Shown piece after piece: positions 1-52,815 of a stretch of 52,815 nt of DNA. This DNA is from Phycisphaerales bacterium. GTDB taxonomy: Bacteria; Planctomycetota; Phycisphaerae; Phycisphaerales; SM1A02. Location: the NCBI GenBank assembly GCA_009692045.1, contig SIAA01000011.1, positions 1 through 52,815 of the forward strand, in the 5' to 3' direction. Both the position numbers and the translations under genes were made by a program. Each line of letters begins with the position of its first letter. Positions within the stretch are counted from its first letter, which is position 1. A model generated the notes under the pieces. That model did no database searches and was not told the origin of the DNA. It saw nothing but the letters and a program-made list of their open reading frames with translations.

Positions 1-229
1 CTGGTGCCGGTGGATCGTCAGGTGCAGGCACAGGGTCGTCAGCACTCAGGAGAACTGCGCAATCGGTGAGGCGGGCGCCAGCCTGCAGCATCTCCAAGCT
101 CGATGCCGCTGCAAATCCTGTGCAGGCACAGAAAGCGAGCAATAGCGGTCCTGCCAACGCGAGAAGCATCGGAAAGGCTGCTGAGGACTGTTGGACTAAA
201 CAGGTCTGAAAAGTCTTCGATCGTGGCAT
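1..229 (-). CDS. Secreted protein of unknown function, N-terminal fragment
   Basis: An open frame runs from an ATG at 229 to the window edge without a stop (76 codons seen). A GGAG motif lies six bases upstream of this ATG and decides the start; a second in-frame ATG is at 169. The translation opens with a short polar stretch (MPRSKTFQ) and then a hydrophobic core (MLLALAGPLLLAFCA) ending near TGFAAAS, a signal peptide with a plausible AxA-type cleavage site. The visible mature part ends in a Pro/Asp/Ala stretch. The gene diverges from carA, with about 180 bases between them. The rest lies outside the window, so no family can be named. The export signal is seen in the sequence; the function is unknown. 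Confidence 0.6.
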   Translation of the reverse strand, partial: MPRSKTFQTCLVQQSSAAFPMLLALAGPLLLAFCACTGFAAASSLEMLQAGARLTDCAVLLSADDPVPAPDDPPAP

Positions 230-395
230 TCGAGGCTCCACACTCATCCCGTTCCGGCATCGGGCTGGCAAATCAGTATCTATACGAGGGGACTGACGAT
301 GGAATCACTAAGGGGCGGCAGGCACTGGCAAGAACTGAAGGGTAGCCAACATTAGTCGACTCCGCAAGGAATGGCAGGTTTTCGTGGATAGCCTG

Positions 396-401
396 TAGAA
401 T
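396..401 (+). promoter_or_regulatory. Possible -10 element (TAGAAT) before carA
   Basis: TAGAAT ends ten bases before the preferred carA ATG at 411. The same hexamer precedes sucA and the 3-hydroxyanthranilate dioxygenase gene at similar distance. No convincing -35 box is visible. If it is a real -10, the transcript would start within a few bases of the start codon. Confidence 0.25.
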
Positions 402-410
402 GTGGAGCCG

Positions 411-1649
411 ATGCCAACCCCTCGCCGCCCTGCCCGACTTGCCTTGAGCGATGGCACCGTTTTCTCTGGTTGGGGGTTCGGAGCCCAAGGAACAACCTCA
501 TGCGGCGAAGTGGTTTTCAACACTTCAATGTCTGGTTATCAGGAGGCTCTCACCGATCTCAGCTACTCGGGACAGATATTGACCATGACGGTCGCCCAGA
601 TAGGGAACTATGGCATTTCAGCCCAAGACATAGAGAGTGCCGAGCCCTCGGTAGCAGGCTTCATCGTTCGCGAACTCTCTCGCATCACCTCCAACTATCG
701 AAGTGATACCGGGCTTTCCGAGTGGCTTGCGAACGCTGGCGTCTTGGGTCTCGAAGGTATCGACACCCGTGCGCTGGTTCGCAAACTCCGAAGTTCGGGG
801 TCCCAGAACGGGGCGATCTCTGATAACGCGACCCTGACGGATACCGAACTTGTGGCGGTCGCCAGGGGTGCCGAGCGCATGAGTGGGCAGAATCTCGTCG
901 TCGGAGCCAGCCCGCGCGAGACTTCGCAGTGGACCGAGTCGCTTGGGGAGTGGGCCCCGGTGGGAAGGCTCACAACGAGGCGCGGCTCAAAAACCTTGAA
1001 AGTCATCGCCATCGATTGCGGCGCCAAGCGCAACATTTATCGAAACCTTCAGCAGCGCAACTGCGCTGTGACGGTGCTGCCGCATGATGCGACCGCTGCC
1101 ACGATTCGGGGATACGCCGCCGACGGACTCTTCATCTCCAATGGTCCAGGTGATCCCGCAGCAGTTGAGACGACCATCAAGACACTGCGCGAGATCGCCG
1201 GTGAGATTCCGACTTTCGGAATCTGCCTCGGACACCAACTGCTGGCGCTTGCCATGGGAGCCCGCACTTGGAAACTACGGTTTGGGCATCGCGGTGCAAA
1301 TCAACCGGTGAAAAACCTGATGACAGGACGAGTGGAGATCACCAGCCAAAACCACGGCTTCTGCGTGGACGAAGAGTCACTGATTGCAGCTGGTGGTGAG
1401 GTGACTCACATCCATCTCAACGATGGCACGGTGGCTGGATTCCGTCACTGCACCAAGCCACTCTTCTGCGTGCAGTATCACCCTGAGGCCTCGCCGGGTC
1501 CCCATGACAGCGACTATCTCTTCGACTGTTTCGTCAACATGATGGAGACGGGACAGCCGCTCGACCGGGACTCCATGCAGCGTGCCCAATGCACCTCGGG
1601 CTCCAGCTCCGGCTCTGCCTCTGCCTCTGCCTCCGCGGTCAGCGTGTAG
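411..1649 (+). CDS. carA: Carbamoyl-phosphate synthase, small (glutaminase) subunit
   Basis: This cytoplasmic subunit hydrolyses glutamine and passes ammonia to CarB to make carbamoyl phosphate for pyrimidine and arginine synthesis. The N-terminal CPSase domain (LALSDGTVFSGWGFG, then NTSMSGYQE) is followed by a class I glutamine amidotransferase domain. The nucleophile is Cys272 in FGICLGHQ, and the His357/Glu359 pair lies in QYHPEASPG. I prefer the ATG at 411, which has GGAG close by; a GTG at 402 in the same frame would add three residues. The last 15 residues are a Ser/Ala/Gly tail encoded by a tandem hexamer, beyond the family's usual end. priA begins 13 bases downstream. The carB partner is about 29 kb away on the other strand. 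Identification is secure. Confidence 0.96.
   Translation: MPTPRRPARLALSDGTVFSGWGFGAQGTTSCGEVVFNTSMSGYQEALTDLSYSGQILTMTVAQIGNYGISAQDIESAEPSVAGFIVRELSRITSNYRSDTGLSEWLANAGVLGLEGIDTRALVRKLRSSGSQNGAISDNATLTDTELVAVARGAERMSGQNLVVGASPRETSQWTESLGEWAPVGRLTTRRGSKTLKVIAIDCGAKRNIYRNLQQRNCAVTVLPHDATAATIRGYAADGLFISNGPGDPAAVETTIKTLREIAGEIPTFGICLGHQLLALAMGARTWKLRFGHRGANQPVKNLMTGRVEITSQNHGFCVDEESLIAAGGEVTHIHLNDGTVAGFRHCTKPLFCVQYHPEASPGPHDSDYLFDCFVNMMETGQPLDRDSMQRAQCTSGSSSGSASASASAVSV
1614..1633 (+). repeat. Short tandem hexamer (TCTGCC) in the carA 3' end
   Basis: About three copies of TCTGCC, followed by a degenerate copy, encode the Ser-Ala repeat at the carA C-terminus. The array keeps frame in multiples of six, so copy-number change would only lengthen or shorten the tail. 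Confidence 0.7.
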
Positions 1650-1651
1650 CC

Positions 1652-1658
1652 GAGGAGG
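1652..1658 (+). promoter_or_regulatory. Ribosome binding site of priA
   Basis: GAGGAGG lies four bases before the ATG at 1663 and is the strongest Shine-Dalgarno match nearby. It fixes the priA start there, rather than at an upstream in-frame GTG (1582) that lies inside carA and would add a low-complexity Ala/Pro/Arg leader. Confidence 0.7.
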
Positions 1659-1662
1659 CGGC

Positions 1663-4182
1663 ATGGACGCGCTCAGACCATCCTCTTCCCATCAAGATCT
1701 TGATCTTTGGGGCAATACTGCTGCTGCGCCGACTGTGCGCCAAGTAGCTGCTGATACCTACACTTTTGTGCGCGTAGCAGTAGAGCGGGGAACTGATCAC
1801 TTTCCGGATGGATTGACCTATGCCGTGCCCGATGGGTGCAATGCTGGGAGTGCGGCGCATGACACTGGTGGGGACAACACGACAGAGTTCGCCATTGCCG
1901 CGGGAGACGCGGTTCGCGTGCCTCTTGGTCGCTCTGGGAAGGAGACCTTCGGCTGGGTGACGGCCGTTGGCGGTCGAGAACTCTGCGAAGGCCTGGATGA
2001 AACACGCGTGAAGTTCATCATCTCGCGGGAAGGAACGCGACTGCCTAGCCAACTGCTCGAACTAGCGCGCTGGATCTCGGCCTACTACTGCTGCCCGCTG
2101 GGAATGACACTCGCGGCACTCCTTCCCTCCGCCGTGAGGAAGCGCATCGGTGAGACCAAGCGGATTCTGCTTCGGCGCGCGGTCACTCAGACGGCAGTTG
2201 AAATCGCAGAAAGCTCAGACGCCGATTCGCGTGCTGGTCCGAAGGTCAGAAAACTTTCGAAGCAGCAGTCTGCGGTCTTGGCAGCGCTGGACCGCATGAC
2301 CTCAGAGGTGGAGTCAGCCGATGGCGGTGGCCCCGCCCCCACTTCTGGCGAATGCACACGCCCACGCGAAGTGGAAATGGGCGATCTGACAGAGGCCGCC
2401 GGGCTCAAATCAACTGCCCCGATTCGCACTCTCATCAAGAGGGGATTGATCCTCTCGCGCACGCACTCAGTCATCGAAGCCAAATGGATGAAGCAGCAGA
2501 TCATTGAGGTCGGGAAACCATCCCCAACGAAGGAGCAGCACACCGCTATCTCGCAAATCTCTGCAGCACTTGCAGCCGGCTTCAGTCAGCACCTTCTGTT
2601 TGGAGTCACCGGCTCGGGGAAGACTGAGGTCTACCTTTCACTCATTGAGAGCACGCTCTCCCGCGGAAAGAGCGCCATCATGCTTGTGCCGGAGATCGCG
2701 CTGACTCCGCAGACAACGGGCCGTCTCCTCTCGAGACTTGGCGCAGCGCCGGTTCTCTTGCTTCACTCGGGCTTGACGAGCGCTCAGCGCCATGAGCAGT
2801 GGTATCGGGCAGGTATCCCCGGACCAAAGGTTGTCTTGGGAGCGCGCAGTGCTATCTTCGCGCCGATTCCCGATGGTGAGCTCGGGCTCATCGTCGTCGA
2901 TGAGGAACATGATCACTCATACAAGCAGGATCAAGCGCCCCGGTACAACGGTCGGGATGCCGCCATCCGCCGGGCGCAAATTGCCGGCTGCGCCGTCGTT
3001 CTTGGCAGTGCCACTCCAAGTCTTGAGTCATGGCACAACGCCACAGTGCGCCGAGTTTCATCTTTACACCGCATGGCTCAGCGCGCCCCGGGATTGACGA
3101 CTCCGCGCGTGCAGATCGTTGATTTTCGCAGCGAAATGGCTCAGTGGAGCGACCGCCGTGTTCACCAGATCGGCCCTACCTTGCAGGCCGCACTTCGACA
3201 GACTTTGACAACGGGAGGGCAGGCGATTCTGCTGCTGAATCGGCGGGGATATGCCAACTATGTCGGCTGTGTGGATCAGCGCTGCCGCTGGGAACTCCAG
3301 TGTGATCACTGCAGTGCCCGCATGGTTGTCCACAAGGGCGAGACTGATCTGCGCCGCCTGAAGTTCATGCGCTGTCATCACTGCGGCGCTGAGCAGCGGC
3401 TGCCCCAGCATTGCCCCGCCTGTGACAAACGCCTGAGCGTGTTCGGGCTGGGAACGCAGCGCATCGAAGAGGAGCTTCATCAACTTCTTCCTGACCTCGA
3501 GGAGGGAATGCTTGCTCGAGTCGACAGCGACTCCACCACCACGGCGCAGGACTTTCATGAAGTGCTGGGCAGGTTTGCCCGCGGCGAGATACGCATCTTG
3601 CTGGGAACTCAGATGATTGCCAAAGGGCTCGACTTCCCCGGCGTGACTCTGGTGGGTGTCATCAGCGCGGACACCGCGATGAACATGCCCGACTTTCGCG
3701 CCGCCGAACGAACCTTTCAGTTGGTCTCGCAGGTTTGCGGCAGATGCGGGCGAGGTGCGGCAGGAGGTCTCGCCTTGGTGCAGACATTTCAGCCCGATGC
3801 CGCTCCCATTATCAAGGCTGCCCAGCAAGACTTTGAATCGTTCGCCGCAGCCGAACTGAAGTCGCGTGAGCAGTTCGGCCTACCCCCTGCCACACGCATG
3901 GCTCGCATCGTGGTGAAGGCCCCTCTCTCCAACAAGGCGAAGGAACTTGCCCAACAAATCGCCGAGGGCATGGCGGGTTTGACTGAAGCAACCTCTGTAA
4001 TCATCGATGGTCCCAACAAGTGCGCCATCGATCGCATTGCCGATCGATTCAGATTCCAGATCGAGATCCGCGCTGCCAGCGCCTCCACGCTCTCCTCGCT
4101 CCTCTCTGCGGCCAGATCCCGGGGCATCATTCGACTGAGCGAATCCGTTGCTGTCGATGTAGACCCCACGGCATTGCTCTAG
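1663..4182 (+). CDS. priA: Primosomal protein N', replication restart helicase PriA
   Basis: PriA is a 3'-5' superfamily 2 DNA helicase that recognises stalled forks and reloads the replisome. The 839-residue product has an N-terminal DNA-binding region, then the helicase core with Walker A GVTGSGKTEVY (Lys320) and a DEEH box (from Asp413). Next comes a zinc-binding insert with paired cysteines (CDHC, CHHC, CPAC), then the C-terminal helicase lobe (LLGTQMIAKGLDFP) and the PriA C-terminal domain. The region around residues 190-260, between the DNA-binding part and the helicase, is long and poorly conserved. A strong ribosome site sets the start. It follows carA by 13 bases, so the two are probably co-transcribed, although they share no pathway. 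Identification is secure. Confidence 0.96.
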   Translation: MDALRPSSSHQDLDLWGNTAAAPTVRQVAADTYTFVRVAVERGTDHFPDGLTYAVPDGCNAGSAAHDTGGDNTTEFAIAAGDAVRVPLGRSGKETFGWVTAVGGRELCEGLDETRVKFIISREGTRLPSQLLELARWISAYYCCPLGMTLAALLPSAVRKRIGETKRILLRRAVTQTAVEIAESSDADSRAGPKVRKLSKQQSAVLAALDRMTSEVESADGGGPAPTSGECTRPREVEMGDLTEAAGLKSTAPIRTLIKRGLILSRTHSVIEAKWMKQQIIEVGKPSPTKEQHTAISQISAALAAGFSQHLLFGVTGSGKTEVYLSLIESTLSRGKSAIMLVPEIALTPQTTGRLLSRLGAAPVLLLHSGLTSAQRHEQWYRAGIPGPKVVLGARSAIFAPIPDGELGLIVVDEEHDHSYKQDQAPRYNGRDAAIRRAQIAGCAVVLGSATPSLESWHNATVRRVSSLHRMAQRAPGLTTPRVQIVDFRSEMAQWSDRRVHQIGPTLQAALRQTLTTGGQAILLLNRRGYANYVGCVDQRCRWELQCDHCSARMVVHKGETDLRRLKFMRCHHCGAEQRLPQHCPACDKRLSVFGLGTQRIEEELHQLLPDLEEGMLARVDSDSTTTAQDFHEVLGRFARGEIRILLGTQMIAKGLDFPGVTLVGVISADTAMNMPDFRAAERTFQLVSQVCGRCGRGAAGGLALVQTFQPDAAPIIKAAQQDFESFAAAELKSREQFGLPPATRMARIVVKAPLSNKAKELAQQIAEGMAGLTEATSVIIDGPNKCAIDRIADRFRFQIEIRAASASTLSSLLSAARSRGIIRLSESVAVDVDPTALL

Positions 4183-4211
4183 TTCTGTCGGGGAATCGTC
4201 CACGATCTTGC

Positions 4212-4217
4212 TAGAAT
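4212..4217 (+). promoter_or_regulatory. Possible extended -10 element before sucA
   Basis: TTGCTAGAAT fits an extended -10 (TGnTAnAAT). It ends 14 bases before the sucA ATG at 4232, in the 49-base gap after priA. No -35 match is seen at 17 bases. This suggests sucA has its own promoter, with a very short leader. Confidence 0.3.
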
Positions 4218-4231
4218 GCAGTGCATTTCCT

Positions 4232-7204
4232 ATGGACCCTCAATCGGTAAACAGCTGGAGCGGCGACTACATCGACTCGCTCTATTCTCAGTGGCAGTCG
4301 AACCCCGAAGCGGTCGCTGCCGAGTGGCACCAGTTCTTCAAGGGATTCGATCTGGGGATGTCTCGCGCTGAGGCCAGCCTCGGGTCCGCTCCGGCAACAG
4401 AGCAGGCTTCATCTACAAATAATGACGCGCCCGCGGCTTCACCGGCGCCAACGGCGGCCTTGATCGCCGCACTCCGACTGCAACGAAGCGTCGACTCGCT
4501 AATCGAGGCCTACCGATTGCGCGGCCATTTGGGAGCGCAGCTCGATCCTCTGGGCACAGAGCGTCCCTTCCCTTCGGAACTGGCGCTCGAATCTTTCGGC
4601 CTTGCTGATGAGCATCTCCAACTTCCCTTTGACGCTGGCACTCTCCCCATGCCCAGCCCGAGTCCGTTGGGCGAAATCCTCAGCCTGCTTGAGGAGACTT
4701 ACTGTCGCTCAATCGGCGTTGAACTGGCGCACCTTGACAATGCTGAACAGCGGCGATGGTTGCAGAAGCGCATGGAGGCCTGTCGCAATAAGCCGCGATT
4801 CTCCAACGATGCCAAGCAACGCATCTTGCAGGATCTGCAACGCGCCGACGGCTTCGAGAGTTTCCTGGCCATGCGCTATGTGGGCAAGAAGCGATTCGGC
4901 ATCGAGGGCGCCGAGGCGATTATCGCCATGCTCGGCGATGTGATCGAGTGCTCACCAGGCCACGGGGTCGACGAGATTGTGGTGGGAATGGCCCACCGAG
5001 GTCGCGTAAATGTTCTCGCTCATGCAGTGGGCAAGCGATATGAGCAGATCCTCACCGAGTTTGATGAGGCATGGGAAGAGGGCTTCGCCGAGGGCGGCGG
5101 CGATGTGAAGTATCACCAAGGACACAGCGGTGAGAAGATCACCTCTGGCGGACAGAAGGTGCATGTCACGGTCTCTCCCAACGCATCGCACCTTGAATAT
5201 GTGAACTCGATCATTCTCGGGCGCGCCCGTGCCAAGCAGGATCGCATCCTTCGAGAGGATCGATCTCGTGCCGGCGTGCTCGCCCTTCTCATCCACGGCG
5301 ACGCGGCGCTTCCTGGGCAGGGCATCGTCAGCGAGTGCCTGAACATGGCGAGGCTGGATGGCTACTCGGTGGCGGGCACACTCCACCTAGTTCTGAACAA
5401 TCAGGTCGGCTTCACCACCGATCACAAGGATCTGTACAGCGGCACATATTGCACTGACATCGCCCTCGCATATGGCGCACCTGTCATTCATGTGAATGCG
5501 GACGATCCTGAAGCCGCGGTCTGGGCCATGAGATTGGCCTACGAGTTTCGTCAGGCGTTCGGTCGCGATTTCTTCATTGACCTCTGGTGCTGGCGCAAGC
5601 ACGGACATAACGAATCTGACGATCCTGATTTCACCCAGCCCTTGCTCTATCAGCGCGTGCGAGCTCACAAGCCCTCTGCGGCCCTCTACACCGAGCAACT
5701 CGTCAGTGCCGGTGTCACGACAGCAGAAGCGGCGGAGAGTTTTCGCACCCAACTGTTCGAGACCCTCGACAAAGCGCAGGCCCTAGTCAAACGGGCTCCG
5801 GTGGATCCGGCAGTTTCTCCATTCAACGGACTGTGGAAGGGCTTCACTTCAAAGTGGAGCGATGAGGCTGCACCGACTGCCGTCGATGCCAAAACTCTCG
5901 AGGCGGTGGCAAAGACTCTCGGCACTCCCTCTAACTCCATCAAGACTCACAAGACCGTCCAGAAAGTGCTGGCGCTTCGAGCTGCGACCTGTGAGGGAGC
6001 CAAAGCAGACTGGGGCACCGCCGAGGCTCTCGCCATCGGCACATTGCTGCTCGATGGACACGATGTTCGCCTAACCGGACAGGATGTCGAGCGCGGCACC
6101 TTCAGTCATCGCCATGCGGTAACCGTGTGTCAGACGACCGGCGCGAAAGACATTCCGCTCACGCGGCTCGACTCCAAGGGCTGCTTCACCATCCACAACA
6201 GCCCGCTTACCGAGATCGCTTGCGTCGGATTCGAATACGGTTACTCGCTGGTAGACCCGCAAACGCTCGTCATCTGGGAGGCCCAGTTCGGCGACTTCGC
6301 CAACGCCGCTCAAGTGATCATCGACCAGTTCCTCTGCTCAGCCGAGGTCAAGTGGTCTCGCTCGAGCGGATTGGTTCTGCTTCTGCCTCACGGATACGAA
6401 GGCCAAGGGCCGGAGCACTCCTCGGCGCGCCTAGAGCGATTCGTGCAGAACGGTTCGCAGGAAAACATTCAGGTTTGCGCCCCCACGACTTCGGCGCAGT
6501 ACTTCCACCTACTCAGGCGACAGGTGATGCGAAACTTCCGCAAGCCGCTGATCGTGATGAGCCCCAAGAGCATGCTGCGTCTCCCCGCCGCCGCAAGCTC
6601 GCTGGCAGAAATGTCCCGCGGCACTTTCCAGACCGTGCTGGCAGACCCCACCGCACCCAAATCCGTGGAGCGACTTGTGTTCTGCAGCGGCAAGTTCTTT
6701 CATGAACTGGATGCCCGACGCGCGGCTGGGAAGTTCAGTAACTTTGCTCTGGTGCGCCTCGAGCAGCTCTACCCCTTTCCCCAGACCGAGATCGCCGCGG
6801 TCCTCGAGGCCCATCCCCATGCGGAGATTTGCTGGGCTCAAGAGGAGCCAGAGAACGCGGGTGCCTGGCGGTTCATTCGCGGCGCCTTCATCGATCGCTT
6901 CGGCAAGGTGTTGCGCGGATTCACTCGCCCGGCGAGCGCGACACCCGCGGTCGGATCCTCGAAAGTTCACGCCAAGCAAGCCGAATCCCTGCTGGCACTG
7001 GTGTTCGAGAGTCCACTGGCAACCCCCGCTGCCGCCGTTCCTTCAACGCACGCTCCCGCCGTGGTGGCTCAGCCCTCTGCAGCAGGTGCGGCACCCGAGG
7101 GTGAATCCAAGGCCAATGATGGGCTCTTTGCTCCCACAAAAGTTGTGGACCCCAAAGATGACAGAGGGCGCGGGCGCTCCCGCAGGACTGCGCCATCGCG
7201 GTAA
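4232..7204 (+). CDS. sucA: 2-oxoglutarate dehydrogenase E1 component
   Basis: This ThDP-dependent enzyme decarboxylates 2-oxoglutarate and transfers the succinyl group to the lipoyl arm of E2, a TCA-cycle step. The 990-residue product has the typical N-terminal segment (DYIDSLYSQWQ), the transketolase core (HGDAALPGQG, LNNQVGFTTD) and a ThDP/metal region (NADDPEAAVWA, KHGHNESDDPDFTQP). The C-terminal pyrimidine-binding domain follows (SHRHAV, WEAQFGDFAN, LPHGYEGQGPEHSS). The ATG at 4232 is preferred; a TTG at 4208 would add eight residues that do not fit the family. The last 60 or so residues are an unusual Ala/Pro/Ser-rich, then Arg-rich, tail. sucB follows after 27 bases. No lpd (E3) gene is in the window. 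Confidence 0.96.
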   Translation: MDPQSVNSWSGDYIDSLYSQWQSNPEAVAAEWHQFFKGFDLGMSRAEASLGSAPATEQASSTNNDAPAASPAPTAALIAALRLQRSVDSLIEAYRLRGHLGAQLDPLGTERPFPSELALESFGLADEHLQLPFDAGTLPMPSPSPLGEILSLLEETYCRSIGVELAHLDNAEQRRWLQKRMEACRNKPRFSNDAKQRILQDLQRADGFESFLAMRYVGKKRFGIEGAEAIIAMLGDVIECSPGHGVDEIVVGMAHRGRVNVLAHAVGKRYEQILTEFDEAWEEGFAEGGGDVKYHQGHSGEKITSGGQKVHVTVSPNASHLEYVNSIILGRARAKQDRILREDRSRAGVLALLIHGDAALPGQGIVSECLNMARLDGYSVAGTLHLVLNNQVGFTTDHKDLYSGTYCTDIALAYGAPVIHVNADDPEAAVWAMRLAYEFRQAFGRDFFIDLWCWRKHGHNESDDPDFTQPLLYQRVRAHKPSAALYTEQLVSAGVTTAEAAESFRTQLFETLDKAQALVKRAPVDPAVSPFNGLWKGFTSKWSDEAAPTAVDAKTLEAVAKTLGTPSNSIKTHKTVQKVLALRAATCEGAKADWGTAEALAIGTLLLDGHDVRLTGQDVERGTFSHRHAVTVCQTTGAKDIPLTRLDSKGCFTIHNSPLTEIACVGFEYGYSLVDPQTLVIWEAQFGDFANAAQVIIDQFLCSAEVKWSRSSGLVLLLPHGYEGQGPEHSSARLERFVQNGSQENIQVCAPTTSAQYFHLLRRQVMRNFRKPLIVMSPKSMLRLPAAASSLAEMSRGTFQTVLADPTAPKSVERLVFCSGKFFHELDARRAAGKFSNFALVRLEQLYPFPQTEIAAVLEAHPHAEICWAQEEPENAGAWRFIRGAFIDRFGKVLRGFTRPASATPAVGSSKVHAKQAESLLALVFESPLATPAAAVPSTHAPAVVAQPSAAGAAPEGESKANDGLFAPTKVVDPKDDRGRGRSRRTAPSR

Positions 7205-7220
7205 CCTGACCCACAATGCA

Positions 7221-7226
7221 GGGAGG
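7221..7226 (+). promoter_or_regulatory. Ribosome binding site supporting the TTG start of sucB
   Basis: GGGAGG lies five bases before TTG 7232. The TTG is followed at once by the conserved E2 N-terminus ([11 protein letters not shown]), and no ATG or GTG fits better. The site therefore decides a non-ATG start. Confidence 0.65.
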
Positions 7227-7231
7227 CTCCA

Positions 7232-8410
7232 TTGCTTGATGTTCTGATCCCGAGTCCTGGAGAGTCAGTCACGGAAGTTCGGCTTGGCAAATGGGCGAAA
7301 GCCGATGGCGCTTGGGTGGATAAGGACGAGTTGCTCGTGGAAATCGAATCGGACAAGGCGACCCTCGAGTTGCTGGCTCCAGCCTCAGGAACTCTGGCAA
7401 TAAAGGCCAAGGCCGGTACCGACTTGAAAGTCGGAGCACTTGCCGCAGCGATTGACACCAAAGCCAAGCGACCCGCCTCAACTGCCAAGGCTGATACGGC
7501 AACTGCTGCAGTCGCGACATCAGCTCCGACCCGCGTCTCCGGCGTGGCCCGCAAGATGGCGGCCGATCAGGGAATCAATGTTGCTTCCGTACATGGCTCC
7601 GGCCCAGGAGGACGCGTGATGAAGGCAGATCTGGCAATCAAGTCGGTACCAATAGAACCCGCCGCCGCGCCCGTGAGGCGCGTGGCTTCGGTGACTGGCT
7701 CGCGCGCGGTGCGCCGGGAACGGATGACCAAGATCCGCGCCCGCATTGCGGAGCGCTTGGTTGCGGCGCAGCACAACGCCGCCATGCTCACCACCTTCAA
7801 CGAGGCTGACATGACTGAGGTCATTCGTCTGCGCAGTGAGCACAGAGATAACTTTGAAAAGACCCACGGGATCGGCCTGGGCTTCATGGGGTTCTTTGTC
7901 AAGGCGTGCGTGAGTGGGTTGCAGAAGTTCCCCCGTGTGAATGCTGCCATCGACGGCGATGAGATGATCTTCCACGACTACGAGGACATCTCAGTTGCGG
8001 TGGGAACTGACCGCGGTCTAGTTGTGCCCGTGATTCGTGATTGTGGCTCGCAGTCTCTCGCCCAGATCGAGACCACCATCAAGGACTTTGCCGTGCGCGC
8101 CCGCGGAGGCTCGCTCACGGTGGACGAGATGACGGGCGGCACGTTCACCATCACTAACGGTGGTGTGTTTGGCTCGCTCATGTCTACGCCCATTCTCAAT
8201 GCGCCCCAGTCGGGAATCCTGGGAATGCACGCCATCAAGCGCCGCGCCGTTGAGGATCCCTGCAACCCCGGCCATGTGGTGATTCGCCCCATGATGTATC
8301 TGGCCCTCAGCTACGACCACCGCATTGTGGATGGCTCGGAAGCAGTCTCGTTCCTTGTCCATGTCAAAGATTGCATCGAGAAGCCAGAGCGCCTGCTCCT
8401 GGGGATCTAG
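7232..8410 (+). CDS. sucB: Dihydrolipoyllysine succinyltransferase, E2 of 2-oxoglutarate dehydrogenase
   Basis: E2 carries the succinyl group on a swinging lipoyl arm and transfers it to CoA. The 392-residue product has one lipoyl domain (about 1-75) with the modified lysine, Lys42, in ESDKATLE. A flexible Ala-rich linker follows, then a peripheral subunit-binding domain (about 100-137: [18 protein letters not shown]). The C-terminal catalytic domain ends with the acyltransferase motif YDHRIVDG (His363, Asp367). Length and layout are typical of bacterial SucB. Translation starts at TTG with a good ribosome site. It forms an operon with sucA, and its C-terminus reads [20 protein letters not shown], as in 2-oxoglutarate-type rather than pyruvate-type E2. 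Identification is secure; substrate choice also rests on the adjacent sucA. Confidence 0.95.
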
Positions 8411-8420
8411 GATTCACCCC

Positions 8421-8981
8421 ATGCTGCACCACTCTCCTATCGACCGAACACTTTCACGGTCCAACCCGCTGCTGGCTCCGCTTGCTGGCGCGGTGCTGAT
8501 TGCCACTTTGTGTCTGGGACACGCTGCCTGCGAAGATGAGGAAGAAGCCCCGGTCATCAAGCCCCAACCGGTGCAGGCGACAGCCGCCGACTACAACGCG
8601 GTGATGGGGCGACTATCTACTGCCTCTGGCGCTGAGGCCAAGATGTTGACTAAGGCTGCGACGGGATCGGGATTCAGCGATGCCGACGAGACCGCCTACT
8701 GGCAGGCTCACAACGATCGAATTGCCGCGCTCACTGAGATCAGCGGCGTTCTGCGCGGTCGCGGTGTGCGCAAGCCCGTCTCCGAAGCCTTCGACAATAT
8801 GGCGCGAGTTGCCTTGACTGAGTATGTAGCTGCTGCCGGCAAGTACGCCGCGGCCAAGAAGGCCGGCAAGGCTGCTTCGCTGGGAAGCAATCCCAACCCG
8901 CCTCCTGCAGGTTCACCCTCGGAGAGCATGATTGAACTCTCCACGATCGGGCAGTGGAATGTCAATCCAAAGAAGAGTTGA
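8421..8981 (+). CDS. Small exported protein, possible lipoprotein, unknown function
   Basis: The 186-residue product begins at an ATG ten bases after sucB. Residues about 15-38 form a hydrophobic export segment (LLAPLAGAVLIATLCLGHAAC). The Cys after HAA could be lipidated, but the lipobox is imperfect, because -3 would be His. A very acidic EDEEEAP stretch follows. The mature part is Ala-rich and probably helical, and it ends in a Pro/Gly/Ser linker. I recognise no family. The frame's codon use matches its neighbours, and the export signal supports a real gene. It ends 18 bases before the stop of the convergent ftsI gene. Confidence 0.65.
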   Translation: MLHHSPIDRTLSRSNPLLAPLAGAVLIATLCLGHAACEDEEEAPVIKPQPVQATAADYNAVMGRLSTASGAEAKMLTKAATGSGFSDADETAYWQAHNDRIAALTEISGVLRGRGVRKPVSEAFDNMARVALTEYVAAAGKYAAAKKAGKAASLGSNPNPPPAGSPSESMIELSTIGQWNVNPKKS

Positions 8982-8983
8982 TT

Positions 8984-8998
8984 CCGCCTCGGTGGCGG
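8984..8998. terminator. Small hairpin between convergent genes
   Basis: CCGCC and GGCGG pair around a five-base loop in the 18-base gap between the exported-protein gene and ftsI. The stem is GC-only but just five base pairs long, and neither side has a T-run. It is at most a weak bidirectional terminator. Confidence 0.3.
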
Positions 8999-8999
8999 C

Positions 9000-10823
9000 T
9001 CAGTGACCGGCTGACGCGGCGAGGCGTTCGATCTCATTCACCCGAGCTGTTGGCTGGTCGGGCCTTACTCCCAGATAGTGAAGTGTCTCGTCCATGACAT
9101 CTCGAACTACGGGCCCAGCGATCGACCCGCCGAAGTGCCCTTGCTTCTTGTCGGGATCATCGATGACACACAGCACTAGGACGCGAGGGCGCTCCAAAGG
9201 TGCACCGGCGATGAAACTCGATACATAGCGATCCTCGAAGTAGCCGGTGCCCTGCCCCTTGGGCTTGGGAAGCTGCGCCGTCCCCGACTTCCCGAACATG
9301 CGGTACTGAGTTGATTGTGCCTTGCGGCCAGTGCCCTCGGTGAGCACATCAGCCAGAGCTTCGCGCGCCACCAGCGCAATCGCTTCGGGCAACGCCCGTA
9401 CCCGAGCCGATGGAACTTCAGTTCCGTCATCGTTTAGTTGCAGCCGCAGTCGCACCGTAGCCGGCATGGTTCCATCTCCGCAGAATGCGCTGAATGCCCG
9501 CACCATTTGCAGGGGGGTGACACCAATCTCGTGACCCATGGAAACCGATGTCTGGGTGTAGTGGGTCCAATGCGCGGGGTCGGTGACGAGCCCGATCGTC
9601 TCCCCCGGTAGGCCGCAGCGCGTGGACTGACCGAAACCGAATCGCTTGGCCATGTCTTGCATCTGCGCGAAGGAAAGCCTCTCACCAACGATTGCCATGC
9701 CGCTGTTGAGGCTCTTCACCAACACGGTTCGCCAGGAGACAGGGCCGTAGTACTTCACATCGCGGATCACGCGCCCCTTGCTGGTTCGGTACGGTCCGTT
9801 GGTAGGTGTAGGAATGATCGACTTAGGATCGGCCTTGCCTGCCTCGGTGGCATAGGCCCAGACAAACGGCTTGAAGGTGGAACCCGGCTCATAGGGGTCG
9901 CTTACGCAGCGATTGCGCCCGAGCGCGGGATTGATGCGGCGCAGCGGATCATCCGTTACTTCCTGCCAGCCCGCGCGGCGGCGAAGTATATCTGCCATAG
10001 CCAGCACATCTCCCGTCTCAGGATCAAACACCACGACCCGACCGCCTCCGGCGTTGTAGCGCTTCACTGCAGCCTCGAGGCATCTCTCTGCGATCTCCTG
10101 CACCACAAGATCAATGGTCAGATAGACATCGGTGCCGTCCTCTGCTGGTCGGTATCCCTCCTCATCAATGTGCAAGGCGCGGCGATGCACATCGCGCAGA
10201 AATGTGAGTTTGCCGTTGGCGGGGGCGAGTTCCTTTTGAAACACCAGCTCGGATCCTGAGAGTCCGACCTGCTCGAATCCGACTCGACCAACTAGGCGAG
10301 CACCAAGTTCGCCCTGGGGATAGACCCGCACCACCTTGGGCGTGATTCCCACGCCCTTGACCTCGGCAGTACGAACGCCATCGACCTGCCAATCCTCCAT
10401 GTCCTGACACAGAACGACATACCTGCTGTCGGCCCGATCGGCCAGCACCCTCGCCACTTCGCTCGGCTGCTTGCCGATGGCACTGGCTATGGAACTGGCA
10501 GCATCTCCGAAGCAATCGGCAGGACGCGAGTTGCTCTGATCCTTCCACGCCTGCTGATAAATCCACGCGGGATCGGCGAACAGTCGCCAACCCACCACAC
10601 TCGTGGCCAGCACGCGCCCCCGGCGATCGAGGATCTGACCTCGGGCCGCGAGTTCGACCTCGCTAGAGTGGCGCGATCCCATGGCTGGCCGCAGCTGAGG
10701 ACTAGGAAGCAGGTTCAGTTGCGCAACTCGAATGACAGTTGCGCAAAAACCCACGCAAACCGTGGCTGCACACCATCTGCTCCATGAGTCGATGCGGTCG
10801 CTGCCGCTTACGAGGGAGTTCAT
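9000..10823 (-). CDS. ftsI: Septal peptidoglycan transpeptidase (penicillin-binding protein, FtsI type)
   Basis: This membrane-anchored class B penicillin-binding protein cross-links peptidoglycan at the division site. The 607-residue product has one N-terminal membrane segment (about 16-34), the class B dimerisation domain (RGQILDRRGRVLATS), and the transpeptidase domain. All three active-site motifs are present: Ser315-Thr-Phe-Lys318, Ser371-Leu-Asn373 and Lys512-Ser-Gly-Thr. There is no C-terminal PASTA domain. The ATG overlaps the ftsL-like stop by four bases, so translation is probably coupled. Its position downstream of rsmH and the FtsL-like gene is that of ftsI in the dcw cluster. A spore-specific or elongation-type paralogue is less likely in this context. 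Confidence 0.93.
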   Translation of the reverse strand: MNSLVSGSDRIDSWSRWCAATVCVGFCATVIRVAQLNLLPSPQLRPAMGSRHSSEVELAARGQILDRRGRVLATSVVGWRLFADPAWIYQQAWKDQSNSRPADCFGDAASSIASAIGKQPSEVARVLADRADSRYVVLCQDMEDWQVDGVRTAEVKGVGITPKVVRVYPQGELGARLVGRVGFEQVGLSGSELVFQKELAPANGKLTFLRDVHRRALHIDEEGYRPAEDGTDVYLTIDLVVQEIAERCLEAAVKRYNAGGGRVVVFDPETGDVLAMADILRRRAGWQEVTDDPLRRINPALGRNRCVSDPYEPGSTFKPFVWAYATEAGKADPKSIIPTPTNGPYRTSKGRVIRDVKYYGPVSWRTVLVKSLNSGMAIVGERLSFAQMQDMAKRFGFGQSTRCGLPGETIGLVTDPAHWTHYTQTSVSMGHEIGVTPLQMVRAFSAFCGDGTMPATVRLRLQLNDDGTEVPSARVRALPEAIALVAREALADVLTEGTGRKAQSTQYRMFGKSGTAQLPKPKGQGTGYFEDRYVSSFIAGAPLERPRVLVLCVIDDPDKKQGHFGGSIAGPVVRDVMDETLHYLGVRPDQPTARVNEIERLAASAGH

Positions 10824-11167
10824 CCGCCAAACGCCTGTCTAGGGCCGATGGGCAGGGTGGGGTCGAATGCCATGCGAGTGTGCGATGGCTTAGGTTTGTC
10901 ACCAAGGCGGTGGGGAATCGGTTCCCACTTGCTCGCGTCCTTGGGTAGGGCGATGCGGATGCGTTCAGGCCCAACAAGTGAGGCGATGCGTGCGCGCAGC
11001 GACCACATGTCTTGACGCTGCGCCACTGTGCGCCAATGGGCCTTGGAGACCTCCCGGAATAACTCATACCTTTGCTGACGCAGCACCAGTACCGAGGAAG
11101 CCATCACCCCGAGCGAGATGATGATTGCAAGGACCTTGGCGTACACATCAACCTCGGCAGTTGTCAC
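10820..11167 (-). CDS. ftsL: FtsL-like division protein
   Basis: A 115-residue bitopic protein: a short N-terminus, one membrane segment (about 9-29, VLAIIISLGVMASSVLVL), then a charged segment that could form a coiled coil (QQRYELFREV...SLRARIASLVGPERIRIAL). This is the size and topology of FtsL, which bridges divisome subunits in the periplasm. FtsL sequences diverge strongly, so the call rests mainly on topology and on the position between rsmH and ftsI. The C-terminal 45 residues are Pro-rich and not typical. Both ends overlap their neighbours by four bases. Confidence 0.65.
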   Translation of the reverse strand: MTTAEVDVYAKVLAIIISLGVMASSVLVLRQQRYELFREVSKAHWRTVAQRQDMWSLRARIASLVGPERIRIALPKDASKWEPIPHRLGDKPKPSHTRMAFDPTLPIGPRQAFGG

Positions 11168-11949
11168 TGAGGTGGAAGCTGGATCACCGTGCCAACCTTG
11201 AGCTTGGCCGGATCACGCAGCGTGGATCGATTCAGTTCCTGGATTTCTCTCCAGCGGTTCTTGGTGCCTAGTTTGCGGGCGGCGATGGTGCTGAGCGTGT
11301 CGCCCGCTCGAATGGTGTAGGACTCGGTCGTTGAGGCGACATCGCCCGCTGCCATGCCCTGGGCCTCGATAGGGAACCCGTCGTGATCGACACCGTTGCC
11401 GACCGGAGCCACGAGGCCGGGGTAAACAGCGAGATCTCCGCCGCGAAGTTGCGCTTCGCTGGGCAGATTGATCTTGGAGCCAGCGCGAAGTCGCTTGGCA
11501 TCACGCTCCGATAAGTTGTTGAACTCCGCCAGTTTGGTCCAGAGCGATCCATCGCCGTATCTGACCGAGCAAATCTTGTAAAGGCTTTCACCAGAAATGA
11601 TTACATGCGCTTCTGTTGGAATCGCGGCAGGCTGCACTGGCAACAGCGGATCGGCTCCCACAATCTCGTAACCCAGTATTCCCGCGGGGGCTACATCAAG
11701 TGCTGGAACTGGTCGAACTCCGGGGGTACCGCCGGCACCACCGAGGTCCACCACTCGAGAGGCTCCCGTTCCATCCAATGATTGCAGAGAGAAGTTTTGG
11801 CTCGGCCTCCGATCTCGCTCGATGTTGCGAGCCGCAAGGTTGGCGTTGTCTCGCAACTGTGCTGCCGAAAAGTGATCGGAGACCAGAATGCCGACAAAGA
11901 GGAGCAGACCGAAACCCAATACGAGAGCTAGTTTGTGTTCACGCGTCAT
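11164..11949 (-). CDS. Membrane-anchored protein with two LysM domains
   Basis: LysM domains bind the glycan strands of peptidoglycan. The product has an N-terminal anchor (MTREHKLALVLGFGLLLFVG) and a linker rich in Gly/Pro. A first LysM follows (HVIISGESLYKI...LRAGSKINLP) and a second lies at the C-terminus (YTIRAGDTLSTIA...LKVGTVIQLP). I prefer the ATG at 11949, which has GGAAG about six bases upstream and starts directly at the anchor. A longer version from ATG 12015 overlaps the rsmH stop and would add 22 polar residues. Lying between rsmH and ftsL, where dcw clusters usually have no LysM gene, it may be a septal or wall-binding factor (inference). Confidence 0.82.
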   Translation of the reverse strand: MTREHKLALVLGFGLLLFVGILVSDHFSAAQLRDNANLAARNIERDRRPSQNFSLQSLDGTGASRVVDLGGAGGTPGVRPVPALDVAPAGILGYEIVGADPLLPVQPAAIPTEAHVIISGESLYKICSVRYGDGSLWTKLAEFNNLSERDAKRLRAGSKINLPSEAQLRGGDLAVYPGLVAPVGNGVDHDGFPIEAQGMAAGDVASTTESYTIRAGDTLSTIAARKLGTKNRWREIQELNRSTLRDPAKLKVGTVIQLPPQ

Positions 11950-12011
11950 GACCGCTTCCATGCTGTTAGGGCTCGAAACTTTCGGGCGCCGTCCTAGCGA
12001 CCGACATTCTT

Positions 12012-12947
12012 TCATCGGCTCGAGAGGCGCGCTATCCGCAACTTGGCGCTCCTTGATCTTGGATTAGTTTTGATCTCGTCCTCATCGGAGGACAACGGCT
12101 TGCGAAATGGCAGCTGCGCCAGACCCTCCGCCGCTAGGCGAACAAATGCCTGCTTCACGGGACGATCTTCAAGGCTATGGAAGCTGATAATCCCCACGCG
12201 CGCGCCCGGCGCCAGCCAGGTGGGGCGGCCCTTGGGAATAGAGGTCGCCGCGCGCTCTATCGAATCAAGCAGTCCTTCCAATGATCCAAGTTCGTCATTC
12301 ACCGCGATTCGGAGCGCCATGAAAGTGCGGGTCGCAGGATGGACTCTACTGGTAGCGGCTCTTGCGCCATAAGCCTGCACTACCAAGTCTGCCAGCTGAC
12401 GCGTGGAGAGGATCGGTACAGTCAATCGCGCTCTCACAATCGTTCTGGAGATCACCCGGGCCCAAGGCTCCTCGCCGAACTTGAATATGAGGTCGGCAAG
12501 TTCCAACTCGCTCGCACTGGCAAGCAACTCGGCTGCGGATGGAAAACTGCTCTGATCGAGCCTCATGTCGAGCGGGCCATCCCAGGTAAAGGCCAAACCG
12601 CGCGAGGGGTCATCTACCTGGTTTGAGGCAAACCCCAAATCGGCGAGGATGGCATCAGCGGGACGCCCGAGCCTAGGAGCAATCGACTCAACCAGCCGAA
12701 AGTCGGCATGGACTGGCAGCACCCTCGGTGGGTTGGCTAGCAAGCCAATGCGTTGAGTTGCATACGCGAGGTTGCTTTGATCCCGGTCCATCAGCAACAA
12801 CAACCCTGTCGAGCCGATCTTCGCTGCCATCGCCTCGGCATGACCTCCCCGCCCGGCCGTGCAGTCAATCACCGTTTCACCTGACTTCAGATCGAGCCCC
12901 TGCAGCACCTGTGCCAGCAACACTGGCACATGGCCGGGCTGGGTCAT
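12012..12947 (-). CDS. rsmH: 16S rRNA (cytosine(1402)-N(4))-methyltransferase
   Basis: RsmH (MraW) methylates N4 of C1402 in the ribosomal P site using S-adenosylmethionine. The 311-residue product shows the conserved N-terminus HVPVLLAQVL, the SAM-binding DCTAGRGGHAE and ADLGFASNQVDDPSRG. It also has the C-terminal family signature (SFHSLEDRPVKQAF) and the ending SRSAKLRIA. Length is normal. It is the usual second gene of dcw clusters; here mraZ is absent and a sugar-phosphate transferase precedes it, overlapping by four bases (ATGA). Identification is secure. Confidence 0.96.
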   Translation of the reverse strand: MTQPGHVPVLLAQVLQGLDLKSGETVIDCTAGRGGHAEAMAAKIGSTGLLLLMDRDQSNLAYATQRIGLLANPPRVLPVHADFRLVESIAPRLGRPADAILADLGFASNQVDDPSRGLAFTWDGPLDMRLDQSSFPSAAELLASASELELADLIFKFGEEPWARVISRTIVRARLTVPILSTRQLADLVVQAYGARAATSRVHPATRTFMALRIAVNDELGSLEGLLDSIERAATSIPKGRPTWLAPGARVGIISFHSLEDRPVKQAFVRLAAEGLAQLPFRKPLSSDEDEIKTNPRSRSAKLRIARLSSR

Positions 12948-14227
12948 GATTCCTCACCGCGGGCCTGCGCGGAGAAACTGCCGATACGGGCGATCTTGTA
13001 GGCGTAAACCACAATGGAGAGAAAGATCACCGAGATGATGCCGTACACAATCAGGGTACGCATCTGAGTCATGAGCACCATGGCCGCCAGACCGATTCCT
13101 AGGCCTGTGAAACAGATGGTGATGCCATAGAGAGCGAGCACTGCCTTGCGGACTGATCCGAGTGCGCGCTTCAGTTGATGATGCAGGTGATTGGCATCAG
13201 GAGTGGACATGGGCAAGCCCGCCACCTTGCGGCGGACGATTGCCAACATGGTGTCGAGTATTGGCAGCGCGAACACAATGAGACCAGCGAACACCAGGCT
13301 GGTGTAGCCGACCTCAGCAAACAGCATGATGCTGGTAACCAGACAGTAGCCAATGAGCAGACTGCCGCAATCTCCTAGAAAGATCACGGCGGGATTGAAG
13401 TTCCAAGGCAGGAATCCCAGCAGAGCACCCATCAAGACGAGCGGCAACACCACCCTCGCTGCAACCTGGGTCGTCTCGATGTCGTCCACGGGAAGCTTGG
13501 CCGCCATGAGGAGCGCGATGATGATGAGTCCGAGGGACATGATCACTCCGGTTCCCGTCAGCAAGCCGTCCAGACCATCAATCAGGTTGGCAGAGTTGCA
13601 CCCTCCCAGGACAAACACGGCGACCAAGGCCGTTCCGATCCAGTAGTACAGCTGCCCGTTGGTCAACTCGGCCCAGCCGAACCCGGCCAACACTTGATCG
13701 CTGTTACCCAGAATCGGTTGCAGCAGTCCCGATGCCACTCCTGTGCCAACTTCCTGCGCGGCGAGGGCTGCTGCCGCTACCAACTGGCCAGCGATCTTCA
13801 GCCTCGGATCCCACTTCCAGATGTCATCAGCGAGCCCGGTGAATGCGATCGCCACCATTCCTGCGATCACTGCGATGGGGACTGGCGGCAGGTCGGCGGC
13901 CGGCCCTGAAATCCCCACATAACTGATGGCCAACCCCACGAGCAATCCCAGAAACACCGCAGTGCCGCCCAGATATGCAATGGGATAGGAGTGATGCTTG
14001 CGCTGCTGATCCGGCTTGTCGATGATTCCCGCCAGAGTGGCAACGCGGTGAACCAGCGGCGTAGCAATGAGAGTCGTGAGGAACGCGCCGACAAACACGG
14101 GCGCGTAGGTATTGAGGGCACTGATGGCTCCCACCACTACGCCGAGATCGCCGGCAGCAGCACCAACCGCGGGCGGTGACAGATACACCAGGCCGGGGAT
14201 GGGATCGGCTGATTGCAGCAGCATCAT
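12944..14227 (-). CDS. Undecaprenyl-phosphate sugar-1-phosphate transferase, WecA/TagO family
   Basis: This polytopic membrane enzyme of glycosyltransferase family 4 moves a sugar-1-phosphate, usually GlcNAc-1-P, onto undecaprenyl phosphate to start a polysaccharide. The 427-residue protein has about 11 membrane segments. Family motifs are in order: DKPDQQRKHHSYPIAYLGG, GLADD, NLIDGLDGL, FLGDCGS and the HLHHQL loop typical of WecA/TagO rather than MraY. It overlaps the epimerase gene upstream and rsmH downstream by four bases each. The position inside a polysaccharide cluster suggests it primes the exported polymer. MraY was considered because rsmH is next door, but the HLHH motif argues against it. 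Sugar specificity cannot be read from the sequence. Confidence 0.88.
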   Translation of the reverse strand: MMLLQSADPIPGLVYLSPPAVGAAAGDLGVVVGAISALNTYAPVFVGAFLTTLIATPLVHRVATLAGIIDKPDQQRKHHSYPIAYLGGTAVFLGLLVGLAISYVGISGPAADLPPVPIAVIAGMVAIAFTGLADDIWKWDPRLKIAGQLVAAAALAAQEVGTGVASGLLQPILGNSDQVLAGFGWAELTNGQLYYWIGTALVAVFVLGGCNSANLIDGLDGLLTGTGVIMSLGLIIIALLMAAKLPVDDIETTQVAARVVLPLVLMGALLGFLPWNFNPAVIFLGDCGSLLIGYCLVTSIMLFAEVGYTSLVFAGLIVFALPILDTMLAIVRRKVAGLPMSTPDANHLHHQLKRALGSVRKAVLALYGITICFTGLGIGLAAMVLMTQMRTLIVYGIISVIFLSIVVYAYKIARIGSFSAQARGEES

Positions 14228-15228
14228 CCGACAGCCTCCTTGCTTGCAGTTGCGAAGTGAGAGGCGATGCTGGCGATGGAAGTTGCCATGGAGATAGTGG
14301 GATTGAATCCGATTGCAGCGCGCGCCTTGGTCAGGTCCGGCTGTCGAACCCGAAGATCTTCGAAGCCCGCTCCGAAGGCCTCACTGTATGGGACCAGGCG
14401 AACTTCGCTCTGGCTGCCGAGCTCTCGAATCACGGTGTGCGCCAACTCCATAATCGACATCGGTCGATCGGAGCCGAGGTTGAACACCTCGCCGCGAGAT
14501 GCGCATCGATCCATCAACAAGGCGATGGCGGGGACCACATCTCTCACATCGCAGAAACACCGCGACTGTTGACCATCACCGTGTACTTCCAGAGGCGTAC
14601 CGGCCAGCGCCGCTCTCACGAACCGAGGCAACACCATCCCGTAACGACCGGTCTGCCGCGGCCCAATTGTGTTGAAAAACCGCGTGATTACACAGGGAAG
14701 CCCGCTCTCGCGGTGATGCGCAAGCGCCAAGTACTCGTCGATTGCTTTGGAGCAGGCGTAGGACCAGCGGAGCGCGGTAGTCGGCCCATAGGCAACATCC
14801 ATGTCTTCACTGAATGGAGTCTTGGTCCCTTTGCCGTAGACCTCACTGCTGGAGGCGATGAACACCGGCAGGGATGCGCCCCGCGCGAAGCGCAGTATTG
14901 CCGCGGTGTCCAGAACATTGCGCTCGATCGCCTCGGAAGTTCTCTCTAGAACCAGCCGCACTCCGACCGCCGCTGCTAGGTGATAGATAGCGCTGAATGA
15001 CTCTGGCTTCAGCCCGGGGATGGCAGCACTGACTCGCTGATGGATGAACTCAATGTCACCGCCAGCCTGGCGCGCCGCTTTCACATTGGCCAATGATCCC
15101 GTCGAAAGATCATCGATCACTGTGACGGAATGCCCACTGCTAGCGAGGTACTCACATAGGTGCGACCCGATGAATCCCGCCCCGCCGGTAACCAGAACTC
15201 GACGGCTACTAGGTGGTACGGTCATCAT
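14224..15228 (-). CDS. NAD-dependent nucleotide-sugar epimerase/dehydratase (extended SDR)
   Basis: The product is a 334-residue cytoplasmic extended short-chain dehydrogenase. It has the NAD-binding GGAGFIGSHL at the N-terminus, the acidic residues after the second strand (VIDDLSTGS), an SSSEVYG segment and the catalytic Tyr/Lys in YACSKAIDEY. The C-terminal substrate half includes TRFFNTIGPRQ and RCFCDVRDV. The pattern is closest to UDP-glucose 4-epimerases and UDP-glucuronate decarboxylases; which reaction it performs is not clear. It sits between the tyrosine-kinase-like gene (four bases away) and the sugar-phosphate transferase (overlapping), so it probably makes a precursor for the same polysaccharide. 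Confidence 0.85.
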   Translation of the reverse strand: MMTVPPSSRRVLVTGGAGFIGSHLCEYLASSGHSVTVIDDLSTGSLANVKAARQAGGDIEFIHQRVSAAIPGLKPESFSAIYHLAAAVGVRLVLERTSEAIERNVLDTAAILRFARGASLPVFIASSSEVYGKGTKTPFSEDMDVAYGPTTALRWSYACSKAIDEYLALAHHRESGLPCVITRFFNTIGPRQTGRYGMVLPRFVRAALAGTPLEVHGDGQQSRCFCDVRDVVPAIALLMDRCASRGEVFNLGSDRPMSIMELAHTVIRELGSQSEVRLVPYSEAFGAGFEDLRVRQPDLTKARAAIGFNPTISMATSIASIASHFATASKEAVG

Positions 15229-15232
15229 TCGT

Positions 15233-17458
15233 TCAAGCCGGGCTAGCGGGCGCCGACGGTACCGATGGTTCGGCTGAAGTGCCGGCGCCGGTGGTGTAAG
15301 CCGCCATCGTCTCCATGTTCTTGCGGTAGTAGCCGCCGGCCATGGTCCGCGGACGATTGAGCACCACTCCTAAGAATCGGCTCTTCAGCTCGGCTAGTTG
15401 CACCACGAGTTTGAAAACGAGTCCTCGCTGATCTTGGAAGGATCGGACAACGACGATCGTGGCATCGACCTTGTTGGCGAGCACCAGCGTCTCGTTGGCG
15501 ACCATGGCTGGCGCCGCATCAACGATTACCAAGTCGTAGGCCGACTTTGCGCTGGCGATCAACTCATCGAAATGGTGGGCGTAAAGCTGCTCGAGGACTC
15601 TGCTCCGCGGGGTTCCCGCCGAAAGCACGCTCACACCGCCTTGGGCCACTTGTACTGCGGACACCAGATTGGACTTGCCGGAGAGAACGTCGCCCACGCC
15701 CACGGCATCATCGGAGAGACCCATCATTGATGCCAGCCCTGGACGACGGAAGTTGGCATCGATTACCAAAACGCGCTTGCCGATGGCAGTGTGACTGGCA
15801 GCGAGATTGGTGATGAGACTGGTGGTACCCGACTCGGGGGTGGCGCTGAACACGGCTAAGGAAGACAAGTGTCCTTCCTCGAGTGACTTGGATACGGTTG
15901 TGACCAGTTGCCGCAAACTCTCGGCCGTCACCGAGTTGGGAGCCAATCGCACCACGCTGGCGATTTCTTCAGGCTGCGTTGGATCGTCCTCAAGATCGGG
16001 GACAACACCCAGCGTTCGGCCCACTGGCAACGCTGCCAAATCTGCGGTGGTACGGATGCGCTGATCAAGAATCTCGCGGGCGAACAGAACTCCTACCGTT
16101 GCGGTCAACACCAGAAAGGCCACACCGGGAATCACAATTTCCGGCTGAGGGAAGGTCAGCTCGCGCGGTGTGAGTGCCTCCTGCACGATTTCAACTCTCC
16201 GCGCATCTTCACGCACTTTGATCACATCCAGCTCGCCAATCAACTGCTGGATACCCGCGCGCTCCAACTGCGCCTGCTCCACCGAAGTTTTGGCCAACTC
16301 GAGTTCACTGACCTTCATTGCCAGTGTTTCGATGCGTGTCCGCTCTTTCGCGAGCTCTTCCATCTGTTTGGTCAACAGCGCTTCTTCGCCGACGACCCGA
16401 TCAGAGACCTCCTTGTACTCCGCTTGCAGCATGCGCTTGACGGCGTCCTCGGTGGCGCTGACCACGCGGGCGGCGGAGGCCTCGTTGAGTCGCTCAAGCG
16501 ATATCACTTCAGGATGTTCGGCACTGAAGCGGCGTTTGGCCCCGGCCAGTCTGGTCGCGATTGCACCGGCATCAGTTCGCAGCGCCGCGATGACATGGTC
16601 CTGTTCAGCCCGCCGACGATCGTCGTCGCTCACCGCGGCGGCGCCCTCGATCTTGGCTGTGGCGATCTTCTGCCGCGCCTTGTCCAGAGTCAGATCGCGC
16701 GTGGTCTCGCTGACTCTCATCATCAGATCCTCGATGCCCCGCTGAGTCTGCATGGCATTCTCTTCGAAGGATGGAATGTTGTGCTTGGCAATGAATGCGC
16801 TCATCTCCGTCTTTAAGGAGCTGATCTGCCTGTCAAGTTCGTCTCGTTGATGGACAAATACGCCGCGGGTGCCCGCATACTTTGTCTCGTCAGCCGTGTT
16901 CCGCAGCCGCAGGTAGGTCTTGGCGATGGTGTTCAACACCACCGGCACATCGATGGCTCTGCGGGCCGACCAGCTGAGATAGAAGATCTGCGTGCCTCGG
17001 CGATGACCAGCGGCCAAGTCATCTTCCAGCTCATCGACGGCATCTTCCAAGAGAAACTCGCCGTTGTCGTCGAGGAACCACTGGGACCAGTCGGTCGACT
17101 CGATGTCGGGATTCTTGCAGGCCTCGAGCAGCACATTGCGGCTCGTCATGCGAGCCGCCTCGGTTTGCGCCAGTCGAATGACCGTTTCTTCGACGGTGGT
17201 GTCCCGCCCTTGAATCTCCCGAGCACCCTCCAGCTGCGGCTTGAGCTCAAACAGCACCTGTCCCGAGTAGACGGGATAGATGACGATCGAGGCAAAGTGC
17301 ACGATGACGCCCAAAACGGCACCACCTCCCAAGGCAATCAGTAACGGCCGAACATTCTGACGCAGCAGCCGTACCGGATCAACGCGAGTCGGCGCAGCTC
17401 TCTGCTGACGGGGTGCTGAAGGCCGGTTCGAACTTGCTGGTGTTGGGGTACTCATCAA
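15233..17458 (-). CDS. Wzz/Wzc-type polysaccharide co-polymerase with degenerate tyrosine-kinase domain
   Basis: The 741-residue inner-membrane protein has the layout of bacterial tyrosine kinases that control polymer length and export. The first membrane segment lies at about 35-60, followed by a Wzz domain and long coiled coils (about 190-430). A second membrane segment is at about 440-460, and a C-terminal cytoplasmic P-loop domain follows. In the kinase domain the Walker A reads ATPESGTTS: Thr545 stands where the catalytic Lys should be. Walker A' (VIDANFRRP) and Walker B (YDLVIVDAAPA) remain recognisable. The C-terminal tail has only YY and one further Tyr, not the usual Tyr cluster. It is likely a structural or regulatory co-polymerase with little or no kinase activity (inference). 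Neighbours are a giant TPR gene and an epimerase. Confidence 0.88.
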   Translation of the reverse strand: MMSTPTPASSNRPSAPRQQRAAPTRVDPVRLLRQNVRPLLIALGGGAVLGVIVHFASIVIYPVYSGQVLFELKPQLEGAREIQGRDTTVEETVIRLAQTEAARMTSRNVLLEACKNPDIESTDWSQWFLDDNGEFLLEDAVDELEDDLAAGHRRGTQIFYLSWSARRAIDVPVVLNTIAKTYLRLRNTADETKYAGTRGVFVHQRDELDRQISSLKTEMSAFIAKHNIPSFEENAMQTQRGIEDLMMRVSETTRDLTLDKARQKIATAKIEGAAAVSDDDRRRAEQDHVIAALRTDAGAIATRLAGAKRRFSAEHPEVISLERLNEASAARVVSATEDAVKRMLQAEYKEVSDRVVGEEALLTKQMEELAKERTRIETLAMKVSELELAKTSVEQAQLERAGIQQLIGELDVIKVREDARRVEIVQEALTPRELTFPQPEIVIPGVAFLVLTATVGVLFAREILDQRIRTTADLAALPVGRTLGVVPDLEDDPTQPEEIASVVRLAPNSVTAESLRQLVTTVSKSLEEGHLSSLAVFSATPESGTTSLITNLAASHTAIGKRVLVIDANFRRPGLASMMGLSDDAVGVGDVLSGKSNLVSAVQVAQGGVSVLSAGTPRSRVLEQLYAHHFDELIASAKSAYDLVIVDAAPAMVANETLVLANKVDATIVVVRSFQDQRGLVFKLVVQLAELKSRFLGVVLNRPRTMAGGYYRKNMETMAAYTTGAGTSAEPSVPSAPASPA

Positions 17459-17465
17459 TCAGTGC

Positions 17466-20400
17466 TCAGGGCTGCTTATCAAGGGAAGACTCAAGCTCCG
17501 CGAGCTCTTTGGCGGTCTTGTCATCCGGGTTCCAGATCCGAGCATTGGCAATGGACCGCTTCGCCTCCATTTTGGCGCCTGCCGCCATCTGCGTTGTAGC
17601 CAGTCGGAGCCAAGTCCCAGCTTCGGGAGCAGCTCGCAAGGCACGCAGAAGTGATGCCTGTGCTTCGGCCAGGTCTCCAGCCTTAAAGTAGGCGTATCCG
17701 AGTGTGTCTAGGAACTCGGGTTGACCGGGGCGAAGGAGCAGCGCCTGACTGGCCAGTTCAATGGCTTTGGCTGGATTTGATCCGCAAGTCGCTTCGAGGT
17801 ACGCCAGGTTGTTGAGTACCAGTGCTTGATCGGGACTGATTTCGAGAGCTCTGCTGTAGGCCTCGTGTGCACCCGTGCAATCGTTAAGCTCAAAGAGGGC
17901 AGATCCAAGCAGCAGACGAACTCGCGCTTCGTCCGATGGACTCTCAAGTCCCCTGCCGAGAGCCTCATTGAGCAGCACAGATGCCTGCTGCATCCCCTTC
18001 TCTCCGCTATTCAGATGAATCTCGGCGATCGCCGCCAGGATCATGCTGCCAGGGTTTGGTCCGGCGCATGACCGTACGAACTCCTCAAACCCCGAGGCGT
18101 CATCCTCGGCAAAGGCGGCCTGAGCCGAGAGCATCCAACCCTCCATGCCGCCGAGGGCGTTGGGTGCGTTTCGGAACAGTTGGCGAAGTGACTCTAACCC
18201 TGCCTCGCGCGACCCAGGAATACTGGCTGTCGCTGCGGCAACGGCTTCCGCAAGAAATGCGTTGTTTCGCAGGACATCACCCCGCGCCCTGATCGCCGCG
18301 ATCAGCTCGAGAGGCATGAATGGCTTGCCTTGCAGTCGCGTCTGCACCGCTCGCAGAAGGTACTTAGTCTCATCGGTAAGGTCGAAGGCGCGCTCAAGTG
18401 CCGCCGCCGCTGCCTCATACTTGCCGTGAGACATCAGATACTCAGAAACTGCGTCGAGCCAGCGTGGATTACCGGAGTCGCTGGCAAACGCCTCCTCCAG
18501 ACTCGCCAGCCCAGCGGCTTCATCACCGCTCTCCGCCAAAAGACTGGCAAGCTGACGACGCCCCTCCCACGAGCGCGGATTGGCGTTCACATATTTCTGA
18601 ACCACACCTACCGCCCCCTTGGTGTCTCCACTCATCGCCAGCTGATCGGCCAGAGTTCGAATCGACGCCCAGAACGAACCCCGCAACTCCACGGCGCGGC
18701 GCGAGGCGACGATCGCCTCGTCCATCGATTTCTTGTCTCCAGTTCGAGCCCACTGTCCCTGCCGCTGTATTGACCGGACCACATGCGGCGTCGGCTCCCC
18801 TGGCTCAATGGCCATGGCGCTGGCGAGCGCCGCGTCCATTTTCGCGAAGCGCGCGACGGCTTCCGGCCGCCTGCCCGCGAGCCAATCAGCATTCCCATGC
18901 ATCTGATCGAGACCAGCTTCAAGCAGATCACAGGTAAAGGATGGTTGCCCCGCCAAACCAGCCCGAGCCTGCACTAGAAATGCTGCGGCCTCATCGAACT
19001 TCTTCAGCCGCATCTTTACCTCTGCCAAGCGCTGCTGCACCGAGGTGGTTGGATTCGAGGTCGCCATCGATAGCAATGCCTCCTCCGCCTCTGCCCACTT
19101 TGATCGCTGGAACCAGTAATCAGCGACAGCCAGCCCGATGTCGCTTGACCCTGCAGTTTGGAATGCCGCGGCCTCGGCGAAGGCTTGCTTGCCCTCTTCG
19201 ATCCGACCGCGCTCGCAGAGGAAACTGCCTAGCTCAAAGGCACAGCGCGCCTTCATTTCTGGTGGAGCGCTGCGCAGATAGTCACGCAGGGCCTTTTCAG
19301 CCATCCCAAACTCACCACCACGAAACAATCCGGCCGCGTATACGGCAACCGACTGGAAGTCGAGAGGATTCGTTGTCAGCACCTGCCTCATCACCTCCGC
19401 GGCCTCAGCGAGATTGGCCCCGCGTTTCTCCGCCAAGTCGGCCTCCCGTTTGCTCTCAGGAAGGGCATCCCACTCGGTCTGGGTGTAGAGGGCTCTACCA
19501 TCTGGCGCACGAAGCATCTGCCAAGTCGCCGGTGTCTCAGCCAGCAGTCCCGCAAAGCGGCGAGTGTTCTCAAGATCAGCAAACCTCTGCCGCAAGATGC
19601 GGCGGCGGAACTCGATTGCCGCCAGTCTGTCTCCCACATCGGCCTCCAGTGACAACCATGAGTTCACCAGGCTCACATTGTCGGGCAGGGTACGCGCGCC
19701 ATTACGCATGATTTCCAGAGCGCGCCCAGCTTCGCCTGAGCGGCCCAGCAGGATTCCGTAGAGCTCCACAGTTCCGGGATCGTTGGGGCGGCGAGAGTAG
19801 GCCTCGGCGTAAGCCTTGAGCGCTCCGTCAATGTCACCCATTCTCTCGCTGGCAACACCGAGCAGGCGATAAGCAGAACTCTGCGCAGCATCCGCCTTGG
19901 TGGCGGCATCGAACATGGAAGCAGCGGTGGCGTAGTCACCCTTGGTGAGTGCCGACCTGCCCTTGAGCAGGGATGTTAGTGCTGGGTTGTGCGCCCTAGC
20001 GGCCAGCTCGAGGGCCTTGGTCATTCCCGCTTCGTCATGAGCGACCTCTGACTCAGCATAGAAGTGTTCAATCACTGCGTCATTGGGTGGATTGATCGCC
20101 AAGGCGCGCTCGCGCGCTGCTGGGAGTCGCCGCAGGGCTTCGACAACAGCCCTTTCCGCCTGAGCGCGTAACTCGGCAGTTCCGCCGTCCTTTGTTCGCG
20201 CCCGGTAGTTGGGAAGCTGCGAAGTCAATGTCAGATACTCGGAAGCGAGCCTGTCATTCGAGTCTGTCAACGACAGTTCAGCGAACTTGATGTCGCGCTC
20301 CACCGGATCGGCGGTCTCTGCCATGACTCGCTGCTGGCGCAACCCTGCATCGTTGGGGAATACTCTCAATGCCTCATCTACAGCAGCGACCGCACCCGCA

Positions 20401-22265
20401 GTATCTCCAGTGTTGATGAGAAGTTGCACGATTGCCTTCGTGTAACGAACATTGGGGTCCTTGTCGCGTGCAGCCTTGAGCGTGGCCATCGCCAACTCCG
20501 GTCTACCCTGAGCAAGCTGGGCCTCAGCCTCGCCAATGATGGCCCGAGTGCGGTCTCCCACACCGTCAGATGCCGGGGCATCGAGCACTGTTGGCGTGGC
20601 GGCAAGTTCTCGGAGGCGAAGTGCTGTTTGATTGATGGGGTCCACCGACAAGACGGCATCCGCTGCTGCAATGGCCCCCTCTGAATCGCCCAACCGAAAG
20701 GACAGATCGCCTCGTGCCAAGATGAGGCGCATGTCTCCCAAGTGAACCTCGAGAGCGTGGTCTATCAAAACTCGCGATGCCCCATACTCGCCTAGTTTCA
20801 TCTCAGAGGCGGCGGCAAGAAGATAAATCTCGACAGCCTGCTCGTTGTCCATCTGCAGGAGCTTGCCCAGCTGCGCCGCAGACTTGGCATAGTCCCTCTC
20901 GGCGAAGGCGATTTTCCCGTCGATCTTGTTGAGCAGCACTTCCCCACCTCGGCCGCGGGTGATCTCCTCGATCATCTTGCGGAGGTCCTTCATACTGGTG
21001 ATAGCCGCGGTTTTTACGGTTTCGTCAGTACCCAGTTCCCAGTCACTGAAGGCGACATCAAAGAGCGCATCCGCGGCAGAGGCACGGATCTCATCCTGAA
21101 ATGCTCCTACCAAACCGATCTTCAGTCGGGGCGTCTCCACGATCTTCACGAATACCTCTTTCGCCGCTGTGCGATCAATCTTGGACTGGATCAGTCCGAG
21201 GACGCGCATATGCAACAGGGCATCGGGGTGCTCCGTGATGTACTGCTTGAGAATCTCGGCACCCGCAGCCATGTCATTCTTACCACCGACGGTGGCAAGC
21301 AGCCCCATACTGTTGAGGAGATCCCAACCATCTCCCTTGGCAGCAGTGTCGAGCAGACGCTGCACCGAGACGCGAGCCATGTCATCAGTGATCTCCAGAT
21401 CCTTGAGATTCTGGCGCACGGCGAGTGCTCGCACCGAGGCGATGGCAACCGGGCCGCTCTCGGGTGCGGCGGCAACAGCGGCGGCAACATCCTTGTTCAT
21501 CTGGGCGATCTTGGCGGCAAGATCGATACTGCTCAGCGAGTGCTGCTTGCGAAGCAGATCATCCATATCGCTGGTAAGTAGCGCAGCCAATGCCGACCCG
21601 TGATCGGGGCGAGCGGCGATTACCTCCCGCAGCTGTTTTTCAGCCTTTTCACGCTCGGCGTCCGTGAGAATCTCATCTCGGTGGACCTGAGCGTCTGCCT
21701 CGAAATACTTGGCGTCGATCTGCCCAGAGCTGGACGACTCCAATCGCTCCGCCATGTTGCGAGCAGCTTCGGCCACCATGGCCCAAGCCTCCTGCTCGCG
21801 TGCCACACTGGCCTGATCCCGTAGTAGGGTGAGATACTCGACCCATACTTTCGTGTCTCGCTTCGACGCTATCGTGCGCTTTTCCATCACCCGAACGGAT
21901 CGGCGGAACTGTTCCGTCGACTCGCTGGCAGATTCCGACTGAATGCGCCCGATGTACTCAAACATCTGGTCGAGATACTGAATCTGATTTGGCTCCTTGC
22001 TCACCGCTCGCCCGATGCGATCCACGGCGTCGCGGTACTGTTCGTTGGCAGCCCGCTGATCGCCTGCAGCCGCAGCAGCATCTCCCGCAACTACCTTCGA
22101 GGCGGCCAGTCGCGAGTTCCGATCGGCGGAACTGGTTATTCGGTACAGGGCAAGACCGCCCACTGCCGCTGCTCCAGCCGCCACCAGTCCCACCACCACA
22201 AGGATGAACTTCTTGTTCTGCTTCTGTGCCGGTTTCGACTTGGGTGCCTTTGACATTTTGTTCAC
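17466..22265 (-). CDS. Giant membrane-anchored TPR protein of the exosortase/polysaccharide locus
   Basis: The 1599-residue protein has a basic N-terminus, a single membrane segment (about 19-42, FILVVVGLVAAGAAAVGG) and then helical repeats of the tetratricopeptide type almost to the end. Clear repeats include LNNLAYLEATCGSNPAKA and LDTLGYAYFKAGDLAEA. TPR arrays act as protein-binding scaffolds. Large TPR proteins (PrsT type) are known in PEP-CTERM/exosortase loci, and this one lies directly after epsI and the exosortase gene. That supports a scaffold role at the envelope. Translation starts at GTG 22265, overlapping the epsI stop, or at ATG 22256. It is larger than typical PrsT proteins (about 900 residues), so I do not give the symbol. 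Confidence 0.85.
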   Translation of the reverse strand: MNKMSKAPKSKPAQKQNKKFILVVVGLVAAGAAAVGGLALYRITSSADRNSRLAASKVVAGDAAAAAGDQRAANEQYRDAVDRIGRAVSKEPNQIQYLDQMFEYIGRIQSESASESTEQFRRSVRVMEKRTIASKRDTKVWVEYLTLLRDQASVAREQEAWAMVAEAARNMAERLESSSSGQIDAKYFEADAQVHRDEILTDAEREKAEKQLREVIAARPDHGSALAALLTSDMDDLLRKQHSLSSIDLAAKIAQMNKDVAAAVAAAPESGPVAIASVRALAVRQNLKDLEITDDMARVSVQRLLDTAAKGDGWDLLNSMGLLATVGGKNDMAAGAEILKQYITEHPDALLHMRVLGLIQSKIDRTAAKEVFVKIVETPRLKIGLVGAFQDEIRASAADALFDVAFSDWELGTDETVKTAAITSMKDLRKMIEEITRGRGGEVLLNKIDGKIAFAERDYAKSAAQLGKLLQMDNEQAVEIYLLAAASEMKLGEYGASRVLIDHALEVHLGDMRLILARGDLSFRLGDSEGAIAAADAVLSVDPINQTALRLRELAATPTVLDAPASDGVGDRTRAIIGEAEAQLAQGRPELAMATLKAARDKDPNVRYTKAIVQLLINTGDTAGAVAAVDEALRVFPNDAGLRQQRVMAETADPVERDIKFAELSLTDSNDRLASEYLTLTSQLPNYRARTKDGGTAELRAQAERAVVEALRRLPAARERALAINPPNDAVIEHFYAESEVAHDEAGMTKALELAARAHNPALTSLLKGRSALTKGDYATAASMFDAATKADAAQSSAYRLLGVASERMGDIDGALKAYAEAYSRRPNDPGTVELYGILLGRSGEAGRALEIMRNGARTLPDNVSLVNSWLSLEADVGDRLAAIEFRRRILRQRFADLENTRRFAGLLAETPATWQMLRAPDGRALYTQTEWDALPESKREADLAEKRGANLAEAAEVMRQVLTTNPLDFQSVAVYAAGLFRGGEFGMAEKALRDYLRSAPPEMKARCAFELGSFLCERGRIEEGKQAFAEAAAFQTAGSSDIGLAVADYWFQRSKWAEAEEALLSMATSNPTTSVQQRLAEVKMRLKKFDEAAAFLVQARAGLAGQPSFTCDLLEAGLDQMHGNADWLAGRRPEAVARFAKMDAALASAMAIEPGEPTPHVVRSIQRQGQWARTGDKKSMDEAIVASRRAVELRGSFWASIRTLADQLAMSGDTKGAVGVVQKYVNANPRSWEGRRQLASLLAESGDEAAGLASLEEAFASDSGNPRWLDAVSEYLMSHGKYEAAAAALERAFDLTDETKYLLRAVQTRLQGKPFMPLELIAAIRARGDVLRNNAFLAEAVAAATASIPGSREAGLESLRQLFRNAPNALGGMEGWMLSAQAAFAEDDASGFEEFVRSCAGPNPGSMILAAIAEIHLNSGEKGMQQASVLLNEALGRGLESPSDEARVRLLLGSALFELNDCTGAHEAYSRALEISPDQALVLNNLAYLEATCGSNPAKAIELASQALLLRPGQPEFLDTLGYAYFKAGDLAEAQASLLRALRAAPEAGTWLRLATTQMAAGAKMEAKRSIANARIWNPDDKTAKELAELESSLDKQP

Positions 22266-23191
22266 GCTGTCTTTCTAGAGGAGTCTGGTCGCTGTTCGTA
22301 CTCCGGCCAATCGGGCAGAGTACGCATCAAATGAGGCAGCACCTGCCCGAGCAGATCGGTTACCTGCTCGCGGTATCGGTCGTATGCGCCCTCCGCTTTG
22401 GGAAACTCCGCGGAAAACTGCACTTTGCAGTAATAGGCGTACTTATCGGTGAGGCTGAAGGCAAGATCCCTTACCTCGTACGGGCTGGGTGTAGCCCGTC
22501 CGTTGGCAACAAAAAGGTAGCCGCCAATGAACCGGGCCTGAGGACGGCTCTGTTCCTGGAACTCGGTCACCGACAGCACAATCTCATCAACTGGCAGGTG
22601 AACTTCTGACGACCGCTTGGTTACTGAATCGGTCACGGTCGCAAGAAAGTATGGCTTCCCAGAGCTTTGGTGCACCAGTGTTGGATCAGCCCGCCAAGCA
22701 GACTTGTCTATCGTCAGCGGCATGCGCTCACTCTGCCGAGTCATCTGCATTCCATGGGCACCCCAGCAGCGCTCGGGAACGTGGGGAACCGTGTCAATGA
22801 AACCGGTGTAGTAAGCAAGATGCAGCTCGACCACTCCCTTACTGGGGTCTCCGTCGATGGCATACAGGCGATTCAGATATTTGGAGGTACCGAGCTCCTC
22901 CACGATTGCATCGCCGTAGCGACGGTCCTCACCTACCCGCTTCCATGCTCCCAGAGTGGTCGGAATCCCATCCAAGCTGGCCCGAAGTGGAACTGGTTCT
23001 TTCTTCAGGTAGACACCGAGCGCCGCAACCGCGGCTCGAAACCCCAACGCCGAAGCGATGAGGCAGACTGCAGCCGCCGCATACGCGGGGACAACGCGAC
23101 GATCAAAACGCAAGTTGCACCCTGCCCTTAGGAGGCATGACCATCTCCTACGACTGTTGGTTGTTGGGTTGAAAACTTCTTGAGCGTCCAC
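22262..23191 (-). CDS. Exosortase-associated EpsI family protein
   Basis: EpsI-type proteins accompany exosortases in loci for extracellular polysaccharide and are often found fused to them. The product carries the hallmark segment YYTGFIDTVPHVPERCWGAHG, with its conserved His and Cys, after an N-terminal membrane segment (about 34-57). The rest is predicted to be extracytoplasmic. As drawn, the ATG at 23191 lies 64 bases inside the exosortase gene. A TTG at 23113, preceded by an AAGGG-CAGGG purine stretch, would start just before the membrane segment without overlap and is a serious alternative. The gene ends by overlapping the TPR gene by four bases. Biochemical function is not established for the family. 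Confidence 0.85.
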   Translation of the reverse strand: MDAQEVFNPTTNSRRRWSCLLRAGCNLRFDRRVVPAYAAAAVCLIASALGFRAAVAALGVYLKKEPVPLRASLDGIPTTLGAWKRVGEDRRYGDAIVEELGTSKYLNRLYAIDGDPSKGVVELHLAYYTGFIDTVPHVPERCWGAHGMQMTRQSERMPLTIDKSAWRADPTLVHQSSGKPYFLATVTDSVTKRSSEVHLPVDEIVLSVTEFQEQSRPQARFIGGYLFVANGRATPSPYEVRDLAFSLTDKYAYYCKVQFSAEFPKAEGAYDRYREQVTDLLGQVLPHLMRTLPDWPEYEQRPDSSRKTA

Positions 23192-24066
23192 ATCGCGCCC
23201 AGATAGAGCAGGAAGGCTGGAATGAGCCAGATAAGCCCGATGAGATGATGAAACTCACCTTCGGCAAACTGGGCATCCCAGAGACTGAGCACCCCAAGGG
23301 TCGCAACGCGCAGCACATTCACGAAGATCGCGACGGGTACCCCGAGTGCCACAAGTGTTACCCGCTGCCAAGGGCGATCCAGCGTTGTGTAGGCCATGGC
23401 GACACCGAGGGCGAGGAATGCCACCAGCATGCGCATTCCCGAGCAGGCTTCGGCAACATTCAACCGCTCCGCTACCGCCCCGTTGAATATGACCAGCACA
23501 TTTCCCTCGCGGTCGGCATCCACGCCGATGCCGTTGAGAAGTATCCATGCGCCTTGGGCGGCGATGTCCTGCATCCGGAAGGTGACCAGGTTCAACAGTT
23601 GCTCTGAGACTGTCTGCCCGAAGAACCAAAGGTAAGCCAAGGGGAACCACAGCCACCGAAGTGGCCGCGTCCCCAGCAGCAGCAGGCAGCACCCGATGAT
23701 GGCGAGCAACAGCCCGACCGAAAACAGATTGTGGTGGTAGAGCGGCTTAGGGCCAAAGACACAGAGCATGTACCAGCCGACACCCAAGATGAGTGGAGCA
23801 ACTCCCCACCAACAGGGCGCGAACTCAACTGATAGCAACTCAACTCGCTTTGTCCATACGAAGTATCCACAGATCAGTGGCACCACCAGCGTGTGCCCCC
23901 AGTCCGATGGCTGATCCAGCGCAAAGGCGAGCTGCTGCCGGAAGAAGTCCCAGAAGACGACGACGAGCAATGCCGCCAAGAGACCGCCGGCAGCCCAGGC
24001 CACGTTGGCCGAGACCTCCATTGCTGACCGCTTCTGGCCATTCAGGTTGGCAGGAATAGTTGTCAT
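23128..24066 (-). CDS. xrt: Exosortase
   Basis: Exosortases are polytopic membrane cysteine proteases thought to process proteins with C-terminal PEP-CTERM-type sorting signals in bacteria that make exopolysaccharide. The 312-residue product has about eight membrane segments and the expected catalytic residues: Cys208 in VAEACSGMRML, Arg253 in NVLRVATLG and His273/274 in EFHHLIG. Its N-terminal motif SDWGHTLVVPLICGY is also typical. EpsI follows directly. No gene in the window encodes a protein with a recognisable PEP-CTERM tail, so the substrates must be elsewhere, or this exosortase serves another role. Subtype (XrtA, XrtU and so on) cannot be fixed by eye. Confidence 0.92.
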   Translation of the reverse strand: MTTIPANLNGQKRSAMEVSANVAWAAGGLLAALLVVVFWDFFRQQLAFALDQPSDWGHTLVVPLICGYFVWTKRVELLSVEFAPCWWGVAPLILGVGWYMLCVFGPKPLYHHNLFSVGLLLAIIGCCLLLLGTRPLRWLWFPLAYLWFFGQTVSEQLLNLVTFRMQDIAAQGAWILLNGIGVDADREGNVLVIFNGAVAERLNVAEACSGMRMLVAFLALGVAMAYTTLDRPWQRVTLVALGVPVAIFVNVLRVATLGVLSLWDAQFAEGEFHHLIGLIWLIPAFLLYLGAMWTLKKFSTQQPTVVGDGHAS

Positions 24067-24093
24067 CGATTCAGATGATCTTCTAGATACAGA

Positions 24094-25905
24094 TCAGCCG
24101 CCGACATAGTTCGAGGGCGGTGCTCCAAAGACATCATTGCCCCAGTTTCGATCCAAAAGGAACCCAAACCCGTAGGTCATCCGGAAGCCATTTCTGAACA
24201 CGGCAAGGGGTGAAGCCCAGAAGTTGGTGCCAATAATAATATGATCGTCTGGCTTCAGTGCTATGTCAGGCTCGGCACGATTCCGAATGGCAGAAAGATT
24301 GACGCGGATGCAGGCTTCGCGATCTGCGCCCACCCGCCGTACCAGGTCGACCCGCTCTGGAATCGCCAACTGACCCAAGCCGCCTGCGGCATCCACCATT
24401 CGACTCAATGAAACTAGGCCCGTTGGCGGGAAGGTAAACACGCCGGGACGGGATATCTCACCACCTATGTAGATGTTTCCAACAATGTCGGGCTCGACGA
24501 ACACCCAATCACCATTTCGGATCACCACATTCTGGCTGGCGTCACCTGCCATCAGGCGCAGGTAGTCAATTTCGATAATCCGAGTGCCGAGTGCCATCGC
24601 CGCTGCAAGATCCAGAAGTGGCTTGGATAGAACCCTGGGGGCAGGCGCTCTTGTTTCCTGCGTAGCCGACTCGATGACGGGCTGTGGTTGCGGCTGAGAA
24701 CTCAACCCGCCCGATGCCTTCAGCTTCACCCACTCTTGCTTGTTCAGGTCAAAGATGAATCCATCGCCATCATCTGCGATGCGGCTCTCGGGTAACGCCC
24801 GTGAAGTTCCCCCCTGCAAAATCGCCGATTGATCGGTGACGGAGACCGGCTCCAGAGTGTCGATGTCAATGGGGACGGCCGACCCGGACTGGACTAGACC
24901 AGATTGCCTAGGCGAGCGAACAATTCCTGGAACTACTGGAGCAGATCCGCTAGTTGCCGCCGCCCTGGGATTCTCGGTTGGAACTTCAGCGGGCGGCTCT
25001 GGCTCGAGCGGGGGCGGCGGACTCACACCGGGAGCCATCTCTGGCTGTGCTGGTTGCGGCGATACCTCTCCTGACTGCCCAGCCGGCGGAGACTCCTGAA
25101 TTTCATTTATCAAGTCATCAATGCTCACGGGCTTTTCCGTGGTAGCACCGGACTGTCCGTTCCCCCCTGGTGTCGAATCGACCGCACCGCCGCCGCTAGT
25201 GCTAGGAGCTGCGGCATCCGAGCCGTCACCGCTCGTGTCCAGCGAAGTCGCTCCTCTAACAACCAAGACCCGCTCCGTAGTTGGCGCAGCGCCTCCCGAG
25301 ATCACCAGCGCATTTCGCAGCCGAAAGTCAGGCCGAGCCAGCTTGAACTCTCCCGGTTGCTCAACTGCCCCACCGATGGAATAAATGAAAGTTCTTCCCT
25401 CTTCCACGGACACATTTACCAGGGGGGTGGGGATGTATCGCTTGGCGCGCGCCACCACCGCCTCTTCAAACTGCGCAACGGTTAGTCCAGCGGCGTGAAT
25501 ATCACCCAGCACGGGCAGGCGAATGTCACCGGACTGATCAATGGAGCGCACTGCGGTTTCAGTCTGATTGATGGAAACCAACTCAAAGATTTCCGTCTTT
25601 ACGACATCGCCCTCGCCGAGGGTGTATTGGATGGGCAGAACCGCCAGATCAGATTGCTCGGGCGGACCAGTACGACCGAGGGGGTCTGGGATCTGCTCGA
25701 TAGTGTCGAGGCGAGTCAGTACGGGAATCGTCGTGGGTACGCGCTCAAAATAACCTACGCGACTTGGATCAAAGAAGCTGTCAGTCTCACAACCAGTGAC
25801 GGTGACCATGGCCAAAGTGGCCAGCGCCACCCAGCACCAACATCTAGAGGTGACAAAGGATTTATTGAAAGTGAAATGGATGCTGGGCACAACTACTATT
25901 TCCAT
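24094..25905 (-). CDS. Wza-like outer-membrane polysaccharide export lipoprotein
   Basis: The 603-residue product begins with a signal peptide and lipobox (MVTVTGC, lipidated Cys39). It then has a polysaccharide-export domain (about 92-175: YTLGEGDVVKTEIFEL, IRLPVLGDIHAAGLT) and a first SLBB-like unit (about 173-218). A second unit lies at about 460-545 (IYIGGEISRPGVFTFP). Between them, about residues 220-340 are a Pro/Gly/Ser/Ala low-complexity insert that Wza and KpsD proteins lack. Such proteins form the outer-membrane channel for capsule or exopolysaccharide. This is the first gene of the tightly packed minus-strand run that ends at ftsI; pyrB ends 54 bases upstream. A TAGTAT motif in that gap could be a -10. 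Confidence 0.9.
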   Translation of the reverse strand: MEIVVVPSIHFTFNKSFVTSRCWCWVALATLAMVTVTGCETDSFFDPSRVGYFERVPTTIPVLTRLDTIEQIPDPLGRTGPPEQSDLAVLPIQYTLGEGDVVKTEIFELVSINQTETAVRSIDQSGDIRLPVLGDIHAAGLTVAQFEEAVVARAKRYIPTPLVNVSVEEGRTFIYSIGGAVEQPGEFKLARPDFRLRNALVISGGAAPTTERVLVVRGATSLDTSGDGSDAAAPSTSGGGAVDSTPGGNGQSGATTEKPVSIDDLINEIQESPPAGQSGEVSPQPAQPEMAPGVSPPPPLEPEPPAEVPTENPRAAATSGSAPVVPGIVRSPRQSGLVQSGSAVPIDIDTLEPVSVTDQSAILQGGTSRALPESRIADDGDGFIFDLNKQEWVKLKASGGLSSQPQPQPVIESATQETRAPAPRVLSKPLLDLAAAMALGTRIIEIDYLRLMAGDASQNVVIRNGDWVFVEPDIVGNIYIGGEISRPGVFTFPPTGLVSLSRMVDAAGGLGQLAIPERVDLVRRVGADREACIRVNLSAIRNRAEPDIALKPDDHIIIGTNFWASPLAVFRNGFRMTYGFGFLLDRNWGNDVFGAPPSNYVGG

Positions 25906-25959
25906 GAATCCCCGGAACGACGCACGAGTCTTTCCATCCCGACACAGCGCGGCAGGATA

Positions 25960-26883
25960 CTAGTCGCACCGCAAGGAATGTTCTAGCACAGCCATCCGAA
26001 CTGCCACACCCCAAGTCACCTGTCTCAGTATCCGGCTTCGAGTGGGATCGTCGGCGACGGCGTCATCAATCTCAACTCCGCGGTTCATCGGTCCCGGATG
26101 CATCACCACGGCATGGGGCGCGAGTCGTGCGAATCGCTCCCTAGTAAGCCCATACAGCTCGTGATAGTCCGAGGAAATCGCGGCGCCCGCAGCCCGCTCC
26201 AGTTGCACGCGCAACATCATTACTCCATCGGCGCCCTCAAGAGCCTCGTCAAAGTCGTACATCACCCGAACCTGACCCGGTCGTGACGGAGTGATCGCCT
26301 CGAAGGCGCGGCTAACCAGAGTTGGAGGACCTACTAGGCGAACGTCGGCTCCTAGGGCAACCAGCCCGTGCAAAGCGCTGCGCGCCACTCGTGAGTTGGT
26401 GATATCGCCCACGATTACCAGGGTTTTGCCTGCAACTGTCCCTAGCGACTCGCGAACTGTCGCCAGATCAAGAAGGCCTTGGGTTGGATGCTCATGCCGA
26501 CCATCACCCGCATTGATAACCGGGCACTTACAGGCGTCTGCCAGCAGCTTTGCGCCCCCAGATATGGCGCAGCGGACAACGATTGCCGCTACTCCCATGG
26601 CCTCGACATTGAGCGCGGTGTCTAGCAAAGACTCGCCCTTGGCGGCACTCGAACCAGTCGCGGTCAGATTGAGAACTTGCCCACCCAGGCGAAAGGTGGC
26701 GGTCTCAAACGAGCATCGGGTGCGGGTGGAGTCCTCAAAAAACATGTTGGCGATGATCTTGTCACCGAGGCTCTGCCCCCGCGGGACTAGCCCTTGCGCC
26801 CGCTGCAGATTCGACTCGGCGGCGGCGAGGATTCCCTCGATCTGGGCGCGGCTCATTCCCTCTATCTGCAAGAAATCGGGCAC
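25960..26883 (-). CDS. pyrB: Aspartate carbamoyltransferase, catalytic subunit
   Basis: PyrB condenses carbamoyl phosphate with aspartate, the committed step of pyrimidine synthesis. The 307-residue product shows the carbamoyl-phosphate signature FFEDSTRTR, the loop SAAKGESLLDT and GDGRHEHPTQGLLD. The aspartate-binding domain follows (VGDITNSRVARSA, VMMLRVQ), and it ends near MHPGPMNRGVEI. Length is normal for a catalytic chain. No pyrI regulatory gene or pyrC is adjacent. It lies 73 bases after radA and 54 bases before the polysaccharide export gene, on the same strand, so readthrough in either direction of the cluster is possible. carA and carB are elsewhere in the window. Confidence 0.96.
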   Translation of the reverse strand: MPDFLQIEGMSRAQIEGILAAAESNLQRAQGLVPRGQSLGDKIIANMFFEDSTRTRCSFETATFRLGGQVLNLTATGSSAAKGESLLDTALNVEAMGVAAIVVRCAISGGAKLLADACKCPVINAGDGRHEHPTQGLLDLATVRESLGTVAGKTLVIVGDITNSRVARSALHGLVALGADVRLVGPPTLVSRAFEAITPSRPGQVRVMYDFDEALEGADGVMMLRVQLERAAGAAISSDYHELYGLTRERFARLAPHAVVMHPGPMNRGVEIDDAVADDPTRSRILRQVTWGVAVRMAVLEHSLRCD

Positions 26884-26956
26884 GCGCCAAGGTTACCGCA
26901 TGGCCAGACTACGGGGTCTCGCCTCGGCCTCCCTCGGGTTCCTGCCCCGTGTCGGC

Positions 26957-28354
26957 CTATCGCTTTACGGCTTCAAGCAGATTGATGGCAGATTGGATGT
27001 TGGCGATGGGAACGATGTCAGCGCGCAGGTTCCGCACCAGATCGGTCTGCCGCTCTGGCACTGCGATCGATGTGCATCCTCGGCGCAGGGCCTCGGAGCA
27101 GCGCTGGCCGATGCTGCGAACCGACCGAGTCTCGCCCCCTAGCCCTACTTCTCCCACAAGAGCCATGCCCCGCGGCAGCGTTCGACCCAAGAATGCCCCG
27201 GCAACTGCCCCACAAATGGCAAGATCGCATGCTGGCTCGTCGAGGCGCAACCCGCCCGCAGATGCCACAAAGATGTCTTGATCAGCGAGTCTCAAGCCGC
27301 CGTGTTTTTCCAAAACGGCAATGAGCATTGCCAGGCGATTGCCATCGACTCCGTTGGCGCGCCTCTTGGTGTTGCCTAGGAATCCGCTGGCAGTCAGAGC
27401 TTGTACTTCAGCCAATATGCAGCGCGAGCCTGCGAGGGCTGGGAACACACACAACCCAGGGCGCTGCGGGGCCCCGGTCTCGACAAACCATCCTTCGTCA
27501 GCAGCACTGAGACCCTGTGCCGTCATCTCGAACAACCCGATTTCCTGAGTGCTGCCGAATCTGTTCTTCACCGCGCGCACAATGCGGTGGGCGTGATGAT
27601 GGTCTCCATCAAATGAGAGCACGACATCGACGAGATGCTCCAGCAGCTTGGGACCAGCCAAGTCACCCTCCTTGGTTACATGTCCGACAAGTAGGGCGAT
27701 GCACCCACTCGCCTTGGCATATTGAACAAGATCGATCCCACAGCGGCGAATCTGCGATGGCGAACCAGGCAGGGAGTCGATGTCGTGGCGATAGACAAGC
27801 TGTATGGAATCGATGGCGATGGCGACAGGCTTGATCTTGTGTGCCTGTTCCAGAATGCGAGCCATGCTGGATTCGGCGAGCAGGTACAGATCTTTTCTTC
27901 CCGCGGCGGAACCAATGACTCGCTCGGCGCGCAGCTTCACCTGCTGAGCGCTCTCTTCACTAGTGGCATAGAGGACTCGCTTCCCACCCGCTGCGAGACC
28001 CGCCAGCGCTTGCAACAAGAGTGTGCTCTTGCCGATTCCCGGCTCGCCACCTAGCAGAATGGCACTGCCAGGAACCAGTCCGCCACCGAGGCATCGATCG
28101 AGCTCATGAATCCCGCTCGATATGCGCGCATTTGGTAGGGGCGCGATTTCATCAATGCTCTGGGCCGTTGCTGGAGATGCGCCCGAGGCCTCTCCTCCCC
28201 ACCCTGCCCCGCCTGACACCGAGCCAGATTCAGGCTCTTCCACCCGAAATGGATCCAGCGCATCCCACGCGCCGCACTCGGGGCACTTGCCCATCCAACG
28301 CACTTGGGAAGCGCCGCATTCCCGGCAGACAAATGCTGTCTTGGTTCGAGCCAC
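26957..28354 (-). CDS. radA: DNA repair protein RadA
   Basis: RadA (Sms) is a RecA-like, DnaB-type ATPase that helps process recombination branches. The product has the N-terminal zinc finger (FVCRECG, GKCPECGAW), Walker A (LLGGEPGIGKSTLL), the KNRFG motif (VKNRFGSTQEIGLF) and the C-terminal Lon-like domain (ICGAVAGAFLGRTLP, VGEVGLGGETR). I place the start at GTG 28354, giving ARTKTAFVCREC directly. An upstream in-frame TTG at 28387 would put the first codons inside a strong hairpin and adds 11 unconserved residues. It stands alone functionally among its neighbours. Identification is secure; the start is probable. Confidence 0.94.
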   Translation of the reverse strand: MARTKTAFVCRECGASQVRWMGKCPECGAWDALDPFRVEEPESGSVSGGAGWGGEASGASPATAQSIDEIAPLPNARISSGIHELDRCLGGGLVPGSAILLGGEPGIGKSTLLLQALAGLAAGGKRVLYATSEESAQQVKLRAERVIGSAAGRKDLYLLAESSMARILEQAHKIKPVAIAIDSIQLVYRHDIDSLPGSPSQIRRCGIDLVQYAKASGCIALLVGHVTKEGDLAGPKLLEHLVDVVLSFDGDHHHAHRIVRAVKNRFGSTQEIGLFEMTAQGLSAADEGWFVETGAPQRPGLCVFPALAGSRCILAEVQALTASGFLGNTKRRANGVDGNRLAMLIAVLEKHGGLRLADQDIFVASAGGLRLDEPACDLAICGAVAGAFLGRTLPRGMALVGEVGLGGETRSVRSIGQRCSEALRRGCTSIAVPERQTDLVRNLRADIVPIANIQSAINLLEAVKR

Positions 28355-28377
28355 GGCACGAGTGTAAGCCAATTGAA

Positions 28378-28414
28378 CAGGCGCCAATCGAGTCGGAGTA
28401 TCGATCGGCGCCTG
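28378..28414. terminator. Strong hairpin upstream of radA
   Basis: Arms CAGGCGCC and GGCGCCTG pair perfectly. After one A-C mismatch, ATCGA and TCGAT continue the stem around a nine-base loop, giving 13 pairs over 37 bases. It lies between the small gene downstream of nuoH and radA, both on the minus strand. It may terminate the nuoH unit or act in the radA leader or as an operator. There is no clear T-run after it. A second, smaller hairpin (TGACC/GGTCA) lies at 28420-28435. Confidence 0.45.
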
Positions 28415-28506
28415 AGCGTTGACCCAACAAGGTCATACCTTCTAAGCACAATGTATGCACTCTAGAACGGTTTGCACAAGTCCGATTTGCAGAATCTCTG
28501 GCGATC

Positions 28507-28716
28507 TCAGCGCATGTAGCGGCGCATGTTCCACACCCACTCACCGTATTCAAGCATGGCGCGTCGCCGCTCACGCGCACTCGGCCACCTGCTTTCATCG
28601 GAGCCGAACGCCGTGTGCATACGCCACTGCCAGTACTTGTTTCGCGGATTGATGCCCGCGCGTAGTCCCATGAATGCCAGCCCCATGCAGGCCTTTAGAA
28701 ATCGCGGAGGACTCAT
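28507..28716 (-). CDS. Small basic protein coupled to nuoH, unknown function
   Basis: The 69-residue product starts at an ATG overlapping the nuoH stop by four bases (ATGA), which indicates translational coupling. It is rich in Arg and aromatic residues. The segment NPRNKYWQWRMHTAFG and the C-terminal LEYGEWVWNMRRYMR look conserved rather than random, and I believe similar small proteins occur in planctomycetes, though I cannot search. There is no clear membrane segment beyond a weak one at about 8-20. Function is unknown. Its reading frame is the only plausible one between nuoH and radA. Confidence 0.6.
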   Translation of the reverse strand: MSPPRFLKACMGLAFMGLRAGINPRNKYWQWRMHTAFGSDESRWPSARERRRAMLEYGEWVWNMRRYMR

Positions 28717-30005
28717 GGCGCGTCGTAGAGAGATTCGTCCTCGCCTGGCTCCTCAATGAGAGGGCTGAATCGACTCCCGCGCATGGGAAGGCGACGGTTG
28801 ACATTCGCCTGCCTAGGCATCAGAGGGAAGAGGATGCAGATGAGCGCCATGCAGACGAGGGAGGAGATCCACATGGCATCCTGCCTTCCCAGAAAGACCA
28901 TTACGGCGGCAGCAGCCACACAGAGTACGGAGGCAGGAATCATGCCCTCCCACGCCAAGCGCATCAACTGATCGAAGCGAAAGCGAGGGATGGTCCAGCG
29001 AATCGCCATGGCGAACGCGACCATGAGAATCACCTTGGTGAACACCACCGCGAACTGCACGGCGATCAACAGCAGAGACCCCTGCATGGGGAGATCCCAT
29101 CCCGGGGGAAGGAGCCCCGCCACCGGATCGATCGAGTATCCGCCGAGAAAGAGCAGGGTAAAGAACGCGGCCCCGGTGATCATGTGGAAGTACTCGCCCA
29201 GGAAGAAGAGGGCAAACTTCATGCTGGAGTACTCGGTGTGATATCCGCCTACGAGTTCGCTCTCAGCCTCGGCGAGATCAAAGGGAGCACGATTTGATTC
29301 GGCCAGCATGCAGGTGTAAAAGAGGATGGCAACGATGGGTTGCTGCAGGACATTCCACGCCGTGCGCTGCTGCTGGGCGATGATCTCATAGGGATCAATG
29401 CTTCCGGAAGCGAGCACGATGCAAAGCAGCGCCAGTCCCATGGGAATCTCGTAAGAGAGCATCTGGGCGCTAGCGCGCAGTCCACCAAAGAAACTGAACT
29501 TGCTGTTGCTGGCCCAGCCGCCCAAGGCCACGCCGTAGACACCTAGCGATGCGACAGCGATCAGATAGATCAATCCAACATTGAGGTCTGCTCCCGAGAT
29601 GCGCACGACTAGGCCCGTGACGCCGAGTGTCTCCGAGAGTCCAAAGGGCAGGCTGCTGAGATCGAGTATTCCCGCCCAGGGAATGATGACGAAGGCGGAG
29701 ATGGCGGGAATGATGATGAGTCCGGGAGCGATGTTGAACAGGGTCTTGTCTACGCCGCTGGGGTTGTAGTCCTCCTTGAAGAGGAACTTCAGCCCGTCAG
29801 CGATCGGCTGCAGCAGCCCGGCTGGCCCCACGCGATTGGGTCCGACCCGATCCTGCATCCAGGCGCTCAGCTTGCGCTCGAGCATGATCAGATAGGCGCA
29901 GGAGAGGAGAATTACATGCAGCATCACGCCGATCACGAGGGCATTGACGATGATTTGCGGCCAGCCCCCGGAGGAGGGCGCAACTGCTGCTTGAGCCAGA
30001 ATCAT
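28713..30005 (-). CDS. nuoH: NADH-quinone oxidoreductase subunit H
   Basis: NuoH is the membrane subunit of respiratory complex I that lies next to the quinone site and links the peripheral arm to the proton pumps. The 430-residue product has about nine membrane helices and both family signatures: [20 protein letters not shown] near the N-terminus and the acidic loop in [21 protein letters not shown]. It is longer than most NuoH, with an extra polar C-terminal tail of about 30 residues after the last helix. No other nuo gene is in the window, so this subunit is separated from the operon that usually contains it, unless one begins elsewhere. carB ends 28 bases upstream on the same strand. Confidence 0.95.
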
Positions 30006-30033
30006 GGGGTCGGCATCCTAACGGGGAGGGCAC

Positions 30034-33000
30034 TCACACGCCGACACCGACAAGCAACGCCGGCGTGCGCTTGGGATCGACCGAACGCGGGGTGGCCGCT
30101 GGCCGAGCCAAGTGGGGGAAGTAGTCCTGGATCGCCCTGACATCCCAATCTCCGCTTCGCAATCCTGCGATCGCCTGCACAGCCGCCCGAGCACCGGCAA
30201 CCGTAGTGATCATGGGAACATTGAATCGAGTGGCATGCGACCTAATCCGTCCCTCATCAGTACGGGCACCTTTGACCGTATGGGTGTTGATGACAAGTTG
30301 GACTTCGCCGTTGGTGATCATGTCAAGAATGTTGGGGCGCAATCCCTCGGCGATCTTGGCAATGGCGGCGACGGTGACACCGTGGCCGGCGAGGAAATCG
30401 CTGGTACCCCGAGTGGACACCACGGTGAAACCCATTGCCACCAGGCTCCGCGCAATCTCTACTGCCTGCAGTTTGTCGGCCTCGCGCACGCTGAGGAATA
30501 CCCGACCCTCGGTAGGCAGGAAAACTCCCGCTGCCATCTGAGCCTTGGCGAAGGCGATGGGGAGACTGCGGTCGGAACCCATCACCTCACCGGTGGAGCG
30601 CATCTCCGGGCCGAGAATCACATCCACGCCCGGGAACTTGGCGAAGGGAAAGACGCTCTCCTTGACGCAGAAAAACCCGGTGTCAGGCACCTCGCGCGCA
30701 CCTACCGCTTCGAGGTTCGCTCCCATCATCACCTTGGCGGCCAGTCGCGGCCAGGGAACTCCCTTGGCCTTGCTCACGAAGGGCGCCGTTCGCGAAGCAC
30801 GCGGGTTGACTTCGAGAATGTAGATCGTGTCATCCTTGCAGGCCATCTGCACATTCATCAGGCCGCGCACCTTGAGCTCACGAGCCAGCGTTCGCGCCTG
30901 CTCGCGGACGCGTTCGATGATGGACCGAGGCAGCGAGTAGGGCGGAATCGTGCAGGTGGAATCACCCGAGTGAATACCAGCTTCCTCAATGTGCTCCATG
31001 GTGCCGCACACCAGTGCCCGCGAACCACCAAGTGCCAGCGGCAGACTCCGGGGACGACTCGCTTCATCAGGAAGAAAGTCGGCAATCACATCGATGTCAA
31101 TCTCGATGGCATCGGAGAGGAATCGATCGATGAGAACGGGGCGATTCGCCAGCTCGCTCACATCAACCGCATCACTCATATAGCGCCGCAGCGCCGACTC
31201 ATCAAAACAGGTCTCCATGCCTCGGCCGCCCAGAACATAGGAGGGCCGCACCAAGACCGGATATCCGATGCGCGTGGCAATCTCTACGGCCTGATCGAGA
31301 CTGCGCGCGATGCCGCTGGCCGGCTGCTTGTAGCCGAGGCGCTCAATCAGCGCCTTGAACCGATCGCGATCCTCGGCGAGATCGATAGAGTCGATACCGG
31401 TTCCGATGAGGGGCACACCCGCGGCATGCAGGCCGTGTGCAAGATTGAGAGGAGTCTGTCCGCCGAACTGCACGATGCAGCCCACGACCTTGCCGCTGCG
31501 GTTCGCCACCTCAGGACCGCCGCCATTGAGACGCTCAATCACATTGAGCACATCCTCGAGAGTGAGCGGTTCGAAGCAGAGCAAATCGCTGGTGTCAAAG
31601 TCGGTGGAGACGGTCTCGGGGTTCGAGTTGATCATCACCGACTCGAATCCCATCTCCGCGCAGGCGAAAGCGGCTTGGCAGCAGCAGTAATCAAACTCAA
31701 TGCCCTGACCGATGCGATTAGGACCGCCACCGAGAATGATGATCTTCTGTTTGTCGGTGATGCGAATCTCGTCATCGGTGCGAACCACACCGTTCTCGCT
31801 CAGGGGAGCCTCGTAGGTGCAGTAGTAGTAGGGCGTAGTCGCTTCGAACTCAGCGGCACAGGTGTCAACCAGCTTGAACACCGGCTCGACATGCAAGCTC
31901 TTGCGCCAAGCCCGAACGGCGAGGATGGTCTGGTGGTTGATCTCCCCTAGGTAGAGATTTCCCAGCTGGGCATCGGAGTACCCCGCGCGCTTGGCCTCGA
32001 AGAGGACATCAGCGGGCACATCCTCCATACGCGTGTATGAGCACAGCACATCTTCGAACTGCACGAGCTGCAGCATCTGATCGAGGAACCACGGGTCGTA
32101 GCCCGTCAACTTCGCCACGCGATTGATCGACCAACCAAGTTTCAGGGCATAGCGAACATAGGGGAGCCGCCCCTGGCTGGGCACGCTGAGCTTGCGCACC
32201 AAAGTGGGCTCGGGAATGGGCCACTGGAGCTTGGAGCCGTCCGCCATCTCCAGATCACCGAGGGCGCTGGCGATTGCCGGTGGCGGTGTACCCGCGCCCA
32301 GTTCGATTCCGAGTTTCGCTTTGGCAGCGCGGCGCGCCATCAGCCACTTGTCGTTTTTGTCGAGCCCGAATCCAAAGCGCTTCACCTCCATCGAGCGAAT
32401 CGCCTTTTGCAACGCCTCGCGGAAGCTGCGCCCGATCGCCATCGCCTCACCGACAGACTTCATCTGCGTGGTGAGAGTCTCATCGGCCTCGGGGAACTTC
32501 TCGAAGGTCCACCGCGGCATCTTCACCACGACATAGTCGATCGAAGGCTCAAAGCAGGCGCTGGTCGAGCCGGTGATGTCATTCTGAAGTTCGTCAAGGG
32601 TGTAGCCCACCGCCAACTTGGCGGCGATGCGCGCGATGGGGAATCCCGTGGCCTTGCTGGCGAGAGCGCTTGAGCGGGAGACACGCGGATTCATCTCGAT
32701 CACCACCATCTCGCCCGTCTTGGGATCAACGCCAAACTGCACATTGCTGCCGCCTGTGTCAACACCAACCGCACGCATGATGGCGAAGGAGGCATCGCGC
32801 ATGCGCTGGTACTCCTTGTCGGAAAGGGTCTGGATGGGAGCGACGGTGATCGAGTCGCCGGTATGCACACCCATGGCGTCAATGTTCTCAATCGAGCACA
32901 CCACGATGCAGTTGTCAGCTCGATCGCGCACGACCTCCAGTTCGTACTCCTTCCAACCGAGCACGCTCTGATCAATGAGAACCTGGCCGATCATGCTCGC

Positions 33001-33606
33001 GCTCAGACCGCGGCGGATGATTTCGTCAAACTCCTCACGGTTGTAAGCAATTCCCCCACCGGTTCCTCCTAATGTGAACGCGGGACGGATGATGGCTGGC
33101 AGTCCGATCTCTTCCAGATATTCGCGCGCGGCCTCCAGCGATTTCACAGTCTTGGCCTTCGGCTGCCGCAGGCCGAGCCGCTCCACGATTTGCCGGAACT
33201 CCTCCCGATCCTCGGCGCGCTGAATGGCCAAACGAGTAGCTCCGATCATCTCGATGTTGTGGCGCTGCAACACGCCGCCATCCCAGAGTGCGCAGGCGCA
33301 GTTGAGTCCGGTCTGGCCACCAAGCGTGGGAAGCAGTGCGTCGATGGGGGTACCCAGCAACTTCTCACGCTCTATAACCTTCTCCACGGCTTGCGCGGTG
33401 ATGGGCTCTATGTATGTCCGATCGCTGAACTCAGGATCAGTCATGATCGTGGCTGGATTCGAGTTCACCAGCACAACGCGGTAACCTTCCTCGCGAAGTG
33501 CTTTGCATGCCTGTGTGCCGGAGTAATCGAACTCGCAACCCTGACCGATCACAATGGGACCAGAACCGATGATGAGAATGGTGTGGATGTCTGTACGGCG
33601 CGGCAT
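30034..33606 (-). CDS. carB: Carbamoyl-phosphate synthase, large subunit
   Basis: CarB makes carbamoyl phosphate from bicarbonate, ammonia delivered by CarA, and two ATP. The 1190-residue product has two homologous ATP-grasp halves. The first begins with [21 protein letters not shown]; the second has [21 protein letters not shown]. The metal/ATP motifs are [19 protein letters not shown] and [19 protein letters not shown]. The C-terminal MGS-like allosteric domain (about 1030-1150) follows. It is about 110 residues longer than the E. coli enzyme, partly from inserts in the first half near residues 430-480 and from the C-terminal tail. Its 5' end faces the acyltransferase gene. Identification is secure. 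Confidence 0.97.
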
Positions 33607-33607
33607 C

Positions 33608-34468
33608 GTGGTGCTAGATCAATCGGGGGGATTGGGGCAAACTCCGCCCACTATAACGCCTGAGTGCCTCAGGTCCGATGCGTTTGCGCGCGGCTTCCTG
33701 CTACTTGGGGCTACCGCGGACGACTTTTGGGGGAATGCCCTGATTTCGCTGGTGGGAGCGGCGCTAGTTGCCACGGCAATCTGGGTGGCACTCCTGCGGC
33801 CCTGGCTGCGGCGACAGGCCGAGGGTGACGCGTTTTCAGGGTTTTGCAAGGTGTTCAGCGGTGCCTATCACCGAGTGGTGCACCGAGCCCGCTTCGAAGG
33901 GTTCGACAGCCTCCCTGACTGGGTGCTTCAGCCAGGTCGCCCCCTCATCATCACCGCCAATCATCAATCTGGGATCGATCCTGTTCTGGTACAGGCCACC
34001 ACCACTCGGCACATTCGCTGGATGATGGATGCTGCGCAGATGCTGGGCTGGCTCGGCTGGTTCTGGCGTATGCAGCGAGTCTTGCCGGTGAAGTATGCGC
34101 CAGGAGACAGCTCAACTCTTCGGGAGGCTCTGCGACACTTGAAGGCTGGTGGCACAATCGGGCTATTCGCTGAGGGGGGGATCGCGCGACCGCCGTGCCG
34201 CATTTACCCCTTCAAGCCAGGGTCTGGCGCGCTGGCCGTGCGCACCGGCACCCCGGTGTTGCTCCTGTTCATTGACGGAACGCCGAAGGACTGCCCATCC
34301 TCCTATGGATCATTCTTCGTGCCTTCCAGGGCTGTGGTGCGCGCACTCGGAGTGTTCACTGCCGGTCCGGGCGAGACTGGGGAGCAGTTCAGCGAGCGCC
34401 TGCGGGCGACACTGTCTAAAGCAAGTGGATGGCCGACTACGAGTGATCCACTCCTGCTGCCCGGATGA
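33608..34468 (+). CDS. plsC: 1-acyl-sn-glycerol-3-phosphate acyltransferase family protein
   Basis: PlsC-type enzymes acylate lysophosphatidic acid at the membrane for phospholipid synthesis. The product has one N-terminal membrane segment ([20 protein letters not shown]) and then the acyltransferase domain. The catalytic HX4D motif is NHQSGIDP, the substrate motif is FAEGG, and LLLFIDGTP is a later block. The start is uncertain: ATG 33554 would lie inside divergent carB. GTG 33608 or 33611, TTG 33632 and a GTG at 33752 are alternatives. I use 33608. ruvA follows after 21 bases. The family is clear; the exact acyl acceptor is inferred from the family. Confidence 0.85.
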
Positions 34469-34489
34469 GTCTGTTAACCTCTGGCAAGA

Positions 34490-35209
34490 ATGATTAGCCG
34501 TATCGAAGGGACGCTGGAGCGTGTGTCCGACGGCGGTGCCCATGTGCGCTGCGGCGGCATCGTGTACGAAGTTCTGATCCCTGCCGCTGACGAGAGGCGT
34601 TTGCTAGGGCGGCAAGGCGAGCAAGTAGGTTTCGAAACTTTGCACTATCTGGAGTCGCACGGGCAAGGTTCCTCTTTCTGGCCGCGCTTGATCGGATTCA
34701 CCACCACCAAGGACCGCGAGTTCTTCGAGCTCTTCACCACCGTGAAGGGCATCGGGGTACGCAAGGCTCTGCGCGCGCTCCAAGTGCCATTTCACCGCGT
34801 CGCCGAGGCAATCGTGGCCCGCGATACGGCGATGCTGGTGAGTCTGCCCGAGATCGGACGCAGAACTGCCGAGGCGATCATCGTCGAACTCAAGGAGAAG
34901 GCCTCGCCCTTTGTGCGCGCTCATGAACTGAATGCTGAGGCTGACGCAAGCACCGCGGCCGATCGACCCAAAGGCAAGAAGTCTGCCCCGATACCCGCAC
35001 CTGCTACGTCTTCGGACAGGCCGACCGCCAACCAAGCAGCGCCGCGCGGGTACACGCTGGTCGCGGACGCCGTCGCCGTACTCGTGCAGTTGGGAGAGAA
35101 TCGCGCCGCCGCCATGGACTTGGTCGAACGCGCACTCGAGTCGAACTCCGACCTGAGTGAGTCCAACACTCTTGTCGCCGCTGCTCTTCAGGTGAGGAGT
35201 GCTCGTTGA
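34490..35209 (+). CDS. ruvA: Holliday junction branch migration protein RuvA
   Basis: RuvA binds four-way junctions and loads the RuvB motor. The 239-residue product has the N-terminal OB domain (MISRIEGTLERVS...GIVYEVLIP), the helix-hairpin-helix region (FELFTTVKGIGVRKALRAL, LVSLPEIGRRTAEAIIVELKEK) and a C-terminal RuvB-binding three-helix domain (VADAVAVLVQLGENRAAAMDLV). The linker between domains II and III is about 35 residues longer than usual, which explains the length (typical is about 200). ruvB and ruvC are not in the window. manC starts within the ruvA stop codon region, so the two are co-translated, although functionally unrelated. Confidence 0.95.
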   Translation: MISRIEGTLERVSDGGAHVRCGGIVYEVLIPAADERRLLGRQGEQVGFETLHYLESHGQGSSFWPRLIGFTTTKDREFFELFTTVKGIGVRKALRALQVPFHRVAEAIVARDTAMLVSLPEIGRRTAEAIIVELKEKASPFVRAHELNAEADASTAADRPKGKKSAPIPAPATSSDRPTANQAAPRGYTLVADAVAVLVQLGENRAAAMDLVERALESNSDLSESNTLVAAALQVRSAR

Positions 35210-36318
35210 CCGTAGAGCCAATCGACTCTGACGGCGCGCATCGATACGCCATGATCATGGCGGGCGGCAGCGGCACACGCCTGTGGCCCATGAGTCGCGC
35301 CAGTGTTCCCAAGCAGCTCATTCCTTTCATCGGTGGTCGCAGTTTGCTCGCCATTTCTGGGGAGCGACTCGATGGAATCGTGGCTCCTTCCCGCCGCCTT
35401 ATCTGCGCTGGCGACTCCCACAAGGATGCAGTGTTTGCCGCCATCAGCGAACTGGCACCGGAGAACTGGCTGGGAGAGCCCACGGGCCGAGACACCCTGA
35501 ATGCAGTTGGCTTCGCCGCTTTTGTGCTGGCCAAGCGCGACCCGCAAGCGGTGTTTGCTGTTCTCACCAGCGATCATGTGATCGAGCCTCGGTCCGTGTT
35601 CGCCGATCGCGTGGCTGCTGGATTCCGATTGGTTGAGGAGGATGCGCGCCGCCTAGTCACATTCGCTATCACGCCGACTTTCCCCGCGACTGGTTACGGA
35701 TATGTGGAGCGCGGAGCCCCCATCGCCGGGCATCGAGGCTGCTTCAGCAGTCTCCGCTTCGTGGAGAAGCCGCCGCTTCAGAAGGCGACTGAATACCTGG
35801 CTGCCGGCACATTCGGCTGGAACAGCGGCATGTTCATTTTCTCGGCCGCCACAGTTTGCGAGGCAATAGGTTGGTATCGACCGGACACGGCCCTCGGGCT
35901 GGCACGCATCACTGCGGCCTTCGGTACCCACGATCACAGTCGAGTGATGAATGAGGTTTATCCAACTCTGGCCAAGACCAGCGTCGACTATGGGCTCATG
36001 GAGCCGGCGTCTGTGGATGCTCGCTTGCAGGTTTGCGTGGTCCCCATGGACCTGTCGTGGAAGGATGTGGGGAGTTGGCCCAGTTACGGCACCACGCTTG
36101 CCGAGGACACTGCCGGCAACCGCGGTAACTGCCCCACCATGCATGCTGGCTCCAGCAACATGTTGTGCGTGAGTGATGACTCCTCGCATGTGATCACCAC
36201 CATCGGCTGCGAGGGCCTGGTGGTTGTTCACACCAAGGACGCGACGCTCATAGTGCCCGCTGCCATGGCCGAAAGGGTGAAGGAGATGGCCGGCCTTGTT
36301 CCCCCCTCTCTTAGATAG
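35206..36318 (+). CDS. manC: Mannose-1-phosphate guanylyltransferase
   Basis: ManC makes GDP-mannose from mannose-1-phosphate and GTP for polysaccharides and glycoproteins. The 370-residue product has the nucleotidyltransferase signature AGGSGTRLWPMSRASVPKQ, the sugar-binding segments GRDTLNAVGFAAFVLA and VLTSDHVI, and FVEKPPLQKATEYL with NSGMFIF. The C-terminal left-handed helix domain is of the short ManC type, with no phosphomannose isomerase fused on. Start is TTG 35206, which overlaps the ruvA stop (TTGA) and has GAGGAG about six bases upstream. The product could feed the polysaccharide cluster at 9-26 kb (inference). Confidence 0.93.
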   Translation: MTVEPIDSDGAHRYAMIMAGGSGTRLWPMSRASVPKQLIPFIGGRSLLAISGERLDGIVAPSRRLICAGDSHKDAVFAAISELAPENWLGEPTGRDTLNAVGFAAFVLAKRDPQAVFAVLTSDHVIEPRSVFADRVAAGFRLVEEDARRLVTFAITPTFPATGYGYVERGAPIAGHRGCFSSLRFVEKPPLQKATEYLAAGTFGWNSGMFIFSAATVCEAIGWYRPDTALGLARITAAFGTHDHSRVMNEVYPTLAKTSVDYGLMEPASVDARLQVCVVPMDLSWKDVGSWPSYGTTLAEDTAGNRGNCPTMHAGSSNMLCVSDDSSHVITTIGCEGLVVVHTKDATLIVPAAMAERVKEMAGLVPPSLR

Positions 36319-36344
36319 TTGGTGCGACCTCTCCCCGCGGGTGC

Positions 36345-36350
36345 TATACA
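36345..36350 (+). promoter_or_regulatory. Possible -10 element (TATACA) before ruvX
   Basis: TATACA, preceded by TGC as in extended -10 elements, ends nine bases before the GTG start of ruvX. It lies in the 41-base gap after manC. No good -35 is visible. If functional, the transcript would be leaderless or nearly so. Confidence 0.3.
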
Positions 36351-36359
36351 TTCCTGCAG

Positions 36360-36791
36360 GTGCGCTACCTATCCATCGACCTGGGTGACAAACGAACAGG
36401 CGTTGCGGCTGGCGACAGCATCACCCGCATTGTTCAACCCGTTGAAGTGGTGAGTGTGCCTCGGGGTCCGGCTCTGCTGGATGCGCTCGTCAAGTTGATC
36501 GTTGAACATGCGCCCGATGAACTTGTTCTGGGCATGCCCTACAACATGGATGGAACAGAGGGCCCGAGGGCGCTCGCTACCCGCGCCTTTGCCCAGACTT
36601 TGGCGGCGCGCAGCAATCTGCAAGTGCACCTTCAGGATGAGCGGCTCACCAGTTTCGCCGCCGAGCAGCGGCTGAATCGCAGCGGCCGCACCCATGGACA
36701 GAAGAAGCAGTTGCGCGATGCCCTGGCCGCTTGCACCCTTCTGGAGGACTTCCTGGCACTCCCGGATCAGCGCCCGCCGACCGCCGAGTGA
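36360..36791 (+). CDS. ruvX: RuvX/YqgF family Holliday junction resolvase-like protein
   Basis: YqgF proteins have an RNase H-like fold. They act in rRNA 5'-end processing and are annotated as putative Holliday junction resolvases. The 143-residue product has the family's N-terminal acidic site (YLSIDLGDKRTGVA), the middle LVLGMPYNMDGTEGP and the C-terminal DERLTSFAAEQRL. Starting at GTG 36360 gives the family N-terminus exactly. Despite the name, no ruvC is nearby; ruvA lies two genes upstream. Its stop codon lies within an inverted repeat shared with the convergent pgl gene. Confidence 0.92.
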   Translation: MRYLSIDLGDKRTGVAAGDSITRIVQPVEVVSVPRGPALLDALVKLIVEHAPDELVLGMPYNMDGTEGPRALATRAFAQTLAARSNLQVHLQDERLTSFAAEQRLNRSGRTHGQKKQLRDALAACTLLEDFLALPDQRPPTAE

Positions 36792-36841
36792 ACTGCGCGC
36801 TCCGAGGCGAACCCTGCCCGCGAGGGCGCCACCAGTTCACT
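36787..36841. terminator. Inverted repeat spanning two convergent stop codons
   Basis: A perfect nine-base repeat, AGTGAACTG (36787-36795) and CAGTTCACT (36833-36841), flanks a 37-base GC-rich spacer. The ruvX TGA lies in the left arm and the pgl TGA in the right arm, symmetrically. Its position suggests a bidirectional terminator, though there is no T-run. Confidence 0.45.
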
Positions 36842-37583
36842 TGCCGCAGGCGGCGAAGTCGAGAAACCACTTGAGTTCACCGGTGAGCGGCTTGATCCCC
36901 TTGATGGGTAGCTCACGGTAAGAGTCCGAACCATCCACCACGCGGTCGATCATGCTCGCCTTATCAGCACCGGCAACCAGCACCGCGATGTACCGCGCCG
37001 AGTTGATGGCTGGATAGGTGAGCGTGACACGAGCCGGAGGAGTAACCGTCGGGCCATCGCAGTACGACACCAATCGCACCCGCTCTTCCAGCACATCAGT
37101 GTTGGGGAACAAACTCGCCGTATGACCGTTGTCACCCATGCCCAGCATTACAAAGTCCAGCCGATCCTGGCCTTTCTCGCGCCAGCCCATCGATTCTTTC
37201 AGCAATCGCTCGTAGCGTTCAGCCGCATCCGGCTCGGTTGCGAGAATGGGATGCGCCTGCTCAGCGGGGATGCCCGCGTGCTGCACGATGGTCTGATTGA
37301 TGTGCTTCCAGTTGCTGAGGTCGCTGGTGAAATCCACGCGGCGCTCGTCCACCAGCCATAGGTGGGTGCGCGGCCATGGGAATCCTCGGTAGCGCGGGTC
37401 ATACATCAGCCGCTCGTAAAACGGCAGAGGAGTAGAGCCACCGGAGAGCGCAAGGTGAAAGTCACCAAAGGTGCGCACACAGTTGTGTGCATGTAACAGC
37501 ATGTCGGCTCCGAGAGCATCAAACACTTCGTCTATGTCAGGATGCATGGAGACATGACCCGGTAGAGCCGGCGGCATCGTCAT
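36837..37583 (-). CDS. pgl: 6-phosphogluconolactonase
   Basis: Pgl hydrolyses 6-phosphogluconolactone, the second step of the oxidative pentose phosphate pathway. The product shows the DevB-type motifs LALSGGSTPLPFYERL, THLWLVDERRV and FVMLGMGDNGHTASLFPN. It ends with a conserved-looking LTGELKWFLDF. I start it at ATG 37583, which overlaps the zwf stop by four bases (ATGA). An ATG at 37610 inside zwf is an alternative and would add nine residues. Being coupled to zwf places two consecutive enzymes together. Identification is secure; the exact start is not. Confidence 0.92.
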   Translation of the reverse strand: MTMPPALPGHVSMHPDIDEVFDALGADMLLHAHNCVRTFGDFHLALSGGSTPLPFYERLMYDPRYRGFPWPRTHLWLVDERRVDFTSDLSNWKHINQTIVQHAGIPAEQAHPILATEPDAAERYERLLKESMGWREKGQDRLDFVMLGMGDNGHTASLFPNTDVLEERVRLVSYCDGPTVTPPARVTLTYPAINSARYIAVLVAGADKASMIDRVVDGSDSYRELPIKGIKPLTGELKWFLDFAACGK

Positions 37584-39103
37584 GGGGAAGACTTCGGGGG
37601 ATTGTGCCATGCGCGTCCATCGCGTGCCATCAACTCGGTCGAGCTCGCCGGCCCCCACGATCCGGGTTCATAGTTGCTGTGCATTGCACGCCTGACCTCA
37701 AGCGAGTCCTCATTGAGAAACGGCATCACTGCCTTCCACGCGCCCTCTACCTCGAGTCGATGCTTGAATAGTGACTGGTCACCGCGCATCGCGTCCACAA
37801 GCAGCGGGCCATATGCCTCTACTGTTGCTGTCGCAAACTCCTTGGCGTAGTCCACGCCCATCTCCACGGGGGCAACACGCATCGCTCCCGGCGCCTTGCT
37901 GGCAAAGCGCAGCGTTGTGCGCTCGAGGGGCGCGATTTCGATGACGAGGCGATTGCCCTCAAGCCGAGCATCATCGGGGCACACGCCGCGAAACAGATCC
38001 GCCGCCGGAGGCTTGAACTGCACCACCACTTCAGTGCGCTTCTGTGCCATGCGCTTTCCGGTTCGCAGATAAAAGGGAGTTCGCGCCCAGCGCCAGTTGT
38101 CGACAGTCAGCCTGATGGCGGCGAAGGTCTCAGTCATCGATTGTGGCGCCACTCCCGGAAGTTCTGCGTAACCAGCACCACCGCTGCCGGAGCTGTACTG
38201 ACCGAGGGCGCAGCACAGGGGAACCGAGGCCGCGCTCACGACAGGCACCGCATCGATCGCCTTGATCTTCTCCGAGCGAATGTGGTCGGCGCTGAAGTTG
38301 GTGGGTGGCTCCATGGCTACGAACGCCATGATCTGCAGCATGTGACTCTGGATCATGTCTCGGAGGGCCCCGGTCCTCTCGTAAAAGCCGATGCGATCCT
38401 CCACTCCGATTGACTCGGACGCGGTGATCTGGACATGATCGATATAGCGATGATTCCAAACCGGCTCGAAGATGCTGTTGGCGAATCGCAGGACAAGCAG
38501 ACTCTGCACCACTTCCTTGCCTAGGTAATGATCGATGCGGTAGATCGACTCCTCTTCAAACACCCGACCAAGCGCTCGATTCAGACTGGCCGCACTCACC
38601 TCATCGTGGCCGAAGGGTTTCTCCACGACTATCCGCTGCCAAGAACGATCGGCTGGATTCAGACTGCACCAGCGCTTGCCCTCCGTTGCCAAACCTGCCA
38701 ACTCGATCTGCTCAACGATGGGCTCGTACAACTCGGGGCCGACCGACAGAAACAGCAGCAGATTGCCGCGGCACTTGCCCGATTCATCCAATCTCCCCAT
38801 CTCTCGCTTCAACCCCTCCCAGTCGGCCTGCTTCACCGCATCAGCGGCGAAATAGTGGATGCGCGCAGCCAGTTCCGCCCACTTCGAATCATCGAAAGTT
38901 GGACAATGTTTTTGTGCCACCGATTTCAGTTCGCCGCGCCAGTCCTCACTCGACTTGGGCCGCCTGGAGACTCCCAGAACCTGGGTGGCTCCACTGAGCA
39001 AGCCGGCGCAGTGCATCTGATAGAGGCTAGGAATCAGCTTGCGTGAAGTCAGATCCCCCGACGCGCCGAAGATCACAAGTAGGCAGGGGTCAGCTGGCTG
39101 CAC
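37580..39103 (-). CDS. zwf: Glucose-6-phosphate 1-dehydrogenase
   Basis: Zwf oxidises glucose-6-phosphate to the lactone with NADP or NAD, giving reducing power and feeding the pentose phosphate route. The 507-residue product has the nucleotide-binding GASGDLTSRKLIPSLYQM, the substrate signature RIDHYLGKEVVQSLLVLRFAN with the catalytic His, and the C-terminal domain (FYLRTGKRM). Length is normal. The pgl gene overlaps its stop. The porin gene lies 32 bases upstream on the same strand and may share its transcript. Confidence 0.96.
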   Translation of the reverse strand: MQPADPCLLVIFGASGDLTSRKLIPSLYQMHCAGLLSGATQVLGVSRRPKSSEDWRGELKSVAQKHCPTFDDSKWAELAARIHYFAADAVKQADWEGLKREMGRLDESGKCRGNLLLFLSVGPELYEPIVEQIELAGLATEGKRWCSLNPADRSWQRIVVEKPFGHDEVSAASLNRALGRVFEEESIYRIDHYLGKEVVQSLLVLRFANSIFEPVWNHRYIDHVQITASESIGVEDRIGFYERTGALRDMIQSHMLQIMAFVAMEPPTNFSADHIRSEKIKAIDAVPVVSAASVPLCCALGQYSSGSGGAGYAELPGVAPQSMTETFAAIRLTVDNWRWARTPFYLRTGKRMAQKRTEVVVQFKPPAADLFRGVCPDDARLEGNRLVIEIAPLERTTLRFASKAPGAMRVAPVEMGVDYAKEFATATVEAYGPLLVDAMRGDQSLFKHRLEVEGAWKAVMPFLNEDSLEVRRAMHSNYEPGSWGPASSTELMARDGRAWHNPPKSSP

Positions 39104-39135
39104 TGCCCCATTGTCGCATGAATGACAGGACGGTG

Positions 39136-40584
39136 TCAGAACATCATCTGCAACTGGACCCGAACTAGTACTTGCCCGCTGGCATCAAACTGGCCCGATG
39201 GACTTGTGCCGTCGCGCAAGAAGTCGCTGGTCGTTGCGAATGCGCCTACGCCGGTGAAGGCGTAAGACAGATCGGTAGTGACTCTGAGCCTTTGCTTGGA
39301 GAGGTACCAGTTGAGCCCGACGCTGGCCGCGTTGTACACGGAGTAGCCGTTGTTACTCGGCAACACAGCAACAGAGGCAGCCTCACCGTTAGGCATGGTG
39401 TCGGCACTTCCGTACTCGTACCGAGCTATCAGTTCAACGGTGTCGGTCAGGAAGTAGCCGCCCTGAACGACAACGCCGTATTGGTTCGCGGGAGCCAGCC
39501 CGGCTTGTGCGGGATCGACCTGACGAAATGCAAACCAAGTTGCCAGAGATGCCCCGCTGAACTGCAAAGTCAGATCAGTCGTGACACCAGCCACAAACGG
39601 TTCGATGTCGCCATACGTCGCGGGTACGCCTTGAGAATTCGATTTCTTCATCACCTCGCCCGCCAACCCAACCAGTGCGCCGAACTGCCCGCCACACCAG
39701 CCGGTGTATTCCTTGAACTGCCCCCAGGTTCCCGCGGCAAGCCACTCGGCTCGCGCCGCGAAGGCGTATTGCGCGATCTTTGTCGAGGTCCACGGCAGGT
39801 TCAGCAGATTGCCGCTGGAGTAATAGTTGCTCTTGGTTTGGACAGCGTTGGCGAACATGCCGGAGATCCGGAAGGCATCGCCCTCCCACGACAACTGGGC
39901 ACCCAGAGTGCGGCCTGGCGAGAAGAAGGACGAAAGGGTTGATCGGTCGGCGAACTGGGTCACAGTGTCAGACGTGTTGAACTCGCGCAGATAGGGTGCT
40001 TTGAACTGACCCGCGCGCACACTGAGTCCATCCCCAAGAGACTTCTCTATATAGGCATCTTCAAGAAGTGGGGCTGACTCGCCGCCAGTGATGGTAAACT
40101 CGGTCTTGTACTTCCAGGAGGGATCCAACATGTGCCCCTCGAAGTAGAGCTTGGTGCGCCGCACTTCCCAACCCCACTCGTTGTTGGTGGCGTCTGCCAC
40201 CCCCGTGGTTTCACTGCGATGATCGAAGGTGAAGCGCACCTGCATGTAGCCGCGGATGATCATCTTGAAGTTTCCATCGGCGCTGCCAATCCACAGACTC
40301 TCCTTGAAGCCACTCGTTGCCCCGTCGGCGGCGAGTGAGGCGCGCTCATCGGCATCGGCGAGCACATCCGCAACAGTTTGCCGAACTTGCTCAGCGCGCT
40401 CAGCAGTCAGCCAAGTTTGTGTGCCGTCTGCCTCCTGCCGAAGCTCGCTCACATCCCTGCGCAACTCGGCAATGGCGGCCGACAACTCCTGATCAGTTGG
40501 GCCCTTGTCGGCGGCGACATCGCCAGCCATGGCCAGGGAAGATGTTGCGAGGATGGCGGTTATCGAGGCCAGATAGGTGCGCAT
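39136..40584 (-). CDS. Outer-membrane porin, OprO/OprP (phosphate-selective) type
   Basis: The 482-residue product has a cleavable signal peptide (ITAILATSSLAMAGD) and then a helical, charged segment (about 30-85) likely to trimerise as a coiled coil. The beta-barrel domain follows, with alternating aromatic strands (IIRGYMQVRFTFDHR, WEVRRTKLYFEGHM) and a C-terminal Phe (VQLQMMF), the usual outer-membrane assembly signal. The domain resembles OprO/OprP porins. Phosphate selectivity is a family label and cannot be confirmed here. It is evidence for a Gram-negative envelope with an outer membrane. It lies between zwf and the membrane operon, all on the minus strand, with 50 bases to the latter. 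Confidence 0.85.
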   Translation of the reverse strand: MRTYLASITAILATSSLAMAGDVAADKGPTDQELSAAIAELRRDVSELRQEADGTQTWLTAERAEQVRQTVADVLADADERASLAADGATSGFKESLWIGSADGNFKMIIRGYMQVRFTFDHRSETTGVADATNNEWGWEVRRTKLYFEGHMLDPSWKYKTEFTITGGESAPLLEDAYIEKSLGDGLSVRAGQFKAPYLREFNTSDTVTQFADRSTLSSFFSPGRTLGAQLSWEGDAFRISGMFANAVQTKSNYYSSGNLLNLPWTSTKIAQYAFAARAEWLAAGTWGQFKEYTGWCGGQFGALVGLAGEVMKKSNSQGVPATYGDIEPFVAGVTTDLTLQFSGASLATWFAFRQVDPAQAGLAPANQYGVVVQGGYFLTDTVELIARYEYGSADTMPNGEAASVAVLPSNNGYSVYNAASVGLNWYLSKQRLRVTTDLSYAFTGVGAFATTSDFLRDGTSPSGQFDASGQVLVRVQLQMMF

Positions 40585-40634
40585 TGGCGAACATTACCAA
40601 GCCCGATTTCCCCGCGTGTTCGCGAAACTCACTT

Positions 40635-41684
40635 TCACCAAACACTAACAGAGTGAATCTGCGCGAACTGTCCCAGCACTTCGCCAGCGCCTGCTGTCAG
40701 CGCGACCACGCGCTTGCCGCTCGGATCGATGAGCCAGAGCCAATCGTCGAGCATGAACTCAAAGCGAGCAGCAAGCAAGGCGATTCGTCCCATCACAGTG
40801 AATCCGAAGCCGGCACCGAATGTGATCATGAGATACCAGATGCCCACACGAGCAGCTCGCCCCACGACACCCTTGTGCTCGACGCTGAAGTAGAAGTAGG
40901 CAAGGGCGCAGATGACACCTACGAAGAGAAGGGTCTGCTTGAGACTGGCGCCAACTGTCATTGCCAGATCGAGGGCGCCATCGACTCCCAACCTCTCGAC
41001 ATAGAGAGGCTTCATCGTCGCCGCTGACTGTGCCAGCAGATCGCCCTCGGTGAATGAGATGAACTTGAGGCCAGCAGTTGTTCCGATCACAAATGCCAAT
41101 GGGAGCAGCGACACGCTGGCAACTTTGGGAACAAGTCTGCAAAGAAGCATGAGGCCCAGCGCCAGCGGCACGAGCATCCACCAGTTGCCCGTCACATCGG
41201 TCAGGCTGGGCAGAAAGTGAGCTTTGGTATAGAGGGGCAGCAGCGCGCCGCCTAGTTTGGGAACCAGCACATCCCACACGCCAACGATTCCCCAGTACGC
41301 CGCGGAGACGCCCACCACCGCGGCTTCCGCCACTTTGTAGCAAGGATTGTCCGCGTAGAGGAAGGAGAGAATGGCGAGGGTAAAGAACGCCGCCGCCCAC
41401 AAACCCAGGGTGCGCGAGAGACTCAGATGAACGGTTGTTTGCTTCGGATCCTTAGCGTTTGCCGCATAGAACACCCGCGGCGGCACAGATAGCTCGGCTG
41501 TCCAACTGATCGTTGGCGTAACGCCATCCGGCGCAGCTTCCCAGACGCCATCAGCAGACTGAACGAAGCCCATCTGCTGATCAGAGACATAGGACCTGCC
41601 CATCCCGGGGCCGGTGAATGCGCGAATCGCTAGCAGCACTAGCGCCACTGCGAGCACTAACGACCAGAGCGCACGCCTGCTCAT
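40635..41684 (-). CDS. Polytopic membrane protein of the GlmL/DUF6754 operon, unknown function
   Basis: The 349-residue product has an N-terminal hydrophobic segment (about 7-24), an extracytoplasmic-looking polar stretch (about 30-85, with a WTAELSVPPRVFYAAN segment), and then about six membrane helices. It ends with a short soluble tail (WLWLIDPSGKRVVALTAGAGE). I recognise no named family. Its ATG overlaps the preceding gene by four bases, with GAGGAG six bases upstream, so it is the last gene of the eight-gene operon. Helices in the middle carry Gly/Trp-rich faces typical of multi-subunit membrane proteins. It may be a channel or an anchoring subunit of the complex (inference only). Confidence 0.8.
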   Translation of the reverse strand: MSRRALWSLVLAVALVLLAIRAFTGPGMGRSYVSDQQMGFVQSADGVWEAAPDGVTPTISWTAELSVPPRVFYAANAKDPKQTTVHLSLSRTLGLWAAAFFTLAILSFLYADNPCYKVAEAAVVGVSAAYWGIVGVWDVLVPKLGGALLPLYTKAHFLPSLTDVTGNWWMLVPLALGLMLLCRLVPKVASVSLLPLAFVIGTTAGLKFISFTEGDLLAQSAATMKPLYVERLGVDGALDLAMTVGASLKQTLLFVGVICALAYFYFSVEHKGVVGRAARVGIWYLMITFGAGFGFTVMGRIALLAARFEFMLDDWLWLIDPSGKRVVALTAGAGEVLGQFAQIHSVSVW

Positions 41685-42613
41685 GGTGTGCTCCTCAGAG
41701 CTTTGACCGCAGTGCCGCCCGCGCGCTTCCTTGAGAAGTGGATCACATTGCCAAGGATGATCAGAGACACCATCAACAGATGTCCGAACAGCTGCGGCGC
41801 CATGCGGCGCTGCGCTTCATTGAATACTGGAGAGATGATCAGCCCCGGATTAGCCTCCATCAGCGAGGCATTCACCAGAGCCTCATACTCAGCCGCACCC
41901 TTTATGGCGGCAAGCATGCCCTTGAGTTGCCGTGGCCAATAGGGCACCATCTGCGGCGCCTGTACTCCGGTTACGCCGGCCACCAGTTTCAATTCTGTTC
42001 CGTGATCGCCGCTGAGCGTGGGTGAAACGATGTACTGAACCCACTCTTTGCAGCCGGGATAGCCCGCGCTCAGATTGATGATGAGATCGAAGTCCTCCGT
42101 CGACTTTATGTCCGCCATCATGGGGATCGAAGTAACGGGAGTTCCCCGCGCATCAACCGTGAATGACTGCTTGAAGTCAGTTGAGATCACCTTGAGAACG
42201 CTCTCGTTTCCTGCCTGGAAGCCCAGGTTGACATAGTCAACTCCATAAACCATGTGGGGATGCCCCGCGACGATCACCGACTTGATGGTCTCGATGATGA
42301 GAGGCGGTGCCGGCGCCCACAGGGTTGCGAAATACATGTCGAAATCCCTCGAGGCGACATGGCGGGTGAAGGCGATCGCCATCGGCTGCAGTTCGCCCGC
42401 GCTGGCAGGATCAAAGTCGAAAGCGAGAAGCACCTTGGAGCCCGCTGGCAGAGACTCGATGGTGTCGAATGCGGTTTGGGTAGTTGGGGTCGCCGACTCT
42501 GGAAAAGTTTTTCCAGTCATCCCGCTGACGATGATGGGAATCGAAACAGCCAGCGCCATCAGCAGGAATATCCAGCGGCGATCGATGATGTCCAGTCGCT
42601 CCAGAAGGCTCAT
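41681..42613 (-). CDS. Membrane protein with a globular domain between two helices, unknown function
   Basis: The 310-residue product starts at ATG 42613, just after the upstream stop; a longer frame from 42646 would overlap that gene. One membrane helix lies near the N-terminus (RRWIFLLMALAVSIPIIV) and one near the C-terminus (LFGHLLMVSLIILGNVI), with about 230 soluble residues between. The domain begins KVLLAFDFDPASAGELQP and includes repeated beta-alpha patterns (YGVDYVNLGFQAG, DFDLIINLSAGYPG). I do not recognise it, but the pattern resembles a Rossmann-like or substrate-binding fold. Tight coupling to both neighbours makes it a probable subunit of the same membrane assembly. Confidence 0.82.
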   Translation of the reverse strand: MSLLERLDIIDRRWIFLLMALAVSIPIIVSGMTGKTFPESATPTTQTAFDTIESLPAGSKVLLAFDFDPASAGELQPMAIAFTRHVASRDFDMYFATLWAPAPPLIIETIKSVIVAGHPHMVYGVDYVNLGFQAGNESVLKVISTDFKQSFTVDARGTPVTSIPMMADIKSTEDFDLIINLSAGYPGCKEWVQYIVSPTLSGDHGTELKLVAGVTGVQAPQMVPYWPRQLKGMLAAIKGAAEYEALVNASLMEANPGLIISPVFNEAQRRMAPQLFGHLLMVSLIILGNVIHFSRKRAGGTAVKALRSTP

Positions 42614-42614
42614 G

Positions 42615-43310
42615 TCAGTTGCTCGCTCCCAAGTAGGACCGATCAAGACCCAACATGATCTTCAGGCTCTGCGCCGCGACGCCCAACGCAATGCCAATGA
42701 TGATGGCGCGATTACCCGCGCTGTTGAATACTTCAAGAATGAGCGAGGCCAGATTCTCCAGCCGCAGGAAGGAGAGCGACTCCGGAAGCCATCCCGTAAG
42801 CACCACCCCGGCGAAGGTACGACCGAGCAGCACAATGAAGGCGGTGCCCAGTAGCAGTGCCGCTTCCACATTCTTGGCGCGGAAGGCGCGGAAGGCGGCG
42901 CTGGCCACAAAGAAGGCTAGAAGCGCGAACATGGTGGAGGTGAGGGGAGACATCACGAACGCGTACATCCACCAGAAGGCACTGCCCTCCGCATCCTTTT
43001 CGCCGCTCATTGCTACTGCTGGGAACTTGTCCATCGGATGGACGCCCAACTTCATGAGCCCCACCGCGAAGGTGAATGTGAAGAAGAAGATGGTTAGACC
43101 TGAGTATCCCCAGCCGGGAGAGCGAGAGGAAATCTTCTCCAAGTGAACCTTGGCAAGATTTGCCGCGCCTAGTACAAAGGCAATGGCCGCCAGCACATTG
43201 AACCACTCAGCGACATCTTCGCCCCAGTGTTCAACTGGCTTGAAAAACGCGCTCGCCACCATGGCAAAGCCAGAGACGAAGGTGATGATCAGGGCAATCT
43301 GGCGCGTCAC
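42615..43310 (-). CDS. Polytopic membrane protein of the GlmL/DUF6754 operon, unknown function
   Basis: The 231-residue product begins at GTG 43310 and has about six membrane helices (IALIITFVSGFAMVASAFF, LTIFFFTFTFAVGLM, MYAFVMSPLTSTMFALLAFF and others). Between helices are short loops with conserved-looking charged motifs (EHWGEDVAEWFNVL). I recognise no family. It begins seven bases after the DUF6754 gene and ends one base before the next start. Number and order of helices suggest an integral subunit that packs against its neighbours. A transporter function is possible but not supported by any recognisable motif. Confidence 0.8.
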   Translation of the reverse strand: MTRQIALIITFVSGFAMVASAFFKPVEHWGEDVAEWFNVLAAIAFVLGAANLAKVHLEKISSRSPGWGYSGLTIFFFTFTFAVGLMKLGVHPMDKFPAVAMSGEKDAEGSAFWWMYAFVMSPLTSTMFALLAFFVASAAFRAFRAKNVEAALLLGTAFIVLLGRTFAGVVLTGWLPESLSFLRLENLASLILEVFNSAGNRAIIIGIALGVAAQSLKIMLGLDRSYLGASN

Positions 43311-43317
43311 GGATTAC

Positions 43318-44148
43318 TCAGCCTCCCACCAGTTTGCGCAGCCACTCTGCCGCGTCGGTTAGACCACTCACCCCGGTTACTGCAGCAGCTGTGGCGACGA
43401 ATACCACCACAATCATGAGCAGCCCGATCGCGGACTTACCCAAATCCTGTCCGCGCAAACTGCCCAGTTGGTCGGGCTCGCCGGAGAGGTAGGCGCTGGC
43501 CGCGAAAAACTCTTCGCCAATGAGCGTGTAGTCGCAGGCAGCAACAAAGAAGGGCAACTGGCTGCTCTCAGCGGTACCGGCGATCTGAATGGCGCCGATG
43601 GCGTTACCGGTTTCGGCGAAGATCAGACTCTCGGCGAAAAACTGCCCCATGTAAAAACATGTTGCCGGTTTCTTGCGCACCATCAAGCCAGTCACGTACG
43701 CCGCATAGCCAAACTGCTCATCAGTTACGTAATAGACAAGGTCGGGGTTATACGAATCGCTTCGCCCCGCGCTCATATAGCTCGCCTGCATGGTTTCGCG
43801 GGCCGCCGTCATCACCAGAGAGCGAGCCGTGGGTACTTCGATCTGTGCGTCGTACTCCGCCGCAATCTTGCCGACTCTCGAGAGGACCGTGAGCCCGGCG
43901 ATGGTCATCATCTGGTCAACATCCTGAACGCCGGGAACGAACAGAATGGGGCGCCCCATTTCTGTGGCACGTCCAACAGCCTCTTCGACGGCCACCAGCC
44001 CCGCGATGCGGCGGATGGGGAACTTTTTGCCACGCCGCGCCGCAGCGATGGAGGCAAGGACAAGCATAGAGAGCAGAATGAGCCAACCGAGCAGCGGCGC
44101 GCGGTCGCCGTCAAACCAACTGGACGCAGTAGCGGCAGCAGTTTCCAT
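43318..44148 (-). CDS. DUF6754-type membrane protein
   Basis: The 276-residue product has an N-terminal helix (LGWLILLSMLVLASIAA) and a C-terminal helix (AIGLLMIVVVFVATAAAVTG), flanking a soluble domain of about 190 residues. This domain contains PILFVPGVQDVDQMMTIAG, YYVTDEQFGYAAYVTG and FFVAACDYTLIGEEFFAASAYLSG. I recognise these as the DUF6754 pattern, a family of unknown function that I recall beside GlmL-like genes in other phyla; a profile search should confirm it. The topology matches the 41681-42613 product. It is the fifth gene of the operon, with 38 bases to the barrel-type gene upstream and seven to the next membrane gene. Confidence 0.82.
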   Translation of the reverse strand: METAAATASSWFDGDRAPLLGWLILLSMLVLASIAAARRGKKFPIRRIAGLVAVEEAVGRATEMGRPILFVPGVQDVDQMMTIAGLTVLSRVGKIAAEYDAQIEVPTARSLVMTAARETMQASYMSAGRSDSYNPDLVYYVTDEQFGYAAYVTGLMVRKKPATCFYMGQFFAESLIFAETGNAIGAIQIAGTAESSQLPFFVAACDYTLIGEEFFAASAYLSGEPDQLGSLRGQDLGKSAIGLLMIVVVFVATAAAVTGVSGLTDAAEWLRKLVGG

Positions 44149-44186
44149 CAGGTTGGGGCAGGCTACAGGGAGTTACGCGGACTTGC

Positions 44187-45329
44187 TCAGCTCTCGATCA
44201 ACTCAACATTGGCACGGGGTACTGTGACCACACGCCCATCTTCCAGTTTGACTTCGAGCACCCGTGCCTTGGAGCCGGAGTCAAGCACGGCGGGCTGCTC
44301 CGGGAGAGCGGCCACCGATCCCAGCAATCCAAAGTATGGATCGCGAATCACGCGAACGAATGTGCCTATCTCCAGATAGCCGGCCGTCGCTGATCCAACG
44401 ATCGCCTCCGAAGTAGTAGTAGATAGCGCTGGTTTGGCTGAGAGCGGCACTACTACTTCAGGACGCATTACCCCGGCACGAATCTGCGTCGCGCCATTGA
44501 CACTGGCGCAGTGGCCCTCGTGCGATCTAAGCAGCTCGAAGGTGCGGGTTGCCATAGCGATGTCACCGAATCCCTCAGTGACAATCACGGTTAGACCAGT
44601 TTTTTCAGAGCCGGTGATGGCGACACCCAAGTCGTACCCGAGGAAGTCACGCAGATCCTGATCGTCTATTCCGCCACTGATGATCGCGACCGCGCCCACA
44701 GCCCGAGCCTTGCGGATGGCCGCGGCGCTGGCCCTCGCACCACCCACCACGATCGCCCCTTGGTGGACACTCGTGATGTGCGACTCCTCCAGCGGCTCCA
44801 CTGGACTACTGCACACGCAGCGCAGTATGCCTGCCGTCTCCCCTCCGATTCCAAATATCCCCTGCACCAGCGCTACTGTGTTTTCCACTACGACACCCTC
44901 TCCCGCCAGCACCTCTGCCACGATGCCGTCGATGTAGGCCCTTACTTCCACGGGAATCTGCGCCCCGCGAACGATCACCATGCCGGTAGTGTCGGAGACA
45001 CTTTCAATCACGCCTGATGAGGTGCACTTCACCTCAGTTTTCATCATGCCAAAGATGCCCTTGCTGCGGGCGATTGTGTCACCTTCCCGCACGGCGCTCC
45101 CGATGGCTACCAACATCAGACTCGGCAGCTCCTTGGGGTTGCAGCCCAGCATGTTGGCAACTTTCATGGGAGTCGCATCGCCCTCCAGGAATGTGCGCGC
45201 CACCGAAGTGCGCGCCTCCACAATGTCGCCGCGCCGCACCAGCACCTCGCCCGAGATGGGTAGTACTCGCCGCGCTTGATATCGCGCGGAGGCAGTCACT
45301 TTCAATCCGGGTGTGTATGCCTTTGCCAT
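44187..45329 (-). CDS. Soluble barrel-type protein next to the GlmL-like gene, unknown function
   Basis: The 380-residue product starts at ATG 45329, with AGGAA five bases upstream; a longer frame to 45434 would run into the GlmL gene. Its N-terminal half looks like a barrel-sandwich hybrid, as in biotinyl/lipoyl-like domains: LPISGEVLVRRGDIVEAR, IGSAVREGDTIARSKG, CTSSGVIESVSDTTG and AYIDGIVAEVLAGEGVVVE. The middle has an alpha/beta unit (GAIVVGGARASAAAIRKA, AVAIISGGIDDQDLRDFLG). The C-terminus resembles a small KOW-like strand motif (KARVLEVKLEDGRVV). No catalytic motif is evident. It is seven bases from the GlmL-like gene, so the pair probably work together, perhaps linking the ATPase to the membrane subunits (inference). 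Confidence 0.82.
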   Translation of the reverse strand: MAKAYTPGLKVTASARYQARRVLPISGEVLVRRGDIVEARTSVARTFLEGDATPMKVANMLGCNPKELPSLMLVAIGSAVREGDTIARSKGIFGMMKTEVKCTSSGVIESVSDTTGMVIVRGAQIPVEVRAYIDGIVAEVLAGEGVVVENTVALVQGIFGIGGETAGILRCVCSSPVEPLEESHITSVHQGAIVVGGARASAAAIRKARAVGAVAIISGGIDDQDLRDFLGYDLGVAITGSEKTGLTVIVTEGFGDIAMATRTFELLRSHEGHCASVNGATQIRAGVMRPEVVVPLSAKPALSTTTSEAIVGSATAGYLEIGTFVRVIRDPYFGLLGSVAALPEQPAVLDSGSKARVLEVKLEDGRVVTVPRANVELIES

Positions 45330-45336
45330 GTTGTTC

Positions 45337-47166
45337 CTAGGCGTAGAGCCGCAGGGTATGCACCCAACTCTCCATCGCTCGGCGGCACTGGTCTCGATCC
45401 TCAGGCAGGCGCAGAGATCGCCCACGCGCGTCAAGAATGATGCCGACTGTTCCGCCGCGAACCGTTCGCGTAATGGGCTTGCCCGGTCCGGCTCCCAGAT
45501 CGAATCCGCGCTCAGGAGTTACCGTCGCTTCGGCAACAGCGCCGCCGGGCAGAGGCAACAGTTTGAGTTCGCCTCCACTGAGCGATCCCGTTTCTCTGAT
45601 GCCGCTGCCTTCGATTCGATAAGAGAAACATGGCTTACCCGCCTTGCTCGCGCCCTTGGCGGCGATGCAGGTTCCCAGCAGAATCAGACAGTCTCTCTCG
45701 AACACCTCCATGGCTGCCTTGGGGTGCACGCTGGCCAGCACGCCCAGGTGCGGCATCATGAAGATTGAATCCTTGGCAAGTTCGGTGAATCCCTCCGGCT
45801 CGAAGCTATCGATGAGCATCATCGCCGTCTGTTCCATGCGCGGCGCATGGCTGAGCACGCCACCAGAGGCGACAAGGAGATCGAGGCGCATGCTGTCGAC
45901 GACGGATTTGCCTGACTCCTGCTGGCTGAAGGCATCACCAACCGTGCGCTGCTGCTGTACACCCTTGAGGGTGGTGGCGAACTCCTTGTGTTGCACATAG
46001 GCAAGGCGCAGTGCCTCCCGCGCCACAGCCTGCTCGAACACCAGAGCCTCAAGCGATTGGGGAATCGTCGTCGGGCGAATCATCTTGTTCTTCACGCGAT
46101 TGCGCAGTTCGCGTTCGTCCATGCCAGCCAAGTGAACCCAGCGCAGAACCATGGGCATGGTGGCCTCGGCGCACACATTGCTGATGGAGTAGCTCATGCC
46201 AAGGTTGGCACTCACCGTCCGGTTGAAGGTTCCGTCAAAGACGCTGAATACATCGGTGGTAGCGCCGCCGATGTCGACTCCGACTGCATTGATTCCCCGA
46301 CCCTTGGCGATGGTCTGCAAGATGTCACCTACCGCGCCAGGGGTGGGCATGATGGGAGCGTCGGCCCAAGTCATGAGCTTGTCGTAGCCAGGAGCATGGG
46401 CCATTACATGCTCCAGAAACACATCATGGATGCGATCGCGGGCGGGACCGAGATTCTCATACTCGAGCGTGGGCCGAAGATTGGGCACAATCGAGAGATC
46501 GAAGCCGCGCCCATCGAAAACCTTTGCCACCAGCGGCGCCGCCTCTTTGTTGCCGGCATAGATCAACGGCATCTCATACTCATTGCCGAATCTCGGCCGC
46601 GGCTTGGCGGGCGCGATCAGCTCAGCGAGTTCCACAACTTTCTTGCTGTCGCCACCATCGGTGCCGCCCGACAGCAGAATCATGTCCGGGCGCAACTCGC
46701 GTATGCGTTGAATCTGCTCGTGCGGACGCCGCGAGTCATTGCTCGCGATCGTGTCCATCACGATGGCGCCTGCACCCAAGGCCGCTCGCTTGGCGCTCTC
46801 TGCCGTCATCTGGCGCACGACTCCTGCCACCATCATCTGCAGGCCGCCGCCGGCGCTTGAAGTGGAAATATAGATGTCAGCCCCGTCGCTCTGCGCGGGT
46901 GAGGAACGGCGGATGATCGTCCCGTCGTCGGCGATGAGCCTGCGACCCGAGAGCTCCTGCAACTCGGTGACGGAGTTCACCACTCCCATCGTTACATCGG
47001 CGAATGGTTCCTCAACCGTAGTGGGTGCCTCACCCCGGAAGGTCTGGCGATACACGCCGTCGATCTCCTCTATGAGGATTGCCTTGGTGGTTGTGGAGCC
47101 ACAGTCAGTGGCGACGATCACCTTGATGCGCGATGGATCGGAGACATGGCTGGGCTGCTGTGACAC
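45337..47166 (-). CDS. GlmL-like (MutL family) ASKHA ATPase
   Basis: GlmL proteins are ASKHA-fold ATPases first linked to glutamate mutase in clostridia, where they are thought to act as a chaperone or reactivator. This 609-residue product shows the first phosphate loop (ATDCGSTTTKAILIEE) near the N-terminus, a mid-protein segment typical of the family (SSSAGGGLQMMVAGVVRQM), and the second nucleotide motif (GVDIGGATTDVFSV). After it comes a metal or partner segment (GMSYSISNVCAEA). I start it at GTG 47166; the longer frame to 47292 overlaps the upstream gene. No GlmS or GlmE mutase gene is in the window. Here it is instead followed by a barrel protein and membrane proteins, which points to another role. 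Confidence 0.9.
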   Translation of the reverse strand: MSQQPSHVSDPSRIKVIVATDCGSTTTKAILIEEIDGVYRQTFRGEAPTTVEEPFADVTMGVVNSVTELQELSGRRLIADDGTIIRRSSPAQSDGADIYISTSSAGGGLQMMVAGVVRQMTAESAKRAALGAGAIVMDTIASNDSRRPHEQIQRIRELRPDMILLSGGTDGGDSKKVVELAELIAPAKPRPRFGNEYEMPLIYAGNKEAAPLVAKVFDGRGFDLSIVPNLRPTLEYENLGPARDRIHDVFLEHVMAHAPGYDKLMTWADAPIMPTPGAVGDILQTIAKGRGINAVGVDIGGATTDVFSVFDGTFNRTVSANLGMSYSISNVCAEATMPMVLRWVHLAGMDERELRNRVKNKMIRPTTIPQSLEALVFEQAVAREALRLAYVQHKEFATTLKGVQQQRTVGDAFSQQESGKSVVDSMRLDLLVASGGVLSHAPRMEQTAMMLIDSFEPEGFTELAKDSIFMMPHLGVLASVHPKAAMEVFERDCLILLGTCIAAKGASKAGKPCFSYRIEGSGIRETGSLSGGELKLLPLPGGAVAEATVTPERGFDLGAGPGKPITRTVRGGTVGIILDARGRSLRLPEDRDQCRRAMESWVHTLRLYA

Positions 47167-47194
47167 TGGGAGGCGAAAGATAGCCGAGAGCGGG

Positions 47195-47524
47195 CTATTG
47201 GGACGGATTGCCCGCAGATTCGCGGCGCGTGAGCTCTTGGCACAGCCAGTCGATGGCTCCGCGCTTCTCCATGTAACTGGCGATCGCCCCATAGCGCACT
47301 GGGTCGAGCACCGCTGTAGCGAATGGCTGAAAGAAATGCATCGCCTGTGCGCCCACCGAGTTCAACCCGCGCATGGCTTCCAGCGAAATGAGCGCGGGGC
47401 CGACCATACGCCTGCGTACCACCTCGGCCAGAAGCGGCTCTAGCGCGGCGAGCTCCACATCAGAAGGTGGAGCCGGCCCGGGCTTCTCCACCGCGAACGC
47501 GTTCTTGAGCCAACTCAGGTTCAA
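47195..47524 (-). CDS. Small protein upstream of the GlmL-like gene, unknown function
   Basis: The 109-residue product begins at TTG 47524, overlapping the preceding stop (TTGA), with GAGG about seven bases upstream. It has no signal peptide. A weakly hydrophobic helix pair (GPALISLEAMRGLNSVGAQAM, FFQPFATAVLDPVRY) is followed by an acidic/basic helix (YMEKRGAIDWLCQELTRR). The composition is typical of a soluble or membrane-associated helical protein. I recognise no family. The coupling to its neighbour and 28 bases to the GlmL start indicate that it belongs to the operon. It could be a partner of the ATPase. Confidence 0.65.
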   Translation of the reverse strand: MNLSWLKNAFAVEKPGPAPPSDVELAALEPLLAEVVRRRMVGPALISLEAMRGLNSVGAQAMHFFQPFATAVLDPVRYGAIASYMEKRGAIDWLCQELTRRESAGNPSQ

Positions 47525-48003
47525 CTGCCGCCTCGCGCCGGCAGACTAGCCTCCAGCGCCGCGTTCATTCCTTGCTCACGCACAAGGGTGTCTTGCCCCA
47601 ACATCGCTCGGCACTGGGCGGCGCGCTGGGGCGTGTCGAACCACAAAGTGAATCCACTAGCCCTCTGCCATCCTCGTTTGGACTCGGGTCCAAGTCGACT
47701 AACCCAAGCCCACTGAGGTGACCAAACGAATGTGCGTATCTCGCTCCACTTCATCGACCTATCTCTAAGTGGTGTGCTCGCCAAGATGCCGGCTTCGCTG
47801 AGTTGGCATTTTGATGGCAGATAGAACTCGCCGACGCAAAGCACCAATACTAGAGAGACGATCGCCCCCCAGAACCAATCACCCGCGAGGAGAGCCGACG
47901 CCAACCCGAACCCCACGATGAGGGCGATCGCACCCAGCGCCAGAGCGGGCCTGCGACGGGCTGGCCACACCGTCCAGCATGCTGATTCGCCGACCTGCGA
48001 CAT
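47521..48003 (-). CDS. Membrane protein with a soluble C-terminal domain, first gene of the GlmL operon
   Basis: The 160-residue product has two N-terminal membrane helices (ALGAIALIVGFGLASALLAG and GAIVSLVLVLCVGEFYL). A soluble domain of about 95 residues follows, containing CQLSEAGILASTPL, RDRSMKWSEIRTFVW and GFTLWFDTPQRAAQ. That helix-helix-domain layout is like the bacterial PH-like (DUF304) proteins, but I cannot confirm this by eye. It is the first gene of the minus-strand operon and diverges from the 3-hydroxyanthranilate dioxygenase gene, with 53 bases between their starts. The next gene overlaps its stop. Confidence 0.72.
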   Translation of the reverse strand: MSQVGESACWTVWPARRRPALALGAIALIVGFGLASALLAGDWFWGAIVSLVLVLCVGEFYLPSKCQLSEAGILASTPLRDRSMKWSEIRTFVWSPQWAWVSRLGPESKRGWQRASGFTLWFDTPQRAAQCRAMLGQDTLVREQGMNAALEASLPARGGS

Positions 48004-48032
48004 GGGTTTAGGTTACCGCCAGCATCAAGCGT

Positions 48033-48038
48033 TAGAAT
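48033..48038 (+). promoter_or_regulatory. Possible -10 element (TAGAAT) of the kynurenine operon
   Basis: TAGAAT lies 18 bases before the ATG of the dioxygenase gene, within the 53-base divergent gap. GAGG, six bases before the ATG, is the ribosome site. A weak TTAGGT at 48008 would be a -35 at a long spacing. The space is so small that the divergent operons probably share control. Confidence 0.3.
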
Positions 48039-48056
48039 CGGATACCGAGGTACTGA

Positions 48057-48758
48057 ATGAGCGAAACATCCATCACGGCTGCGAGCAATGCCCTGGGTTC
48101 GGAGGCTGATTGTGGCAAACCTAACTGCTGCTGCGGAGGCGCTGGGGGCACTACCGCCAGCACGCCCGTGCGCGCCCTGAATGACTGCGGCGATCCCACG
48201 GGATGGATGTCCGACGGCTCCGTGGCCCCTGCTCTCAACTTGACGCAGTGGATCACCGCCAATCGTCACCTGATGACCCCGCCGGTCGCCAACAAATACC
48301 TCTACTCCGGAGCTGATTTCTTCGCGATGATTGTGTGCGGACCCAACACCCGCAATGACTTTCACCAGACGGACAGCGAGGAGTTTTTGTATCAGATCAA
48401 AGGTGACATCGTGGTGAGACTTCGCGAGGCTGGCGGCTTGCGTGATGTGGTCGTCCGCGAGGGAGAAACTTTTTTTATTCCGCCTAATGTCCCCCATTCA
48501 CCACAGCGAACTGCAGGGACGATCGGCTTGGTGATCGAGCGCCGCCGCCCCGCCACCGAAAGGGAACACATCATCTTCTACTGCCCCAAGTGCAGCGAAC
48601 TGGTTCATGACAAGAGCTTTGCCTGCAAGGACATTGTGAAACACTTTACTCAGGCCATGGAAGACTTCTGGGCTGACTCCAAACTCTCCACCTGCCCCAA
48701 GTGCGGCACACGCATCACCAAGCCCGAAGCGCAATACCACAGCCCTGGCGCTTGCTGA
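48057..48758 (+). CDS. nbaC: 3-hydroxyanthranilate 3,4-dioxygenase with N-terminal Cys-rich extension
   Basis: This Fe(II) cupin enzyme opens the ring of 3-hydroxyanthranilate to 2-amino-3-carboxymuconate semialdehyde. The ring-cleavage iron ligands are His103, Glu109 and His147 (GPNTRNDFHQTDSEE; NVPHSPQR). The bacterial rubredoxin-like second metal site is complete: Cys176, Cys179, Cys213 and Cys216. The bacterial enzyme normally begins near LNLTQWI, so this 233-residue product has an extra 52 residues or so, with a DCGKPNCCC cluster. The start at 48057 has a GAGG ribosome site; an internal ATG at 48207 would remove the extension but has a poor site. It is the first of four kynurenine genes. 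Confidence 0.93.
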   Translation: MSETSITAASNALGSEADCGKPNCCCGGAGGTTASTPVRALNDCGDPTGWMSDGSVAPALNLTQWITANRHLMTPPVANKYLYSGADFFAMIVCGPNTRNDFHQTDSEEFLYQIKGDIVVRLREAGGLRDVVVREGETFFIPPNVPHSPQRTAGTIGLVIERRRPATEREHIIFYCPKCSELVHDKSFACKDIVKHFTQAMEDFWADSKLSTCPKCGTRITKPEAQYHSPGAC

Positions 48759-49792
48759 AAAGGTGCTCTCTGCCACACTTCGGCATTGATCTTCACACTC
48801 ATGTGCTACCCAGAGATTGGGAGCGCCTCTCTGCCCGTTACGGCTATGGAGGCTGGGTAGACATCGAGCACTGCGCCAACTGCTGCGCGCGCCTGCTGAT
48901 TGATGGCAAGCCCTTTCGCGAGATCGAATCAGACTGCTGGGACCCCGCACGCCGCCTCGCTGATTGTGACGAGTGGGGAATCGCCACTCAGGTTCTCTCC
49001 ACATTGCCCGTGATGTTTTCCTACTGGGCCAAGCCAGCCGATGCCCTTGACTTGTCAGAGCGTCTCAACGATCACATCGCCTCGTTAGTTCGCGATCATC
49101 CCACGCGATTCGAGGGGCTGGGCACGGTGCCGATGCAGGACCCCTCTCTCGCAGTACGCGAACTCGAACGATGCGTGTGCACTCTCGGATTACGCGGCAT
49201 CCAGATCGGCACCAACATCGAGGGCCGCAATCTCGATGATGCCTCGGTGCTCCCGGTGTTGGCCGCTGCCCAGAGGCTGAATGCCGCGGTATTCGTTCAT
49301 CCCTGGAACATGGCGGGGCAAACCGAGATGCCCCGGCACTGGATGCCTTGGCTCGTAGGGATGCCGGCCGAGTGTGCCCGTGCCGCTTGCAGCCTCATCA
49401 TGGGAGGCGTGCTAGAGAGATATCCCCGACTTCGGATCTGTCTGGCGCACGGCGGCGGTTCGTTTCCAGGAACGCTCGGTCGCATCGACAAGGGTTTCAA
49501 GGAGCGTCCAGATCTCTGCCAGTCGGCAACGATTGTCGCTCCTAGTTCACAAGCCTCACGCCTCTACTACGACTCGCTGGTACACGATGCCGCCGCGCTG
49601 CGACTCTTACTTGATCGCGTCGGCGCTGAGCGCATTGCTCTTGGCAGCGACTACCCATTCCCGCTGGGCGAGCGACCGCCAGGGTCGTTGCTGCGTAATA
49701 TGCAGGGAATCAGCGACGCGCAGATGACCCGCATGCTCGCGGGTACGGCGCGTGAGTTTCTCGGACTTGATGAAGTGGCTCAGCACAAGTGA
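48752..49792 (+). CDS. nbaD: 2-amino-3-carboxymuconate-6-semialdehyde decarboxylase
   Basis: ACMSD removes the carboxyl group of the dioxygenase product, sending the pathway to 2-aminomuconate semialdehyde instead of quinolinate and NAD. It belongs to the amidohydrolase superfamily. The metal ligands are visible: HTH near the N-terminus (DLHTHVLPRDW), VFVHPWN, CLAHGGGSFP and the Asp in GSDYPFPLGE. The start is uncertain: TTG 48752 overlaps the dioxygenase stop. A CTG at 48770, preceded by AAGG at a good distance, would also fit. It ends overlapping the kynureninase start (GTGA). The family and reaction are secure. Confidence 0.94.
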   Translation: MLKRCSLPHFGIDLHTHVLPRDWERLSARYGYGGWVDIEHCANCCARLLIDGKPFREIESDCWDPARRLADCDEWGIATQVLSTLPVMFSYWAKPADALDLSERLNDHIASLVRDHPTRFEGLGTVPMQDPSLAVRELERCVCTLGLRGIQIGTNIEGRNLDDASVLPVLAAAQRLNAAVFVHPWNMAGQTEMPRHWMPWLVGMPAECARAACSLIMGGVLERYPRLRICLAHGGGSFPGTLGRIDKGFKERPDLCQSATIVAPSSQASRLYYDSLVHDAAALRLLLDRVGAERIALGSDYPFPLGERPPGSLLRNMQGISDAQMTRMLAGTAREFLGLDEVAQHK

Positions 49793-51123
49793 AGCCCTCC
49801 TCCCCATCCTCACAGAAACTGCGCGCTTGCGACTTCGAAGACTCCCTCGAGTTTGCACGGGCCTGTGATGCCCGTGACCCGCTGCGCACCTTCCGCAGGC
49901 GCTTTCATATTCCGCTCTGCACCGATGGAACCCCAGTTGTGTATCTGGCGGGCAACTCGCTGGGATTGCAGCCCAAGACAACGCGCCGACTACTTCTTGA
50001 GGAGTTGGATGATTGGGCTGAGCATGGCGTCGAGGGTCATGTCAATAGCCGACGCGCCTGGGTGCGCTATCACGAGTTTTTCCGAGAGGGAGCCGCGGCC
50101 CTAGTTGGTGCCAAGCACAGTGAGGTCGTGGCAATGAACACGCTTACTGTGAACCTGCATCTCTTAATGGTCTCGTTCTATCGGCCTGAGGGCAAACGCA
50201 CAAAAATCCTCATCGAGCGCGGCGCCTTCCCCAGTGACACCTATGCCGCGCACAGTCACATCAGGAGTCGCGGGCTCGATCCCGCCACCAATCTGGTCTT
50301 CATCTCTCCGCGCGCGGGCGAGCGTTGTTTGCGCATGGAGGACATCGAGTCAATCATCGCGCAGCATGCTGATCAGATTGCCTTGGTCATGCTGCCGGGG
50401 GTGCAGTATCTGACGGGACAGGTGCTCGATATCGCGCGTATCACCGCGGCCGCCCACAGAGCGGGAGCCAGATGCGGCTGGGATCTGGCTCACGCTGTGG
50501 GCAACGTTCCGCTGGCACTGCACGATGCGAATGTCGACTTCGCTGCCTGGTGCTCTTACAAGTATCTCAATGGCGGGCCTGGTGCAGTTGCCGGGGCATT
50601 CATCCATGAGCGCCACGGCAGCGATCATCACCTGCCCCGTTACCTCGGATGGTGGAGCAATGATCCCGCTAACAGGTTTGAAATGCGCGAGCTGTTCACT
50701 CCTACCGAAGGCGCTGATGGATGGGCCGTGAGCAATCCCCCCATTCTCAGTCTTACTCCTCTGCTTGCCAGTTTTGAGTTGTTCAAGAAGGCAGGCTTGG
50801 AGCGGGTCTTTGCCAAGTCGCGCCTCCTATCCGGATACCTCCAGTGGTTACTGCGCCAACGCGCAGACCAGGCCATCGCCCGCGGCGTCGAGGCGCTGAC
50901 ACTCCCTCGCGTTGTCACTCCTGCCAATACTGATGAGCGCGCCTCCCAGGTCTCGATTGTGGTTGGTAACAAACAAGACCCGGCGCTTCTGAAGGCTGCT
51001 CTGTCCGCCAAAGGAATTGTCGTCGATTGCCGCCAACCAGACATCGTGCGCGCTGCACCTGTGCCGCTTTACAACAACATGGAAGATGTGTGGCGCTTCG
51101 TAGACGCTCTGCCGTGGAGCTAG
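49789..51123 (+). CDS. kynU: Kynureninase
   Basis: Kynureninase is a PLP enzyme that cleaves kynurenine or 3-hydroxykynurenine to anthranilate or 3-hydroxyanthranilate plus alanine. The 444-residue product has the N-terminal segment typical of the family (VYLAGNSLGLQPKTTR) and the aspartate region of the cofactor site (CGWDLAHAVGNVPL). The PLP lysine is in CSYKYLNGGPGAVAG. The C-terminal half follows (GWWSNDPANRFEM). GTG 49789 overlaps the ACMSD stop. In this operon it links the monooxygenase product to the dioxygenase substrate. Confidence 0.95.
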   Translation: MKPSSPSSQKLRACDFEDSLEFARACDARDPLRTFRRRFHIPLCTDGTPVVYLAGNSLGLQPKTTRRLLLEELDDWAEHGVEGHVNSRRAWVRYHEFFREGAAALVGAKHSEVVAMNTLTVNLHLLMVSFYRPEGKRTKILIERGAFPSDTYAAHSHIRSRGLDPATNLVFISPRAGERCLRMEDIESIIAQHADQIALVMLPGVQYLTGQVLDIARITAAAHRAGARCGWDLAHAVGNVPLALHDANVDFAAWCSYKYLNGGPGAVAGAFIHERHGSDHHLPRYLGWWSNDPANRFEMRELFTPTEGADGWAVSNPPILSLTPLLASFELFKKAGLERVFAKSRLLSGYLQWLLRQRADQAIARGVEALTLPRVVTPANTDERASQVSIVVGNKQDPALLKAALSAKGIVVDCRQPDIVRAAPVPLYNNMEDVWRFVDALPWS

Positions 51124-51186
51124 TTCAACTTCGACTCGCGGTTTGATGGGGACCGGCTCCCTGGATGGGTAGGTACTCTGCCTCGC

Positions 51187-52512
51187 ATGGGCTCCTACGC
51201 TCTCATAGTTGGCGCTGGCCCGGTGGGATGCACGCTCGCCATCCTTTTGGCCCAACAGGGTAAACGGGTTCACCTACTGGAGAGGCGTTCGGACCCACGC
51301 CTAGTTGGAGCGATGGGTGGGCGCTCAATCAATCTCGCACTCAGTGCCCGCGGGCTCGCCGCCCTTCAACGGGTTGGGCTGCGCGAGTTGATCCTCAAAG
51401 ATGCCACGGCGATGTCAGGTCGCATCCTGCATACGAAGCGGAGCGAGACCCGTTTCATTCCCTACAGTTCGCAAGCGGGCCGCGCCATACAGTCTGTCAA
51501 TCGTGGCACGCTGAACCTGCGCCTGCTGGAACGCGCCCTTTCGTTTCCAACTGTGACATGCGAGTTCGATTGCCGCGTCTGTGACTGCGATCCGATTCGC
51601 GGTACGGTGACCGCTGCTGGCGATGGCAGTCCTCGGGTGTGGGAGGGAGATTTGATTGTGGGAGCAGATGGCGCTTACTCCGCCGTTCGATCTGTTCTGG
51701 AAAAGCGGGAGAACTTTGACTACAGCCAGGAGTGGCTCACCAGCGGCTATAAAGAGATTCACCTGTCTCCCAGCGTCTCGGGAGGATGGCGAATGTCGAA
51801 TACCGGCCTCCACATCTGGCCTAGAGGCCGATCAATGATGATCGGGCTTCCTAACGCCGATGGAAGCTTCACCTGCACCATTTTTTGGCCATGGAAGGGT
51901 GTCAACAGCTTTGATTCCATCCGCACCACGGCCGAGGTTACGGCCTACTTTCAGGCTGAGTATCCCGACTTCCCCGCGCTCGTGCCTGATCTGGCGGCTC
52001 AGTTCGCCGCCAATCCAACCGGCTCACTCGTGACAGTCCGCTGCGCGCCGTGGAGCATGGGCCGCGCCGTGCTAGTAGGAGATGCCGCTCATGCGATTGT
52101 TCCATTTTTTGGGCAGGGTGTGAATGCCGGCATGACAGGCGCGACCCTGCTGGCCGATGCGCTCGCGCGGCACGGCAGTGACACGGCCGCAGCGTTGGCC
52201 GACTACGAGCGCGAGTTCAAGCCGCATGCCAACGCCATCGCCGAGATGGCGCTCGCCAACTTTGTGGAGATGAGATCGACCACGGCTCGGCACTCTTTCC
52301 TCCTACGCAAGTGGCTCGAGCATGCGCTGCACCATGTGCTGGGTGACCGCTATCTACCGCTCTATGAAATGATCAGCTTCACCACCATCCCCTACGGCGA
52401 GGCGCGCGCGCGCGCCAGTCGGCAGTGGGACCGGGTTGTGGCCTGCCTCATCGCCCTCGGTGGAGTCGGTCTCGCACTTCTAGTTCTCGCCGCAACCATG
52501 CTCCTGAACTGA
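51187..52512 (+). CDS. kmo: Kynurenine 3-monooxygenase
   Basis: KMO is an FAD aromatic hydroxylase that turns kynurenine into 3-hydroxykynurenine with NADPH and oxygen. The 441-residue product has the FAD-binding GAGPVGCTLAILLAQQGKRV and the substrate-side motif GGRSINLALSARG. It also has a DG motif (LIVGADGAYSAVR) and the second FAD motif (GDAAHAIVPFFGQGVNAG). As in eukaryotic KMO, it ends in a hydrophobic membrane-anchoring helix (LIALGGVGLALLVLAATMLL). It begins 63 bases after kynU without a clear Shine-Dalgarno close to the ATG, so it may have its own promoter. The gene order (dioxygenase, decarboxylase, kynureninase, monooxygenase) is close to the reverse of the reaction order. Confidence 0.94.
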   Translation: MGSYALIVGAGPVGCTLAILLAQQGKRVHLLERRSDPRLVGAMGGRSINLALSARGLAALQRVGLRELILKDATAMSGRILHTKRSETRFIPYSSQAGRAIQSVNRGTLNLRLLERALSFPTVTCEFDCRVCDCDPIRGTVTAAGDGSPRVWEGDLIVGADGAYSAVRSVLEKRENFDYSQEWLTSGYKEIHLSPSVSGGWRMSNTGLHIWPRGRSMMIGLPNADGSFTCTIFWPWKGVNSFDSIRTTAEVTAYFQAEYPDFPALVPDLAAQFAANPTGSLVTVRCAPWSMGRAVLVGDAAHAIVPFFGQGVNAGMTGATLLADALARHGSDTAAALADYEREFKPHANAIAEMALANFVEMRSTTARHSFLLRKWLEHALHHVLGDRYLPLYEMISFTTIPYGEARARASRQWDRVVACLIALGGVGLALLVLAATMLLN

Positions 52513-52554
52513 AGCTGAGACCGACCCCGGAGCGAACTCGCCTAGCATGGCCAT

Positions 52555-52815
52555 GTGGGACTTGACACCACATTCGAAGTTGTTGTGCCGGTGTACAACG
52601 AAGGCGACATGATCTGGCGCGTGCTTAGCGAGCTCACTGCCTTCGCTGCGGACAATCCGGGCTTTCGCTTTCTCTTTGTAGATGATGGCTCCACCGATGA
52701 CACTGCTGACCAGATAGAGAATTACTGCGCCGACAACTCCACCCTTCCGATCTCCCTGCTCCGGCTGGAAGCCAATCGAGGCAAGGGCGCCGCCGTGCAC
52801 GAGGGAATCGCGCGA
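52555..52815 (+). CDS. Family 2 glycosyltransferase, N-terminal fragment
   Basis: An open frame starts at GTG 52555 and runs off the window end; 87 codons are seen. It matches the N-terminus of GT-A glycosyltransferases: the beta-strand opening TFEVVVPVYNEGDMIWRVL, then FLFVDDGSTDDTAD (nucleotide-binding acidic pair) and RLEANRGKGAAVHEGI. That last motif (NRGKGAAV) is typical of dolichyl/undecaprenyl-phosphate sugar synthases and related GT2 enzymes. A TAGCAT hexamer seven bases before the GTG may be a -10. The acceptor and donor sugars cannot be judged without the rest of the gene. Confidence 0.82.
   Translation, partial: MGLDTTFEVVVPVYNEGDMIWRVLSELTAFAADNPGFRFLFVDDGSTDDTADQIENYCADNSTLPISLLRLEANRGKGAAVHEGIAR

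Follow-up and report, generated by a model that had tools for sequence, protein, structure and literature searches.

The closest described relatives of the locus examined here are the GlmL-type ATPases, which probably work as reactivases and among which GlmL itself is named in NCBIfam as the methylaspartate mutase accessory protein. A second relative, Or-4 (NF040744), is a GlmL-related ornithine degradation protein with a homologous kind of ATPase, presumably of the same superfamily. A further component, DUF6754 (PF20539), belongs to a family whose name carries no function and which is not named in the open-access literature searched. The window analysed (the whole stretch of 52,815 nucleotides from a Phycisphaerales contig) had been the subject of an earlier note, which read a cluster of eight genes as a candidate undescribed ATP-driven membrane system. 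The observation of a conserved eight-gene set is confirmed, whereas the interpretation is partly supported. No study of the set was found in the open-access literature, preprints and most subscription papers being outside the scope of that search.

Gene content of the locus

Eight ORFs (g1-g8) lie nearly abutting on the minus strand between positions 40635 and 48003, as had been described, with 4-base overlaps at g1/g2 and g7/g8 and remaining gaps of about 1-50 bases. Their starts were chosen by eye, guided by the profile boundaries of homologues. Only g3 and g5 reach a Pfam cut-off, with g1, g2, g4, g6, g7 and g8 falling below, and hydropathy indicates membrane helices in g1 and g5-g8 and none in g2-g4. 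Topology throughout is predicted from hydropathy and charge only, so that the placement of parts inside or outside the cytoplasm is likewise a prediction.

The first two genes appear to be accessories: g1 (47521..48003) is a two-helix membrane protein and g2 (47195..47524) a small soluble protein matching no family. They were detected in 35/120 and 56/120 loci, respectively. Perhaps g1 carries a bacterial PH-like domain, as suggested by a sub-threshold bPH_6 match (E 0.0096) in a single homologue, that of locus L065. At the other end of the cluster, g6 (42615..43310) is a polytopic membrane protein, g7 (about 41681..42613) has two helices separated by a domain of about 200-240 residues placed outside the cytoplasm, and g8 (40635..41684) is polytopic and matches no family. 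Sequence comparison of g6-g8 with Pfam and PDB transporter and channel families gave no significant match, the best PDB profile match of g6, an Mrp antiporter subunit, being at chance level (E 0.2). An insert follows TM3 in 7/8 long g6 homologues examined, one insert consisting of FG-GAP repeats; one g6 bears an FHA-like insert in a loop placed outside, which is unusual for FHA.

Profile searches of the eight products (Pfam, NCBIfam and PADLOC, and PDB for g3-g8) did not assign the genes to unrelated known families. A defence role was rejected, since none of the eight proteins matched a PADLOC anti-phage family at E <= 0.01, and paralogy of g5 and g7 was rejected likewise, hhalign among the eight families showing no relationship. 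Promoter and terminator counts were not above those of shuffled sequence, and RNA families and tRNAs were absent from the window.

The g3 ATPase and its relation to GlmL

The product of g3 (45337..47145, GTG start; a longer ATG ORF opens at 47292, the GTG start at 47145 being preferred) scores 429 bits against PF13941 (MutL; cut-off 27) over profile positions 1-450 of 450. Several positions, which we take to be the phosphate and adenosine motifs, are invariant in a 39-row alignment. By family, g3 is an ASKHA-type ATPase, with predicted ATP hydrolysis. It shares with the GlmL family the span of the whole PF13941 profile and the kept motif positions, but differs in its length (602 residues against 448-459 in the models) and in being paired or fused with g4.

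At the level of PF13941 g3 is of MutL/GlmL type; it misses the cut-offs of all three NCBIfam models: NF040745 (230.9 of 475 bits), NF040744 (205.6 of 600, the Or-4 model) and TIGR01319 (162.7 of 204.05). Within the same phylum, L181 and L182 exceed TIGR01319 (272.9 and 403 bits) but not NF040745 (362.4 and 436.3), and L184 exceeds none of the three. Glutamate mutase (GlmE, PF06368) was found in 0/12 system-bearing genomes, that of the window included; MutL was shown in all 11 of these genomes examined for it (those other than G302). Because g3 misses the NCBIfam cut-offs and the mutase is missing from these 12 genomes, g3 is, on sequence criteria, not GlmL, and activation of glutamate mutase by g3 was rejected; the mutase link that the earlier note gives as background does not apply here. 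That a mutase accessory gene has merely been caught in an unrelated membrane operon is scarcely credible: g3 does match the GlmL models, but far under their cut-offs which, for TIGR01319, L181 and L182 pass, and its linkage to the set extends over many phyla. For the 12 tested genomes this explanation is refuted, barring an unrecognised mutase. In the g3 tree, branches are long and the main split is weakly supported (43).

The g4 partner and the DUF6754 protein

The soluble partner g4 (44187..45329) had been called a barrel-type protein; this fits in part, since its predicted fold has barrel-sandwich character but includes two other domains, one a swivelling b/b/a domain and one of KOW/SH3 type. 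Its separate domains resemble rifampin phosphotransferase, RraA, the pyruvate kinase C-terminal domain and Spt5/NusG (Z about 8-9.6), in a list of structural matches (VIA) that lies mostly over residues 130-380 and barely samples the N-terminal part. The longest alignment to any listed protein covers <=138 of 380 residues, and its best PDB profile match, Spt5 KOW, the strongest obtained with any of g3-g8, is not significant (E 0.04). Domain by domain, g4 is like known swivel-domain and KOW proteins; it differs from them in its pairing with an ASKHA ATPase.

The membership of g5 (43318..44148) in DUF6754 stands, with 383.1 bits against PF20539 (cut-off 27) over nearly its full length. It is predicted to comprise a membrane helix, a Rossmann-like domain placed inside, and a second membrane helix, and it is this flanking by a helix on each side that sets the domain apart from nucleotide-binding Rossmann-like folds. 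Many homologues carry an upstream extension reading as a signal peptide and periplasmic region, which the window g5 lacks; the frame is open for at least 90 codons upstream of the domain in 120/146.

The nearest predicted folds to the g5 domain, among many ties, are Sir2 (Z 11.9, 140 aligned residues, 3.4 A), transhydrogenase domain III and CODH epsilon (both Z 9.0-9.4). These matches invite the reading that the set is a membrane redox or cofactor complex, in which g5 would bind an NAD(P)-like nucleotide as transhydrogenase domain III does, g6-g8 would conduct ions or electrons and g3-g4 would serve in assembly. We consider this improbable, as many further Rossmann proteins are level at Z 8.6-9.5 and Foldseek with the predicted domain gave no match at E <= 0.001. 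In Pfam, g5 matched neither PNTB nor Sir2 at E <= 1, and hhalign gave probabilities of about 0.2% for each pair, a weak test because the control comparison of PNTB with Sir2 also found nothing (1.8%). Homology of g5 to transhydrogenase or Sir2 is accordingly unsupported by sequence, with the same reservation about the failed control.

Conservation and co-occurrence across phyla

Loci carrying titles from many phyla keep the gene order outside close relatives: g5-g8 occur in order in 105/117 loci, g3-g8 in 52/117 and g1-g8 in 28/117, counts that ignore intervening genes, come from loci located via g5 and many of them cut by contig ends, and exclude the near-duplicates L084, L097 and L108 (excluded from the cassette counts also). 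Because the loci were found via DUF6754, the sample is biased towards it. For 20 of the 79 cross-phylum loci the source genomes were examined: g3 was found in 20/20, two as fragments only, and g4 in 19/20, one as a distant type only. Some of the cross-phylum titles (L087, L089, L099, L106, L139 and L153) may reflect transfers, misnaming or misbinning; the first four sit inside the Planctomycetota part of the g3 and g5 trees, and L139 and L153 are suspected by their names. Mean column identity falls from g3 (68%) through g4 (64%), g5 (56%), g6 (48%) and g7 (35%) to g8 (31%), with row sets that differ by gene; for g7 and g8 the window sequences entered at full length and add thin columns.

Across 294 genomes of the phylum, DUF6754 and MutL occur together in 70, DUF6754 only in 6, MutL only in 10 and neither in 208 (Fisher p 4e-49, among genomes that share ancestry). 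The possibility that these are separately useful housekeeping genes clustered by chance, with no common function, draws on 12 Planctomycetota genomes in which the genes lie together in 5 and far apart or on separate contigs in 7 (G024, G105, G283, G194, G137, G088 and G217). Despite this scatter, g3, g4, g5 and g7, the four genes covered by the count, are kept in 12/12, and the fusions and paired cassette duplication described below weigh against the idea too, which we consider very improbable. Compared with relatives L078 and L079, substitution in the window genes is purifying (dN 0.15-0.46, dS 1.2-2.1, the latter near saturation); since, in addition, the order recurs across phyla, we regard the cluster as beyond chance.

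Natural fusions join g3 to g4 in L087, L089 and L106, which are Neomarinimicrobiota-titled loci, and g7 to g8 in L130. Seven loci contain three tandem cassettes, and for 83/83 genes the best match is in the same-numbered cassette of the other six; the g5 copies of these arrays largely cluster by cassette number in the tree.

A putative ATP-driven membrane machine

Order, co-occurrence, presence despite scatter, fusions and paired cassettes were all counted as support for a common function. On this basis we tentatively propose, at somewhat below an even chance, that g3-g8 function as a single unit, a machine in the inner membrane driven by ATP, with g1-g2 as accessories. On the reading that suits the sequences best, g3-g4 would be an unvarying ATPase module in the cytosol that works on the membrane module g5-g8, whose outer face varies, as the open frames upstream of g5 and the g6 inserts after TM3 suggest. 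In such a complex, which we infer along with its coupling to ATP and its output, the actin-fold ATPase g3 and its adaptor g4 would dock on the cytosolic Rossmann-like domain of g5, whose state would be altered by ATP binding and hydrolysis. The change would be relayed through those parts of g5, g6 and g8 that lie in the membrane and would reach an extracytoplasmic face comprising the g7 domain, the g5 N-terminal region and the g6 loop, where an envelope substrate or partner may be moved, loaded or remodelled. Against this proposal, the Pfam, NCBIfam and PDB searches gave no sequence match tying g6, g7 or g8 to transport, and the FHA-like insert of one g6 falls in a loop placed outside.

The earlier proposal that the ATPase is built into the membrane assembly is less secure, since 11/16 genomes with at least two DUF6754 matches have a single MutL; g3-g4 may therefore be a shared partner or activator and not a fixed subunit. 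A single MutL for several cassettes suits an activator equally well as a motor, and it is possible, if doubtful, that g3-g4 constitute an activase or repair chaperone that opens or reloads a membrane enzyme g5-g8, for example by exchange of a damaged cofactor, as opposed to a transport motor. The naming of GlmL as a mutase accessory protein points this way, as do the likeness of the g5 domain to nucleotide-cofactor folds, its many conserved polar residues, and distant g3-g4 fusions located away from g5-g8, though the genomes in which these fusions were seen also carry DUF6754. The neighbours of these distant genes are variable and gave no clue to function. Against an activase, Pfam and NCBIfam recognised no catalytic family in g5-g8, in which no cofactor motif was identified, and g4 is missing from 7/10 MutL-only genomes, where two of the three MutLs scored are GlmL-family, so that ATPases of this kind do not generally have g4 as a partner.

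The single unit that we favour must likewise accommodate the distant fusions, the two MutL-only genomes with a full g4 and no DUF6754 match (G067, 72% complete, and G153, 99% complete) and the DUF6754-only genomes, 4/5 of which, among those tested, lack a g4 match. Rather unlikely, in our estimate, is the stronger claim of a new class of membrane machine, in which the energy for transport through the inner membrane, or for remodelling across it, would come from an ASKHA and not a P-loop ATPase and be passed on by a dedicated adaptor, g4, and by g5 as the membrane subunit with the Rossmann domain; in some phyla one ATPase would run three paralogous modules.

Were the ATPase to drive the membrane module, this would be an unfamiliar way to power membrane work; were g3-g4 an activase, the range of roles of GlmL-type ATPases would be broadened. 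In either case the set is a conserved multi-gene one for which PDB sequence searches with g3-g8 profiles found no significant match, and hence no solved relative by sequence, nor any paper in the literature searched. It is carried by an anammox family, by a planctomycete in culture and by several candidate phyla. For one anammox bacterium a native complexome reportedly exists and may bear on the set, provided that the organism carries it. The same proviso applies to Planctopirus limnophila, whose genome-wide essentiality data (PMC10632474) may also be relevant. Clustering of 833 adjacent ORFs revealed no conserved neighbour outside the set, no family occurring in >14 loci; the larger neighbour clusters, named by eye, comprise fatty acid synthesis, pdxA-like, pyruvate phosphate dikinase, zwf and kynurenine genes.

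Organisation of the operon

Eight minus-strand genes (g1-g8, numbered in order of transcription) occupy window positions 40635-48003 of a 52.8-kb contig, in a genome of 2.17 Mb. They are as compactly arranged as the earlier note had described, with 4-base overlaps at g1/g2 and g7/g8 and remaining intergenic gaps of ~1-50 bases, these sizes depending on gene starts placed by eye with guidance from homologues. The products comprise a two-helix protein (g1), a small soluble protein (g2), a MutL/GlmL-type ATPase (g3; PF13941), a further soluble protein (g4), a DUF6754 protein (g5; PF20539) and three membrane proteins (g6, g7 and g8). Only g3, which is the sole PF13941 protein in the genome, and g5 exceeded Pfam cut-offs, and none of the eight did so in an NCBIfam search.

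Distribution and conservation of gene order

DUF6754 was present in 76 of 294 genomes sampled from the phylum, and in 29 of 41 relatives searched, a figure that takes in all but one of the 25 members of the window's family (24, counting the window genome). A scan of public genomes with g5 returned at least 576 stretches encoding relatives, and the titles of the 79 loci retained include Planctomycetota, Zixiibacteriota, Neomarinimicrobiota, Cloacimonadota, Gemmatimonadota, Acidobacteriota, Latescibacterota, Stahlbacteria, Eisenbacteria and others. The cultured planctomycete Thalassoglobus neptunius (L097), probably a member of family f30, is among the carriers of the set. Hydrazine synthase alpha was detected in seven of eight tested genomes of family f48 and in none of five genomes outside it, indicating that f48 is an anammox family; DUF6754 was found in 14 of its 15 genomes listed in the DUF6754/MutL searches and MutL only in one (G153), a list from which members having neither may be missing. 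Cloacimonadota and Gemmatimonadota, represented by two rows each, both came out as single groups in the tree of g5, and Zixiibacteriota required three label changes, so that the spread is not wholly due to recent transfer; rows of Neomarinimicrobiota and Acidobacteriota were intermixed with others.

Profiles of the eight proteins were applied to 117 loci, including the window and excluding three duplicates. The order g5-g6-g7-g8 was found in 105 of these, g3-g8 in 52, g2-g8 in 42 and all eight genes in 28, counts that ignore genes lying between family members (in L106, for example, the g5 and g6 starts are ~8 kb apart). The gene order is thus conserved beyond close relatives, in loci whose titles span many phyla. 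All four members were present in 126 of 147 whole or partial g5-g8 cassettes, and g1 (35 of 120 loci) and g2 (56 of 120) were less frequently detected.

Neither a description of the g1-g8 system nor any mention of 'DUF6754', PF13941, PF20539 or TIGR01319 was found in the open-access papers searched, and the system can be called undescribed to that extent. It is not described in the parts covered of PMC7709395 and PMC10849945, nor is the set named in those of an essentiality study of Planctopirus limnophila, where 151 of 748 essential genes are given as unknown (PMC10632474).

Co-occurrence of the components

A widely conserved gene system acting as one unit is well supported. Among the 294 genomes, DUF6754 and MutL occurred together above cut-off in 70, DUF6754 only in six, MutL only in 10 and neither in 208 (p 4e-49, a value that treats genomes as independent and is overstated because they are related). 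Seven of the 10 MutL-only genomes had no g4 match, one had a g4 scrap and two had a full g4, namely G067 (72% complete) and G153 (99% complete). The latter, the anammox-family genome, carries g3 and g4 with no DUF6754 match and departs most clearly from the co-occurrence. NCBIfam scoring of three MutL proteins drawn from the seven g4-less genomes put those of L181 and L182 above the TIGR01319 cut-off and that of L184 below it. Among the six DUF6754-only genomes, g4 was found in one of five tested.

All of g3, g4, g5 and g7 were present in each of 12 Planctomycetota genomes checked, clustered in five and dispersed in seven, as in G024, where g4-g5, g3 and g7 are located at 0.29, 0.79 and 3.53 Mb, respectively. 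In a cross-phylum search of the twenty genomes behind 20 of the 79 loci, g3 was found in all 20 (as fragments only in two) and g4 in 19, in one of them (G332) as the distant type only. Fusions into single ORFs join g3 to g4 in L087 (start cut off), L089 and L106, and g7 to g8 in L130. At seven loci, three g5-g8 cassettes stand in tandem; when each of the 83 genes there was compared with the other six loci, its best match always lay in the same-numbered cassette, implying that the cassettes are old modules evolving as units. A single MutL was found in 11 of the 16 genomes that have at least two DUF6754 matches (fragments included). No MutL was found in G037, whereas G039, G124, G139 and G169 contain two or three, some being fragments or of the distant type.

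The ATPase module and its putative function

The g3 residues at the phosphate and adenosine motifs of the ASKHA fold are invariant across 39 rows. The operon type of g3 separated in the tree from GlmL-type rows and from a distant g3-g4 type, but the split is weakly supported (43) and the branches are long. The link of GlmL-type ATPases to glutamate mutase, the premise of the earlier note, is background and not the function here, since g3 scored below all three NCBIfam GlmL-type cut-offs and glutamate mutase (GlmE, PF06368) was not detected in any of 12 genomes that carry the system, 11 of which were shown to encode MutL; GlmL itself, the accessory protein of that mutase, is ruled out for g3 on these two grounds. 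Our leading reading, offered tentatively, is a membrane machine driven by ATP, in which g3-g4 would be the engine and g5-g8 the membrane module. The main rival reading, which we regard as only somewhat less likely, is of g3-g4 as a GlmL-like activase serving a membrane enzyme.

The distant g3-g4 type is mostly a single fused ORF, with no g5-g8 inside the stretches fetched and with neighbours that vary between loci. Large fusions lie at L169 11347-14367, L170 6954-9761, L171 7550-10492, L172 3926-7009, L174 6778-9294 and L175 8798-11314. DUF6754 was present in every genome examined with this type, the genomes having been partly chosen for DUF6754. A third type, with g3-like and g4-like genes adjoining and separate, was seen at L178 1995-5014 and L179 8891-11829, with no g5-g8 nearby. 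L181 (7765-10535), from another planctomycete, encodes a GlmL-family protein adjoined by what we take to be a PrpF-type isomerase.

Predicted structures and topology

The g4 structure was predicted with a mean pLDDT of 88. Its closest structural matches are to swivel domains over residues ~150-296 (rifampin phosphotransferase, Z 9.6; RraA, 9.0; pyruvate kinase, 8.7) and to Spt5 and NusG KOW/SH3 domains over residues ~318-380 (Z ~8), and weak sub-cut-off matches to RnfC_N (g4) and to Biotin_lipoyl and NQRA_N (a distant relative) point to barrel-sandwich character at the N terminus. The g5 model (pLDDT 95.4, pTM 0.88) places a Rossmann-like domain (~48-223) between two membrane helices; its closest structures were Sir2 (Z 11.9), followed by transhydrogenase domain III, CODH epsilon, RCK and others tied at Z ~9, and Foldseek returned no significant match. 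Twenty-four columns are invariant in a 99-row g5 alignment, and many conserved residues are polar. Five full-length g5 relatives examined by eye have an N-terminal signal peptide and an additional region, and another relative (L115) has a sub-cut-off fn3 match. Upstream of the g5 domain, 120 of 146 genes have an open frame of at least 90 codons and 22, including the window copy, fewer than 60, as counted stop-to-stop with some frames cut by contig ends.

Hydropathy and charge suggest that the g5 domain lies on the cytoplasmic side and the g7 domain outside. Among eight long g6 proteins, seven have an insert after TM3, L131 has it later, and L150 has a second insert farther along besides that after TM3. 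Large inserts in the loop after TM3 were seen in L115 13674-15455, L047 4579-5853, L082 7335-9209 and L092 2925-4748, and comprise FG-GAP repeats, an FHA-like domain and long domains that match no Pfam family over cut-off. A Pfam scan of six g6 proteins identified one insert as FG-GAP repeats and one as FHA-like, with no family over cut-off in the other four. Mean column identity was 68% for g3, 64% for g4, 56% for g5, 48% for g6, 35% for g7 and 31% for g8 (row sets differ), which we read as a probable constant cytosolic engine with a variable outer face.

Neighbouring genes

Elsewhere on the minus strand, a TPR-rich protein of 1599 residues (17466-22265) is followed by a 741-residue protein with no Pfam family at E 1e-5 (15233-17458). 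Directly downstream of the operon (36837-40584, minus strand) are genes for a phosphate-selective porin O/P family protein, a glucose-6-phosphate dehydrogenase, found downstream also in six related loci, and a 6-phosphogluconolactonase-type protein. Divergent to the operon, kynurenine breakdown genes (48057-52512, plus strand) encode a 3-hydroxyanthranilate dioxygenase, an amidohydrolase (probably ACMSD), a kynureninase-type protein and an FAD-binding protein (probably kynurenine monooxygenase). In a few relatives, too, the operon adjoins a kynureninase-like gene (named by eye).
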